Below the pieces are notes generated by a model. It worked only from the letters and a program-made list of their open reading frames with translations, ran no database searches and was not told the origin of the DNA. The translations under genes and the position numbers were made by a program. Shown in pieces: positions 1 through 64,000 of a stretch of 64,000 nucleotides of DNA. Origin of the DNA: Fusarium oxysporum f. sp. lycopersici 4287 (taxonomy: Eukaryota > Ascomycota > Sordariomycetes > Hypocreales > Nectriaceae); contig NC_030992.1 in the NCBI RefSeq assembly GCF_000149955.1, positions 399,669-463,668 of the forward strand, given 5' to 3'. The stretch's first letter is position 1; every line of letters starts with the position of its first letter.

Positions 1-1016
1 TGTTTTTGCTTACTAAATCACTGTCGCAGATCACGTTTGAAGACATTGGAAGCAGATGTCGAAGGAGAAGAACAGCCGTCATTGGGAACGATAGTCCCTG
101 ACACCTGGCCTTCACGTGGAGCAGTTGAGGTCCGTGAGCTGACGGTCTTTTATGATGAGTCACACGCGCCTGCTTTGAAGGACATTAACCTATCCGTTGC
201 TCCGGGTCAGCATCTCGTGGTCTGCGGCAGAACTGGCAGGTAAGTCCACTTTGTGGCTCCACCCCATCATTCTGTTGATAAGTGGCCTTTTTTAGTGGGA
301 AAAGTACTCTCCTCCTCGCCTTGCTCCGTCTTCTCAACACCCAATCAGGTTCTATGGAAGTGGATGGCATCAACTTGAGCCAGGTTTCACCGTCCGCTAT
401 ACGAGAGCAATGCTTTATCACCGTTACGCAAGATTTATTTCTGCTTGCCCAGGCTAGCCTACGGTTCAACTTGGACGTAAGTCAACATTCGCGCTTGAAA
501 CCTGCGGCGGGAACTTGCATTAACGAATTACTTCTATTCTCCTATTTATAGCCCTCAGAATCTCTTCCCGACATTGTCATCATGAAGGCACTTGAACGAA
601 CTGGGCTGGGGGGGCATTTCGACACTAATCAGCAAGAAAAGCTGGTAGACATCCTAGACGAACCTCTCAGTTCGTTGCCTCACATGTCAACCGGCCAAAC
701 TCAGCTATTTGCCTTGACCAGAGCTGTCCTCCGCGTAGAGTACTCTTCAGCGACACGAGCCAAACCAATTCTGCTTCTGGATGAGGCGACATCATCAGTT
801 GACGGGGTAACAGAATTTGTCATGCGGGACGTCATCAAGGAGATCTTTACGGATAATGGCCATACTGTGATCGAGATTACCCATCGCTTGTCCGGTTTCG
901 AGGATATCGCTAGGGGAGGGGACAGTGGAGAGGTGAAAGTAGTTCTTCTTTCGCAGGGGGGGATTCAGAGACAGGGAAGAATGGAGGATATGCTGGATTT
1001 TGGGAAGAGACCTTAG
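1..1016 (+). CDS. ABC transporter, ABCC/MRP type, C-terminal nucleotide-binding domain (5' end outside window)
   Basis: Only the last part of the gene is present. Exons can be read at 30-239, 296-476 and 552-1016. The left edge looks like an intron ending in a CAG acceptor just before base 30. The Walker A motif GRTGSGKST is split by the first intron and is restored in frame on splicing. It is followed by a degenerate ABC signature (STGQ instead of SGGQ), Walker [13 protein letters not shown] and an H-loop histidine in ITHRL. The order and the short tail after the H-loop fit the second ATPase domain of full-length MRP-type exporters, which move conjugates and drugs out of the cytosol. Whether it belongs to the catabolic cluster to its right cannot be told. 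The family call is firm; the substrate is unknown. Confidence 0.85.
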
Positions 1017-1661
1017 ATAGGCATACAGGAACGGAACATCGATTCGTTATCTGGTCAATCAAACGCTCATGCCCTGCTAGTCGATAAGTTGATATCATGG
1101 CCATCAACAAGAGCCACCCGCTAGAATGCACCGTCTATAACAATGGCAATGAGAAAGTGCGAAAGCCGGCTCAACAGCATCGACGATATGTCGCAGGATC
1201 AGACGCAAATCACATGGTAGCAGTGACATCAACAGCTCTAAGTTTGCAAGTTATTAAGGCATGATGCTTCATGATAATGACCGTCGTCTCCAAACAGCTG
1301 CCCTTTTTATACAATGCATCCCTCAATGTCATTTGCATTCCAGAAAAGGAAACAAAAGTGTCCAAGAATGCCGCGATACCGCTTGCGGCACTGATTGTCA
1401 TAGGTGCTGTAGGGTCTAGAACCAGTAGCATGGTCCTTCATTATCGTGGGCTCGACCAGCCTATTTGAGCATAGCTCGATCGCCCAGCCGGGAGCCGATG
1501 CCTGCTTGTTTCCCGTGTAATGATTGGTTAATGTCGTATCAGCGAGGTCGTAATGCTGCCACCGTCGGCTGGAAGCTTATCTTCAAGCGTCTGCTAGTGT
1601 CGGCCAACCCCGCATTTGCCAGTGACTAGTCGAGATACGAGAATGGGTTTGGATATTTAAC
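1017..1661. other. Intergenic, no gene seen
   Basis: This is the 645 bp between the ABC transporter stop and the first possible start of the MFS gene. It must hold the MFS promoter. Only short open frames without recognisable protein features occur. The ATGTGGG octamer found in the other cluster promoters was not seen here. Confidence 0.6.
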
Positions 1662-3663
1662 ATGTCGCTATGTCCCGTTAGCCTTGGCGATTTAGAAACA
1701 TACACTCACTTGCCTTCAATCATGCCGCCTGAAGAAACCACGTTGACAATTGACGTCTTGCCTCCGGGCACGCAACGTATCAATGACTTGCAAGCCACTC
1801 ATATCGTGCTGGCTCCTCGGCCAACTTCAGATCCCAATCAGCCTCTGGTATGAAAACCCCATCCAACAACTGCCCTACTCTAATAGTTATAGAACTGGAG
1901 TCCGATGCGCAAAACCCTCCACATGGTACTTCTCTCCCTCTATTCAATGATGATGTTTTGCATGTATGTCTCCTATCTACAGTACGTCTTGCCATGGCTA
2001 ATTTATCTCGCCCAAGTCCATGCATGAGCGTCCCATTCTGGCAGAACTTCAACGAAGAACTCGGCATGAGCTATGATACACTGAACAATGGATATGCAGC
2101 AAATATGGCAGGCCTTGCAACCGGCTGTATCATCTTTATCCCTATCGCCCTGCGCATCGGCCGTCGACCGGTTTATCTCTTTACATCGTTGATCATGTTT
2201 GCTGCTGGGGCCTGGCAAGCTGAGACATATACTGTTGGGGATATGATTGGTATGAATGCTATCGCAGGTATTGCTGGAGCTGTCAATGAGGCCTTGTTCC
2301 AGGTTACGGTAAGTTTTCACCTAGCTGGTGTAACGAGGTATCGCATACTTACTGATGTGACAGGTAACGGAACTTTTCTTCGTGCATCAACGTGGCACAA
2401 TGAATGGCATCTACTTTATGATGGTCCTAGTAGGGGTGAGCAGTCCTAAGATCCCTTCGGTTCAATCACTTGCTAACAACGGCAGAACTACCTTGGACCT
2501 GTCTACGGTGGCCAAGTAGCCGTGACAATGGGTTGGCGATGGGCATGCTGGTCCGCCACCGTCTTCACGGGTATAATCACCGTCCTCATGTTCTTCTTCC
2601 TAGAGGAGACCAAATACATCCCCGCACCACTCAACGGCCACGACCCTCGAGTCACCGCATCCTCCCCTACCGATAACGAGCTGTTCAAGGTTAACAGCAC
2701 TGCGAAGGCACCCTTGCCAAACGATTCACCAGCCAGCGTCGACTCTATGGAGCAGCAGAGCGATACAGTCGAGATAGATCACAGCATTCCCATGAATTCT
2801 TACTGGAAGCGCCATGCACTGTGGACATTGGATAAGCATGAGTCCACTCAGAAACGCACGATCTGGAGAGACATTTACGAGCCCTTCCAGCTTCTTGCCA
2901 TATTCCCAGCCGTCATGTTCGCCGCGTTACAGTATGGCTGGAGTATTGCTATGCTTGCGATTTTGGCCGTAACGCAAAGCTCACTATACTCTATTCCCCC
3001 TTACAACTTTACAACTGCAGGTGTTGGAAACATGAATATCCCTCCATTCATTGGTGCAATCCTGGGAGCTCTGTTTGGAGGGCCACTTGTCGACTGGTCG
3101 ATTGTGCAGATCGCAAAACGCCGCGGAGGTATCTATGAACCCGAGACTAGGCTGTGGCTATTCTTGGTTCCAGGGCTATGCATGACTATCGGATGTCTGA
3201 TGTATGGGCTCACTATTGCAAAGGTAAGTTCTATCTGACATTTAGCAACTTGAACATGCTGACGGTGCGTAGGGAATGCCTTGGATCATCAATGCCGTAG
3301 GCTCAGGTTTCATTGGTTTTGCCATTGGAGGCGGTGGAGACATGTCCCTCACATATCTTCAAGATTCTCACGAGCATGTAAGTTGTCCGAGACCCAACCG
3401 TACTGCCCTCGACTAAACCTCTCGCAAAGATTATAGGTCCTGCTCTGACAGGCGTTGTTTTTATCCGTAATGTCATTGCAACCGCTCTTGTCTTTGCCGT
3501 CACACCATGGATGAATGGCATGGGTGTGTACAACATGTATGTGGTCTTGGGCTGCATTTCTACCGCCATTGCTTTGACCTGTGTACCAATGGTAATCTGG
3601 GGTCGCACATTCAGGGTTCGGTTGGCGGGCAAGTATGAATACTTCACCAATAAGCAGTATTAA
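1662..3663 (+). CDS. Major facilitator superfamily transporter
   Basis: Seven exons give an unbroken protein: 1662-1847, 1893-1963, 2017-2308, 2364-2435, 2486-3223, 3273-3377 and 3430-3663. From the ATG at 1722 the product is 545 residues; the ATG at 1662 would add 20. The 1722 start is slightly favoured because its N-terminus (MPPEETTL) looks like relatives. Landmarks are the pre-membrane DPNQPLNWSP segment, an IALRIGRRP loop between helices 2 and 3, and the VHQRGTMNGIY segment typical of fungal DHA1-like carriers. An acidic central loop of about 100 residues separates two sets of six predicted helices. It ends 34 bp from the convergent dehydrogenase gene. In this setting it is most simply the uptake or efflux carrier of the aromatic substrate, which is inference. 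Confidence 0.88.
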
Positions 3664-3697
3664 GTTGAAGCATATAAATATTTATATACAAGCTCTA

Positions 3698-4945
3698 TCA
3701 TCTTTTGACGCACATGTTGAGTATCTCCACGACTTGGCTGGTCTCTGTGATTGGGAATGCATTTGTTTGGATCCAGATATCGTCGAGACTGTTCCGCGCA
3801 AGGACCTCAAGCTTATCTTCTCCAACTCCTACTTCTTCAAGTGATCGAGGCATGCCCAGAGTGGAGATAAATACGTCCAAGATATCGGCCAAACTTACGG
3901 CGCTCTTATCAAGACCCTTCACTTGTAGCAGTTGCCCAACTTCATCCTGTTCCAACAACAAGTCCCGTACCACTTCCTGTCTCTCAACGTTTGCCTTCTT
4001 ATCGAAGTTGAATCTGCATACAGCAGGCAGGAGTATACAGCTCGTTTCACCGTGACCAACTCCAAGGGGTCCAAGCTGGTGTCCGATGGCATGACTCGCA
4101 CCGAGTGGCACACCACTTGACACGGCACACATAGACGAGACAACACCCTGATGGCATAGATGTCGCGCTTGTAAAGACTTCGGATCTGCCTTGCTTGCCA
4201 ACAGACCACTGACAAGTTTGACGAGTCCGTTTTTCGACCATTCATCAGCTCTATCGTTTGAGACAAGCGAGCATAGCGTTTCGACACAATGATCTACAGC
4301 TCGAATCCCTGTACTAAGCCAAACCCACTCGGGGGTAGTAAGGCACAGCTCTGGATCTTGAATAACGAGTTCTGGGTCGACACCCTCGCAGTGAAATGTT
4401 CTCTTCGCGTGGCCTTGGGACTCTGTTCCTCCTGCAATGGCTTGAAACTCTCCTCCGGACAGTGATGTTGGGATGTGGATAAGAGGAATGGTCGGCTTGG
4501 ATATGTTGTTTCGCAACATAGGATTGCTCTTTGGTGTTCCCCACAGAGTATCCATCTCCTCCTCGCTTGTAGCCGAGTTGGCCAAGGCGAGCCGGACCAA
4601 CTTGGCGGCATCCGTTAGACTGCCAGCGCCTAGCGTCACCAGGCAGTCGATGTTGAGGCTTGACGCATCATTGACGACTTCAAGAACTTGCGCAATTGGA
4701 GTATGTGGATTGATGCCGATTCTAACTCCGACAATACTACTGCCCAGTGCCGAACGAAGTCGTTCGAGTGCATCTGTAGATTGAGCCAAAGATTTTGAAC
4801 AAATTACGTACACCTTAGAGGTTGAGAGGGTATCGCGACAGTGACGTAAGCAGGCTTCAGGAAATCGAAGTCCGTATGAGACTTTTGGTGTCTCCCGACC
4901 TTCGTAAGCTGGATAGCAAGTTTCATCTCCGAATGTGAAAGCCAT
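3698..4945 (-). CDS. Iron-containing alcohol dehydrogenase family, maleylacetate-reductase-like
   Basis: This is a single-exon gene of 415 residues from the ATG at 4945; upstream in-frame codons offer only GTG. Visible family marks are the NAD(P)-binding GAGSLTDAAK near residue 105, IPTSLSGGEF near 158, and metal-site segments RAVDHCVETL near 215 and SHAIGHQLG followed by GVGHGE in the C-terminal half. Members of this branch reduce maleylacetate to 3-oxoadipate with NAD(P)H, the step that joins hydroxyquinol or gentisate-type routes to the beta-ketoadipate trunk. It is transcribed head-to-head with the thiolase across a 362 bp promoter. The family is certain; the maleylacetate role is supported by neighbours and motif style only. 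Other fungal Fe-ADHs act on lactaldehyde or hydroxyacids. Confidence 0.82.
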   Translation of the reverse strand: MAFTFGDETCYPAYEGRETPKVSYGLRFPEACLRHCRDTLSTSKVYVICSKSLAQSTDALERLRSALGSSIVGVRIGINPHTPIAQVLEVVNDASSLNIDCLVTLGAGSLTDAAKLVRLALANSATSEEEMDTLWGTPKSNPMLRNNISKPTIPLIHIPTSLSGGEFQAIAGGTESQGHAKRTFHCEGVDPELVIQDPELCLTTPEWVWLSTGIRAVDHCVETLCSLVSNDRADEWSKNGLVKLVSGLLASKADPKSLQARHLCHQGVVSSMCAVSSGVPLGASHAIGHQLGPLGVGHGETSCILLPAVCRFNFDKKANVERQEVVRDLLLEQDEVGQLLQVKGLDKSAVSLADILDVFISTLGMPRSLEEVGVGEDKLEVLARNSLDDIWIQTNAFPITETSQVVEILNMCVKR

Positions 4946-5307
4946 GATTATTCCAAGAATTGTAATTGTCACAGCAGAACGCTGGTGAATCTACAAAAAC
5001 TCATTCGATGACAACAATACAGGGTAGGATAGAGAACGGCACGTGGCGCGACTCACCGAAGTGAGCTTAGTGCGTGACACACACGTTCCACATACGCGTT
5101 CCACATGGAACGCGTGAGCTCGTTCTCCACATGACAGGGACCGTGTCAACGGAATTACGGATATGGGTCCAACTTGACATTATGTGGGACACTGAGACAG
5201 GGATATTGCCCGAGCGAGGCATGACAGCGATGGCCCAAGCCCGTATGAGAGTATCGTCAGTAGGATGCTTCGTTGCAGATAGTGATACACACGAACAAAA
5301 CGAAGAA
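4946..5307. promoter_or_regulatory. Divergent promoter, dehydrogenase / thiolase, with four CCACAT-type sites
   Basis: This shared promoter contains TTCCACAT at 5086-5093 and 5099-5106, CTCCACAT at 5125-5132, and on the top strand ATGTGGGA at 5182-5189. Read on one strand these are variants of ATGTGGRR. The same core recurs in the promoters at 8405-8785 and 12252-12659 and upstream of the regulator at 18084-18123. The cluster of sites lies upstream of the thiolase ATG at 5308, which also argues against the longer in-frame start codons upstream. The binding protein is unknown; the C2H2 regulator at 14539-17612 is the obvious candidate. Confidence 0.55.
5095..5114. repeat. Perfect inverted repeat, 8 bp arms, 4 bp spacer
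   Basis: The arms CGCGTTCC and GGAACGCG surround ACAT. The left half is also present as a direct copy: CGTTCCACAT occurs at 5084-5093 and again at 5097-5106, 13 bp apart. The location in the middle of the divergent promoter suggests a dimeric operator, or two overlapping half-sites. Confidence 0.6.
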
Positions 5308-6690
5308 ATGGCAACTCTGATACGGCGTTTGAAGGCATTAACAACCAAATCACCCAATGATGTAGTGATTTTATCAGCTGTTCGCAGTCCGATTACACGA
5401 GCTTTCAAAGGCGGTTTCAAAGATGCATGGCCAGAGGATATTCTTGCCCCAGTAAGCTTGAGTTCTTAGATTTGACCGTAGAAAGTGAAGCTGATAAGCC
5501 CTCTAGGTGATGGCCGAAGCAGCACGACGAGCCAAGATTCAATCCGGAGACGTTCAAGATGTTCTGATAGGGAATGTTCTCGCGGAGCTAGGCTTTGCAA
5601 AAACTGGTAGAATGGCGCTGTTACACGCAGGATTTCCTACATCAACGACATTTCATACCGTCAATCGTCAGTGTTCGAGCAGTCTTCAGGCTCTAAGTCA
5701 TATGGCACATGCTATCCAAGCGGGTCAGATTGATGTCGCTCTAGCTGGAGGAGTCGAGAGCATGTCGAAGAACTACCAATCTCGAGGGATACCCCAAGAC
5801 GTGGGTCCAACTCTGCGTAACACCAAGGTCAAAGCAGCTTCTGACTGTCTCATGCCTATGGGTATTACGTCGGAGAATGTTGCGAGGAGATATGGAGTTG
5901 ATCGTAAGATGCAGGATGAGTACGCGCTGCTGAGTCATACTCGTGCGAATGAAGCTCTTGCTGCCGGTAGGTTTGAGGCGGAGATTGTGCAGATTGAGTA
6001 TACAGTATACGACAACGAAACTGGGAACACTTCACAAGTTCGAGTTGCTGCAGATGACACTATCCGGCCAAACGTGACTTTGGAGAAGTTGGCCAAACTT
6101 AAGCCAGCATTTCTAGAGGACGGTGGTAGCACTGCTGGTAACTCGTAAGTATAGCGCAGCCCACTTGTTTCGAGGTCTTACTGATCATCGCATGCAGGTC
6201 CCAAATATCCGACGGTGCATCAGCAGCCATCCTAGCCCGTCGCTCATGGGCAACCGAACGCGGCTTGAAACCTGTAGCACGATTTCTCGGAACCCAAGTC
6301 GCTGGCTGCGAACCCGATGAAATGGGCATGGGGCCAATCTATGCCATTCCGCGACTCTATCAACATGTCGGTATAGAGCAGAAAGATGTTGATGTTATCG
6401 AACTCAATGAAGCATTTGCAAGTCAGACTCTGGCGTGCATTAATAAACTTGGGTTGGATGTTGATAAAGTTAATCCGAATGGTGGCGCTATCGCTATTGG
6501 ACATCCTACTGGAGCGACTGGGACGAGACAGCTTGCGACGCTGATTGCTGAGCTTGGGAGACGGGGAAAGGAGATTGGTATTATTAGCATGTGTGCCAGG
6601 TAAGACCGTCCATATTCCCTCGATTTAGTTGATACTGACAGGTCTCTTAGTACTGGAATCGGTGTTGCATCCGCTATAATTGTGGAATAA
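5308..6690 (+). CDS. 3-ketoacyl-CoA thiolase / acetyl-CoA acyltransferase
   Basis: Four exons (5308-5451, 5507-6144, 6198-6599, 6651-6690) encode 407 residues. In-frame ATGs at 5221 and upstream are possible but run into the regulatory sites. The active-site cysteine is Cys104 in NRQCSSS. Further marks are GGVESMS, NSSQISDGA, the NEAFA segment, GHPTGATG near residue 360, and a C-terminal cysteine in MCASTGIG. The enzyme cleaves a 3-oxoacyl-CoA with CoA. In a beta-ketoadipate-type route this would release acetyl-CoA and succinyl-CoA from 3-oxoadipyl-CoA. There is no clear C-terminal SKL, and the N-terminus is not an obvious PTS2, so its compartment is open. It is one half of the first divergent pair. 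Confidence 0.9.
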
Positions 6691-6837
6691 TTCAGTAAGA
6701 CAATTCATTTGCTATACAATTACTTTGTTCGCACCTTGTAACGACTAGATTCATGTAGGTTACCGCAAGCATGACAGGCAGAGCGTTAAGTAGAAACGAT
6801 GAATAAATATTACTATACTAGTATGTACAAGCTCTAA

Positions 6838-8404
6838 TTATCCACCGACAGCCTTATTCTCTCTCAACCTCTTGATCTCAGTTGGATCTAGCCCCAGCAC
6901 ATCTCTCAGTACCTCATCAGTATGCTCTCCCAGTAGTGGAGGCGGTGTACGGATCGAAGGTTGGGTTCTGGAGTACTTGACCGGACTGTTCAGCACTTTC
7001 AACTGGCCACATGCGGGATGCTTGATCTCTTTGATCATGTCCCTCGCGACAACTGGATCGCCGCCATTAGCATTTTCCGCTATCACATGAGCGTCACTTA
7101 CCATGTGAATGTTCCAGTGTGTCCTTGATATCGTTTATCTTTGCATACGCGAGACCGGTACCCTCAAAGATATCAAGCCACTCTTTCGAGAGCTTGGAAC
7201 TCGTAATATCTTCGATCATTCGTTCGAGCACATCTCTATTCGCTACTCGTGCTGAGTTTGTTGAGAAGCGCTCATCGTCCGCCCATTCTTCTTGACCAAG
7301 ACATTTGCACAAAACGCCGAACAGTCGGTCGTTGGCACCACCGATCAAGATGTCGCCGTCTTTAGTGCGGAATGCGCGGTATGGTACGACAGATGCTGGG
7401 AGTTACTGTCAGTTCAAGTCCCAATAATATTGTGTGGAGCGACTCACGATGTGATGTGCCATATCGTCCCCCATCTCTCTTCCCCGTCACCAACACAGAT
7501 TGCGCCATGTTCGCCAGAGTCGCAACTTGACAATCGCTTAAGCACACATCCAAAGCCTGCCCTTGACCAGAGTGGCTTCTCTCAATCACTGCAGCTAGAA
7601 TGCTATTGACTGCATATAGTCCAGTCGTCAAGTCAGTCACTGCAACGCCGACTTTCACTGGTGGTCCATCTCGTGGGCCTGTGATGTGCATCAGACCCAT
7701 TTCAGCTTCGACCATGACGTCGAAACCTGCACGATTACTGTAAGGACCTGTCTGACCATATCCGGTTATACTCGCGTAGATAAGCCGAGGGTTGGTCTTG
7801 GCAAGTGTATTGTAGTCGAGCCCGTATTTCTTCAGAGTTCCGGGCAGGTAGTTCTCGACGATGATATCGGCCTTAGCGGCGAGAGTTTGGATCAGTTTTG
7901 CCCCTTCTTTTTCCTTGAATGAGACTGCTACGGATCTCTTGTTTCGGTTCACCTTTGAGAGGCGTGATAAGCATGGAGTTCTCGCCAAAGTCCAGACAGC
8001 TCAACACTTACCGATAAATAATATGCACTTTCGCCCTCGCCGCCTCGTCCATCTTTATAAGGTGCAAAGGGAGGTCCCCATGCTCTCGTATCATCGCCTC
8101 GTATCGGATGTTCGATCTTAATGACTTCGGCTCTGTCGAAAAGTCAGAAATGGGATGGATTCGAGAAGCGAGTTGCTACGAACCCTAGGTCGCCGAGAAT
8201 CTGCGCGCAATATGGCTTTCTGGTGTTAGCGCTAGCTCAGACGCTTCTTGCACATGAAATACTTACACCAGCGAGAACTCGAGATATGTCCAAGACTCTG
8301 ATTCCCGTTAGAGGCAATCTTGGGGCAGCCGCTGTCGCATTGCCTCTTCTGCTCAAAGCCGAGCGCCAAAGCGGGGCAACAAGTTTTCTTCGCATGGTTA
8401 ACAT
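6838..8404 (-). CDS. Class III (CaiB/BaiF) CoA-transferase
   Basis: Six exons on the minus strand (8404-8267, 8215-8184, 8132-8012, 7952-7448, 7395-7102, 7052-6838) join in phase to 434 residues. The N-terminus is Arg-rich and lacks acidic residues (MRRKL...RSALSRR), which suggests a mitochondrial presequence. Family marks are LDISRVLAG then [16 protein letters not shown], the segment [24 protein letters not shown], and the catalytic-Asp region [13 protein letters not shown]. Members transfer CoA between acyl-CoA and a carboxylic acid. Here it probably activates an intermediate of the aromatic route using succinyl-CoA or another donor. The gene is convergent with the thiolase (147 bp apart) and divergent from the 3-oxoacid CoA-transferase. 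Having a second, unrelated CoA-transferase next door is unusual. Confidence 0.88.
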
Positions 8405-8785
8405 ATTGGTGAAGTCATAACACCCACTTTAATATTCACGAGGCGTCGAATTGGTGAAATACTGAAGCTAAATTGACGCGTATAAAAGTAGCTGTATAAT
8501 CATTCATGGATGTATAAACATTTCGCCCCGGCACGTCTGGTGTTACAGTCCCACATACGGTAGCAGTAACATTTCGCATGTGGGGTTTACGCAGTGACGC
8601 TACTGTACCCTTGTCCATGATGAGAACATTCATTTACAACAAGGCAATTGACTTATGAGAGAATTGGCATGACAAAGTTTGTATATGGGTTTATTCTGCT
8701 GTAAGCTCAATCCTGCAGCACACAACTTGAACTTAACATCCCGACACGCTTCATACGACCGTTGGACTTGCTTTAACTGAGAACC
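8405..8785. promoter_or_regulatory. Divergent promoter of the two CoA-transferases with paired ATGTGGG sites
   Basis: TCCCACAT at 8549-8556 (bottom-strand ATGTGGGA) and ATGTGGGG at 8578-8585 face each other in inverted orientation, 21 bp apart, between the starts at 8404 and 8786. The same opposed pair occurs, in swapped order, at 12428-12452. No open frame of interest lies in this stretch. Confidence 0.55.
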
Positions 8786-10621
8786 ATGATGAGCTCAGCT
8801 TTTCGTGCACAGGCTCCAAATCGCCTATGGACTTTTGCGCAGCGCAGCTTCTCGACCTCCACCGTGTTACGAAGGATCAACAAAATCTGTGCCTCAGAAA
8901 ACGATGCCATTCAGAAGGTGAAAAGTGGATCGACCGTTCTGGTCGGAGGCTTTGGCTTTTCTGGTGTTCCTGAATCGCTTATTGAAGCTGTTGCCGCGCG
9001 CAAGGATCTCAAAGATCTGACCGTTGTCTCAAACAATGCTGGGATGCCTGGTGTTGGGCTCGGTACGTGCACTAATATCGCTGCTGACCACCATGTTAAT
9101 ATCGGCAGGCCGATTGCTGGAAACCCGACAGATCAGCAAAATGATAGCATCTTATATCGGGGAGAATAAAGTGTTCGAGAAGATGTATCTGAGTGGAGAT
9201 CTTAGCCTCGAGTTGATACCGCAGGGGACGATGGCTGAGAGATGCGCTTCTGGGGCAGCTGGCATACCGGCATTCTATACCCCAGCAGCATATGGCACTG
9301 TTGGTAAGTCTGCCACCTCACACAGAGCGACGAGAGGCTAACATATTTGCCTGTTCAGTTCAGACAGGCGAATTGCCTGTTCGATACAACAGAGACGGAT
9401 CCGTAGCGCTCATGTCACGGCCTCGAGAAACTCGCGAGTTTCACGGCAAGAAGTACATACTCGAAGAAGCCATATTCGCCGATGTTGCTTTAGTCAAGGT
9501 TCACAAGGCTGATAGACTTGGTAACTGCACATTTCGGAAAGCACAGAACAACTTCAATGAAGCGATGGCGAAGAATGCAAAGTTGACCATCGTCGAGGCT
9601 GACGAGATTGTTGACGTTGGCCAGCTTGATCCTGAGAGTGTTCATATTCAGGGCATTTATGTCGATGTTATTATTCAGAGTACGAGGCCGAAGAAGATTG
9701 AGAAGTTGACATTTGCCCAAGATGCCAAGGGTGAAGGCAAAGGCAAGTAAAACCTGATCTATTCTCTAGACTCAACCCACTTGCTGACGATTATAGTTAC
9801 AACTGCAAACCAGAGACGAGAGCGTATCATCAAGCGAGCTTCTAAAGAACTGAAAGACGGCATGTACGTCAATCTGGGGATTGGCATGCCACTCGCGACA
9901 CCGGGCATGCTTCCTGAAGACCTAGAAGTCATTCTTCAATCCGAGAATGGTATCCTGGGAATGGGCAGATATCCGAACCCTGGGGAAGAAGATCCAGATC
10001 TCATCAATCCCGGTAAAGAAACGGTGACATTGAACCTTGGTGCCTCGACTTTTGGAAGCCATGAGAGCTTCGGTATGATCAGAGCTGGGAAGATTGACTT
10101 GACTATGCTTGGTGCGCTACAAGTCAGTCAATATGGAGGTAAGCCCTCAGATACTATGATGTTTGGTAATTGATACTGACATGTGAAGACTTGGCCAACT
10201 TCATGCTGCCTGGGAAGGTGAAGGGAATTGGAGGCGCCATGGACCTGGTTGCCAGCCCAGAGAAGACCAGGGTCATCATCACCATGGTACGCCATCTCTT
10301 GTCTTGGATCAGATTTGAGCGGCTGACTAACATCCCTAGGAACATGTTGACCGCAATGGAAACCCTAAGATTCTGGAAGGTAAGTAGGATGATGTGGTGC
10401 TATCAAGCCAGAGTTGCTGACGCCTACTGATAGAATGCACATTCCCGCTCACTGGTCCTCGATGTGTATCTAGGATCATCACTGATATAGCTGTATTTGA
10501 CTGTACACCTGAGGGTTTGGTGCTCAGGGAGCTGGTGGACGAGGTTGAGATGGATGAGCTGAGGAGCAAAACCGGTGCGGCGTTCAGGATCGCTGATGAC
10601 TTGATACCATACCAGACTTAG
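8786..10621 (+). CDS. 3-oxoacid CoA-transferase (SCOT type, fused A and B subunits)
   Basis: Seven exons (8786-9062, 9109-9303, 9359-9742, 9797-10138, 10189-10286, 10340-10379, 10434-10621) give 507 residues, the normal size for fused SCOT. The N-terminal 30 residues are rich in Ser, Arg and Ala without acids ([11 protein letters not shown]), as expected for mitochondrial import. The A-domain has [11 protein letters not shown] and [13 protein letters not shown]. The B-domain has [11 protein letters not shown] and the catalytic glutamate in [10 protein letters not shown] near residue 333, then [10 protein letters not shown] and KGIGGAMDL. It transfers CoA from succinyl-CoA to a 3-oxoacid, either acetoacetate or 3-oxoadipate. 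The pathway context favours 3-oxoadipate. The third intron appears to use a GC donor. It is divergent from the class III CoA-transferase. Confidence 0.92.
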
Positions 10622-10720
10622 CTTTGAAGGGAGCAATGAGCATGTCATTTGGAAATCATCGCCTTTTCATGATTAAGATCAAATCCATGATGTTTGTATT
10701 GATAGGAATCTGCTAGCACT

Positions 10721-12251
10721 TTATGATGTATTCTCGGCCAACGTATCATCAACCATACGCTGCGCCGATCCCAGATAATTGATAGGATCACAGAGCCTCT
10801 CCAAATCACTCAAGGGCAGGAACCTGGTTACTCGCTCATCCTTCTTCAGCGTATCGAGCAGCGTACTTCCATCCTTACTCTCAATAGTCTCCTTACAAGC
10901 CTCATACACAATATCATGCGCATCCTGTCTTCCAACATACTTCGCCAACGCCATCATCAGCGCCTCACCAACAATAAGTCCTCGCGTAGAAGCCAGATTA
11001 GCTGCCATGCGCTCTTTGTCCACAACAAGACCTGAAAGCGCAAACTCGGCTTGGTGAAGAGCACCGACTGCTATGACGAAGCTCTCGGGTATGGCTACCC
11101 ATTCTAGATGCCACGGTCCTGATGCGCGTTCAAAGTCGGATACCATGCCGTCAAGAACGAGACTAGCGTTGGAGCGCAGGATTTTGGAGGCAGCGAGGAT
11201 GACTTCGCTGGAGATGGGATTGCGCTTTTGAGGCATTGTGGATGAAGCGCCGCGATGGGGAACGAATGGTTCAGCAACTTCTCCAAGCTCGTTGGAGGAC
11301 ATGATGATGAGGTCCAAGGCAATCTTGCCGAGGGAGCCACCGATGAGGGCTAGAAAATTGACCACTTCAGCGATACCATCGCGGGCAACATGCCAGGTAA
11401 TCGTGGGGTTTTCCAGGCCGAGTTCAGCAGCGAGTTGCTTTCGCACATCAACACCTTCCGGTCCGTCTCCAAGGGATGCCAAAGTCCCGGCCGCACCTCC
11501 ATACTGAACGACAAGAGCACGACTCTTTAGCTGCTGAAGCCGCTCTCTATGGCGGTACAAGCTTGATAGCCACACAGCACATTTATAACCAAAGGTAACG
11601 GGGAGGGCATGCTGGAGATGTGTCCTCCCAGCCATCGGCGTATCGCGATACGTAACTGCCAGATCTTGAAGCGCGTTTATCACGCCAGTCAGCTTGGTCT
11701 CAATAATATCAAGACCAGACTTGATCTGTAACACGCTGGCTGTGTCCATGATATCCTGCGTTGTAGCTCCCCAGTGTAGGTACTTTCCAGCAGAGCCACA
11801 CATGCCATTCAGCTGACGTACAAGAGGCAGGATGGGATAGCCGACTACATCAGTCTCGCTGCGCAACCGGTCCATGTCGAGGCTTGTGGCATTGGCTTTG
11901 GAGGTGATGTCGGCGGCAGCGTCGGCAGGAATGACATTGCATTGGGCTTGGGCTCTGGCTAGAGCAGCTTCAACGTCGACGCATCTGTTGATGTATGCTT
12001 GGTCACTAAATACCTATCGTTGTCATTAAGTCATTTGTTGATGAATGAGAAGATTAGCTCGTTTGACTTACATTGCGAATCTCGTCGGTACCGAATAAGT
12101 TCCGAAATATCACAGAGTCAATTGCACTGACTGATCCAATTGCACGGCGCTGGACAAGTGTTGGCAGACGTATACAGGCATTCCAGCGGTGTGGGTGAGA
12201 TTGAGAGGTAAGTTGAGTGAGTACCCTGCAAGATTGGATTGTGCGCAGCAT
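10721..12251 (-). CDS. 3-carboxy-cis,cis-muconate cycloisomerase-like lyase (fumarase/aspartase superfamily)
   Basis: Two exons (12251-12072 and 12013-10721) encode 490 residues. The superfamily signature SSTMPQKRNP is present, as are GATTQDIMDTA and AGRTHLQHALPVTFG, all characteristic of the bacterial-type cycloisomerase branch rather than fumarases. The first 30 residues (MLRTIQSCRVL...) are basic and could be a mitochondrial presequence, followed by DSVIFRNLFGTDEIRN. Classical fungal 3-carboxymuconate cycloisomerases are a different (propeller) fold, so this bacterial-like type points to a non-canonical route. It would lactonise or isomerise a ring-cleavage product. It is divergent from the dioxygenase across 408 bp. 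Adenylosuccinate lyase is the main alternative but fits the motifs less well. Confidence 0.85.
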
Positions 12252-12659
12252 GATTGGCAACAGAAAAGACCCCAATGATCATACTTTAGGAACAGTGATT
12301 AGGCAACTACCGTAATTTGATATCAATTGACAGTCCCACACGTTGTAAATTAATTAAACATACGAGTTATTCACAAGGTTGAGGGGTAAGAATGATACCG
12401 CGCGCGTAAACATACATACGTCTCATTATGTGGGAGCTCCATATCCCCACATGCGACGTCACATCACATTTCCCACTTACTGGCCCATTTGTGCATCTGC
12501 CGTTCGGTAATAAACATGGGACTGGCAGAACCTCTCTACTAATACGCCCGGAGAATAAAAGGAAAATAAAGCAGTAGATTAGATCTAACACTTCTTGGTC
12601 TTGTATAATCACTACATTCATATCACATTCCTAACAAGAATTACCCATCGAAGTTCAGT
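12252..12659. promoter_or_regulatory. Divergent promoter, cycloisomerase / dioxygenase, with inverted ATGTGGG pair
   Basis: ATGTGGGA at 12428-12435 and CCCCACAT at 12445-12452 form an inverted pair separated by 9 bp, midway between the two starts. A related TCCCACAC lies at 12334-12341. GTGGGG also matches the published CreA consensus (SYGGRG), so carbon repression is an alternative reading of part of the motif. Confidence 0.55.
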
Positions 12660-14375
12660 ATGGTTGCCGCTATCAAGAGACGTGAGCCCGCCACAGATCC
12701 ACAGAAAGTCTTCCACTACACAGATCTCCAGTGTACCAAACCAACCCGCGAGAATGACCCCTACGAGTATCAAGCAGGCTGGGGAAACCGCCATCAATCA
12801 GAAGTCATCCCCGGTACTCTCCCCGCCGGCCAAAACAACCCTCAAGACAGAGGCTTTGGTCTGTACACTGAGGGTATCACCTACTCTGCTTTCGCAGCTC
12901 CTCGCGGCCTCAACATGAGCACTTACATGTACCGCGCCCGACCATCGGCCGCTCATCAAGGATACTCGAGTATTGATACAAAGTCTCATATTGAGAACTG
13001 CTTCTTATCGCTGAACCCAAAGGTTGAGCCTTTGTATCAGCAGGCTGAGTGGTCGCCGTTTCCACTGCCGAAGGATGATGAGACAATTGACTTTACGGAC
13101 GGCTTGCATACCCTTGCTGGAAGCGGTGATCCTAACCTTCGTCAGGGTATCGCTGTGTATGTCTATATGATCAACTCATCCATGATCAACAAGGCGTACT
13201 GTAACACAGACGGCGACTTTCTCATCACTCCTCAACTCGGCATCATAGACATCCAAACCGAAATGGGTCGTCTGTTCGTCCAGCCTGGGGAAATATGCGT
13301 TATCCAACGCGGTGTAAGATTCCGCATCAACCTAGCAGAGGGTGTCCCTGTTGCTCGTGGCCATATCGCTGAAGTCTGGGGATCTATGTGGGAGCTTCCT
13401 GACCTCGGGCCCATCGGAGGACATGGTCTGGCTAACCCGCGAGATTTTCTTTATCCTGTTGCACATATCGATGAGGACCTACATGTGCCTTTCAAGATTG
13501 TTGTCAAGAATAGTGGAAAGCATGTTGTCATCAGTCAGGATCATAGCCCTTTCGATGTTGTTGCCTGGCACGGGAACGCCGTTCCCTACAAGGTGAGCTA
13601 CCAACACACCGATACCAGCAAGACAAGTACTAACTACATGATCCACAGTACGATTTAACCAAGTTCGCGTCTCAGAACAGTACCAGCATTGACCACACTG
13701 ATCCCAGCATCAACACTGTCTTGACAGCAAAGTCATTCGACCCCCATGTTCCGCTCGCGGACTATCTATGGTTCGGTCCTCGATGGGATGTAGCCAGCAA
13801 TTCATTGCGTGCACCTTACTATCACCGAAACAGCGCAACGGAAATGTTGGCTTGTATCTATGGCGCAGGTCTCGGGCGATCTGACGACTTTCTGCCTGGT
13901 GGCTGTAGTTACGAGGGCGGGCATACTCCCCATGGTGGGTTTGGTGAGGAGTATATCACAGAAGCTATCTTGCAGCATAATGAACCGCGCAGAATCTTGG
14001 AAAGTGAGTGGAATCCTTGCTGCGCGAAACTGTAATACAGTTGCTAACTTTGGCCCAGATCAAATGACCATCATGGTTGAGTCTTCACGCACATTTCTGT
14101 TCACAGAGTATGCTCGAGAGATCTGCGGTGTTCTTCACAAACAGGCCACCGACTATCGAGTTTGGGATAATCTTCCCGATCGCTTCTCAGCACATCCTTT
14201 GACCAAGCAGCTTCTTGAGCGTGTTGCGAAGGACAAGGCGAACCAGAAGAAGGCGGTGGACTACTATCACTCGATTCAGTTGCTGGATGCCAAGGGCCAG
14301 CCTACGCAGGTCCTGCCTAATGAGACTAATGGGCATGCAAAGATTAGTGCAGTCGATGCAGCAGTTTGGAACTAG
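12660..14375 (+). CDS. Homogentisate 1,2-dioxygenase family ring-cleavage enzyme
   Basis: Three exons (12660-13592, 13649-14003, 14059-14375) encode 534 residues. The N-terminal half has WGNRHQSEVIPGTLP and FAAPRG as in homogentisate dioxygenases. The metal site is recognisable: APYYHRNSATEM supplies His and, six residues on, Glu (near 371 and 377), and GGHTPHGGFGEE supplies the third His near 405. DHTDPSINTVLTAKS carries the conserved region of the active-site His. These enzymes are Fe(II) extradiol-type dioxygenases that open homogentisate to maleylacetoacetate. The protein is about 90 residues longer than usual, with a Lys-rich tail, and lacks the usual GPD after TPHG. It is therefore probably a paralogue with another 1,4-diol substrate. 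Confidence 0.88.
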
Positions 14376-14538
14376 GACAGGGTTGTGGATTATGCTTGGA
14401 GCAAAGAATATGTTGTATTTGTATTTAACAACCTTGCTCGCATGTAGGTTCTCGCGTATGAATAGTACCTTATCTAGTGATAATACTCTATGTCTTTTCG
14501 AGGCTACTTGTACATATAAAAGCTCTGAGCGCTTCAGG

Positions 14539-17500
14539 TCAATCACCGCCCAATCGGTCGTCGACTTCGATCAAAGAGTCGCTCATTATCCGGAGTATGT
14601 GGCACAGTTCTTTCGCATTCCACTTCCCAACCTCTTCTAGTAAGCTCGCAAACTCGAGCAAGATCATCTTGGCAGCATTATATCCCGCTTCACAAACTGT
14701 TCCGGAGAAGCTAATACTTCCTCCATTCTGTATAAACTGACTGGCACTAGTATCCCCGGCAATATCTACTGCTGACATTGGATCACATAGATTAGTCCAG
14801 TCAATATCGTTGAGTAACTCAAATGACTCTGTGTCAGAGTCACTATGCACCTCGTTCGGCTTCATCATAAACACAGAGAGTCCTAGTACAAGCGCAGCTG
14901 TGAATAAGGACATGTCGGAATGGAGCATGACGCCATCGTTCGCACGCCTGCGGCTCATGGCGATGTAGATTCCGGCTGCGTGGAGACAAGCTCGTCGTGC
15001 ATGCTGGGTCTGACTCCAATTGGCGATCTCTTGCAATGCAGCGTATGCGCTCTCAGCTCCGTTGCGACCAGAGGCCATTTCGAAGATCTCAAGGTTGGCC
15101 AGTAGGTTGAGGTTCAGGAAGTGCCACTGTGCGATACAGTTGGGGTTCCTATACCGAAGAAACCTTGAGTAGTTTGTGTAGATATCGCCCAGCACACGCA
15201 ACATGTTGTTACCCGTCTCACTCGAAGCATCAACACTTGCGGTTGGCTGCTCTCCATTGCCATCTTCCGGTAGCCTAGCTCCTCTTGTTTGATGCTGATG
15301 TTGAAGAATCCGCGCCCAGATGACAGACAACAAGCCAGTCATTCCAATCGGCGAAGTCTCTTGAAGCGGCTTTAAAGTGATGGATGGGTCATGCATTCGT
15401 ATTACGACAGGGTCTGTAGTTGCACTTGTGCCAGCATTACGACAACTCCTCCATGACTTTGCTGATGAGGACCGATACAGATCAATCGATGTCGACATCT
15501 CCAATTGCACCACGGAAGTACAGATGAGTGGCTCCGTGTTGAGTCTAGAAGCCCACCAAGCGTCAATCATGATCAGAGTCGATATTAATCTTGAAACAGG
15601 TGTCACTGTCAGCGTTTATAAGACTCGAGTATTAACGTTGGCATACCTCTTGAAGCTCTCTGTTCGAGCCCATGCCTTCCACGCCCAGTCATCGCTCTGC
15701 GCTGGGTCATGAATAAGTCTAGCCGAGTTCGCTTGATTGAGTAGATTGTCTATACTGAACGAAGCGGGACGTGGCATCAGTAATCCTGACATTTGAACCC
15801 GCTGTAAGAGCAATTGTCGTCAGCTTTGTGATTCAGGAACAGGATGACTCGGAAATTACATTAATGGTCTGATGGTATAGCATTCTGGACAAGAACGCAT
15901 CACGAGCACCCTGCGACTAAAGTGAGCAATAACCTCCCGAGCCATAGCGCCATAGGATGCCATACATGTGGTGAGCTTATTGACCAAGCCATTAGAAGCA
16001 AAGCCGCTGATGCAAGGCGCTCGATAAGCTGTGCAGACCCCTCTGGACCAAACGATGCTGTCGCTAATTGAGAACAGCACTGCTCTGTCGCTGCCTGCAA
16101 ACAATTAGTCATTTTCTTCCGGCTTTTGGAAATCGCAGCGACATTACTGGCAGGTAGTGTTGCGTGAAGGGCTTCACAAATGAAGAGTCAAGAATAACCA
16201 GGCCAAGGAGGCATAACGAGAATACGACTGAATTAGATGCCGACTTGGCTGAGAACGTCGGTTGGTGTATAAACGGGACGAGAGAATGAGGCTGTCGAAA
16301 GGCGATGGTGAGACCGAGATTTAGTAGCCGCGCCGGTAGAAAGTCAACGCTGGAACCAGGTGAACCGAACTCGCGGATGAGATCCTGTCTCTTTTCTTCG
16401 TCCATTCCCCATCTCGATTCATTCTCAGTACCTATGGTAGAGCTTGGCGACGACTGCGAAATAGAGACGTCTGTGAAGATACCGTCACCTCGATAGTTCA
16501 CCACGTCCGCCCAGACTTTCGAAGCAATTTGACTCGCGGAATGGGTCCGGTTTCTAGGCCATAGTGCGGCAACCCTCGCGAAGCGCTCGAGCGGGATACT
16601 GCTTACAGGATCGATGCTGTTACTCGAGGCTTGCGAGCCACGTACCCCTGGTGATGTTTCGCTGAGACTAAAGTCAAGAAAGTCCAGATGACTGAGGTTA
16701 GGTTGTAAGAGCTCTAGAGCACCAGCGTAATGTAACAGATCTGTGTTGCTCATCGATGTGAGGGATGCTTCATTATTACCCCAGGGAGCTGATGAGGCAG
16801 CAGTATGAGAATGAAAGACATTTGCCCTGGTACTCAGTGACACTCCAGGGCTAAGAAACTCGGCATTGGCGGTGAACAAGGTTGGGGTAGCGGTCTCCAA
16901 TGTTGTCTCCACCATATGATGCGAGAAGCTCAGGGGTGATAGTTCATTATCATGATGGCCTGCAGCTGGAGACGGATTCGTAGGTCGCTGCTCAGGATCG
17001 AAAGGGTCTTGTAGGTTTAATTTGGCTGATTCGGTCGGTTGTTCGTGGAGAGCTTGGAGCATGGAGACCGTCGCCAACGCATCGAGGTCAGACGTCGAGA
17101 ATTGCGCCATCGAATTATCGACGGTGATAGAGGCATCCTCCTGCGGTTGTGGCTGCCCATGATCGCGTATGCGGTTGTTTTCATGCTCCTGATGATCGTT
17201 GTCGGCTTCTGAGCCTTGTTCTGGCTCCGGTGGCGGTATAGAACACACATTTATGGAATCGGCCAGTACACTTTGTCGGCGCTGTCGGCTTTTCTCGTTC
17301 GTTGAGACATCGGATCTTCGGCGCTCTCTTTGTGAGGCATCACTGTTTGGATGGAAGTATCTGACATGGCGGAGGAGGACATCGCTATGGCCATCAATAC
17401 CAGCATTGACAAAAGTTGGAGATGGCTTCTTACCTCCGTGCATAGCCGCGACCGCATGTATCACATCGGTATGGCTTCTCCCCTGTATCTAAGCATGGGT

Positions 17501-17612
17501 CAATTTGGCGATTGAGATGATTCCATGTGGGGATGATCTTACGAGAGCGCTCGTGCCGGAGAAGATGCTCTGTCTTGTGGAACGTTCGGTGACAGTATGA
17601 GCAGCCTTTCAT
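14539..17612 (-). CDS. C2H2 zinc-finger transcription factor with fungal-specific middle domain
   Basis: Seven exons (17612-17543, 17488-17434, 17384-16148, 16094-15966, 15916-15860, 15801-15647, 15589-14539) join in phase to 917 residues. Two classical fingers sit at the N-terminus: CSYCHRTFHKTEHLLRHERSH, then the linker TGEKPYRC and CGRGYARSDVLLRH. A long Ser/Thr/Gln-rich region follows and then a helical fungal_trans-type domain (SGLLMPRPASF, SRFLRYRN, GLSVFMMKP). It lies at the end of the cluster, convergent with the dioxygenase gene (163 bp apart), and is the natural candidate for the pathway regulator. ATGTGGG sites about 470 bp upstream of the ATG would allow self-control. A short upstream coding exon cannot be excluded, because the open frame continues 5' of the ATG. 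Confidence 0.87.
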
Positions 17613-18083
17613 GATATCAGGCTGGCAGCGATTGCAAAGCCTGACTGAGAACTAAACAATCCCGGAAGGTAAAATAAACACTCTAAACATGCAAAGGTCC
17701 ATCAATAATGCTCTGAAGCTGCGGCTTCGAAGGTGCAGTCGCGACAATGACGAAATCTGGGGTTGTCGCGGGGTAAGAAAACATCAATATCCCATCGGTT
17801 CTTTGTGTCTCACATGCAAGGCATCTAACCAACCCCTGAGAAAGAGAATTGCGGTCTGGGCTCTGCACCTGGTACCGCTTCATCTGCCGAAGCAGATCGA
17901 CAAGGTGAAGCGGAAGATCCGGGGTACATGGATTAAAGAGGCTCAGCCTTTCCAAAGTAACCAATCAAATAGTGTTAAATTGAGTAGATGACCTCTACCC
18001 CGCAATCCTCCTGATAGAGTTCAATAACAGCTTTGATAGCTCGGTTAAACGGGCGTTGAGTGAGACTTGCTTACCCTGGATCT

Positions 18084-18123
18084 ATGTGGGGCTTTCATGA
18101 GCATGAAAGTAATGTATGTGGGA
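18084..18123. promoter_or_regulatory. Two ATGTGGG sites flanking a perfect palindrome upstream of the regulator
   Basis: ATGTGGGG at 18084-18091 and ATGTGGGA at 18116-18123 flank an inverted repeat at 18092-18109 whose arms CTTTCATG and CATGAAAG are separated by AG (the first arm starts at 18093 if the C is taken as arm start). The region 17613-18257 otherwise holds only short open frames without recognisable features. A further ATGTGGGG is at 17525-17532 inside the regulator's first intron. The arrangement suggests autoregulation. Confidence 0.45.
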
Positions 18124-18257
18124 CAACATATAGGACCTCAGCATGATGCCAGCATGTCTAACACATACATACGATTATACCTGAAATCGGAAAATAGATT
18201 TAATTGCCAATTATTAGCGGCCAAAATTTTGAAGCCCAACTAGATCAGTGGCTATAG

Positions 18258-18870
18258 CTAGTTATACTGAGATAAAAACGCTTCTGCACTCTCAAGCTCC
18301 CTCTTGATAGCTTCAACATGTGCTACACTTCGCGGCTTAATGTTAACCTTGTATGGCAGTGGACACACCAAATTAGCCGACGTATATGCATCTGGATCCA
18401 GGGGCTGAACCTTTTGGTTACAGGGTCAATCGGTTCGGAGAACTCAAACGCCCACAATAACTTAGCAGTGATTCGCCACATACTGCGCTCGGCCAGATGA
18501 ATTCCAGGGCAGATACGCCGTCCCGCACCATATCCATAGTGATGTGGAAATGCAAGTTAGTTCATAGCTCCATATGGTATTTTTGAGGGATGGACTTATC
18601 TCGTTTCTCATAATCTGGACCCACAGCGTATTCATTTGCTAGCTTTGTATGAGACAGGTAGCGGTCAGGGTCGAAGGTGTCATGACTTCCATAATAATCC
18701 TTGTCGTGATGCATCGCCCAAACGCCGACGAAGATGGTACTTCCTTTGGGGATCAACATTCCGTCGTAGTAGTCATCTGTCAAAAGCTTAGTTACGGCGC
18801 GAACGTTTCGAACCACAGTGGTATCAAGACTTACCCTTGGTGACTGTGTGAGGCAGTCCTAGATCGGAAC
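18258..18870 (-). pseudogene. Cytochrome P450 C-terminal relic (minus strand)
   Basis: Only the last third of a P450 remains. It starts with DLGLPHTVTK, an intron that still has GTAAGT, then DDYYDGMLIPKGSTIF, DTFDPDRYL, and the haem-binding GYGAGRRICPG with its cysteine. Two kinds of damage are visible. A former intron between YEKRD and HYGYG has lost a normal donor and acceptor. After DPVTK the reading frame moves by one base in a run of four A residues; only the other frame continues with the family-like end LVCPLPYKV to the TAG at 18258. About 300 N-terminal residues are missing. It lies head-to-head with a second relic of the same subfamily. Confidence 0.82.
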
Positions 18871-19337
18871 TATACCTGGTACGACGGAATGCTCATCCCA
18901 AAAGACGCCACCGTTATCATTCCCTCATACGCGATCCATCGATCAGAGCAAATGAAGTACACAAACCCGGATACGTTCGACCCAAGTCGCTACATCAACC
19001 ACCCACGCTTGGCAAGTGACTATGCAGGCAGTCCCGACTTCAACAACCGAGACCACTACGGCTATGGTGCAGGTCGTCGTATCTGCCCCGGTATGCACCT
19101 CGCAGAGCGAACGCAGTGGCGAGCTATTGCCAGGATCCTCTGGGCATTTGATATAGAGCTTGCCGTCAATCCAGCGACGGGGCAGAAAATTGTACCTGAT
19201 CCGGAGGCTTTCAAGGAAGGAATTGCGCATGGGCCTAAGCCGTTCAAGGTTGTGTTTAAACTCGCAGTCAAGCACATATTGATACTATCTTCCGAGAAGC
19301 GGAGCAGAGCCTTGATGAGGTGGCCAAATGGGACTGA
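18871..19337 (+). pseudogene. Cytochrome P450 C-terminal relic (plus strand)
   Basis: This is the mirror partner of the preceding relic, beginning abruptly at YDGMLIPKDATV. It keeps DTFDPSRYINHPRLASDY, the haem motif GYGAGRRICPG and HLAERTQWRAIARILWAFDI. At about 19260 one base is missing relative to the expected KPRSQAH, so the family-like tail SQAHIDTIF...EVAKWD ends at a TGA at 19335-19337 in another frame. There is no N-terminal or I-helix region. The two relics differ in sequence, so they are paralogues or old copies, not a recent inverted duplication. Confidence 0.82.
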
Positions 19338-20225
19338 AGGAGTCGGAATGTCTACGTAGGTTAGTGACTCACAGTCACTTTCACATTATGGTGTAGCTAT
19401 CTATGCGAAATTATCTTATATGACTGTATTACTATTAAATTCTTTCACGGTGTTGTGGTTTCAACGTACATGGCGACGTGGGTTTGTCTGTTGTATTTAA
19501 AACATGTTATAAGGAGTTCAGAAGCATCACGAGGAATTCGGTAAAGTTACAGAATGTGGGAGGACTAGCATATTACACAGAAGGCCTTATTAGGTAGAAG
19601 TCTTACCAATACCAAAATAACGAACAGAAAGTTGAGGGTATGTGTACTTTCACCATAATAATGCAGTTACAAGACTCATGTGAATACGATTCAAACAATC
19701 CGATCTTCCTTGGCAACCCTCGTTTCCTTCTAATGTCATCATGTTGCGTATGGAATTCATTATCCTGTGTTTACTAAAATCTGTTTAAACCACGGAAAAA
19801 AAGGTGCAGCTTCGTAATCACTACCCACGTTTCTTCAAAAAAGAAAAAACACAAATACCCTCGGCATGCCAACCCTTGGCATCAAGCGAAGTTGGTCCGA
19901 AATGGACATTGGCGAACTTTGGCCGTCTCAAGCTAATCTTTGGCATATTCTTCCGACCAAAGGTCCGTGTGCTTTTGAGGACTAGGCTAATATCATGTGT
20001 GTCCAGTATGCGGCATGAGGAAATTTAAAGTTGTGTATGAAAAGTACTTTGTTGATTATCTCTCCTGTAGAACGAAGTTATTCCATCATTGATCCAGCCT
20101 GGCCAAACACAAGTTCAGAATGGAAGCAGAAACGGTTACTGTAATTATCCACAGACTCCTTCCCTACGCGTTGCAAATCTGACAGATTAGAACAGACTAC
20201 TAGCGATGTACCTGTATTCGATGCG
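19338..20225. other. Intergenic, no gene seen
   Basis: About 890 bp between the P450 relic and the reductase. It is AT-rich with short open frames only. One ATGTGGGA copy sits at 19554-19561, about 670 bp before the reductase start, which could be chance. Confidence 0.55.
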
Positions 20226-22391
20226 ATGACGACAGTGTTGACAGCGGTACTCGTCTCACTAATCGCCTATTTCTGCCATGGCCCCCTCCACCATCTCCTC
20301 TTCCAAGCCTCAACAAAGACAAAATCACTCGGGGCAGATACCGACGATGATCCTGATGTCTCAAGCAATAGATGTATTGTGAAGAGGTTGGAAGAGGAGG
20401 AAAAGAACTGTGTGGTCTCATTTGGGTCTCAAAGCGGAAACGCACAGGAATTCGCTGAGAAGCTTGGTCGTGAAGCCCATACCCGGTTTTCCCTACGCTC
20501 GACAGTCGCCGAGATCGACGAGTGCACTTACCAGAACTTACATAAACTGCCTGACAGCACCATTGTATCCCTCATCCTTGCTTCATAGGGCGATGGAGAG
20601 CCAACGGATAATGCGGAACAATTCTACAACTTCTTAAATAATGAGGACGATGATGGACCGTTTCACAAACTTCGAGAACATGGCCTTCACAATTTGTCAT
20701 ACGCCGCTTTTGGATTGGGAAACAGTAGTTATGCCCACTTCAACGCTGTGATCCGCAAAGTCGATGAGAGACTACAGCTCTGCGGCGCTAGAAGACATGG
20801 CCCTCTTGGCGAAGCTGACGATGGCAAGGGAACAAACGCTGAGGACTTCATTGACTGGAAAGATAAAATGTGGCCTCGAGTCATAGAAGCCTTTGGTCTG
20901 GTCGAGCATGAGACTGAAGAGCGAGAGCCTGCTTTCGAGGTGATTGAGACACCAAACCACCATGGCCCAATCTTCCAGGCGGATTACACAGACAGGAACC
21001 TCGCACAGCAGGCTCAAGCAGTTACAAACCACTGCTTTGCACCTATCTCGAACTCAAGGCTGCTCTCAGGTGCTGGTGGCCGGTCCTACATACATGTAGA
21101 GCTGGATGTCAAGGACACCAAGCTGGAATATCAGACTGGCGACCATCTCTCTGTGTCTCCCATCAATTCCGATGTCGAAGTCGAGCGCTTCTTGAGGGTG
21201 TTTGGGCTATGGGACAAGCGACACGAGACCATCCGGGTAAGATCGCTCTCGGATGACCTGGGTCCGCCGTTCCCGTCTCCGTGCAGCTACGAATCCGTAG
21301 CTCGGTTTTACATCGATATCTGCGGGCCCGTGTCCCGCGAAGTCATATCCACCTTTGCGAATTCCGTTTCGAATGCTAAGCAGAAGACCACGCTTCGCCA
21401 ACTCGGCAAGGATAAAGAGGCATTTTTGACCCTCACAGGGGGTAACTTTTACAACATTGCTGCCATAATGGAGGCTTTGTTTCCAGGGGAGGCCGTAAAT
21501 GTTCATTTTGCAATCATCATCGAGGCGGTGCCGAAGTTGCAGCCAAGGTACTACTCCATATCTTCGTCTTCTGCCCTCGATGCGAACAAAGTCTCCATCA
21601 CTGTGGCTATCGAGTCGTTTCCAATTCACAACACAAATCGACACTTCTCAGGCGTTGCGACAAACTTCATCTTGGACGTTGCTTCCACCGAAAATGAAGC
21701 TATTTCCAGGAGCCGAGTGCAGCCGATAACCTACACGCTGCCCACAAAACGACCTCACCTACAGCCCTCTCTCTCAGTCTTTGTCAAGACTTCGACATTC
21801 CGACTACCGTCTGATCCGACAATACCTATTCTTATGGTTGGTCCTGGCACCGGAGTTGCCCCCTTCCGCGGATTTGTCAGAGAACGAGTAGTGATGCATC
21901 GACAAGGCAAAGACTTTGCGCCGATGACGCTATTCTATGGCTGCCGCAAGAGGACTGAAGATTTCTTGTACCAGGAAGAGTGGGAGGTAAGTTCTCTGTT
22001 AGCCCTAGCTAACTGTGCAATAACTAACATGTCTTTCACCAAAGGGATATACCGCTGAGCTGGGCTCCAAGTTCAGGATGTACATAGCGTTTTCGCGAGA
22101 GCAGCAGAATAAGATTTATGTTCAAGATCTTATTCTTGAGCAATCCAGAGACGTAGCGTCTCTGATACAGAACGGTGGGCACGTGTATGTTTGCGGTGAC
22201 GTGGGCATGGGTCGAGGAGTGACGGAGACGCTTTGCAAGGTCCTTGCTTCTGAGACCAGCGTGTCTTTGGCTGATGCACAGCGGGTATTGTCCGACATGC
22301 GACATTCACATCGATATCAGGTTCGTGTCTCATGGAACCTTCCAATCGTGTCAAGATTTAACTAACAATGTGATAGGAAGACGTCTGGTAG
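20226..22391 (+). pseudogene. NADPH-cytochrome P450 reductase with one in-frame TAG
   Basis: Exons 20226-21986, 22045-22320 and 22377-22391 form a 684-codon frame with the right family length and order. There is an N-terminal membrane anchor (AVLVSLIAYF), an FMN domain (FGSQSGNAQEFA, FGLGNSSYAHFN), a FAD domain (PRYYSISSSS) and an NADPH domain (MVGPGTGVAPFRGF, YVCGDVGMGRG). It ends in EDVW, as expected. Codon 121 (20586-20588) is TAG exactly where relatives have the Tyr of the FMN-binding AT-Y-GEGEPT motif; the surrounding ILAS-GDGEPTDNAEQF is intact. Splice sites elsewhere are good. A 24 bp intron (GTATCC...ATAG) would remove the stop but is far below normal intron size. It is therefore probably a recent pseudogene next to P450 relics. 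Confidence 0.85.
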
Positions 22392-22901
22392 CTGGACATC
22401 AGTATGTTTCGTGGGGTGGTATTGTCGGTTTAAGAGATTGAAATAAGGCATTTGAATGAAGTTTTAATTGCCTTCGGTATAAATGGACTCTTAGGTATCG
22501 TGGAAGATGTATTGGTACCCTCATTACGACCTATTGATGTAGGATATTTTTCCCTCGGGAATGCATAAAAGCGCATACAGACCATATCTCAATCAGACTA
22601 CCAGGTGACCAAAACGAAAAAAGTATTATAAATAGTTCTTCTGAGATTAGATTGTAAAATATAAATCTTTGAGATCTTCCTGATGACAGGGGTTTAATTG
22701 ATGCGGACCATTAATGCAGCTGTTGTTTGCCTTGTCTAGTGGCGGTGTGGAGAATGCACAAGGCGACAGGGAATAGGCGCACCAGTAAATCTGCCTTGCT
22801 GCCTAACAATTTCCCTCAAACGACGTCCATTCCTTTTCCTTCTTCAATTCCCAAGTCAGACATGCAGTCAACAATTCCATAATCTCACCTAGCGTGTTAT
22901 T
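22392..22901. other. Intergenic, no gene seen
   Basis: A 510 bp spacer carrying the presumed terminator of the reductase and the promoter of the NACHT gene. Nothing else was recognised. Confidence 0.55.
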
Positions 22902-25900
22902 ATGGCTTCTCCTGATATTTTTGCCTCCGCCTATCACAGCTTCCTCAGCACCCTCAGTGACAATGACCGGGCACGCTACGATGACAAGTGTACCCCGCAA
23001 GGCCTACTGGATGGCTTAAAAAAGATATCTAGCCTAGCGAAGGGGACACAGAATAGGCGTTCTCAGAAGCCTTTTGCGATCGTGCGGGATTTCAATGAGA
23101 GAATGCGCCCGTTTTTTGCCATTATTGAGGGGCCCGTAACGCAAAGCTCTGTTTACGCGGGTGCGGCGTTAGGCGCATTGAGGCTCGTTCTTGAGGTCAG
23201 ATGATACGACACGACAAGGCTCTGAGAAAATTACTAATCATTCTGATGTAGTTGGCCAGTTGCTTTCCAACGCTACTTACAAAACTTTTACAGTGCATCA
23301 AAGATATCACTGAGTCATTTCCTAGATATGAAGCTCTGGAGGATATCTGCCGCGGCAAGCTGAGTTCTCGACTGTTGGTTCACCTTGGGCGAGTTTACCG
23401 GGATCTCTTCGATTTCTTCGATAGTGCAGCAACCTTGTTCACGGCTGGCAGCGGAAGTAAGTACTATCCTCGGGCCTGTCTTCAGATCTAACCTTTATGC
23501 AGAGGTCAGACGACCAGTCGAGTTGATTGCCAGTGTTATATGGCGACCCTTTGACGAGAGGTTCGGTGGTATCTTATCAAGCATGTCTAAGCACCAGCAG
23601 CAACTGAACGACGAAGTCAATATCTATCAGCTTGAACTCACAAGAGACGTCGCCACAACTTCAGAGGAGATTTGCAAAGACACACAAGCCACCCATGCCA
23701 TTGTTTCGGGCCTTCAAGAGCAGATGCGACTCCAAACGCGAGGTACGTATTCAGGTGCAGTCGTCTCGTGTCTTGCTAATCTGCCAATTTAGAACAAGCA
23801 ATCGCTAGGATACAGTCTTGGTTAAATGCACCAAACTTTGCGAGCACGTATTGGAACACTCTCGATGAATGCCAAGACGATACCGCGCAGTGGATCTTTG
23901 AAGTGGATAAGTTTCAAGAATGGTCCGAGAGCATCTCAAGAGGAAGTTCTGCGCCAGATAGCAGAATTTTGTGGATTCATGGTAAGAGACGATGGACTTG
24001 ATACAACTTTCTCAGACTGACATTACAAGGTAACCCTGGAGGCGGCAAGAGTGTTCTAGCAGCATCAATCGTCCACGAACTATCTGTCTATAATCAAAAC
24101 CTGGTTTACTTCTTCTTCAAAGAGCAGTCTCCATTCCACACAGCTTCCGACCTCGCTTTTCGCGCTATTCTAGCTCAGGTTCTACACAAGCATAAACATA
24201 GCGATGACATACTCGACAAGTTTATTTTTGCTTCCAATCATGGCGACAAATCATCCGGTCAATCGATTGCAACGCCAGCTGAGCTAAAAGATCTGCTTCA
24301 TCTGTGTTTGAGCTCCATTGAAAACCCCATCATGATTCTTGATGGTATCGATGAGTGTACAGAGCCGGATGGATTCGTTAAATATCTCAAGACGCTACTC
24401 TCTCTACCAAATCTACGCGCTTTATTCTCGAGCCGACCTACTGTTCAATCATTGACCAAGTTGGTTCCACTACAACACCGTTTGAGCTTTGGCCAAGTTG
24501 GCGTAGAACATGACATTCATACCTATTGTCATTATCATCTGACTGATCTTGTCGACGAGGGCCTCCTTCTGGAGTCTTCTAATATTCAGCAGCTCACGCG
24601 AAGCCTAGTGCTGGGAGCTGATAGGATGTTTCTCTGGGCAAAATTAATGCTCTCGTTCTTGAGATCTCCTGCTCTGAACCGACGGCTAAGGGAGAGTATG
24701 ATTCACTCCATCACGCTTCCAGAAGGTCTCGGGTCTATGTATATGAGAATCTTTCGACAGATATCCCTCCTGGACTCGGCGCAACAGCAAATGGCCAAGA
24801 AGGTTATCCAATGGACACTTCTTTGTCATCAAGAGTGTTTCCTGTCTTCCAGCTCTTGGCATCACTTACTCGGTGCTGAGGAGCCAGATGATAAACAATC
24901 GGCATTTTCCCACCTTTCTGAGCTCATCAGTCTAGTGACTTGCGGATTAGTTATCCTGCGAGGCTCAGCGCTCCACCTAGGTCTTCTGGAAAAATGTAGC
25001 TCAAGTGGCTCCAACTCGGCCAACTGTGCCTTTGTTCATCTTTCTGTCAGAGAATATCTTTTGGCATGGACACCGGAAGATCAGACTATTGCGATGTTGT
25101 CCCCTTCTCCGATCATCTCGCATATGGATATGGCGAAATTGTGCTTGGATCACTTGCTTGACTCAGCTCCCACTTCGATACCTTTGCGTATGGACAGAGG
25201 GCTCATTGATCTATACTCTTACTGCTCCGTCCGTTGGCTCTATCATCTCGGCAAAGCCGTCTCTCCCAGGACATCATGGCGCAGCGTATGCTATCAAGAA
25301 ATGTGTTCAACCGCCGTCACGGGGATTGTTGACCTGCTAAGGCGCTTCCTTGAGAATCCATTCGCAGTTGCTCACTGGATTGACTGCTTCTATACAAGCC
25401 CGTCTGTCTTTCCATTTTGGTCCTCGGCAGGGGTGCGTCGACTTCAGTTCGACAGCGACAATAATGTTCCAACGGCAATGATACTAAAGGAATTCTCACA
25501 AGCACTAGAATGGCTAGACTGGGCACAGAAGCTCCAGCTACCAGACATTGCAAGCAAAATATTTCTTCATTTGTCTGACAATCTAACTCGACTAATGGAA
25601 GACTTGACTGATATATGCAAGAAATGGGACTTGAAGCTAAACGAAACACCAGCTGCTATATGGAGTGATGTTCTTGCATTTACATCAAGCAAGTATCTCC
25701 CAGCAGCCCAGTCTACGTACCAAGTCCCAATTAACTCAGGAACACCAAACCTCCCTACCGGGGCTTCTCAACGCCTTTGTCACATCTCAGCGACTTCTTC
25801 TGACGGGTCTGTACTTGGTATTCTTAGTATCTGGCCATCACGCAAGTTTGAGGAGTTCTGGGAAACGATCCACCCAAGCACTGCATATATCGAAGTCGAG

Positions 25901-27312
25901 AATTATTGTGAGAATTGGCATGCGGTCTATGAACTCAGCCGTGTAGGCGAACCTATGGAGAAGCTTGGCACCGTTTCTATTCCGTTGCAGGCGACGGAAG
26001 TGGCGTTGCAGATGAGACAGGCATTCCGACAAGAGCATTTCTCGACGTGGAAGGCTTCTTTCCCGTTCTCTATCAGCTTCAATGGCTATTCCATCTGCGT
26101 TCTACGGACTATTTACCGTGTCACTATCGACCCAGTGTTATCGAAACTTCGAATCAGATCTTGTCGTATGCCTCTCGAGGAAATTGCGAGGATCCAGCAC
26201 TTCTGGGATGATAGGCTCAAGATACATGATCCAAGTTATTCACTGAGTATCGGGTTGCCACCAACATTGCAGTTACTGCAACGAAAGGTGTACATGTATC
26301 GAACTATTTTCGACATGCACAGCCACCACATCTTCTTCCAAGATGCAAAGAAATTCGAGGAGCCTCTATTAGCTGTCTTTGAGATCAAAGACACTTCGAG
26401 TGGAGAGCTTCAAGTTCGGCTTGTCGCCGTGGCGCCAAAGGAGATAATGAGTTCATGGCTAGGCTGTACCGGAGTGCCTTTAGCAACAGCAAGGTTTCAC
26501 CCCGAGTCGAGCCTCATTGTATCTGCCATTAGGGGTCGTGTTATGGCATGGGACTTTTCACGAAGTAAGACTTACACCCGAACTTAATTGGCAATTTCTG
26601 ACAACAGGCAGACACTATGAACCATCTTTCACAGGATGGAGCCGAGGTTACAAGCCTGTCGATATCGGCGTGTGCGAATTACGTGGTTGTCATGCGGAAA
26701 CACTCAGATAGCCATGAAGTCTATGACTTGACAAAACGTGACTTAAAGACTGCTAACAGAATTGCCGGTAGCGTGAGGTCTTCACAATCACTGATGCCCC
26801 CTCCGAAACAACAGAAGACTCATAGCTCACACGATGAATATATGCAAAGGCTTGAAACTAGAATGGACATTACCAAAGCTAGCGGATCTAACTTGACTCT
26901 TGCTGAAGGAGCTGGAAGCTCCGCCATCGTCAACGCCGGGTCTCAAGAAATAGGGTGTCAGTTGAGAATTGATGCTGGAAAGATCAAGTTGACCGCTCCG
27001 CCATGCATCGGAGATACAACCGCCAAGAGCCTGGAACTGTTATCGATACCAAGCACGATCTCAACGCAAGACAGTCGCATAACGCTATATCTTCCGAAGC
27101 AAGGTGATAATTACCTCTCGGTACTAGTAGATAAGGGAATAGAAGATGGGTATAACATGATGGATAAATCAGGGCAAAGTCTGCCTGTCTTGGTCAGGAA
27201 GGATAAGCGGCTGATCCGTGAGGCTATCCATAACGCTACTGGGGAGAGGGGCGAAAAAATCAAACTAGTGGAAGGGACGAAGAGATTGTTTTCAGAGGTA
27301 GATAAATGGTGA
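22902..27312 (+). CDS. NACHT-domain STAND (NLR-like) protein
   Basis: Six exons (22902-23195, 23252-23456, 23503-23742, 23793-23981, 24030-26564, 26612-27312) join in phase to 1,387 residues. The first 200 residues form an all-helical module (FNERMRPFFAIIEGPV, YAGAALGALRLVLE) of the type found in front of fungal NACHT domains. Walker A is NPGGGKS near 310 and Walker B is IMILDGIDE near 408; RALFSSRP is the sensor segment. A long helical region follows, then a degenerate WD-like end (ATARFHPESSLIVSA, GRVMAWDFSR). Such proteins work in non-self recognition and cell death. The last 230 residues are low in known motifs. Part of that exon is repeated as a relic at 32080-32345. Confidence 0.85.
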
Positions 27313-27487
27313 AACTTGGGCAATTGTGTGAGCAGTTGGTATGCTGCCTGAACTGTGTTTTTAAGAGTGTTATTTTGAGTTGATAGACCTGACAGCTGAT
27401 GCTTGCATCGCACGCCTTGCCCGATAAATGGTGAAAATAAGTAGAGTTATAACAGAATAGTGATTCCTCTCGCAGACAGCTTCAAAG

Positions 27488-28234
27488 CTAGATATTTACA
27501 GCCAACATGACTAGCCCGATTAACATCTCCCAGGAAGCAAAAGCACCCATGGGAGCTGGGACACCTCCGGCCGAAGTGTGTGAGCTGCCAGAATCTGATG
27601 AGTCAGAGCCTGGTGAGCTGGTAGGCTGAGGGCTGGCGCCGGTGCTGTCAGAGCCCGAAGCGGAGTAGGTGACGTGGGAGTAGCCAGAGCCAGTGGTCTC
27701 GGTGGCGTCAGGGGCCTGATCCTCGGTGGTCTCTGAAGCTGGAGCCTCAATGGTAGAAATTTCCGAGCTGGAACGAGTCGAATCATTTCCACCATTTTTC
27801 TCACCATTCCGAATCTCGGGACATGGTGGCAATTGAGCAAACTCTGTACCCTCGAAAAGCGCACACGTCTCTTCCGGATAGTACTGAACACTATTCAAAT
27901 AGATTAGGAACTATTTGTAAACTCTAATCAGGGCATATACATACCAATAGTCGAACATTATACCAATTATAACATCAGCTCGGGCCTCAGCAGCTGATGT
28001 GTCAATTATGTCGCTGGAGGTCGATATTCCACATTCAGTTATACAGAGAGATACTGCGGACCCGCCTTGACCCATGCAAAGATAATTGGCAAATTCCTTT
28101 GACTGCGTGTTGCTAGGGCCATCGGCGATGGCCTCGTCAAGACAAGGGGCGCATAATGGGTCCACGCCATCAAAGATACCTTTGGAGGCGAGCGCCAAAG
28201 GAAGAAAGAACGTTCCAGCTGCGATGAATTTCAT
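27488..28234 (-). CDS. Small secreted, probably GPI-anchored Ser/Thr-rich protein
   Basis: Two exons (28234-27945 and 27890-27488) encode 230 residues. A signal peptide (MKFIAAGTFFLPLALAS) is followed by a Cys-containing domain (LCAPCLDEA, YLCMGQGG, LCITECG, ETCALFEG). Then comes a Ser/Thr/Pro-rich stalk and a hydrophobic C-terminus (WEMLIGLVMLAVNI) preceded by small residues, the layout of a GPI-anchored wall protein. The tail sits 175 bp from the convergent NACHT gene. I do not recognise the cysteine domain. Function is unknown; surface exposure is the main inference. Confidence 0.72.
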
Positions 28235-28434
28235 CTTGAGTTGATATTGATGGTGGCCGATTGTCGATTGTTGTGTTGAGGGACGCTGAGTGAGGGAGGG
28301 ATCCAGATATTAAATACATATACGAAGGTTAGCGACAAAAGAAAGTAGAGACACCAACTGAATTTGAGAAATGAATCCTATGCAGCCTAACAAGTTGTGT
28401 GCGCCACTTTTGATCATCTTTTCCGGCTTAGACA

Positions 28435-31400
28435 GTGACTATTGGTTTCCCTCGACAGCTGGGTAGGGCATTGGCGCTCATCACGATCACCATCGCACCT
28501 GTCATGGTCGTTGGCATTGGCTTTTCTATAGGTGTCGATGCACAGATCGAGTTCAAGATCATGAAGCTCTACTCAGCAGCCAACTCACTCGCCGAGGATG
28601 TCATTGGATCAGTCAGAAACGTCCACGCCTTTTGGATGCGGCCCCGCCTAGTCCAGAAATACGATAACTACCTCACGCAAGCCCGCAGGCTAGGCGACAA
28701 GAAGTCTCCTGTTTGGGGTCTCATCTACAGTACCGAGTTCTTCATGATCTTTAGCGGCTACGCACTGTGCTTTTGGCGAGGGGTGCACATGTATGCCGAT
28801 GGAGAGATTAAAGGGCCCGGAACCGTCATCGCGTAAGTTGGTTTCTACAAGTTTTTAGTATGAGGGAGATGAATTGACCATCTAGCGTACTGTTCTCTAT
28901 CGTCATCGCTGCCTCCTCCCTGACGCAGATCTCACCGTACTTCACCGCATTCGCCAAAGCTGCTTCAGCCGCAAATGGCCTGTTTGTCACGATCGATAGG
29001 CAACCACTCATCAACGCGCTGGATGAATCTGGGGATCGCCCTGAGAAGGTCGATGGGACAATCGAATTGTTTGACCTCTCCTTTTTTTACCCTACTAGGC
29101 CCGATGTGCAAGTGCTTCGTGACTTCACATTGACCTTCCCGGCTAGAAAGACGACAGGACTCGTAGGCGCGAGCGGCAGTGGCAAGTCCACTATCGTTGG
29201 CCTTTTAGAGAGGTGGTATACCCCAACGTCCGGCTCGATACGTATCGATGGCCGGCCAATCGAGACACTTAACATCAATTGGCTCCGAACTCACATTAGA
29301 ATGGTTCAGTAGGTGTGTCATTATCTGCCTTTTTTCCCTCCCCCAGACACTCACACCTTCTAGGAACCTGTTCTATTTAATGGTACTATATTCGAGAATG
29401 TGTGTAATGGTCTCACGGGCACACAATGGCAAGATTCTCCTCGAGAGTCCAAGATGGAACGCGTCATCGAAGCATGCAAAATGTCTAATGCCCATGAGTT
29501 CATCTCCCAGCTTCCAGAAGTAAGTGCCAATCAGCTGATTTCAAGATAGTAATCTGACGGAAGTAGGGATATGAGACGCAAGTAGGTGAGCGAGCTGGGT
29601 TACTGTCTGGAGGTCAAAAGCAACGCATTGCTATTGCTCGTGCCATTATTTCCGACCCCCGGATCCTGTTACTCGACGAAGCTACCAGCGCCCTAGACCC
29701 AACCTCGGAAGGCCTAGTCCAGAAGGCATTAGATCAGGCATCAGTAGGGCGTACTACGATTGTCATCGCTCACAAGCTAGCAACTATCAAAAACGCCGAT
29801 AACATCGTTGTCATGTCGAAGGGTGAGGTTTGTGAGTCAGGAACACATAGCCAGCTACTCGGTATGAACGGAGCATACGCGCGATTGGTCAAGGCCCAAG
29901 ACCTTGAGTCCAATCAGAAACAACACAGTGATACTGAAGCTACTGAAACGGGAGACGAAGGCGAGAAGGAGGATACAGGGCTCAAACAGATCCACACATC
30001 AGCGAGTCATCGAAAAGGCGTTTCTTCAGCAGTGCAACAACAGGAGCTCCTTGACTACAGCAACTGGAAAAGGCGAGGCATTGTGAGGGTGGTTTGGTCA
30101 TCACTTGTGGAACAAAAATCTCTCTGGACCACGCTATTTCTCATGTTTCTTATGTGTCTTGCAGGAGGTGGCTTTCTTATCACTTGCTGACTTGGCTTGA
30201 CTGACTGATTTAGGTGCCGTGTATCCCGGCCAAGCCCTCGTCTTTGCAGAGCTGATGAATGTATTCACCTATTCTGGCTCAAAACTACGGTCCAAAGGAG
30301 ATTTCTTTGCTCTCGTATTTTTCATCATCGCCATCGGCAACCTCATCATTTATTTCGTTCTTGGATGGTTCTCTAACACCATCGGCCAGGTATGACCAGC
30401 CCACACGCCAGTAATTGATAACGAAGCTGACGAGGAAAAGGAGAATGACCCATTTTTATCGTCGCGAAATGCTTGGAGCAATCTGTTGATTTACTTGTAC
30501 TTGCTCTGGGATTCTGGTGAGTCGCCCTCTGCTATTCTACCTTGACCGCAACTAATGCTCTTGTAGGTACGGTTGCCGCTTGTTATCTTTCAACGAGTAT
30601 ACGATGCGTCAGTTCTACATCGTCTTCGTCGGTGTGTTCCTCAGTGGCCAGGGAGCGGCACAATTCTTCATGTATACAAGCAGTGAGCGATGTCCTTCTC
30701 CTCCATGGAAAAGAAACTTACTGACCCTGACTTATAGGCATTACCAAGGCTGTCTCGGCGGGCAACTATATGGCTTGGGTCAGGTCATTGAAGCCAATCG
30801 TAACAGAAACACCAGACAACCACGACAAAGGTCCTTCAGACTCTCCAGACTCCATGATATTGGATAACGTCAGATTCACCTACCCCACAAGACCTGACGC
30901 GAAAGTACTGGGTGGCATTTCAATGACGATCCAACCTGGAGAGTTTGTTGCATTTGTTGGCAGCTCGGGATGTGGTAAAGGCACCATGATATCCATGCTC
31001 GAACGATTCAACGATCCTTCTTCCGGTTCCATCAACCTCGGCGCACAGAATATTGCGTTGCTCAATCCACGTCTCTACCGGGGACATACTGCATTGGTGC
31101 AGCAAGAACCAACGCTCTACCAGGGCACTATCCGGGAGAACATTTCCTTGGGGTTTGAGAACGCAGAAGCTCTCACTGATGACATGATTATTAATGCTTG
31201 CAAACAAGCTAATATATACAGATTCATTGAGTCCTTGCCTGAAGGACTGAATACGCAGTGTGGTTCACGAGGACTCTCACTATCTGGAGGCCAGCGCCAG
31301 CGTATAGCGATTGCCAGGGCCCTTGTGCGTAACCCTGATATCCTATTTCTGGATGAGGCCACATCAGCACTAGATACAGAGAGCGAGAAGATTGTTCAAG

Positions 31401-31594
31401 AAGCATTGGCAGAAGCTGCAGCATGTGGGAAACGTATTACTATCGCTGTCGCTCACCGTCTCTCTACCATCAAGGATACAAACTGTATTTTCGTCTTCCT
31501 TGGCGGCAGAATTGTAGAGTCTGGTACACACGCATCATTAATGCAGAAGGGTGGGATCTATTACCAGATGTGTCAGGCACAATCTTTGGATTAA
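28435..31594 (+). pseudogene. ABCB/MDR-type multidrug transporter, truncated and broken
   Basis: Both ATPase domains are readable. The first has [18 protein letters not shown] and [12 protein letters not shown]. The second has GSSGCGKGT, LSLSGGQRQR and [12 protein letters not shown]. The rest is damaged. The first 200 or so residues of TMD1 are absent: homology starts near ALALITITIAPV at about 28460. At 29310-29312 a TAG replaces the Gln codon expected before EPVLFNG. In TMD2, YRREMLG (about 30450) is joined directly to VDLLVLALGFWYG in a different frame, which deletes roughly 200 residues and shifts the frame. Introns keep good borders. A full-length relative would be about 1,300 residues. 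The gene cannot make a working pump. Confidence 0.85.
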
Positions 31595-32079
31595 GCCATT
31601 TAGGATGCGAGAGCCTGGGGATGTTGAAGGGGTTTAAGGAGCGGGAGCTAAAGCATGGGACGGATTAGAAGAAAACAACTAGACTGATTATGTTCTTTTG
31701 TAAACTTAGATTAGATTAATAACTCCTCTTAATATTTCTGATCTGCTTTTCCGCCTAACTCTCTGCGACTCAGTTTAGTTGTGTCACATTAGCAGCGCCC
31801 TGCCTCATTGGGGCACCGTCAATGCAACTCTCCCCCTGGGTGGGTGGCTAGCTAGTAGCTACCGCACAATCAACGCGCTTATGTTGTGCCACCTTCAGCG
31901 TCCGAAGTATCGCAGGACTATGCAGAAGTTCTGCGTCCTTCCATTTCAAAAGCACTATTATGATGTTTGGAGTATACTTGGTCTCTTGGGGAACAGGGTA
32001 AGATAACAGATCCATAAGAGCCCACACCCATTGTAATAAAGTTGACTCTCTTTGAGGGAACTTAATATACTTTTGCCTA

Positions 32080-32345
32080 ATCGATACCCGGCACGATCTT
32101 AACTGCAGACAGTCGTATAACGCTATACATACTGAAGATGAGAACCACCTCTAGGTACTAGTAGATAAGTGAATAGAAGACGGTTATAATATGCTGGATA
32201 AATCAGGGCAAAGACTACCTGTCTTGGTCAGGAAGGATAAGAGGCTAATCCACGAAGGTATGTACAGCGGGAATGGTGATGAGGGTGGAGGTATAAAACT
32301 AGTGGTAGAGACTAAGATAATGCTCTCAGAGATAAAGGATTAGTG
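32080..32345 (+). pseudogene. Decayed copy of the C-terminal exon of the NACHT gene at 22902-27312
   Basis: The stretch aligns by eye with 27040-27312 over its whole length. Shared blocks include GGTACTAGTAGATAAG, GATAAATCAGGGCAAAG and TGCCTGTCTTGGTCAGGAA (one mismatch), in the same order and spacing. The copy contains several stops in the parent frame and has no start, so it is not coding. Upstream (31595-32079) no further match was noticed, so only about 270 bp of the parent are retained. It shows that a second NACHT gene, or a tandem duplicate, once lay here. Confidence 0.85.
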
Positions 32346-32662
32346 GGTTAGGATAATAAAACTTTACATTTGGATGTCAAAATAGAGTTTATGATAACTT
32401 ACCCATGTCTTTTCTAGCTGGTCTCGGTTCGTATGATTCTCTTGTTCCTATACTATTTCCTCTTTTTGGAACTTAATAACTATATTTGATAAAACTTGTG
32501 GCATTCAACTAGCTCAATGTAGACTCAAATACGCAATGCACTTAGATAGTTGGCATATCGTCTTAACTTTTGTTATAAAAGAAGTCTTTAGGTAGTATAT
32601 CACTAAAGCAATTTACCATCATGTGCAGCCACGGGCATGCTCTCCTCATGCACAGAACTCCG

Positions 32663-33447
32663 TTATAGCTTGCTGTTGACAAACGCCAAGGCCTCTTTTC
32701 CGTAGATGTTGACGTATTGTTGGTGGTGGTTGGAGTCGTTTCCATTACAGCAGAAGGGATCCTGAGAATCGCAGTAGATCTGGACCTTATCGGCGTTAGG
32801 GCAGCTGAAGCCTGCAGGTCGTGCATCAAACTAAATATTATCAGTAACGTCATATAAGTTACAGTAGTATGACTTACGCCGCCAGCGGTGCAGGTACCGA
32901 CTCCGTAAGATAGGCCGCTCACAAATCGAGGGTCACCCAGCATGATAACGGCCTTAACTTGTTGAACTGCACTAGCAGAGAGAGGAACGGATGAATCAGA
33001 AATGCCAGCTCCAGAGTCAGGGCCTCCACAGATGTTGTTGTCCATGATTTGGCCACCCTAGCAATATTTATCAATTACAGGCACCAATGCTAGTGATAGT
33101 AGATGACGTACCTGAGAGTAACCGACCAGGACAATCTTTGTCTGAGGGCAGCGCTGATTGAGACCATTCACAGCAGTGGTGACAGCTTGAGTACCCTGTT
33201 TCGCAGAGTCACCATACTGAACGCCGCCACATGAAGCCTGGCCACCGCAAGCAGGGTAGTCAATTGCCTCTGAAGTTGCGCCAGGGTGATCAGCCTTGAT
33301 CATATCGACTAGCTGACCAGCTGAGCCAAAGCCTGGCGCAACTGAAGTTTCACGGGCGCCAAAGATGTGAACATCAGGGCATGACTGAGCCTTGACTGCC
33401 AAGACGTTGGCGAGGATAAGAAGAGTGGAGTCGAGAGAAGCGCGCAT
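32663..33447 (-). CDS. Acetylxylan esterase (cutinase-like, CE5)
   Basis: Three exons (33447-33112, 33057-32878, 32830-32663) encode 227 residues. The ATG at 33447 starts a clean signal peptide (MRASLDSTLLILANVLAVKAQ). The catalytic serine is in GYSQGGQIMDNN, split by intron 1. The C-terminal part has GVGTCTAGGFDARPAG, SQDPFCCNGND and a catalytic His before QQYVNIYGKEA, as in CE5 acetylxylan esterases. It removes acetyl groups from xylan outside the cell. It appears intact although its neighbours on both sides are relics or accessory genes. Cutinase is the alternative, but the GGQIMDN and SYGVGTCTAGG blocks favour the esterase. Confidence 0.9.
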
Positions 33448-34187
33448 TTTCAATGACTTGTATATACTGATGAGCAATTATGTTGCTGGACGAATATCGA
33501 GCTCAGTCGTCTACTATTTAAGCACGGGAGATAAACAGGGATTCCACAGCGCATGAAGATTCCAAGAGCTAATCGACTGACATAGGTCGTTTACCAAACC
33601 ATTCCCCGCTGTTGTTTCAACCTGATTGACAGGTTTCATCCGACAGGGATGGGGTATTGGTGGGTAATTAGGATTGAATGGGTCTAAATCTGTCTGAAAC
33701 ATGTTTTGTAGCAGTTCGCATAAGATTTTATAAGAGCCGAAGCTTTGATCGAATAATGTCCGTTTTAACGTTACAGTTTCAGGAACCGATCGAGCCGACG
33801 GCCCGATGAACAGACCGTTTCTAAGCCGGAAGTTAATCTATTGGTTCGTTTTTCCAACGTGGGATTCGCATAATTTCCTCAAATATCCCTCTTTGTAACA
33901 TGAGATCCTGGATATATGACTATTTCGTGATAACCTCATTTCTAAGAAGTAAATATGCCTGTTGAGCGCCTGGACTGCACCAGATCGTCATGACTTTGGC
34001 ACCTCTTCGAATCGCATGTCTCATCGCGGAAACATCAAGTATAACATGGAGGTTTAGGATAGAATAGTGAAGACGAGCAGAGGAGATACTAAACTATTCA
34101 AGACTCTTTGATGATAGACCATAAAATTGCGTATCGGCACCAGATCTGGGTGTTAATCCGCACAGCAGGCCTCCGCTAACAGATGAC
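33448..34187. other. Intergenic, no gene seen
   Basis: 740 bp between the esterase start and the end of the ankyrin gene. It contains the esterase promoter; only short, featureless open frames are present. Confidence 0.55.
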
Positions 34188-37123
34188 CTACTCGACCACG
34201 CTACTAAGCATTGCCAGTATCTCTTGAAATTCATCGGATCTGTCATCTCCCGACTCAATCATCTCCTTCACCCATTCTGTAGCCTTTCCAGCCTGCTCTT
34301 TCGTCACCGCATCGCGGTCAATAAACATCTTCACGACAACCACATGCTTTTTCGCCGCTGCGGCAACGATTGCGAGCCCGTAGTGTCCGCCTTCCATCGC
34401 CGGATCCGCGCCAACGTCGAGCAACTTCTCAGTAACGTCTCGATACCCTTTGCATGCTGCGGCCTGTAGCGCGCTGCCATAGTACTGTGCCGAATTGTTG
34501 ACATTCGCACCGGCGTTGATGAGATGGTCCACGACTTCGGGATGCTCCTTATCCAACGCAATCACCAACGCCGGGTATTTACTCACTGCGCTCCGTGCCT
34601 GTACATCTGCGCCCGCATCTAGAAGCATGTTCATAGCTTCTACCTGGCCTTCACTGACGGCAGCGAGGAACGGCGTCCCAAGATAGCCTGCTTTGCCGTC
34701 GACAGCGGCACCAGCGTCCAAGAGCTGCTGCATAATACGCAGGTGGCCATTCATCGAAGCCACGTACAGCGGCGTGACGCTTCTCCCATACTGGCTGAAA
34801 TACTGGTTGACGTTGGCGCCGGCTTTGATGAGGCATGTTACAAGAATCTCATTCCCTTCTTGGACCGCGATGATCAGAGGAGGTTTCAAGCTGTGAAAGT
34901 CCAATGTCTCTTCTGGGTCTCCATCAGGTGATGCTCCAGCTGCGAGGAGCATATCCACGATCTCTGCCTCCCCCTGCTGGACTGCATATCCTAAAGCAGG
35001 CCCGAACCTCATTTTACCGCTGGCTTGCAGCTTGTAGAGGAGTAGCTTCACAACCGGCACACATCCACTAGCAGCAGCAGCTGCTATCGGAGTCTTTTTG
35101 GTTCCTCCATAGGCGTTCACGTCGACACCCGCATTGAGCAGGCACTCTACGATCTCAGCCCTCCCGGAGCTTGCTGCCGCGTGAAGAGGGGCATCCTCGA
35201 GTTTCTCTCCGCGTTCCTCTTGAAGATCAACATCTGCACCAGCGACAAGGAGCTGCTGGATGATACCCAGATAACCCTTCCTGGTGGCTCGGTATAGAGC
35301 GGTGCCCTCGGCCTGTCGATCAAGATCAGCACCAGCAGCTATCAGCCAGCGAACACACTGGCCATGCCCGCCTTCCGCGGCAACTTGCAGCGCGCTGGTC
35401 CTGGAAGCAAGCTGGTCAAAATCCGCGCCCGCCGCCAAGAGCCATAGGACAATATCGTCGTGGCCAGCCTTCGAGGCAGCAAAGATGGCATTGGAGCGAT
35501 TGTCGGAAATATCTGGATCTGCGCCTGCTCCGAGAAGTAGCTGAACGACTCGAGCGTGGCCGTTTTGTGAGGCTGCAATGAGCGGGGTGTATGGGCCACG
35601 ACCGCCGAGTACGTTGGTGTCTGCACCAGCTTTGATGAGCAGGTCGACAATGTCAGCGTAGCCTGCAGTACAAGCGTCCTTGAGCAACTCGTCATAGTCT
35701 TCCTTTTGCGAGATCTGTTCTAAGTTTCGTCCAAAGAGCGTCACGGACTCTGTCAACATTCCCATCGTGAACCGCATCAGTAAGGCTGTACTCTTCATCC
35801 TCTTTATCCTGAAAAGTGTCGTCGTCGTTTTCGACCTCTAACAGAGCGGAGGATTCTGGCGTGCTGTCTTCATCGGTCTCTTTCATGCTTGGCTCGGCGT
35901 CTTTATCGTCGCTTCCGCCATGGGCCGTCTCGGTATCTTCTGTGACGCTTCCCTCGCCAGACCCTTTAGCTTTAACATATTTGCCTTTATCTAAATCAAG
36001 GTCAGTTCACATAAGAAAACAAGACAATCGATACAGTTGGTCGATATGTTGACAGTCCACACGACGAAACTAACTTACCGTCAGTTCCTACTCGTTCCGC
36101 TTCAGTCCACGTCTGAACATGGTAGGTCCGCGGATCCCGAAGATACGCGACTCCTGGTTCCAATTTTCCGGTGGTCCACTACAGCTCAGATTCGTCAGTG
36201 CAGCTCTGTATGAAAGAGGTAGACTGTTTCGGGGTATTACCACGTAGCTCCTATAATGAAAGCGAATGCCTCCGACGAAGGTGACAAGTCTTTCGTCACT
36301 CTGTACATAAGCCAATTCAGCGCACAGCATTCCCCTAATATGATACACCAGTCGCATACCTTTGCTCGATATGTGAACGAGCCATCTGCATGCCTTTTCT
36401 CTCCATGTTCGATGCTTGGCTCGAGGTTAACGATACCATCTATACCGGCTGAGAATCCTAGCTTCACAACCTTGTCTTTGTCTTGCCAAACATTTAAGGC
36501 TATTTCCTTGGTGGTGTAAGTGGTCGTGACCAGCCAGACACCGTGCTCTCTCACAGCCGAACGTATCTCGGGGAACAGTCTCTGATTCTCTTTGAACCAG
36601 CGATCAAGGAAGTCACCATCATCAATGCTGGAGCGTACCACAGGGTTTTTCATTACTAGGACGGCGCCAAGGGTGTTGCTATTTCGGTACGCATTGTCAG
36701 TACCCACGTTGATAGGTGTCTGGGCTAGGATTGGACTGCAGCCATACAATGTCTATGTTAGCTCAACATTCCATTGGTGGTTGACACGGCGGGATCAACT
36801 TGCACTTCAATTTTGAAGCCCGCATCTGTGCTGACGGTTTGTGAAGATGTGAGAGTTCCGATCTCCATCTCGATATCATCATGCACCTTTAATGGCTCTG
36901 ATAGTCGCGTGAATTTCTTGGAAATCCCCTGAACCACAGGCTCTCCAGTTTGCTGTACGTCCTGAAGCGAGAGAATCTTTTTCCAGTTGCCGTTGCAGTC
37001 GAAGTAACCAACGGAGCCTGGCTTGACATCCTTGGAGCTCAATCGGTGATAGCAGGCGTGGCCAAAGGACCAGTCGACCATGCCCTGGGCGTACTGCGTG
37101 GCCCAGCGATCGGTGCTCTTCAT
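34188..37123 (-). CDS. Ankyrin-repeat protein with uncharacterised N-terminal domain; one frame break
   Basis: Exons 37123-36800, 36719-36360, 36300-36241, 36178-36079 and 35990 onward splice in phase. The N-terminal domain of about 280 residues (WSFGHACYHRLSS, GSVGYFDCNGNWK, NTLGAVLVM, LVTFVGGIRFHYRSY) is a type I associate with fungal proteins of unknown role. An acidic, Ser/Glu-rich linker follows, then about 14 ankyrin repeats (repeated ADVDxxxGxTPL-like units, LLNAGVDVNAYG, LLDAGADVQARS). Between DGNVDRVRDAL and QISQKEDYDELL (about 35700-35745) the frame moves by one base. A very short intron could also bridge it, but none has normal size. Ankyrin tails in fungi often accompany recognition proteins. 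Confidence 0.75.
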
Positions 37124-38521
37124 CGTGTATATTCTTGCTGACTTGCGATTGGGATTTATTGTGTCAGGTCTTGGATCTGTTCAGCTCTGCTGACGACTGT
37201 TTGATGGCAAGCATGACACATGACGTGATACTATCACCGTGGGGTAATCATGCTATATACCTATCCAGCGGTGCACCTCTCGTCAAGCCAATCGCGCAAC
37301 CCGACAGAGCCGCGTGACCATTGGAAACGCAGTGGACTGTGCTTACTCAGTCTCAGGTAGCAGCAGAAACACAGGGTGCAACGGCCATTAAACTAGCAGC
37401 TCACCACCAGTTACTAGAGGGTCTTTACCGGGCCGGGCCGATCTATACTGAGCGAGTCTACCATTGCGAGATGGTGTAGAGAGAAGCTATCCGATTCGAT
37501 GTTTTAGCTTCCAACACTTAACTCTTAGTATTGAGGCCTTCTATCAGTAGCAGATGCCAGGTAGCGCACGCCTGAAAGTAAGCTTAGCAATTTCCCATCC
37601 CATCCAATCCTTATCTTTCTACCCCGCTTTGCCCAACGCTTAGCTGGAGGGTCCCGTAAGAGAATGTCTTGACAGGTAGAACAGAGGGCTCGTTGGCATC
37701 TAGTGTCGGGTTTATATCGCCAGACTCAGCAGGCAAAACATAACCAGACCAGAAGAAAGGTTAGCGAAGGCTAGATGATAGTTGGAGTATCATTCAATAT
37801 CAGCAATTTCAAGTTCTGCCTCGACAAAGAGGATGACTTGAGTTAAAAGGCCCGAACTACAGCATAGGAACTGTTTTATTATATGGTCATTTAAAGATCA
37901 GGAGTCGGTGCGTAAACAACTTGAGGACACGATATGAAGAGTGAATGATGGAAAACAGAGAAAAAAAAAGAAAAATTGTCGAAGCAAATTGACTTTCATA
38001 TCGGGACCTAGGTAGTCGATTGCTGCCTGTAAGGTTAAGCTTTAGGCTGCCAACACAGATGATGAGGACATGTCGGGATCAAGTTTCCAATTCGGCCGTT
38101 TTGTATGTGCAGCAACACGATTGGGATAACCCGCCATGAGGTTGCGATAAGCGGGGTTGACGATATCGGAGGTCGACCCGATAAGGTCGGAGCCGTGCCC
38201 CGTTCCGTTTCCGAACCAAGACGGCATCCGGGTTCCAAATGCCGGGGCGCAAAGCATTGATCAACTGGGACCAACTACTTGAACGAAAAAAGAATCATCT
38301 TGACCATAGAGATTGACTCTTCCAGGCGTTCTCCTCCTTTGATCTTATCTGACCTGTAAAGTTTATCTGGCAGAGCATATACAACTGATTAGTCATCCGT
38401 GTCCGACTCGGAGCCCCACATCTCCAGCTCCGATCTAAATTTTTCCGTTGACCTCATCGCACAAACCCACTCATTCACTCACTCACTCCAACAAGGATAT
38501 CTCACATCCCTCGCAGCCAAA
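37124..38521. other. Intergenic region upstream of ade2
   Basis: 1.4 kb holding the promoters of the ankyrin gene and of ade2, which are divergent. A pyrimidine-rich leader with CACTCA repeats lies directly before the ade2 ATG (38465-38490). One possible small gene is listed separately at 38042-38257. Confidence 0.55.
38042..38257 (-). CDS. Possible small protein, 71 residues
   Basis: An ATG-started frame whose composition (MPSWFGNGTG, GYPNRVAAHTKRPNWKL) is rather protein-like, with Trp, Asn and Pro and no simple repeats. No domain is recognised and no intron is needed. The region is open in two other minus-strand frames as well, which weakens the case. It could be the 3' exon of an unseen gene. 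Confidence 0.25.
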   Translation of the reverse strand: MLCAPAFGTRMPSWFGNGTGHGSDLIGSTSDIVNPAYRNLMAGYPNRVAAHTKRPNWKLDPDMSSSSVLAA

Positions 38522-40402
38522 ATGAGTGGAAAACCTGCCCTCGGTCTTCTCGGCGGCGGCCAACTCGGCCGCATGCTCTGCGAAGCCGCATCCCCTCTCG
38601 AAGTCGAAATCGCCATCCTCGACGCCCAAGACGCACCCGCCAAGCAAGTCAGCCGCAGCAAGTACCACGTCGACGGCTCCTTCAAAGACGCCCAGAAGAT
38701 CAGAGAGCTCGCCAGCAGCTGCAGCGTCCTCAGCGTTGAGACGGAGCATATCGAGACTGCTGTTCTGGAGGAGTTGGCTACCGAGGGAAAGGTTCTTGTT
38801 TATCCTTCGTGGAAGACGCTGCGCTTGATTCAGGATAAGTTCGAGCAGAAGGATTATCTGGGCAAGCAGGGTATTCCTATCGCTGAGCAGGTCGCTATTC
38901 AGGCTCAGGGTGCGGAGGAGATGCGTAAGGCGCTGAAGGATGTCGCGACTAAGTTTGGATTTCCTTATATGCTCAAGTCGCGAAAGGATTCGTATGATGG
39001 ACGTGGAAATATCAAGATCGCTAATGACGAGGATATCGAGACTGCTGTGAGCGAATTTGGAAAGCTTCAGTGCTACGCTGAGAAGTACGTCCCTTTCCAG
39101 CGCGAACTCTCGGTCATTGTTATTCGCACAGAGGACACTGAGGGCCGAACGAAGCGTCTTGTGCCGTACCCTTGTGTGGAGACTGTTCACGAGGACAATG
39201 TTTGCTCGCGGGTTTACATGCCTCCCCGCGATACACCCGATGAGGTGTCTAAGCGCGCCCAGGAGGTTGCTGTCAGTGTTGTTGAAAAGCTGTGGGGACG
39301 AGGTGTTTTTGCCGTTGAGATGTTTGTCACGGAGAAGAATGACATTCTTGTCAATGAGATTGCGCCGCGACCTCATAACTCTGGTCATCTCACCATCGAG
39401 GCCGTTCCCTACATGTAAGTGTTCAATATTGCCCAACTGATTTCATGCTCAGACATGTACAGGTCACAGTACAAGGCGCAACTCACATCCATTCTCGACG
39501 AGCCCCTCCCTGAAAAGCTGGAACCCCACGTCGCTTCTAGCATCATGATCAACATTCTCGGCGGCGCCGAACCCGAATCTCACATCCCTCTCGTCCAAAA
39601 GGCCAAGTCCATGTTCGCCAGCAACATCGGCGTGTACCCCCATCTCTACGGCAAGCAGTCCAAGCCCGGTCGCAAGATCGGTCACATCACCCTCACCGGA
39701 TTGACCGCCAGCATCAAGGAGCTTGAGGAGTATGCTCAACCTCTCCTTAAGCTGGCTGCTGATATGCGGCAAGAGCGCATTCAAGCCAAGAGCAAGAGTC
39801 TTCGTCCTGAACAGGCTGTTGCCAAGGCTACCAAGGATCCTTTGGTTCTTGTTACTATGGGTTCTGACTCTGATCTTCCCGTTCTCAAGGCTGGTCTTGA
39901 TATTCTCACTCAGTTTGGTGTGCCTTGGGAGGTTGACATTACGTCTGCTCACCGAACTCCTGTCAAAATGGGTGATGTTGCGACTGCTGCTGCTGACCGG
40001 GGCATCAAGGTCATCATTGCCGCCGCAGGAGGAGCTGCCCATCTTCCTGGCATGGTCTCAGCCTACACCCCCCTTCCCGTTATTGGTGTTCCCGTCAAGG
40101 CCACTCACCTGGACGGAATGGACTCTCTTTTGAGCATTGTCCAGATGCCTGTAAGTAATCACCCCGACCATCAATTTGCACAGACTGACTCGATACAGCG
40201 CGGCGTTCCTACCGCCACCGTCGGCATCAACAACTCCACCAACGCGGCTCTTCTCGCCATCAGAATCCTGGGTGCTTTCGTGCCGGAGTATCTTGAGAAG
40301 ATGAGGGCTTATCAGGTTGACATTGGCGAGCAGGTGAACGGTAAGGCTACTCGGTTGAGGGAGTCTGATGTCGAGTCTTATCTGGCTCAAATGAAGAAAT
40401 GA
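38522..40402 (+). CDS. ade2: Phosphoribosylaminoimidazole carboxylase (PurK-PurE fusion)
   Basis: Three exons (38522-39414, 39463-40150, 40199-40402) give 594 residues. The true ATG is 38522; the upstream open frame has only a GTG. The N-terminal PurK ATP-grasp part begins [12 protein letters not shown] and includes [11 protein letters not shown] and [12 protein letters not shown]. The C-terminal PurE mutase part has [21 protein letters not shown] and [11 protein letters not shown]. The enzyme converts aminoimidazole ribotide to the carboxylated ribotide in cytosolic purine synthesis; loss gives red, adenine-requiring strains. It is intact, GC-rich in codon use and the only housekeeping gene in the window, so it is a good anchor for synteny. 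Confidence 0.97.
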
Positions 40403-40626
40403 ACAAAAGCGATTCTATGATAAATTCCAAATTAGACAAGAAATAAAAAACCGACCACGTTTCTTTGAAGCAGACAATTTTGATCCACCAAGAGGCAGCT
40501 TTGATGGGAGGAATGAAGCGTCCTATAGCAAGTCTGCCCCAACTGGTGGGAACAAGGGACCAGACCTGGACTGAACAGCTTTAAGCACTCTATATCTTGA
40601 TACATGAAAGCCGACTCTGCCAGACT

Positions 40627-41457
40627 CTAGTTCGCCTCAATAAGAATAGCATCATCAACATAAAACTCCAAACTCTGGCACTCCGCCCGAATCTGAATAC
40701 TCGGTACCAGATCTAAGAAGTTCTGATTCCAAATACAGCTCATAGTAAACTGCGTCCATTCATTATACGGCCCAGCCCAATCGGTGCCCAAGATGTACCC
40801 GCCTCCAGCTCCACAGGTAATCTTTCGCGTCTGGCAATCAACAGCCGCGGTCGTCTTAATCCAGATAGAATAATGGTACTCAGTGTCAACTTTGATCAAT
40901 GATTGGTCAACGGGATGATCGACGCCTAGGACGACAGGGCCGTTGTAATCCGCATAGAAGTGGCCAGAGAATTCGCCTGCGTGGGTTCCCTCGTCGGAGA
41001 GGGAGAGCGTGCCACGTTGTCCGATTGTGTACCAGGGGGTGATGGTGCCTGAATCGAAACCAGGGTTTGTGAGAACGTTGGTTGGTTCTGCGGCAGCTGT
41101 TGTGGTGGTTGTAGGTTCCGCGGTGGATGTGGCGAGTGTAGTTGGTTCAGCACTTGAAGTGGTGATCAGGATAGTTGAGGTAGCCGAATCAGAGGCGACT
41201 TCAGTAGTGGTGCCAGAGACAGTTTCCGTCTCCGTCTCGGTAGTGGCTGTCTCAGTCTCGGACACAGCAGTTGATCCAGTGAAGAAAGTTGTAGATGTCT
41301 CGGTTTCATCGGCGATAGTTGAGGACGAAACAGCGGGAGCAGACGTAGATTCAGCGGAAGTCGTAGATAAAGTGACTGAAGCAGAGGAAGAAGGCTTGCA
41401 TGGCGATGCACAGGCAAGTTGGCATATCGCCAGCATCTGAAGAGCTAGAACTCGCAT
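40627..41457 (-). CDS. Secreted Ser/Thr-rich protein with a C-terminal CBM-like domain
   Basis: A single exon of 276 residues from the ATG at 41457. A signal peptide (MRVLALQMLAICQLACA) is followed by about 110 residues rich in Ser, Thr, Ala and Glu with imperfect repeats (SAEPTTLATSTAEPTTTT), a likely O-glycosylated linker. The last 150 residues begin TNVLTNPGFDSGTITPW and end LEFYVDDAILIEAN. That is the shape of the jelly-roll carbohydrate-binding domains (CBM4/9-like) seen in fungal wall-associated proteins. Four cysteines near the end could pair. It is probably extracellular and glycan-binding; no catalytic domain is present. Confidence 0.75.
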   Translation of the reverse strand: MRVLALQMLAICQLACASPCKPSSSASVTLSTTSAESTSAPAVSSSTIADETETSTTFFTGSTAVSETETATTETETETVSGTTTEVASDSATSTILITTSSAEPTTLATSTAEPTTTTTAAAEPTNVLTNPGFDSGTITPWYTIGQRGTLSLSDEGTHAGEFSGHFYADYNGPVVLGVDHPVDQSLIKVDTEYHYSIWIKTTAAVDCQTRKITCGAGGGYILGTDWAGPYNEWTQFTMSCIWNQNFLDLVPSIQIRAECQSLEFYVDDAILIEAN

Positions 41458-42871
41458 AGTAAGTGTTCCAGGTAATGACTGTAAGGGTGACGAGATCGTG
41501 AGGATTGAAAATACAAAGTGGTGGGCGTCTCTAAAAAGAAATAACATTATGCTGGTAAAAGAAATTCCTCCTGAATTTCGGTACACAGCGCTAGCTGGTC
41601 TAGATGGCGGATTATTGGTTTAAGCTTAAGGATTATCGGATGTGGCGTTGATAGAGCCTATAACCTTTAGAGGATTTGAGGTTAGCAGATTAACAGAGAC
41701 AGCTGTATCCACTTTGTTTGAACGAGTTTTGCTTGATCCAAGGTCGTGATATTGGCTACCCTAGGGCGTATAGGAAAACTTTAAACATCAAGTCAATCGT
41801 TAAAGAAATGTTTAAATAGGCCTACATATTGTAAAAGAGACTTGCCAGGCTTTTAAAAAATATACATATCTTGTTTATCTACCCCATAGTCAAGATTGTG
41901 ATTTCCACTAACACTAAGTTTATTTGTCGTCACCTACAAAATAAAAGCTCAGCTATGCTTACAACAGCGATCAGCGAAACGGAATCACAGTATATCAGTA
42001 TCCCATGCTATAGCTCCGGCCAAAAGCTTACTAAAATGGAGCAGCATATGCCAAAGATTTTATTAAGTGCCGGGAAATAGGTATATTAATAATTATTTAT
42101 CCGTTGCTTGCATTCGGAGTGTTCGTTTCGAAGCTGTATCTCGGAACATTGGTTAATCCAGTTTTAGTTGTGACTTAACACAGAGTCTTACCAGGTTTGT
42201 CTTAGTTCGCTTTTAAGGCTGAGATTGGGTTGATGAGCCCCACTACCAGGTCGATTTAACAAGGACGCAGATTTGGAATCTTCTTTTTGTACTCCGTAGC
42301 AGGTGCTTCAACAGTCGACAATCTGTTGAGTCAAAGTTTGTCCTCAATTCGTAGTTATAGGCTCACTGATGTAGAAAGCTGAACGCCAATGGTTGGGCTG
42401 CTGACGTGATCTCAAGAGAGAGCCGCATGAAGCATTGAAGCTGTATCATCTTCGCTGAGCGAATTATTACACGCTATGTACAAAGTAATCTGTAGCTCGA
42501 TTAAAATTAGCCACGGGCCTCGGGAAAACCACTTAAATGCGATTGTTATGCCCCAATCGGTTACAGGCCTTCTGACCTATGGTGGAATCAACATGGGCTG
42601 TTAATTGCTGACTGCATACAACTTTTGCAACCAACGCTTTCAGCTCACCTTTAGTCATCCAATCACGGCTGAGTATCACATCGTAAATGAGGCACGAGAA
42701 CATCGATCCTTGCTCGAGTGTTACATATTTAACCACCATATCCTCTAGGCAACCGTAGATCGTTTCAGTCATTGTCAGCTTATTTATTTCTTCCCTTTGT
42801 CCCGTAGGCCTCCTCTTGTTTCTTTCCTTCCGACATCTCCACAGCGAGCTGCGCTAAACTCATTTCTCACC
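41458..42871. other. Intergenic, AT-rich, no convincing gene
   Basis: 1.4 kb, noticeably AT-rich around 41760-42130 and with only short open frames. It contains the promoter of the large NACHT gene. No inverted terminal repeats or transposase fragments were recognised. Confidence 0.5.
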
Positions 42872-45800
42872 ATGATCGCAAAAAAGGCGCAGGCAGAGTT
42901 GGAGGAGAAGCTGAAGAACGATGATCGCGATGTCGCCGATTTGTGGAAGGAAGCTCTCAAGAGTTATGAGAGTATCGTTGGTTTTGGTCTCCAGCGAAAA
43001 TTCGACAATGTCAATTCTATGCTTGACTTTGGAACTGACCAGATGAACAACTTTCATAAATTCAGACACGACAAGGGCAAAGTCGATCGCTTGAGAAGTC
43101 TGTTTTCGTCTAACCTGGACTTGGTGGAGAAGGGCGCCAACCAGATCATCGCTGCTGCAGCACCAGCATTTCCACCAGCTGCCGCCATCGGAACAGCCTT
43201 GACCTATATGCTCCAGGCTTGCCGATCTGTATCGGCCGATTACGACATCATCATTGTGTTCTTTGAGGATATGAACAGCTTCCTCACAAGAATCACTATC
43301 CTGGAGACAAGACTTCCAAAGTACAAAGCGTATCAGAATTGCTTGATGGAAGTTTTTAATTCTCTTCTTACCATGTGCGGTTTCGCACACAAGTACATCG
43401 AACTCGGTCGCTTCAAGAAATGGATCTCCAATTTGTTCAAAGGCGATGATGGTGAGCTTGGCGGTGCACGTGCGAACATGAACAAGAATCTTGAGCATCT
43501 TCAGCAAGCGACGGAGTTTGCTATTTTGAGCAATACCGAAGAATCTCTCAAAATGGCTTCTCAACTTGACGAGAACCAGAGGTCGCATGCTGAAATGCTC
43601 GAGCGTGTCGGACATACCATTGACACCATTCAAGAGAACACTGAGAACATCAAGGGTGACATTGCCAAGATCTTGAAGCTCTTCGGTGGCCAGAAGAAAG
43701 AGAGGTCTACGGAGAAACCTCAAGCGAAGAAACCAGCCTCGGCAAACAGCATCCGAAATGCCATGCCGGTCGTCTTCAACGATGGCCACGAGTACCAGAC
43801 ACTGAAAGAGACACTTCTCCCAGATTCATGCGGCTGGGTCTTCTCTGAGCCGGAATGGGAGGAATGGCTAAAGATTCCAGATGGAGAACGCCCGATCCTC
43901 GCTCTTACAGCTGAGCCTGGTAGTGGCAAGAGCCACTTGGCCGCTGCAGTGCATGACAAGCTCACCCAGAGAGCCAACGAAGACGAAACAGGGAATACTT
44001 GCGTTACACACTTTTATTTCCGAGAGCAGGAAGATGCCTTCGCTTTCTTTCTATGTGGTATAATCACCGTCATCAACCAGATCGCCGAGACCAACCACGC
44101 AGCTTGTGAAAAGTTCAATGCCCAGATTGCGAGGGATGACATTGAGATTGATACCAATCTGTGGCAGCATCTCGTAGAGCACCTCCTCGGGGCAGTTTTC
44201 GGACCAGAGTCAAAGTTCAGCTTGTTCATTGTCTTCGATGGACTGGATGAGCTTCGCGACCCCGAAGACTTTCAGCTGTTTCTTTCGGACTTCATCAACG
44301 AGAAGGGACTGAAGATATCGCTTGCGGTGACTTCGAGACCTGAGCAGCTGGATGATCTTCCCAAGAGCACGAAGCTTGTTCGCATTGAGGCGGATAAGAA
44401 GAAACAGAGTCAAGATATGAGGGCGCTGATCTGGAATCGTATCAACTCGCTCAATAATCTCAAGAGGTTTAGTCGCTACGTCCAGCAGAGAGTTGCTGAC
44501 ACGATTGAAGAAGTCTCTCCAAGTAAGAACGTCCTTTTTCATATAGAGATCACTTGACTGACAATTATTCTAGACATGCTTTATGCTGAGCATCTGCTTG
44601 CTCGTCTTGACAACCTAGGTCGCGAGGGCGCTGCCCTCCGAGCTCTCGGCCAAGAAATGCCCAAGAATCTTCATGACATCTACAAGATCTTGCTCGCAGA
44701 ATGTCAGCGTCGTATGCCAACCAAACATCAAGAAGTCTCTGCCACTTTGCTCCACTGGGTCGCTTTTGCCAAACGACTCCTCACCCTCACCGAGGTTCAA
44801 TCACTTCTTAAATACCTCGCCCAAGATGACAAATTTGACATTGAAGAGATCCGTGAGCTGTTTGACAAGTTCCTCAGAGTCGGTGGACCTGGCTACGACA
44901 CAGAAGTCCTGGCGCGGATTGCAGCTAGTGAGACTACCGCTGTGCAAGACTTGAAGCAGGACGAGGAGAATAAGCATGACAGTATTTACGACGATGGGCC
45001 GCTTCCGGTCACGTTCAAAGAGAGATCCATGAGACACTACTTCACCAACATCTCGTCCGGCGCTTCTGAATTTCGATGGGGACCTTCTGAAGCAAATCGA
45101 AGGATGCTTTTGACCAGTGCGGAGCTTCTGCGATCTCACCGAGGCAAAGTCGATGAGAGTTTACTCAAGTACTCTGCTTTGTTTCTGATCTCGCATTTCG
45201 TCGAGACCGATGCAGAACAGCATACTTCTGATGAGCAGATTGAAGTTCTCAAGGCCTTCTCAGAGACGATGGCTAATAAAACAGGGCTTGCTGAGATGCT
45301 AAGCAAGTCTGGTGTTACATATGGAGGGTCTGGCGGTGGTACATCCGTTACCAACGAGAAGGTGTCTCAGTGGGCAAAGCTGGTTGAGAAACCAGAGATC
45401 AGTGAAAAGCTTGATGGCTTCACTATCGAGTGGTGGAAGCGAGTTGGTCCAGATCCGCCAGCTTGTCGTCTTGACATTGCCAAGGGCTTTCTCCAACAAT
45501 TGTACCAGGCACAGACCCCGAAAGAGGCAGTTGAAGCGTACCAAGAGGTTCAAGGTGTCCTAAATGCGGTAAGTAATATCCTGTTTAAGTATAGATCAGG
45601 GCTGACCCATCTTAGTCTGGCTCGACAAAGCTACTGATGGACCAAGCTGCGATCAACTTCCCAAAAGAGTACGAGGATCGGAACCGCACAGCTAGTGACG
45701 ACGAGGCGTATAATGTAGCCACAGCTGCCTTGGGTGTCTTGAACCTCTTTGGCGACGATGTCAAGCCTGACGGAGGAGCATATCGAGCCGTTGCGGAGGT

Positions 45801-47466
45801 CCTCGATCAGTATAACTTCACCGAACCAGCCGAGAAGACATGCCGACAAGCTTTAGAGCTCTGCAACCCAGCTGACCATGAGTGGTACCGAGCGTCAAAC
45901 GTCCTCTCTCTGATTCTTTTGAAGCAAAAGAAGAAGAAAGCAGCTTTCGAAGTTGCAAGTCGTGCAGTCAATGAATTGCCAAACAACGAAGTTCCTCCTC
46001 CCCTCAAGCGAATCGTGTACACAGCATATGCTAGAGCTCAGCGCAAACTGGGTCAATTGGACGCCGCCCTCGAGTCATTCGCCAAAGCGAAAGCTAGTGA
46101 TCCCGACGGAATTACCCCCGGTGAAGATCTGGTAGACGAGCTTCAAGTCGTTGAGAGAAAGGCAGACAAGAGTGCCTACATCCAAATGCTCAAACAATGG
46201 AGCCTCCTTGAGAGAATCACCTGGATCGCATCCGATTACGCCGACAAGGGAGAAGAGAGACATGCAATCTTTTCCGACATTGCTTCAGAGACAGGTGAAC
46301 AGGACTTCATGGTCAAGTTCTACGAGGAAGCGATTGACTTCCTGGATAACCTCGATGCCGCTACGCCTGTGCGCCTTGATCTTGCGACTACATACTTTGA
46401 AGTGTGTCGCCAACCAGAAAAAGCACTTGAGATACTTGACAAGATTTTCGATAGCCGTGCAACAGGCTTCAGGTATCCGATATTGGGTGTAACAGCGTTA
46501 TGGATGATGACAAGCGCTGTGGACTGCATGACCAACGTCCAATTGGAACTATTCCGCAAATCTCGCAATCCCGTGTACAAGGCTGAACGCCTTGTCTCTC
46601 AGGCTAATTTCATGCAGCGCCCTTTGTCTCTGGATGTCCCGCGAACTTCAGCGTTCTGGACCAGTTCTCATCGAGTTGGACTGGCGTATATGTACCTCGT
46701 CATGGGCCCTTTGGAGAAGTTCCAGGAGAAGGCTCAGTCTCTGCTGGATGACTGTTTCGCTGGGCTGAATGATACAGTTGGATGGAATGATGCGCCGTAT
46801 TTTTGGATGTTGGCGCAAACATTGGCGCTGATGAGTAAAGCTCTTGGAAACGACGAGAAGTTGCGTCGATATGCTCGTATTGTTGGGTCTGCTATGCTTT
46901 CGAGGATAGTTAATCCTGATCAAGACAAGGAGACCAAGGCTGAGGAAGAGGCGGATGACGATAAGAAGGTTGACGAAAGCCCAAAGGAAGAAGATGTAAA
47001 GGTGGTTCCACAAGAAAAGCACTCCGCTGAAGAAGATCAAGAAGACGTCGACACTAGCGACGAGGAAGAAGAAACCGGTCCTCCACCCACCGACGAGGGA
47101 GATCTCCTCTCGGAAGAAACCTACTACAGCTGTGGTGGCTTCTGTAACCCAGTGCGCAAGTTCAAATGGTGGGGAAATCGCTCCGCATATCTATACGTAA
47201 CCTTTGCATCAGGCATGATATGCGAAGAGTGCCAGGCAGAGTGCGATGCCGTGCAGCGTGGCGAAAAGCCATTCAAGGGACGATACTTTTACGGCGTCGG
47301 TCAGGGTAAGCTCAAGCTTCCTGTCGAGGGCTGGCGTGGAGTTAAGAATGGTGTTGTGAGGATTGAGGGGGAAGAGGATGTCAAGATGGATGATTTCCTG
47401 AAGAGGCTGGAGACGGAGGTTTGTAAGGATGCGTGGGAACGGCTTTGGGCCGGTGATGCGTTTTGA
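42872..47466 (+). CDS. Goodbye-NACHT-TPR STAND protein with C-terminal Cys motif
   Basis: Three exons (42872-44522, 44574-45568, 45616-47466) give 1,498 residues without any break. The N-terminus (VADLWKEALKSYESIVGF, AAAPAFPPAAAIGTAL) matches the fungal STAND Goodbye domain. A coiled-coil stretch follows near residues 215-280. Walker A is AEPGSGKSH near 348 and Walker B LFIVFDGLDE near 450, with SLAVTSRPE after it. From about 890 to 1290 there are TPR-like helical pairs (AYARAQRKLGQLDAALESF). A very acidic stretch leads to a CGGFCNP...CEECQAEC region that could bind zinc. Such proteins act as intracellular switches in fungal recognition. The C-terminal Cys module after TPRs is unusual. Confidence 0.87.
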
Positions 47467-47514
47467 GAACTGAATCCAGTGTTTGTTATATTATTGTTTG
47501 TGTATTTAAGTTAT

Positions 47515-47699
47515 GGGATTTCCACTACAATTTCCGCATCGACATCACCGTCCTTGATGGCCGCCTCTACATGACCTTCCAAGGTATTGAGAACAAGACT
47601 TATGAGCTGAGGCACTATCATCACCATTCGTGGACGTGGAATGTAATGAGACAGCAATGCATGGGCGATATCCAACAAGACCCTGGATATCGTACATAA
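47515..47699 (+). pseudogene. Possible relic of a serine-hydrolase C-terminal domain
   Basis: Reading the plus strand gives FRIDITVLDGRLYMTF followed by ENKTYELRHYHHHSW, which resembles the beta-rich C-terminal domain of fungal beta-lactamase-like hydrolases. There is no start codon or catalytic part nearby, and it lies directly after the NACHT gene. A broken hydrolase of this family lies at 54966-56165. The match is by eye only. Confidence 0.35.
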
Positions 47700-47984
47700 T
47701 CGAGATTTCATTGCAGGGATCAGAAAAAAGCTCGGTCTTTGCTTTGGATGTATGAAGAACAACTAAAGGAGCCATGTGTGTTGGAGCTTGAAGACAGATC
47801 TCACTGATGGCTTATGGTACCGTCGCGCATAATTGTACTGAATGTTGTATTTCAACCAGTTGTTTTCTATTAAATATCTAAAATAATTTAACTCCTCTTT
47901 GCTTGGATTACCTACTGACCTGGATAACGTAAAGCTATATAGCCTTTACTATGCTATGCCTACATTTTATAAATTCCATTCCGC

Positions 47985-49861
47985 TCACACAGCACTGTCA
48001 TACCTGGCCTGACGGACCGTCGGGGTCTTTGTGGTATGAACGGAAGCCATGTCATCATGGACAGTCTTCTCAGTGACGATGACAGCTCCCACATCTGCGT
48101 GATCTGCGCCACCAAATAGTACGTCCATGTGCTCCAGGGACACCCCCTTAGTTTCTGGGATACAGAACCAAACGAAGACGAAGAGAACAATATTAATAGC
48201 ACCAAACATATACATAGCGTAGCTGTCAAAAACAAGTTAGTACGTTGAGATTTCAGGCAGAATTGGAGTAACATACAATCCCTTTGCGGAAAGAAATATG
48301 GGAAAGATTTGTTCTGCACTATTTGTTAGTTATCAGGTCGGGTAAAGCGAATATGGATACTTGCGGAGAATGATGCTTGCGATAGACTGACACTGAGTGG
48401 TCATAGCGACGGCCTGCGCACGAATGTTCATGGAAAAGATCTCTGAAGTCCAGATCCACACTGTTGCACCCCAAGAAGGCTTGAAGAACAGTGCAAACAG
48501 GAACATCAAGAAGACGGTCGCAATGCCTACACTGGAAGACTTGGATCCATCCTCAAGAGTCGGCGTCTCGGTGACGACGGCTGCGGCTGCAAACATGCAG
48601 ACTGCCATACCAGCAACACCAATGAGGAGGATAGGTCTTCGGCCCAGGAAATCCGTCATCCAGGTGGCATTCAGAGTGAAAAGAATGTTAAAGGTTCCAG
48701 CTAAGGCGTTGATAAGCTGGATCTGACTATTTGAAGTAAAGACCTTTTTGTAAATGATGGTAGAGTATGTTGCGAGGGAGTTGTTTCCGGTAAGTTGTTG
48801 TCCAATATTGATAGCAGCCGCGAGGACTAGCGAAGTCAGGCAATGAGCATGAACAGGGCCAATAAAACTTACGAATGCGCCTTCTCACAGATTTATCCGT
48901 CCACAGCAACTTGTATCTGGTCCAAGTGCTGTTTGTCTGTTTCTTTTCAAACGCAATGGCTTGTCGTATATCTTGCATCTCTTTGGCAATAAGGTCTGGG
49001 TCGTCGCGTATTCAAGAGGATATCGTATGCTTCTTCAAATCTGTCATTCTGGACATACCTGCAGCTTGATGAGCATCGCATTTCAGAAAAGCATCCTGTT
49101 TGCCTCAGACAGTGGGGTTCTCAACGGCCTACCATCTTGGAGTCTCAGGACAGAAGAAAAGCCCCGAAATGATGATGACAGGAAAAAAGACTTGAAGGAG
49201 CATAACGATTCTCCAGTCCCATTCTCCGAGGCTCTCAGCGTTTTTGGAGCATGCGTAGTTGATCCAATATGCGACAAAAGATCCCACAGCGAAGTTGAGC
49301 TGCCAGAAACTCATGATAGTGCCCCGAAGATTAGCCGGTGCTATTTCGTTGATGAAAACTGGTCCAGCTGGCATCATCAATCCCTGACCAAAACCGGTGA
49401 TGACGCGACCGGCGATAAAACCACCGATGACAGGAGGTGTAAACGCCGAAACAAAGGTCGAGATGATGACAAGTATGGCGCCCACCCACATACTCCATTT
49501 GCGGCCGAATCGGTCGGAGACTAGAGCCGACAGGAAAACGCCTGGAAGACGAACAATATGAGCATCAAGCTGATGACCTGAAATGATGGACGATTACCTG
49601 CAACGATATTGCTTACGCTCATCGCGGTATTGACGGAGCCGATAGTGGATGGAGACTGGCCATTAAATAGTTCAGATCAAGGACTAAACGATGCATGGTG
49701 TTGGTAGGAAAGGAGCATACGGGATTATCAAAGTAGTTCATGAAATGGACTGAACCCTGCGCTGCGTTGAAAGTAGAGGAATCATAACCGTAGACAGCCA
49801 TACAAGTACAAGGAATGAGGCAAGAGAACCAGAGGTTCGCCTTCTTCGAGTTGAAGAGCAT
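47985..49861 (-). CDS. Hexose/sugar transporter family MFS protein, one frame break
   Basis: The spliced reading gives a sugar porter: YGYDSSTFNAAQGS, then STIGSVNTAMSV, DRFGRKW, GRVITGFGQG, PETPRW, NIGQQLTGNNSLATYS, DFLGRRP and the end motif PETKGVSLEHMD. All introns have good borders and phases. At about 49001-49012 the frame moves: EEAYDILLNTR continues as DDPDLIAKEM only in another frame (one base extra or two missing). The carrier would be non-functional if this is real. Twelve helices are otherwise present. It is head-to-head with a Zn2Cys6 regulator, a common arrangement for specific nutrient carriers. Confidence 0.82.
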
Positions 49862-50278
49862 AGTGGGCAAGCGCTGCCTAATTTACTGTGAAGAACAGTG
49901 AATTGATGGCATAAAATGGTGTTGAGAAGAGTAAAGTCGTCGGTCGAATGAAGTTTGCGCGGTGCATCTATTACATATCCCGGGGAAGGGATCCACAATC
50001 AGGGCCAGGTCTAGAAGCATTGTAGGTACGTAGACGTTGAGTTGGACAAGAATGGTTAGCAGCGGCCGCCCTATACCGTTGTACTGACCAGGCATTGGAG
50101 ACCCTGCATCTGCATTGACAAGGTCAACAGGCGCTTTAGCTGCTATTTCCGAACTAGTCTTAAGTAGTGAATATTGTTAGTCAGCCGATTAGGTAACTAG
50201 GCCCTCACAACTCTTTCCCCTCTTTTTCATGTGTTTTCATCTTATCACAGCCCATGGAGGTCCAATCGAAACAGCACA
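49862..50278. promoter_or_regulatory. Divergent promoter, sugar transporter / Zn2Cys6 regulator
   Basis: 417 bp between two opposite starts. A CGG-type spaced site for the regulator was not clearly identified. A pyrimidine-rich tract (50211-50230) precedes the regulator's start. Co-regulation is an inference from the arrangement alone. Confidence 0.4.
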
Positions 50279-51831
50279 ATGAAACTACCTACGGCGTGCT
50301 CGAGGTGCAGAAGGAGGCGCAAAAAGTGCTTCCGAACAAAACCTGGAGGCCCGTGTGATGCCTGTGCCAAAAAACAGCATCATCAATGCTCGCTCGTCCC
50401 GACTTGTCCTCAGCCACGACGTGTCTCTCCACAGCCACAGCATGTCTCGGCCAAACACAATGATCTGAACCCACAATCTTCTCTCTCGCATGACCTCATT
50501 GAAGAACTTGTGGAGAATTATATTTACTACATACTTGACAGGCCTCATACTCTCTTCCATCTACCCACCTTGCGAACTGCAGTGAGAGAAGATACGTTGG
50601 GTGATGCCTTGCTGTCCGCCATACTGGCATTTGGCTGTCGATTCCATGATAAGCCTGAGATAGCATCCCTTGGGCCTGCTTTCATGCAAAAGTCCAAAAA
50701 CCTACTGAAGCAAGATATGGAGAACATCTGTCTTGAGAATATCCAGACCTGCGTCCTGCTTGCAAATTTATCGTCGTCGTCAAAGAATTCAGAATCTGAA
50801 GCCCTCTTTGTTGCCCTCGGCATTCGTATGGCCGAAATTCTTGGTCTGGATCGTCCGGATCCGGAAGACTCTGAGGTTTTACGTGAAACAAAATGCAGAG
50901 TATGGTGGACGTTGTTCATGGCAGACCGTTGGAGTTCGGTCGGTCGCAACCTCCGTCGCGCGATGCCAGACTTTAATCAGGAGACTCCCCTACCAATGGA
51001 TGAAGACGTTTTTCATCATCTGGATGTTGACCAAGGTAGTGAGAGATCTCCCACGCGCCCTCGTACACTGGGACTTTGGGCATACAATATCATGCTTGCA
51101 AAACAGCTGGGGCCTATCCGGGACTTAAATAAGCAGTGGAATCAGGAGGATCTCTCCGAAGATTACGTGATGCAACGCGTCGCGGATCTAGCAGAAGGTC
51201 TACAACTTTGGGAAGCGGGTCTTCCCGAGGAAAAGAAGGCGACAGAGGAGAACCTTCGGGCACACAGTGCCAAAAGTCTTGGAGGACCGTTCCTCGCCAT
51301 ACATACAGGCTACCACCAGCATTTCGTGCTTCTGTTATTCAGGTTCCTGGACCTCAATCGGACCCAGACACCCAAGACAATCGAGTATGCCGAGCTCTGC
51401 AAGTATCACGCAAGGTCGATTAGTCAACTCGTCCAGCTCTCTCGCCAAGTTCCGAATTGTGCAATGGTCTTTGGAGGAGTGGGCTACATGACAGTTGCCT
51501 CTTCTGCGGTACTGCTGCATACACTCATTTTCGGCCAGCAAGATGACACGGCTGATATCAGAGCCAAGTTAGAGTCCAATTATGAAACCATCTATGAGCT
51601 TCAAAGATACTGGCCTTCGATTCAAAACTCGGTCAGTAGAGAAACTTGTATTAGCAGTCAAAATTCTGACAGAAAGTATAGGTAAAACGTCTTGAACTGT
51701 TCCAAAAGACTTGTACAAGGCCCGGCGCAATGCAAACCTATAAGTTCGACAAGTGGATGGTGAGATTCCTGGTGGAACACCATCTCCCGCTGGATGAGCC
51801 TGAAGGGGATCTATCGCCTGGTGAGGTATAA
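50279..51831 (+). CDS. Zn2Cys6 transcription factor
   Basis: Two exons (50279-51631, 51682-51831) give 500 residues. The ATG at 50279 directly precedes the zinc cluster CSRCRRRRKKC...CDACAKKQHHQC (spacing 2-6-8-2-6). The middle-homology region shows LSAILAFGCRFHDKP, ENIQTCVLLANL, CRVWWTLFMADRWSS and the usual helical tail. It is complete and has no breaks. The last exon is short and joins in phase. It lies opposite the sugar transporter and could control it. The target is unknown. Confidence 0.88.
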
Positions 51832-52189
51832 CATGACTTCTATGTTCTAGGGTGAATGTTTGCGTTAATAGCTGCGTAGACGGTGATGAGTTGTAGGATT
51901 TCTTTATAAGTATATTCGTCGCGCCGTTTCGTCGGGTCGGTCGTACTGGTAGCTCATGGAGACGTGAGACGTGAGACGGCGGAACGTCTGACCATTATAT
52001 AAGGCGATGAAGGGGGCATATTTATCTTCTCGGGCCGTATTTACAAAGTCCCACTGATAGCATACAATAGAAACTACTGAATTCTTTGATCCATACGCTA
52101 ATCTACGTATCGTGAATTGCGCGCTTCAGAGTGGTATCCTGTGTTGACGTCCCCATAACTCCCAGCTAATTCCGGGGGTTAAAACTTGA
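51832..52189. other. Intergenic, no gene seen
   Basis: 358 bp between two convergent frames. It contains a short direct repeat (GACGTGAGACGTGAGACGG at 51960-51978). Nothing else was recognised. Confidence 0.5.
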
Positions 52190-52672
52190 CTAGTCTACAA
52201 GCGTTTCCATGGGAGTGGGGTCGACGTCGGGATTTGTTTGTTTAACCCGACGGCTGACAAGTGTCGGGAATCGCTCCAAGACCGCCGCAGCAAAGTCATC
52301 GTCGGGATTTACTTTCTTAGTCCGACTGCCGGAAAGCGTCGGGAAACAATCCAAGACCGCGACAAAGTGGGGCTGCTGAAAATCAAAATCGTCTGGTCTT
52401 GAGTCGTAGCATACATCTATTGGTGGGCTAATGATTTGGACAGGGGGCATGATGCCATTGCAGACGTACCTCAGCCTGGAGTCCATACAGACCAGCACGT
52501 GATGCACACCACTTCCCACGCAGCCAGGTGGCGCGAACAAACAATTTGAAGAAACGGAAAAGCTTGTCACGCCCGTTGCGAGCTGTAAACTGCACTTGGC
52601 TGGTACCTTGACATTGCGGTCAGGTCGGAATCCCAATCGCAATGCTCTATCCGTATCATAGAATCTTTTCAC
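52190..52672 (-). CDS. Hypothetical protein with an internal tandem repeat
   Basis: An open frame of 160 codons without an ATG at its 5' end; the first ATG lies about 80 codons in, so an upstream exon or a shorter product is likely. The C-terminal part contains two copies of a 30-residue unit: VLDCFPTLSGSRTKKVNPD and VLERFPTLVSRRVKQTNPD, in tandem. I do not recognise the family. It may be the 3' exon of a longer gene or a relic. Confidence 0.35.
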   Translation of the reverse strand: MKRFYDTDRALRLGFRPDRNVKVPAKCSLQLATGVTSFSVSSNCLFAPPGCVGSGVHHVLVCMDSRLRYVCNGIMPPVQIISPPIDVCYDSRPDDFDFQQPHFVAVLDCFPTLSGSRTKKVNPDDDFAAAVLERFPTLVSRRVKQTNPDVDPTPMETLVD

Positions 52673-53355
52673 GTGTAAATAATTTGGCAGGATTGTTATG
52701 CGAGATATTCCGACAACTCAGCAGGGAAAACCCTTGTCGTCTTCGAAGCATCTAGACCTTTTCAGAAGTGGTCAAAAACGTAAGCAATCAGATAACGAAA
52801 AAAGTTCGGATAATCCCGTTGCATATTGCACTAACTTATGCAGTCAAGACCTGATCCCTGCTCCGACAATGTCGTATAACGAGTCACTAGCCTGAATTGT
52901 CTAGGTTGAGAAAGTTCCACTCTCACAGCCCTAAATTTCCCCAAGAACAGATGACGAAACAATCCTTGTCATTTGGTAGCTTGTATGGTCAAAGCAACGG
53001 TTTTGATGAGATTAACTCGGGGAAGAACACTCCGAATTCGACCTCCTGTCTTAAAATAACATCTTCAGCCATCTTCACATCGCTTGTGACACCTACATGG
53101 CCCCCAAACTAGCGGTTAATTAGCTTTGCAGCCTTAAAGTCAAGGATAAAATAGGAAGTAGTAACTTCTTATCTTACATAAATATTCAATATCACTCTTC
53201 CCTTCTTGTTTATACCAAGACTCCGTTTCTCCCTTTATGATATTTATCTTAAGATCTACATCTCACACCACATTGTCAGGAGGACCTTCCGAAAACTCCA
53301 TTTTACCAGACCTCACATCTGGAGGCATACTTGTATAAAGCACATACAAGCCACC
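52673..53355. other. Intergenic, no convincing gene
   Basis: 680 bp with short open frames on the plus strand only. It contains the leader of the next regulator, including an AC-rich stretch before its ATG. Confidence 0.5.
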
Positions 53356-54565
53356 ATGAGTCCCTCATGCAGATCTATCAAACCTCGCTTCACATCACTT
53401 TCACCAAGCCCTAAATTTTCAGAAGGGTTGAGAAAGGCTGATAGAGCCTGTGAAAAGTGCACGCGTACGAAGAAAAAATGCGACAAATCGTTGCCCAGTT
53501 GTTCGCGCTGTAAGCGGTATGTAGGAATCTGTCCAACATAAGAATTATTCTCAGTTTGTCTATTACTGTAACTAACCTTCTAGGCTCAGGAACAAATGCT
53601 GTTATGACTATGTATATACTCCGTCAGTCACTACTGTCATAAGACCGGAGAATGCTATAAAGTCTCCACCTCACATACCGGGCATGCTCAAGCCATTCCT
53701 TGACATTTCCAGCTCTATGATTTTGAGCCTACTCTCTTCACGAAACGCCATCCCGAGTTACTCTATTCAACACTACTTGGAGACCATAAACCCCTACCTT
53801 ACTATAGTTCATCCGGAACTCTTCGCCTTACGCACCAATAATACCGGGTCCGACTCCATTTCCAATCAAGAGCTTCAGGACCCTGCTACTACCCTTCTGG
53901 CTGTATGTATGCAGCTCTTTACTCACAACGATGATTCAGGTATCAAAGGAGAGGAGAATGTTGATATGCCAATCTATCGGGCTGCCAAGCAAATCTTAAG
54001 TATCCTGCGAGCCCTTGATAGTCCAAGTATCGAGCTTATTCAGTGTTCTATCCTGCTCGCATTCTACGAGTATACCCACGAGGATCTCGGGCGCGCCTAT
54101 GTCAGTATTGGAGATGCTAATACCATGGCTTTGATTCTACACGTGGGCCCTGGAAAATACCTTGAGGATGAGAGGGAAGCCTTAATCCCTTACGAGGAAG
54201 AAGAACGGCGCTGCGTTTACTGGAGTCTCTTTGTGCTTGATCGTCTGGTCCACACCGATTATTCTCTTCTTCATATGCCGCACCAGATACCACCTGCTGT
54301 TGTATCTCCTCCCGCCGCCGATGACCTTTTACCGACAAACCATTTACTTTGGTATGATGAGGGTCAGTCGCCTTACTACGTCACTCAGCGATATCCTGCA
54401 GATACTGCATTCTCGGTGCCTGTCGGAGCTTTCCAGAGGAATTGCCAGTACGCCATGCTCTATACCGGAACACCTTCCCCTCAGTCCCATTCAGGTCCAT
54501 CAGCCTATGAGTGGGCTAAGCCTACTGTCACCTCGGTGTTGCCTATTAGTAGCTTAGACCTATAG
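53356..54565 (+). CDS. Zn2Cys6 transcription factor, apparently C-terminally shortened
   Basis: Two exons (53356-53516, 53584-54565) give 380 residues. The zinc cluster CEKCTRTKKKC...CSRCKRLRNKC is split by the intron and is regular after splicing (spacing 2-6-6-2-6). The fungal_trans part follows well (YSIQHYLETINPYLTIVHP, EERRCVYWSLFVLDRLV) up to about FQRNCQYAML. The sequence then turns unlike the family and stops at 54563, leaving about 100 residues missing relative to usual length. Either an exon was missed or the gene is truncated. No domain was found in the next 400 bp. Confidence 0.75.
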
Positions 54566-54965
54566 GCGCTATCTAATTTTACGAACCTATATGTTATATC
54601 ATGATTATGAGTTATTTCCGCCATATTATGGTTCGGCGCTTGGAGTCACTATTCCTCTACGGCAACCCTCTTAATGTGCACTGGCGTAATGCCAATTTGC
54701 GAAGCCCAACTGACTCCGTCCACCTTCCTCGACTCCTTATGACGGTGAAAGCTGACAATGAATTGAACCCATTTCAATCAATCAATAAATTCCCGAAGAA
54801 CAAACTCTTCGCGTGAAGAGGGAAAAGGAGTCAACTCATGGTGTTGTGATGCAACATTGTTGACAACCATTATCAGACTCTTCTCTGTCTTTAGCCTGAT
54901 ATCCAGCGTCATCTTTAGCCCTGCATTGACATACTTACCACATAGCTCGCAAGATTAATATTAAG
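54566..54965. other. Intergenic, no gene seen
   Basis: 400 bp between the shortened regulator and the broken hydrolase on the opposite strand. It may hold the lost 3' part of the regulator, but no matching frame was found. Confidence 0.45.
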
Positions 54966-56165
54966 CTACTCTTCGTTCCTCCTCTCCTCATGTCGAAAGT
55001 ACACAAAGTCAGCTGCCAGACGAGCGTATCTCTTGTGCTCCGTCTTAGCCCTTTGACCTGGCACCTCTGCAAAGTTGATCGGCGGCTGAAGATCAAACAT
55101 GGCCTGTATAATTGCTTGTGCAGACCAATCTGGTCCATCTCCCAAGCCATGAGAGTTACCCAATGCCACTATCGCCGATCTCGTGTCTGGAAACAGGTAG
55201 AAAGCTCTCAGGTATCCCGACATGCCACCATTGTGATATAGAACAAGCCGAGGTCTTGAGCTTCGAACAATCACGTGTCATCTTCGTGGACCGTTGAGAC
55301 AAAGCATGCCTAGCTCCGTCGACGGAATCATGGATCGATCAAAGCCCACTCCGTATGTATTCTCGCCTATGGAAGAGATGGTGATATTGGATTTGTGTGA
55401 TAAGATGGTCGGAATCTCTTTGAGGACCAAAGGCTGTTAGTGCACGGCGTTGAGGAGAGCTTGGTCCATTTCATCATATCTGATACATTGGACCAGACAC
55501 CTCCAGCTAGTCCCATGAAAGTACCATCAGCGGCCGTGTCAACTGGCTTTTTCCTATGCAGTGAGTAGCCATCAATGACAACATGAGGTTCTGCGACATT
55601 GCCATGTGGTAGCTTCTTTCGGTTCGATGCATTCTAAGGGGTTCAAGGATCCTCTCCTTCAGGAACTCGTACCATGGCCGCCCTGACTGCTGTTCAATAA
55701 CTGAACCAACCACGGCATACATGCAGTTGTTGTAATGAAAGCCAATGCGCAGGTCATGAACTGGAGGAAGATGGCTTATAACCTCAAGCAGGTACTTCTT
55801 GTCAAGGATAGAGTCGCACTCCACACCTAGCCAGGTAAGGTCCATATGATGCCAAACCCCTGTTATGTGAGAGCGCATCCTGACTAGTTGCTCTTTGGCC
55901 GACGACTGGATCAACAGTATTAGTGAAAGGAATGTAGCTTCGTATCGGTTCTGTCCAATTCAGCTCCCCTTCGTCGACGGGAATACCGCAGCACGCAGCA
56001 GTGAACCCTTTCGTGTGAACATAAGAGATAGTTGGTTTCAGAATCAGCGAGTTCCTATGGCTCCACGTCACGGAACCCACGACTTCGAGTGAAGATCACT
56101 TCTCCGTGATGAAGGACGCCGATGCTGATCGAAGCTGGCCGAGTGTTATCCTGAATTTGATCGAG
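54966..56165 (-). pseudogene. Beta-lactamase/penicillin-binding-like serine hydrolase, multiply frameshifted
   Basis: Family pieces appear in order but in changing frames: GVLHHGEVIFTRSRGFRDVE, then KGFTAA and VDEGELNW, then LSHNRGL, then YLLEVISHLPPVHDLRIGF with the Tyr motif HYNNCMYAVVGS. These are followed by DGTFMGLAGGVWSNVSDMM and, at the end, LVLYHNGGMSGYLRAF. At least four frame changes and a stop after RDVEP are needed to follow it, without splice sites to explain them. The Ser-x-x-Lys active site cannot be recognised before KGFTAA. The usual C-terminal domain is absent. It is clearly a dead gene. A fragment resembling the missing end lies at 47515-47699. Confidence 0.8.
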
Positions 56166-56520
56166 GATGGGACACAAAGCCTCTATTCTAATGCGGGGTT
56201 AGTAATACCATACGACTAATGAGGCGCTATGGTTACCCTACCTAGATCGCACAGCGTCTAAGTCGTGTCCACGGTCATGGTGTGTTGTTATGTTCTGCTA
56301 TTGTATGAATGAGGCGACGGTTTTCACAAGGCACTCGGGCAAGCAGATTTGCAACTGAGTTACTATTCTGAAGTGTAGTCGGGTGCTCTCGGACATTATC
56401 AATCAGACTTGCGATATACTTCGGGACTCAGCGCCACGGTATATAGTCGATATTGACCCCTCAACTCTATCTCATTCCTCTTTCGACTAACTATCTATAC
56501 GCTTTGGTATGTCCAGCATG
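56166..56520. other. Intergenic, no gene seen
   Basis: 355 bp between the broken hydrolase and the end of the AAA gene, both on the minus strand. Nothing was recognised. Confidence 0.5.
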
Positions 56521-58981
56521 TTATTCATCGTCCAATGCACCTCCACGATGTTTCAACATTGCCTCCAAGCAGTCCATGAGCTCTTTATAGGATACACAAA
56601 GTCCTTCTGATCCAGAGATCTCTTCAGCCTCACCCGCTTTCGTAAAAACAAGTTCAATGATGGCCTGACGGAGAGTCTTGACGTCACGGCCACTAGCCCA
56701 TCCTTTACTATCGATCAACTGCTTCAAAACATCCAGCACAGCTGCCTTATGTTCCCCGGTAGTAGAAATCGACAAACTGATATTGAGATTTGACAGCAAC
56801 TTCTCAAGCAGCTTCAGACACTCCTCGGGCGCCATCTGAGGAAATTCGAGGACCGTAGGAAACCTACTCCTCAGCCCTGGATTCAACATCAAGAGCTCTT
56901 CCATCTCATCGCTGTATCCTGCCAAAATGACAACCATGTTATGAGCGTATCGAGGTTTGGTCATGACATCGACGAGTTCACCAATAGCCTCCTTATGAAA
57001 ACTATCGCCGATGAGACGGTAAGCTTCATTGATGAAAAGAACCTTTCCAAGGCCGAGCTCGAACTGATTGATTACTTTGAGTTCAGTGTGTCCTGAGAGC
57101 TCCCCGGTGAGATTCGTGACGGAGCAGGTTACTACTTCATCTGAAGAGAGAAAGCCTATGTCGTAAAAGAGCTTGCCAACCTTGCGAGCCGTAGAACTGC
57201 TGAAAATAAGCATCTGATCATAACAGCGATAGGGAAGTTACTCACGTTTTACCCGTTCCTGGAGGCCCTTTAAATACAAAGGCCCAAGGGATATGCGGTT
57301 TCGGGTCAAGACTATAACGATGCATGCCATTAGCCATCTTCTGATACTTCCGAAACCTGTCGGTGATATGCTCAAAACCAACAAAATCCTCAAACAGAGC
57401 ATTGCGATTCTCATCAGCTCTTTTAGATCTATTGAAATCAGGATCAAAGTCAATAGGTTCCAGCGGTTTCAGACCGTGGAGTTGATGCTGGTAGTTGACT
57501 TCTGCCAAGTCGATGATGTGCTCGATATCTTCCTTGACTTGTCGTAAGCTAACATTCCGAGAACATCTTCAAGACTGATTCCATCCTTGAAATTCTCTGG
57601 TCCAAGGGTCTCTCCGTCGTCAGGGGAATGTGTCTTTGCCCAAGCCATCCAAGCAGCTTCTTTACGCCTTTGATACCGCTCGCAGACCTTGTCAACTCCT
57701 TCCGCAACAGCATGTGCATTGGTGAAAGCACGCCCCTCCGCCAAAGCCCTACCAGCTATCTTTTGACTCAACGTTCTCAGCAGAGTAGTAGACCGATCAC
57801 CAAACTCCGGCTTGCTTTTGCAAAGTCGTGTAAGCAGTTCGAAAAGCTCACTTTCTCTGTAGTTCTCGAGCCTGATGATATTCGAGAAGCGACGTTTTGA
57901 CTCGCTACTGGTATCCAGTGCTTTCTGTGTATCAGGATCAAGCTTTCTAAAGGACAATATGAGTACGGTGCGAGAGTTTGAGCCCTTTATTGCTTCTAGA
58001 ATGTCATCGACCTCGGATTCTCGATCAATCCTATCAGCGTCCCAGAAGCAAAGAATCTGGTAAGTTCTTTAGTATCTTTCAACAAAGCTGAGTCATGATG
58101 CACAACTTACTGAGGCTTCTAGCGTAATCTTATCTTTGTACCATTTATTTTCGACAGCGAATTTCTTCTTATCAACTACCCCAATACTATGCAGGAACTC
58201 GGTGTAGATTTGGGCGATCATGTTTTTGCCTAGAGTGTCTTATTAGAAACAGGGTAGCAGCCTAGAGGTAAGAAACCTACCAGTTCCATTTCTTCCATGA
58301 ATTAAAAGATCAAAAGTCCAGTCTTTTATAGACCTGTTCCAGCGCTTGGCAGTATCGACCTTTTCCTTGACGGCCAGGAAGTGGGCTTTGACTTGTTCAT
58401 GGCCGACCATTGACATGATACGATCGAGGTAAACATTTTGCTGGTTCTCTTCGCACTTCTGACGTGACCATTCTTGCTGAGAGGGAGATTTGTCTATGGC
58501 TGTTTCGAAATCATAGTCGTCGTCTAGAAGTAGTTCCGTCCATTTCAGTTCCTCCTCTTTAGTGGTATCAGCCACGTCATCGTTCCCAACCTCCTCTGAC
58601 TTTTCATCCTCTGTTGTCGCTTTCTCATCTTGGTGCTCTTCTGCATTTGCAGACTTCTCGTGCTCAGTATAGCCCGGGAGCTAGACTGTTAACTATCATT
58701 TCTGACGAAACATTTGCTACAACAAAGACCTACGTTGTCTTCATGAGCATCTTGGGATTGGCCAGATTGATTAGTCTTATGTTCGGGCAGAGGCTGAGTA
58801 ACTTCGGGCAAATGTTCGAGAGTTAATTCGAGTTTCATTGTATCATCAGGAGTTTTTTTTTTCCTTTCACGGCGTTGCTGCCATTGTTCAAAGCCTGGTC
58901 AGTATCCGACCCAACGTCCCCATTGGAGATGAGTTCATAATCCTCTGATTTGCGGGGATCATCAACGGGATCGGATGACAT
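56521..58981 (-). CDS. Tandem AAA (CbbX/SpoVK-like) ATPase with apparent frame breaks
   Basis: An acidic N-terminus leads to a first AAA domain (LLIHGRNGTGKN across an intron, ILCFWDADR) and a second (FVFKGPPGTGKT across an intron, GELSGHTELK, VILAGYSDEM, NPGLRSRFP). This resembles fungal multi-AAA proteins related to CbbX. In the second domain, Walker B reads VLFINEAY, with Asn in place of the usual Asp. Two frame problems are seen. One is at about 57551-57560, where SLEDVLG continues as NVSLRQVKEDIEHI only after a one-base shift. The other is in a run of ten A at about 58852, which separates an upstream start at 58981 (MSSDPVDDP) from the rest; a start at 58838 would avoid it. Role unknown. 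Confidence 0.75.
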
Positions 58982-60116
58982 GTCGTTAAACGTAATATCT
59001 TATTTTCTTCTTCTTAGTAGAGTTGAAGGTTCGTGTTTGGCATGAGAAGACAGTGATATACATGCCATTAAATAGCCTGGAGAGTTCGAGTACAGAAACC
59101 AAAGGATCTTGATCCTTACACAAACTGCCTGAATCTCTCGTTGCTCTGTTGGCGCTGGTTGGTCATAGTGAGCATAATTGGAGCTTATAGCGCCTCTGCC
59201 TTCGGCACTTAGGCATCTCAGCGCAGGGGGATGGGACCACCCGCGTGCCCCCATAAGGCTCAGTGGAGCATCCCTATTAGGTGCACCCAACCAACGTCCA
59301 TTGTGTTCTAGCAAGGTCTATGCGCCTGTAGCTTATGGGGAATCGTTGTACTAAGACCCATATAAGCCGACTTCGGCATTTACTAAATTTGTCTGATCTT
59401 CTCCGCAGCGTGGGCATGAGTGTTTATGGTTTGAGTTTGTGTCAAGATGCCGAGAGCCGATTCCGGAGATCCGGATACCACTGGTCCAGCGGTGAACTAC
59501 CGAAAGTGGCACATGCTATCTCTTGCCCAAGGTAGTCATTACTGCTTGATCCCTTTGTGGCATTGAAATCTCAACGGTTTACTGCAGCATCTGAACAACC
59601 GCGGAGGCAATAACAACTATGAATAGCAAGGGTATCGATTTACAAAACAGATCAGCACTGCATCAAGAATCTTACGTGGCCTGCAATCTGACGCGTGCCA
59701 CCTTTCAGCATCTCCTCGTATCAGCTACAGAACAATCACTGTCTCACTCACAGTCAGCCAATTGGCGCATAAACGTCTCTATTCAGCGCCTTCGTCAATC
59801 AAAATCACCAAAGTCCCAGGGCTGATCTTGTCATACCAATAAGTTGCCTTGGCGTTCTCACATCAGATTTTAAAGGGGCTCTAGCGAGGCCCCAACTGTG
59901 CAACCAACCTCGTAATGCTAGCCCTGTAATTGGAGCACCTCTCAATTGCGGCTTACCATCGTTGAAACTATCTAACCATTTTAGGGGTAGCTAGCAAAAA
60001 CGTTGAATTAATTGTCTCAGTTTGTTATCCCCATGTTGAGCTTGATAAATATGCCCGTGGGTCCGCTTTGACGGGTCTGCTCACTTTATCACATTTTGGA
60101 GTGAGAAATTGCAGCC
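58982..60116. other. Intergenic, no convincing gene
   Basis: 1.1 kb between two divergent genes. Several 60-100 codon frames exist on both strands, but none shows a domain, signal peptide or plausible splice partner. Confidence 0.5.
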
Positions 60117-61943
60117 ATGTCGTTGCTTGATGCTCTAGACTCGTCGTCCACGAGGCTCTTATTAGGATGTCTCTTATTAGCAGGCATCGCCTACACCCTC
60201 TACCGCTCAATGCTACCCCGTCCCTTAGCGGACATCCCCTACAACGTCTCCGCGACGAATCGTATCCTGGGCGATCTTCCAGACGTCAAGGCTTTCGGAA
60301 GCTTGACCGACTGGTTAGCGACGCAGGCTATAAAATACCAATCACCATTATTCCAGGCTTTTATCCGCCCTTTTGGGAAGCCGTGGGTTGTTGTCGCTGA
60401 TCATTATGAGGCCGCTGAAATTTGCACGCATCGGGTGAAGGAGTTTGATAGAGGGACGTCGAGCACTGCTGTTTTTAACTGTGTTGTGCCGGGGGCGCAT
60501 ATCACCCTTACGAGTTCGGATCCGCAGTTTAGGAAGAATAAGGAGCTTGTGAGGAATTTGATGACACCGTCGTTTTTGTCAGAGGTGAGATGAGAGTATC
60601 GGGTTCATAACCAAGAAGCTGATTTGAGTAAAGGTATCTGCGCCCGAAATTTACGACAAGTTTTCTCGTCTGGTTGAGCTCTGGAATATGAAGACAGAGC
60701 ACGCCAATAGTCAATTCTTCTCAGCCTCAAAGGATGTACACAACGCGGCCCTTGATATTATCGTGTGCGCCGCTTTTGGCCTCGACACTCAACATACCCA
60801 ACTCGTCAAGGAAATTCAGGAACTCACACCAGACAACAACATCTCATCAACCAAGATCGACGGTGAAATTGCGTTCGAAGAACTCCCTCTCAATGAAGAG
60901 CTCAACGCCTTGGCAACTGTCGCCGAGAGCGTCGCCAAGATTATCAAGACGCCTTCCCCGCCGCTATTCCACTGGATGTATCGAAGTTTTTCAGCGACCC
61001 TGAAGAACGCCTTTGCCCTTACCAAGCAGTTGCAGGAGCGAGAAATCGCTAATGGCATTAAGCGAAGAGCGAATGGAGAGGCTATGAAATGTGCGCTTGA
61101 TGAGATCTCTGTTCGAGAAGAGGCATTGGCGAAGAAAGAGGGGAGAGAGCCTGACTACTACTCTCAGGTTATTACTAGTGAAGTGAGTACCCGCGTCGCT
61201 CGATCTGAGGCACTATACTGATCCTTTCATAGATGATGTCCTACCTCATCGGCGGTCATGAAACAACATCATCAGCTGTACGATGGGGCCTAAGCTATCT
61301 CAGCGCCGAGCAAAGAGCCCAATCCGAACTTCGCAACGCGCTTCAACAAGCTTATCCTCAAGCTAAATCTGAGCGACGTGCGCCATCACTCGTTGAGATC
61401 ATCCAAACTCGTGTTCCTTATCTCGATGCAGTCGTCGAAGAGATTCTTCGCTTGTCGTATCCTTTTGGTATGACTCTCCGAGAAGTCCAAGTTGACACAC
61501 AGATCCTTGGTGCTCGGGTGCCAAAAGGCACAACAGTTGTCTTCTTATCAAACGGCCCTAGTATATTGTCTCCTCCCATTGATTTCGATGACTCACGAAG
61601 TAGTGAGTGGGTCAAATCTCGCAAACCAAAGCCTTTGGAGAAGGACTATGACTATTCGAGTTTCAAGCCTGAGAGATGGCTCAAGACGGCCGCTGGTCCA
61701 GATGGGAAAGAGGATGTGAGCTTCGATTCTCAGGCGTTCCCCATTCAAGCCTTTGGGCTGGGTCCGAGAGGTTGCTTTGGAAGGAGGATGTCGTATCTTG
61801 AGATGAAGATCTTCTTCACTCTAGTCGTCTGGACCTTTGAGTTGTTGCCGTTGCCAGCTGATGTTGCGAGACCTAAGCCAGTTTCGTCATTGACTAGAAA
61901 CCCTGATAGAGTGTTTATCAAGCCGCGAAAGGTAGTGTTGTAG
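60117..61943 (+). CDS. Cytochrome P450 monooxygenase
   Basis: Three exons (60117-60584, 60634-61182, 61233-61943) give 575 residues with no break. An N-terminal membrane anchor (LLLGCLLLAGIAYTLY) is followed by the I-helix motif GGHETTSS, the K-helix EEILR in the usual place, a PERW segment and the haem loop FGLGPRGCFGRR with its cysteine. It is a class II microsomal enzyme that needs a P450 reductase. The one reductase gene in this window carries a stop, so it must use another. It is divergent from, and not homologous in detail to, the relics at 18-19 kb. Substrate unknown. Confidence 0.92.
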
Positions 61944-62105
61944 AAGGAAAGCTAGAATGATATAAATTGATTTAAAGTAGATGGGCTATTATGCTATGCT
62001 GATGCAGCGCTTTATGCTTCCTAGATATTCCAATGCAAACCCGCAAAATAGTACAAATGCGGAATCAACTAATGGGACGCAGTAGCCTCGATACTTCCGA
62101 ATGCC

Positions 62106-63789
62106 TCACCCTGATGTCCCCGTCTCACTCACACTCCCGAACTTACTATCAACCTTCTTCGCTGGACTAGGTTCACTCAACAAACCCCCTCTATCATGCA
62201 AAACCAAGTCATCCGGTTCCACCAAAGTAGTCCCATCAGTCTTTGACATCTTAATGATCGCCAGAGATCTTTGCACAAATATTCCCTCTGTGCTGCTGCT
62301 TGAGCCTTTAGGTAGAATGTTCCACGATCTAGCTCGTGCTGCGATAGCGCGGAAGATTGGTTGCATGTGAGGCATACAGGCTACCAAGATGCCTACGCCG
62401 CTTTCGATATTGGACCATACGACGAATCCTTGTGCGTTGGCTGTTGCTTGACCGTTAGAGAAAGAGTTTGGTGGGAATGGGAATTACCTACATGATGCGT
62501 TCAACGTTCTTGTGAAGTCGAGTAAGTAGGGGATGCGGATACAGCTGGCTGCAATGAGACTAGACGAATATTAACATGAATGCTACAGCGGAGAATGGGA
62601 GGCTTACAAAATACCAACACCGAAAATTACCATAACGCCAGCCTTCTTCTTCGGCTGAAGACCCAAAGAATATAACTGCGTCAACGGTAGCGCAAACATC
62701 CAGACATCAAGAGCAATGTTAACACCAGCGTGAAAAAAGATGATTGCTGGGATATTAAGTGTGATCCCGCGAGGAGGATACTCTTTCCATCCATCCCAGA
62801 GTAAGTGAATTGGTTGTCGCTGCAGTGCGCCGCATATGGTGACAATAATTGTCGTGACAATATTGAATGCGATAGTACACTTGATAATCAATCTGAAAGT
62901 TGGATCGGGGAATGTTCGGAGAAAAAAATAGAGTATTGAGAGTTTGATGAGGCAGAGACTTAGAATGTAGGCATATTGAACGACGAGGAGATACTATATT
63001 TGTTAGCCGAGGTTGCTGGGTAAGTGTACGGACTTACTATGTGAAACGTGGTAATGGTACTGTCGTCAAGTGTCCAGATATTCCGGCCCAAGCCCGCAAA
63101 TGTCACTACACAGAATAAGTAATCAGCTGGTTGGACATTTACATGATTCAGAACTCACTCAGGCCCATTATAATGCATTGAACTCCGGTAAAGACCTAGA
63201 ATGTTAGTAAATCAGCATGACGCATGAAGAAAATCCTTACCGACGCCGCGATGATGAGGTAATCGTCAGCACCCCATTGTGAAAAGCGATAAGATTTCGT
63301 GACAGTTCGAAGGACGATGGAAAACACCGCTATCCCAAGGATCGTGTAGTTTATCCCCCTAATGTTGTGATCGTTGTCGAGCTCTGGTCTGCCGCAGTTT
63401 GTTTGCTCAAGCTTGAGAAAGTCTGTCAAGCAACCGTGAATGTGAGTAGCTTGATGCTTGTAAAGCCCACCTTGAGGGTTCCCTACCGAATAGGTCTCGT
63501 ATCGGGCATGCTGTGCGAATACTGCTGGCTACCGCATTGCTGAGTTTGTGATCATGGCATATTCGTTCTTTGTTGGCGGTCGAGAATGTCGGCTTATCAA
63601 CGAATTGCGAGAAACATTTGATCTACAACTGATTAATAAATCCATAGCGCGAGATAGATGGGGTATACGCACGGCACATTGCGACGCGTCCTCTAGCCTT
63701 TGAGCAGTGGTCGGTGAGCTTGCGCCGACTGGCTGGAATATACACGGTAAAATGAGAATAAACAAGCGTAATATTGCGAATAGCTTCAT
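62106..63789 (-). CDS. CFEM-domain, rhodopsin-like seven-helix membrane protein (PTH11-like receptor)
   Basis: Eight exons can be followed in phase from the ATG at 63789; borders include 63789-63673, 63622-63487, 63422-63241, 63195-63159, 63105-63038 and 62993-62608. A signal peptide (MKLFAILRLFILILPCIF) leads to a short CFEM-like stretch (CAIKCFSQFVDK, ERICHDHKL, TACPIRDLF). It is followed by NCGRPELDND and seven hydrophobic helices of the fungal rhodopsin-like integral membrane domain (WGADDYLIIAAS, FLIAASCIRIPYLLDF, GFVVWSNIESGVGILVACMP). The cytosolic tail is Ser-rich. The CFEM part has fewer cysteines than the standard eight. Such receptors sense surface cues in plant-associated fungi; the ligand is unknown. 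Confidence 0.85.
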
Positions 63790-64000
63790 GGTGGTTTACC
63801 ACGCAGGCGAAACATCGAGAAGAAAAGCACCCAAGAACTCAAAACCTGTTGTATGACGGGGTACGCTGTCTCATTAAGAATTCAGGAGCACGGACTAGGT
63901 GTTTTGCTTTGTCGACGCTAAACCAGGCATACCATGTCCATTGGTCTGGATTAGACGAGCTTCCCGTACTCTAAACCAATGGGTCGTGTTAGTCCGTGCT
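63790..64000. other. Window end, no gene seen
   Basis: 210 bp upstream of the receptor gene, probably its promoter. Nothing else was recognised. Confidence 0.5.

What the first reader, a model, noticed from the sequence alone, without database searches (positions are those of the whole stretch)
1662..17612. Candidate undescribed aromatic-acid catabolic cluster with a mixed fungal/bacterial-style route
Seen: an MFS carrier, a maleylacetate-reductase-like Fe-ADH, a thiolase, a class III CoA-transferase, a SCOT-type transferase, a bacterial-type carboxymuconate-cycloisomerase relative, a homogentisate-dioxygenase relative and a C2H2 regulator sit side by side, all intact. Known: these families cover ring opening, isomerisation, reduction to 3-oxoadipate, CoA transfer and thiolysis. 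Inference: together they form one complete route from a 1,4-dihydroxylated aromatic acid to acetyl-CoA and succinyl-CoA. I do not recall a described fungal cluster with this set; classical fungal homogentisate clusters use fumarylacetoacetase and maleylacetoacetate isomerase, both absent here.
Basis: partly seen in the sequence, partly recalled or inferred. Interest (0 to 1): 0.85.

Follow-up and report, generated by a model that had tools for sequence, protein, structure and literature searches.

The report
Conserved fungal ring-cleaving gene cluster
A mould chromosome carries an intact eight-gene cluster, its core also found together in other fungi, that probably opens an aromatic hydroquinone ring by a route not yet described and feeds the pieces into central metabolism.

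Summary
In detail: eight genes, all with intact frames, in a genome probably of the Fusarium oxysporum complex (97-99% protein matches). The core is linked elsewhere. Of 66 listed rows of the ring-opener's clade, 20 have the lyase and 12 the maleylacetate-reductase-like gene on a contig of identical length, 9 both; nine rows have consecutive HGO and lyase tags.

The interpretation needs correcting. The dioxygenase clade keeps the iron ligands but lacks Tyr350 and His365 of homogentisate dioxygenase in 74 of 74 rows. HmgA-type genes, fumarylacetoacetase and maleylacetoacetate isomerase exist elsewhere in the genome. The "cycloisomerase" differs from PcaB: it has His where four PcaB rows have Trp or Leu, and its origin is probably bacterial. 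The "MAR" lacks a metal-binding Asp. A promoter motif is shared by seven genes, not the transporter.

Best reading: an undescribed hydroquinone-type ring-cleavage pathway ending in 3-oxoadipate-like thiolysis. Substrate, reactions and the lyase step are inferred.

The parts
1662..3663 (+). MFS transporter, 565 aa, 7 exons; weakest member (no shared promoter motif)
   Evidence: gene model; PF07690 101 bits; motif absent upstream
3698..4945 (-). Fe-ADH superfamily, maleylacetate-reductase/FUM7-like, probably a C=C reductase, 415 aa, no intron; metal-binding Asp replaced by Arg
   Evidence: no NCBIfam cut-off reached; contig of identical length with the HGO-like gene in 12 of 66 rows
5308..6690 (+). 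3-ketoacyl-CoA-type thiolase, 407 aa, 4 exons
   Evidence: a thiolase C-terminal domain is merged with the lyase model in Thermoascus P0198 (weak similarity)
6838..8395 (-). Class III (CaiB/SUGCT-like) CoA-transferase, 431 aa, 6 exons
   Evidence: merged with the HGO-like model in Didymosphaeria P0042
8786..10621 (+). SCOT-type 3-oxoacid CoA-transferase, 507 aa, 7 exons
10721..12251 (-). Fumarase-superfamily lyase, 490 aa, 2 exons; probably bacterial-derived; differs from PcaB and from Tad1 by motif
12660..14375 (+). HGO-family hydroquinone-type ring-cleaving dioxygenase, 534 aa, 3 exons; separate clade 'D'
14539..17612 (-). Regulator: C2H2 zinc fingers plus fungal-specific transcription factor domain, 917 aa, 7 exons
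   Evidence: zinc-finger models below cut-off
5088..5188 (.). Divergent promoter MAR|thiolase: CCACAT at 5088, 5101, 5127; ATGTGGG at 5182
8550..8584 (.). Divergent promoter CaiB|SCOT: CCCACAT 8550 and ATGTGGG 8578
12428..12452 (.). Divergent promoter lyase|HGO: ATGTGGG 12428 and CCCACAT 12446
18084..18122 (.). Two ATGTGGG sites upstream of the regulator

Best explanation
The cluster encodes a catabolic pathway shared by several classes of filamentous ascomycetes. It opens the ring of a substituted hydroquinone (1,4-diol) that is not homogentisate. Steps: (1) the HGO-clade-D Fe(II) dioxygenase cleaves between the hydroxylated and the substituted carbon, giving a 4-oxo-hex-2-enoate (maleyl-type) acid; (2) the MAR/FUM7-like reductase reduces its conjugated C=C; (3) the fumarase-type lyase removes a second group (OH or OR) beta to the keto group, or performs a related beta-elimination, giving a fumaryl-type enone that the reductase takes again; (4) the SCOT-type and/or class III transferase moves CoA from succinyl-CoA, and the thiolase splits the 3-oxoacyl-CoA into acetyl-CoA plus succinyl-CoA (or an analogue). 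The C2H2 regulator probably controls the genes through CCCACAT/ATGTGGG sites. Shown here: gene content, intact frames, linkage in other fungi, active-site states, promoter motif. Inferred: every reaction, the substrate, the regulator-site link and mitochondrial location.
For: Of 66 listed clade-D HGO rows, 20 have the lyase, 12 the MAR-like gene and 9 both on a contig of identical length; consecutive HGO and lyase tags in nine rows. In F. nematophilum and Scytalidium three tags lie between MAR and lyase, the number of genes found here. One merged model joins HGO with CaiB (P0042), another a thiolase C-terminal domain with the lyase (P0198). Fe ligands and His292 in at least 73 of 74 clade-D rows, Tyr350 and His365 in 0 of 74. 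NCBIfam hmgA 449.3 against cut-off 510.75. MAR-like: metal Asp is Arg in 10 of 10 fungal rows. Lyase has His in the RTxxQ motif where four PcaB rows have Trp (three) or Leu (one). Motif ATGTGGG/CCCACAT 5 against 0.12 expected in three divergent promoters, plus 2 copies upstream of the regulator.
Against: No expression or enzyme data. The MAR-like protein reaches no NCBIfam cut-off and aligns with methanol dehydrogenases (95.7 bits) as well as with MAR1 (89.2). The lyase also occurs where no clade-D HGO row was listed (A. terreus); in A. niger the lyase row stands for 19 member sequences, the clade-D row for 2, so the lyase may serve another pathway too. Its bacterial relatives sit beside transporters, GntR and fumarase-like genes, not ring-cleavage genes, though my ORF calling found the lyase itself in only 59 of 80 loci. 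It passes the pcaB cut-off by 2 bits (358.0 against 355.75). Spacing varies: two tags between MAR and lyase in V. albo-atrum, none in A. nanangensis, five in A. hiratsukae. 43 of 66 rows gave no shared contig. Two CoA-transferases are unexplained. The cluster CaiB shows no lineage of its own: identity to the Didymosphaeria copy 63.5%, to our C1 paralogue 66% or 58.8%.
Confidence: 0.55

Rival explanations
1. Methoxyhydroquinone (vanillate) pathway: clade D would be the orthologue of A. niger MhdA.
For: MhdA is an HGO relative, lies near an MFS gene, and its product is thought to need a MAR-like reductase (PMC8336404 passages).
Against: MhdA homologues are reported in A. fumigatus, A. oryzae, P. 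chrysogenum and F. graminearum; none is named among the clade-D rows listed, though clusters at 90% identity could hide some, Fusarium above all. MhdA with His tag is 55.5 kDa, whereas the A. niger clade-D row is 60.6 kDa; four rows of clades B and C are 53.8-55.7 kDa. The esterase gene that adjoins mhdA is absent here.
Confidence: 0.12
2. Hydroxyquinol route by an HGO-type instead of an intradiol enzyme: ring opening gives maleylacetate directly, then MAR, SCOT and thiolase; lyase and CaiB are accessory.
For: Accounts for four genes with textbook chemistry; the MAR subfamily reduces maleylacetate (PMC5125639 passages).
Against: Leaves the lyase without a job, although it shares a contig with HGO in 20 of 66 rows. 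Fungi are known to use intradiol hydroxyquinol dioxygenases (PMC12388069 passages).
Confidence: 0.13
3. Alternative homogentisate breakdown: maleylacetoacetate is reduced, activated by SCOT and thiolysed twice, bypassing fumarylacetoacetase.
For: HGO family membership; MAR, SCOT and thiolase would suffice on paper.
Against: Tyr350 and His365 absent in 74 of 74 clade-D rows but present in 4 of 4 HmgA rows; score under the hmgA equivalog cut-off; HmgA-type gene beside fumarylacetoacetase-like exons on C4, and a fumarylacetoacetase-isomerase pair on C8.
Confidence: 0.07
4. Two modules side by side: ring opening (HGO, MAR, SCOT, thiolase) and a tricarboxylate or itaconate-like module (Tad1-related lyase plus SUGCT-like transferase).
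For: Tad1 is the second-best solved relative of the lyase; SUGCT is the best of the transferase; three MAR-like rows carry FUM7 names and FUM7 mutants make alkene analogues.
Against: The Tad1 motif ARSNLKQ is not present; the lyase has GRTHLQ. Lyase and HGO have consecutive tags in nine rows.
Confidence: 0.1

Closest known systems
Methoxyhydroquinone pathway of Aspergillus niger (VhyA, MhdA, MAR candidate, OmeA; PMC8336404, passages seen)
   Same: HGO-family ring opener on a hydroquinone, MAR-like reduction proposed, end in 3-oxoadipate, MFS gene nearby
   Different: Probably a different HGO clade by species content and size; no esterase gene here; adds lyase, class III CoA-transferase, SCOT, thiolase and regulator in one cluster
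Canonical homogentisate pathway (HmgA, fumarylacetoacetase, maleylacetoacetate isomerase)
   Same: HGO fold and Fe ligands
   Different: Lacks Tyr350/His365, fumarylacetoacetase and isomerase; such genes lie elsewhere in this genome
Bacterial PcaB (3-carboxy-cis,cis-muconate cycloisomerase)
   Same: Fumarase superfamily, 39.5-45.4% identity to four PcaB rows
   Different: GRTHLQ and GASSTMPQK instead of (G/A)RTWLQ or GRTLTQ and GGSS(T/A)MPHK; relatives of this kind coexist with a higher-scoring PcaB in four of five bacterial genomes. No tree with PcaB was built
Trans-aconitate decarboxylase Tad1
   Same: Second closest solved structure
   Different: Motif ARSNLKQ against GRTHLQ
Fungal 3-oxoadipate pathway ending (KstA transferase, KctA thiolase; PMC10406623, passages seen)
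   Same: SCOT-type transferase and ketoacyl-CoA thiolase
   Different: Cluster carries its own copies; the closest other copies found in this genome are 61% and 53% identical
Fumonisin FUM7 reductase
   Same: MAR-subfamily member acting on an alkene (PMC5125639 passages); three homologue rows bear the FUM7 name
   Different: Not in a fumonisin cluster; direct identity to FUM7 not measured

Membership tests
Homogentisate 1,2-dioxygenase (HmgA) | HgmA_N and HgmA_C domains, Fe ligands His335/Glu341/His371 and His292 | tested here: met
Homogentisate 1,2-dioxygenase (HmgA) | Equivalog cut-off of NCBIfam TIGR01015 | tested here: not met
   449.3 against 510.75
Homogentisate 1,2-dioxygenase (HmgA) | Tyr350 (P. 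putida Tyr346, homogentisate contact) and His365 | tested here: not met
   0 of 74 clade-D rows (74 of the 75 of the tree); residue roles from PMC6337169 and PMC4019311 passages
Methoxyhydroquinone 1,2-dioxygenase (MhdA) | Same clade as NRRL3_10111 | tested here: inconclusive
   Sequence not available; species content and mass argue against
PcaB cycloisomerase | TIGR02426 cut-off | tested here: inconclusive
   358.0 against 355.75; best hits in four of five bacterial genomes 397-431, relatives of this lyase 345-359
PcaB cycloisomerase | Trp or Leu instead of His in the RTxxQ motif | tested here: not met
   His here; Trp in three and Leu in one of four PcaB rows over the cut-off; two sub-cut-off hits aligned too (L146, L147) have His and were not counted as PcaB
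Trans-aconitate decarboxylase Tad1 | ARSNLKQ motif as in 9h3i | tested here: not met
Maleylacetate reductase subfamily | Fe-ADH fold with loss of the metal-binding Asp | tested here: met
   Asp to Arg in 10 of 10 fungal rows; that such loss marks MARs is recalled
Maleylacetate reductase subfamily | Clearly better match to MARs than to other Fe-ADHs | tested here: inconclusive
   methanol dehydrogenase 95.7 bits, MAR1 89.2 bits; no NCBIfam cut-off reached
Maleylacetate reductase subfamily | Reduction of maleylacetate | not testable with these tools
   needs assay
Succinyl-CoA:dicarboxylate CoA-transferase (SUGCT, class III) | CoA_transf_3 domain, SUGCT best solved relative | tested here: met
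   421 bits; 401 bits to 9br6
3-oxoacid CoA-transferase (SCOT/PcaIJ) | TIGR02428 and TIGR02429 cut-offs | tested here: met
   273.8/243.55 and 229.3/128.5
3-oxoadipyl-CoA thiolase PcaF | TIGR02430 cut-off | tested here: not met
   297.1 against 597; fungal KctA itself not tested

The most novel reading that the evidence does not exclude
This is a further central ring-opening pathway of fungi beyond the eight intermediates listed in 2026 (PMC13094099): a clade of HGO-family enzymes opens a doubly oxygen-substituted hydroquinone (such as the syringyl-type 2,6-dimethoxyhydroquinone, or 1,2,3,5-tetrahydroxybenzene by a second route), and a fumarase-type lyase acquired from bacteria eliminates the second hydroxyl or alkoxyl group so that the maleylacetate-reductase-like enzyme can finish the chain to 3-oxoadipate.
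Probability: 0.25. Interest if true: 0.8.

Novelty: new variant of a known kind. Interest (0 to 1): 0.6.

Why it matters
Fungal aromatic catabolism drives lignin and plant-phenolic turnover. Where named, many listed rows call this dioxygenase homogentisate dioxygenase and this lyase 3-carboxymuconate cycloisomerase. The residue and motif evidence says both names are doubtful. A linked cluster with a defined gene set makes an undescribed ring-cleavage route directly testable by expression in E. coli and single-gene deletions.

Tried and rejected
Rejected readings: homogentisate dioxygenase, PcaB step, Tad1 step, cluster as replacement of a missing homogentisate pathway.

Led nowhere: in the bacterial neighbourhoods of the lyase a BLAST of the cluster proteins found no HGO- or MAR-like ORF, and SCOT-like and CaiB-like ORFs in 1 of 80 loci each; the ORF caller recovered the lyase itself in only 59 of 80, so misses are likely. 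Neighbour families were recognised by eye. The genome search for paired motif sites found 2 places for one orientation and 4 for the other, with reversed-pattern controls of 1 and 2; the cluster sites are among them by construction, so this names no new targets. The A. niger protein NRRL3_00837 was considered and is not this lyase (25.48 kDa). Structure models were made of the close homologues P0001 and P0121, not of the window's own proteins (mean pLDDT 78.1 and 80.9); Foldseek confirmed folds, not substrates. CaiB identities did not show a cluster-specific lineage. The papers PMC10832562 and PMC10880611 are not held. Of ten paper searches, nine looked for the cluster or its steps and for HGO residues; supplements could not be read.

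Limits: contig length and tags stand in for gene order; lists are capped at 120 rows and clustered at 90% identity, so counts are lower bounds and absence is weak evidence. The tree used 104 of 120 homologues (rows under 400 aa dropped) plus four genome rows and warns that long branches of clades B and C meet. One search used 74 of the 75 clade-D rows (P0075 left out). The lyase tree used 118 of 120 homologues, some of them unnamed metagenome rows, and 24 of 80 bacterial loci, with long-branch warnings for Tad1, own_C13 and 3c8t.


Full report
What is there. The window lies at G000:C7:399669-463668 of a 61.2 Mb genome in 71 contigs. Best protein matches are Fusarium: lyase 99% to a F. oxysporum row, MAR-like 97% to F. 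oxysporum, HGO-like 97% to Fusarium sp. NRRL 52700, so the F. oxysporum complex is likely; no tool named the organism. Hand-built models give eight genes with intact frames between 1662 and 17612, each with at least one Pfam family above cut-off. Three gene pairs are divergent: MAR|thiolase, CaiB|SCOT and lyase|HGO. SCOT, CaiB and the lyase have N-terminal extensions that look like mitochondrial leaders by eye; no predictor was run.

The core is linked in other fungi. Homologue lists (120 best rows each) carry locus tags and contig lengths. HGO and lyase tags are consecutive in nine rows: Fusarium nematophilum, F. decemcellulare, F. torreyae, F. lateritium, Verticillium albo-atrum, Scytalidium lignicola, Oculimacula yallundae, Boeremia exigua and Penicillium alfredii, four classes by my recollection of their taxonomy. 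In F. nematophilum and Scytalidium the MAR-like tag is four from the lyase, leaving three genes between; here thiolase, CaiB and SCOT fill that gap, so the same content there is likely but was not read. Spacing is not constant: two tags between MAR and lyase in V. albo-atrum, none in A. nanangensis, five in A. hiratsukae. A merged gene model in Didymosphaeria joins HGO and CaiB; one in Thermoascus joins a thiolase C-terminal domain and the lyase (its similarity to our thiolase is weak). CaiB itself shows no cluster-specific lineage: 63.5% identity to the Didymosphaeria copy against 66% or 58.8% across introns to our C1 paralogue.

The dioxygenase. Sequence and the fold of its 97% homologue P0001 put it in the HGO family. 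A quick tree of 108 rows separates HmgA-type rows, clade B (with the C7:4165 kb paralogue), clade C and clade D with this gene, with a warning that long branches of B and C meet. In 74 clade-D rows the Fe ligands and His292 are present in all but one gapped row, while Tyr350 and His365 are present in none; Glu replaces His365 in 67. Passages in PMC6337169 give the P. putida equivalent Tyr346 as the residue whose contact with homogentisate closes a loop over the site, and PMC4019311 names His365 as a putative catalytic outer-shell residue. Clade B keeps the Tyr in 10 of 10 rows and has Glu for His365 in 10 of 10; clade C has neither in 18 of 18. The gene scores below the hmgA equivalog cut-off. 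I infer a hydroquinone other than homogentisate.

The lyase. NCBIfam puts it 2 bits above the pcaB cut-off. In five bacterial genomes holding relatives, the best pcaB hit scores 397-431 bits in four, while the relatives of this lyase score 345-359; in the fifth genome the relative is itself the best hit, over the cut-off. Alignment shows GRTHLQ and GASSTMPQK in this lyase and its relatives, (G/A)RTWLQ (three) or GRTLTQ (one) and GGSS(T/A)MPHK in the four high-scoring PcaB rows, ARSNLKQ in Tad1; two further sub-cut-off bacterial hits carry His and were not counted as PcaB. That the His of this motif is the fumarase/aspartase acid-base His is recalled. In a quick tree the fungal and unnamed metagenome rows form one supported group (99) with bacterial rows on successive outer branches, which fits one old transfer from bacteria; no PcaB rows were in that tree. 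Closest solved structure is 3c8t, a Mesorhizobium fumarate lyase. Bacterial neighbours recognised by eye are GntR, dicarboxylate transporters, TctC-type receptors and fumarase-like genes, consistent with a lyase on hydroxy- or alkoxy-dicarboxylates.

The reductase, transferases and thiolase. The Fe-ADH member aligns with MARs and other Fe-ADHs at similar low scores and reaches no NCBIfam cut-off. In all 10 fungal rows aligned the metal-binding Asp is Arg while the His positions remain, which fits a metal-free C=C reductase. PMC5125639 passages place FUM7 in the MAR subfamily and report that FUM7 mutants make analogues with an alkene. The class III transferase is nearest to SUGCT, the other to SCOT. 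The thiolase is nearest to peroxisomal 3-ketoacyl-CoA thiolases. The genome has further SCOT, thiolase, MAR-like and CaiB-like copies, so the cluster holds additional copies of its own.

Co-regulation. Among 791 six-mers in the three divergent promoters (1,160 bp), CCACAT/ATGTGG ranks first (8 against 0.46 expected, P 3e-8). Among 982 seven-mers, CCCACAT/ATGTGGG has 5 against 0.12 (P 1.6e-7) and ranks second, after ACATACG (4 against 0.04, P 9e-8). The background is window 20-64 kb, coding included. The motif occurs in all three promoters. The region upstream of the regulator, not used in the count although I had seen its sites by eye, holds two copies in 688 bp; the region upstream of the transporter holds none in 641 bp. 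C2H2 control through these sites is an inference.

Not a substitute for the homogentisate pathway. HGO-family genes lie on C4, C8 and C7:4165 kb too. Fumarylacetoacetase hits include C8:3.695 Mb, over the cut-off and beside the only maleylacetoacetate isomerase hit over its cut-off, and C4:316-317 kb beside the C4 HmgA-type gene, where each exon alone is under the cut-off.

Known or new. FAMeDB (abstract, introduction, first of two parts of its results, and passages) lists eight fungal ring-opening intermediates, among them methoxyhydroquinone and 1,2,3,5-tetrahydroxybenzene, and cites a Phanerochaete enzyme for methoxy- and dimethoxyhydroquinone. None of the nine searches named above returned this gene set. 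The closest described system is the A. niger methoxyhydroquinone pathway (passages).

Mechanism. The set explains ring opening, C=C reduction, CoA transfer and thiolysis. The lyase fits best if the ring-opened acid carries a second leaving group, because a fumarase-type elimination would then give the enone the reductase can use; this predicts a doubly substituted hydroquinone. This last step is a proposal, not a result.

Noticed in passing
window 18565-22362: Two P450-like fragments on opposite strands (the + one confirmed by Pfam), then a flavodoxin/FAD/NAD-binding reductase ORF: looks like a broken P450-reductase fusion.
   Followed up: partly
window 22893-27312, 34188-35837, 42749-47466: NACHT-like, ankyrin and TPR-like large ORFs typical of fungal NLR-type proteins, recognised by eye.
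   Followed up: no
L109, G000:C13:61500-71499: A second lyase copy (60-64% identical) beside an MFS gene, an AMP-ligase and a 2OG-oxygenase-like gene, by eye: a possible separate use of the same lyase.
   Followed up: partly
L115, G000:C66:28300-38299: SUGCT-like CoA-transferase near an acyl-CoA dehydrogenase, an AMP-ligase and an HMG-CoA-lyase-like gene on a 163 kb contig, by eye.
   Followed up: no
L108, G000:C7:4165784-4167123: Third HGO-family gene of clade B, which keeps Tyr350 but has Glu for His365; a candidate for the methoxyhydroquinone enzyme of this fungus.
   Followed up: partly
public annotation: Where named, many clade-D dioxygenase rows are called homogentisate dioxygenase and many lyase rows 3-carboxymuconate cycloisomerase; both names are doubtful.
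   Followed up: partly
L007, L013, L049 and other bacterial loci: Relatives of the lyase sit with DctA-type transporters and GntR, in L007 and L013 also an enolase-family gene resembling D-tartrate dehydratase (by eye), so the bacterial lyase may act on a C4 dicarboxylate derivative.
   Followed up: partly
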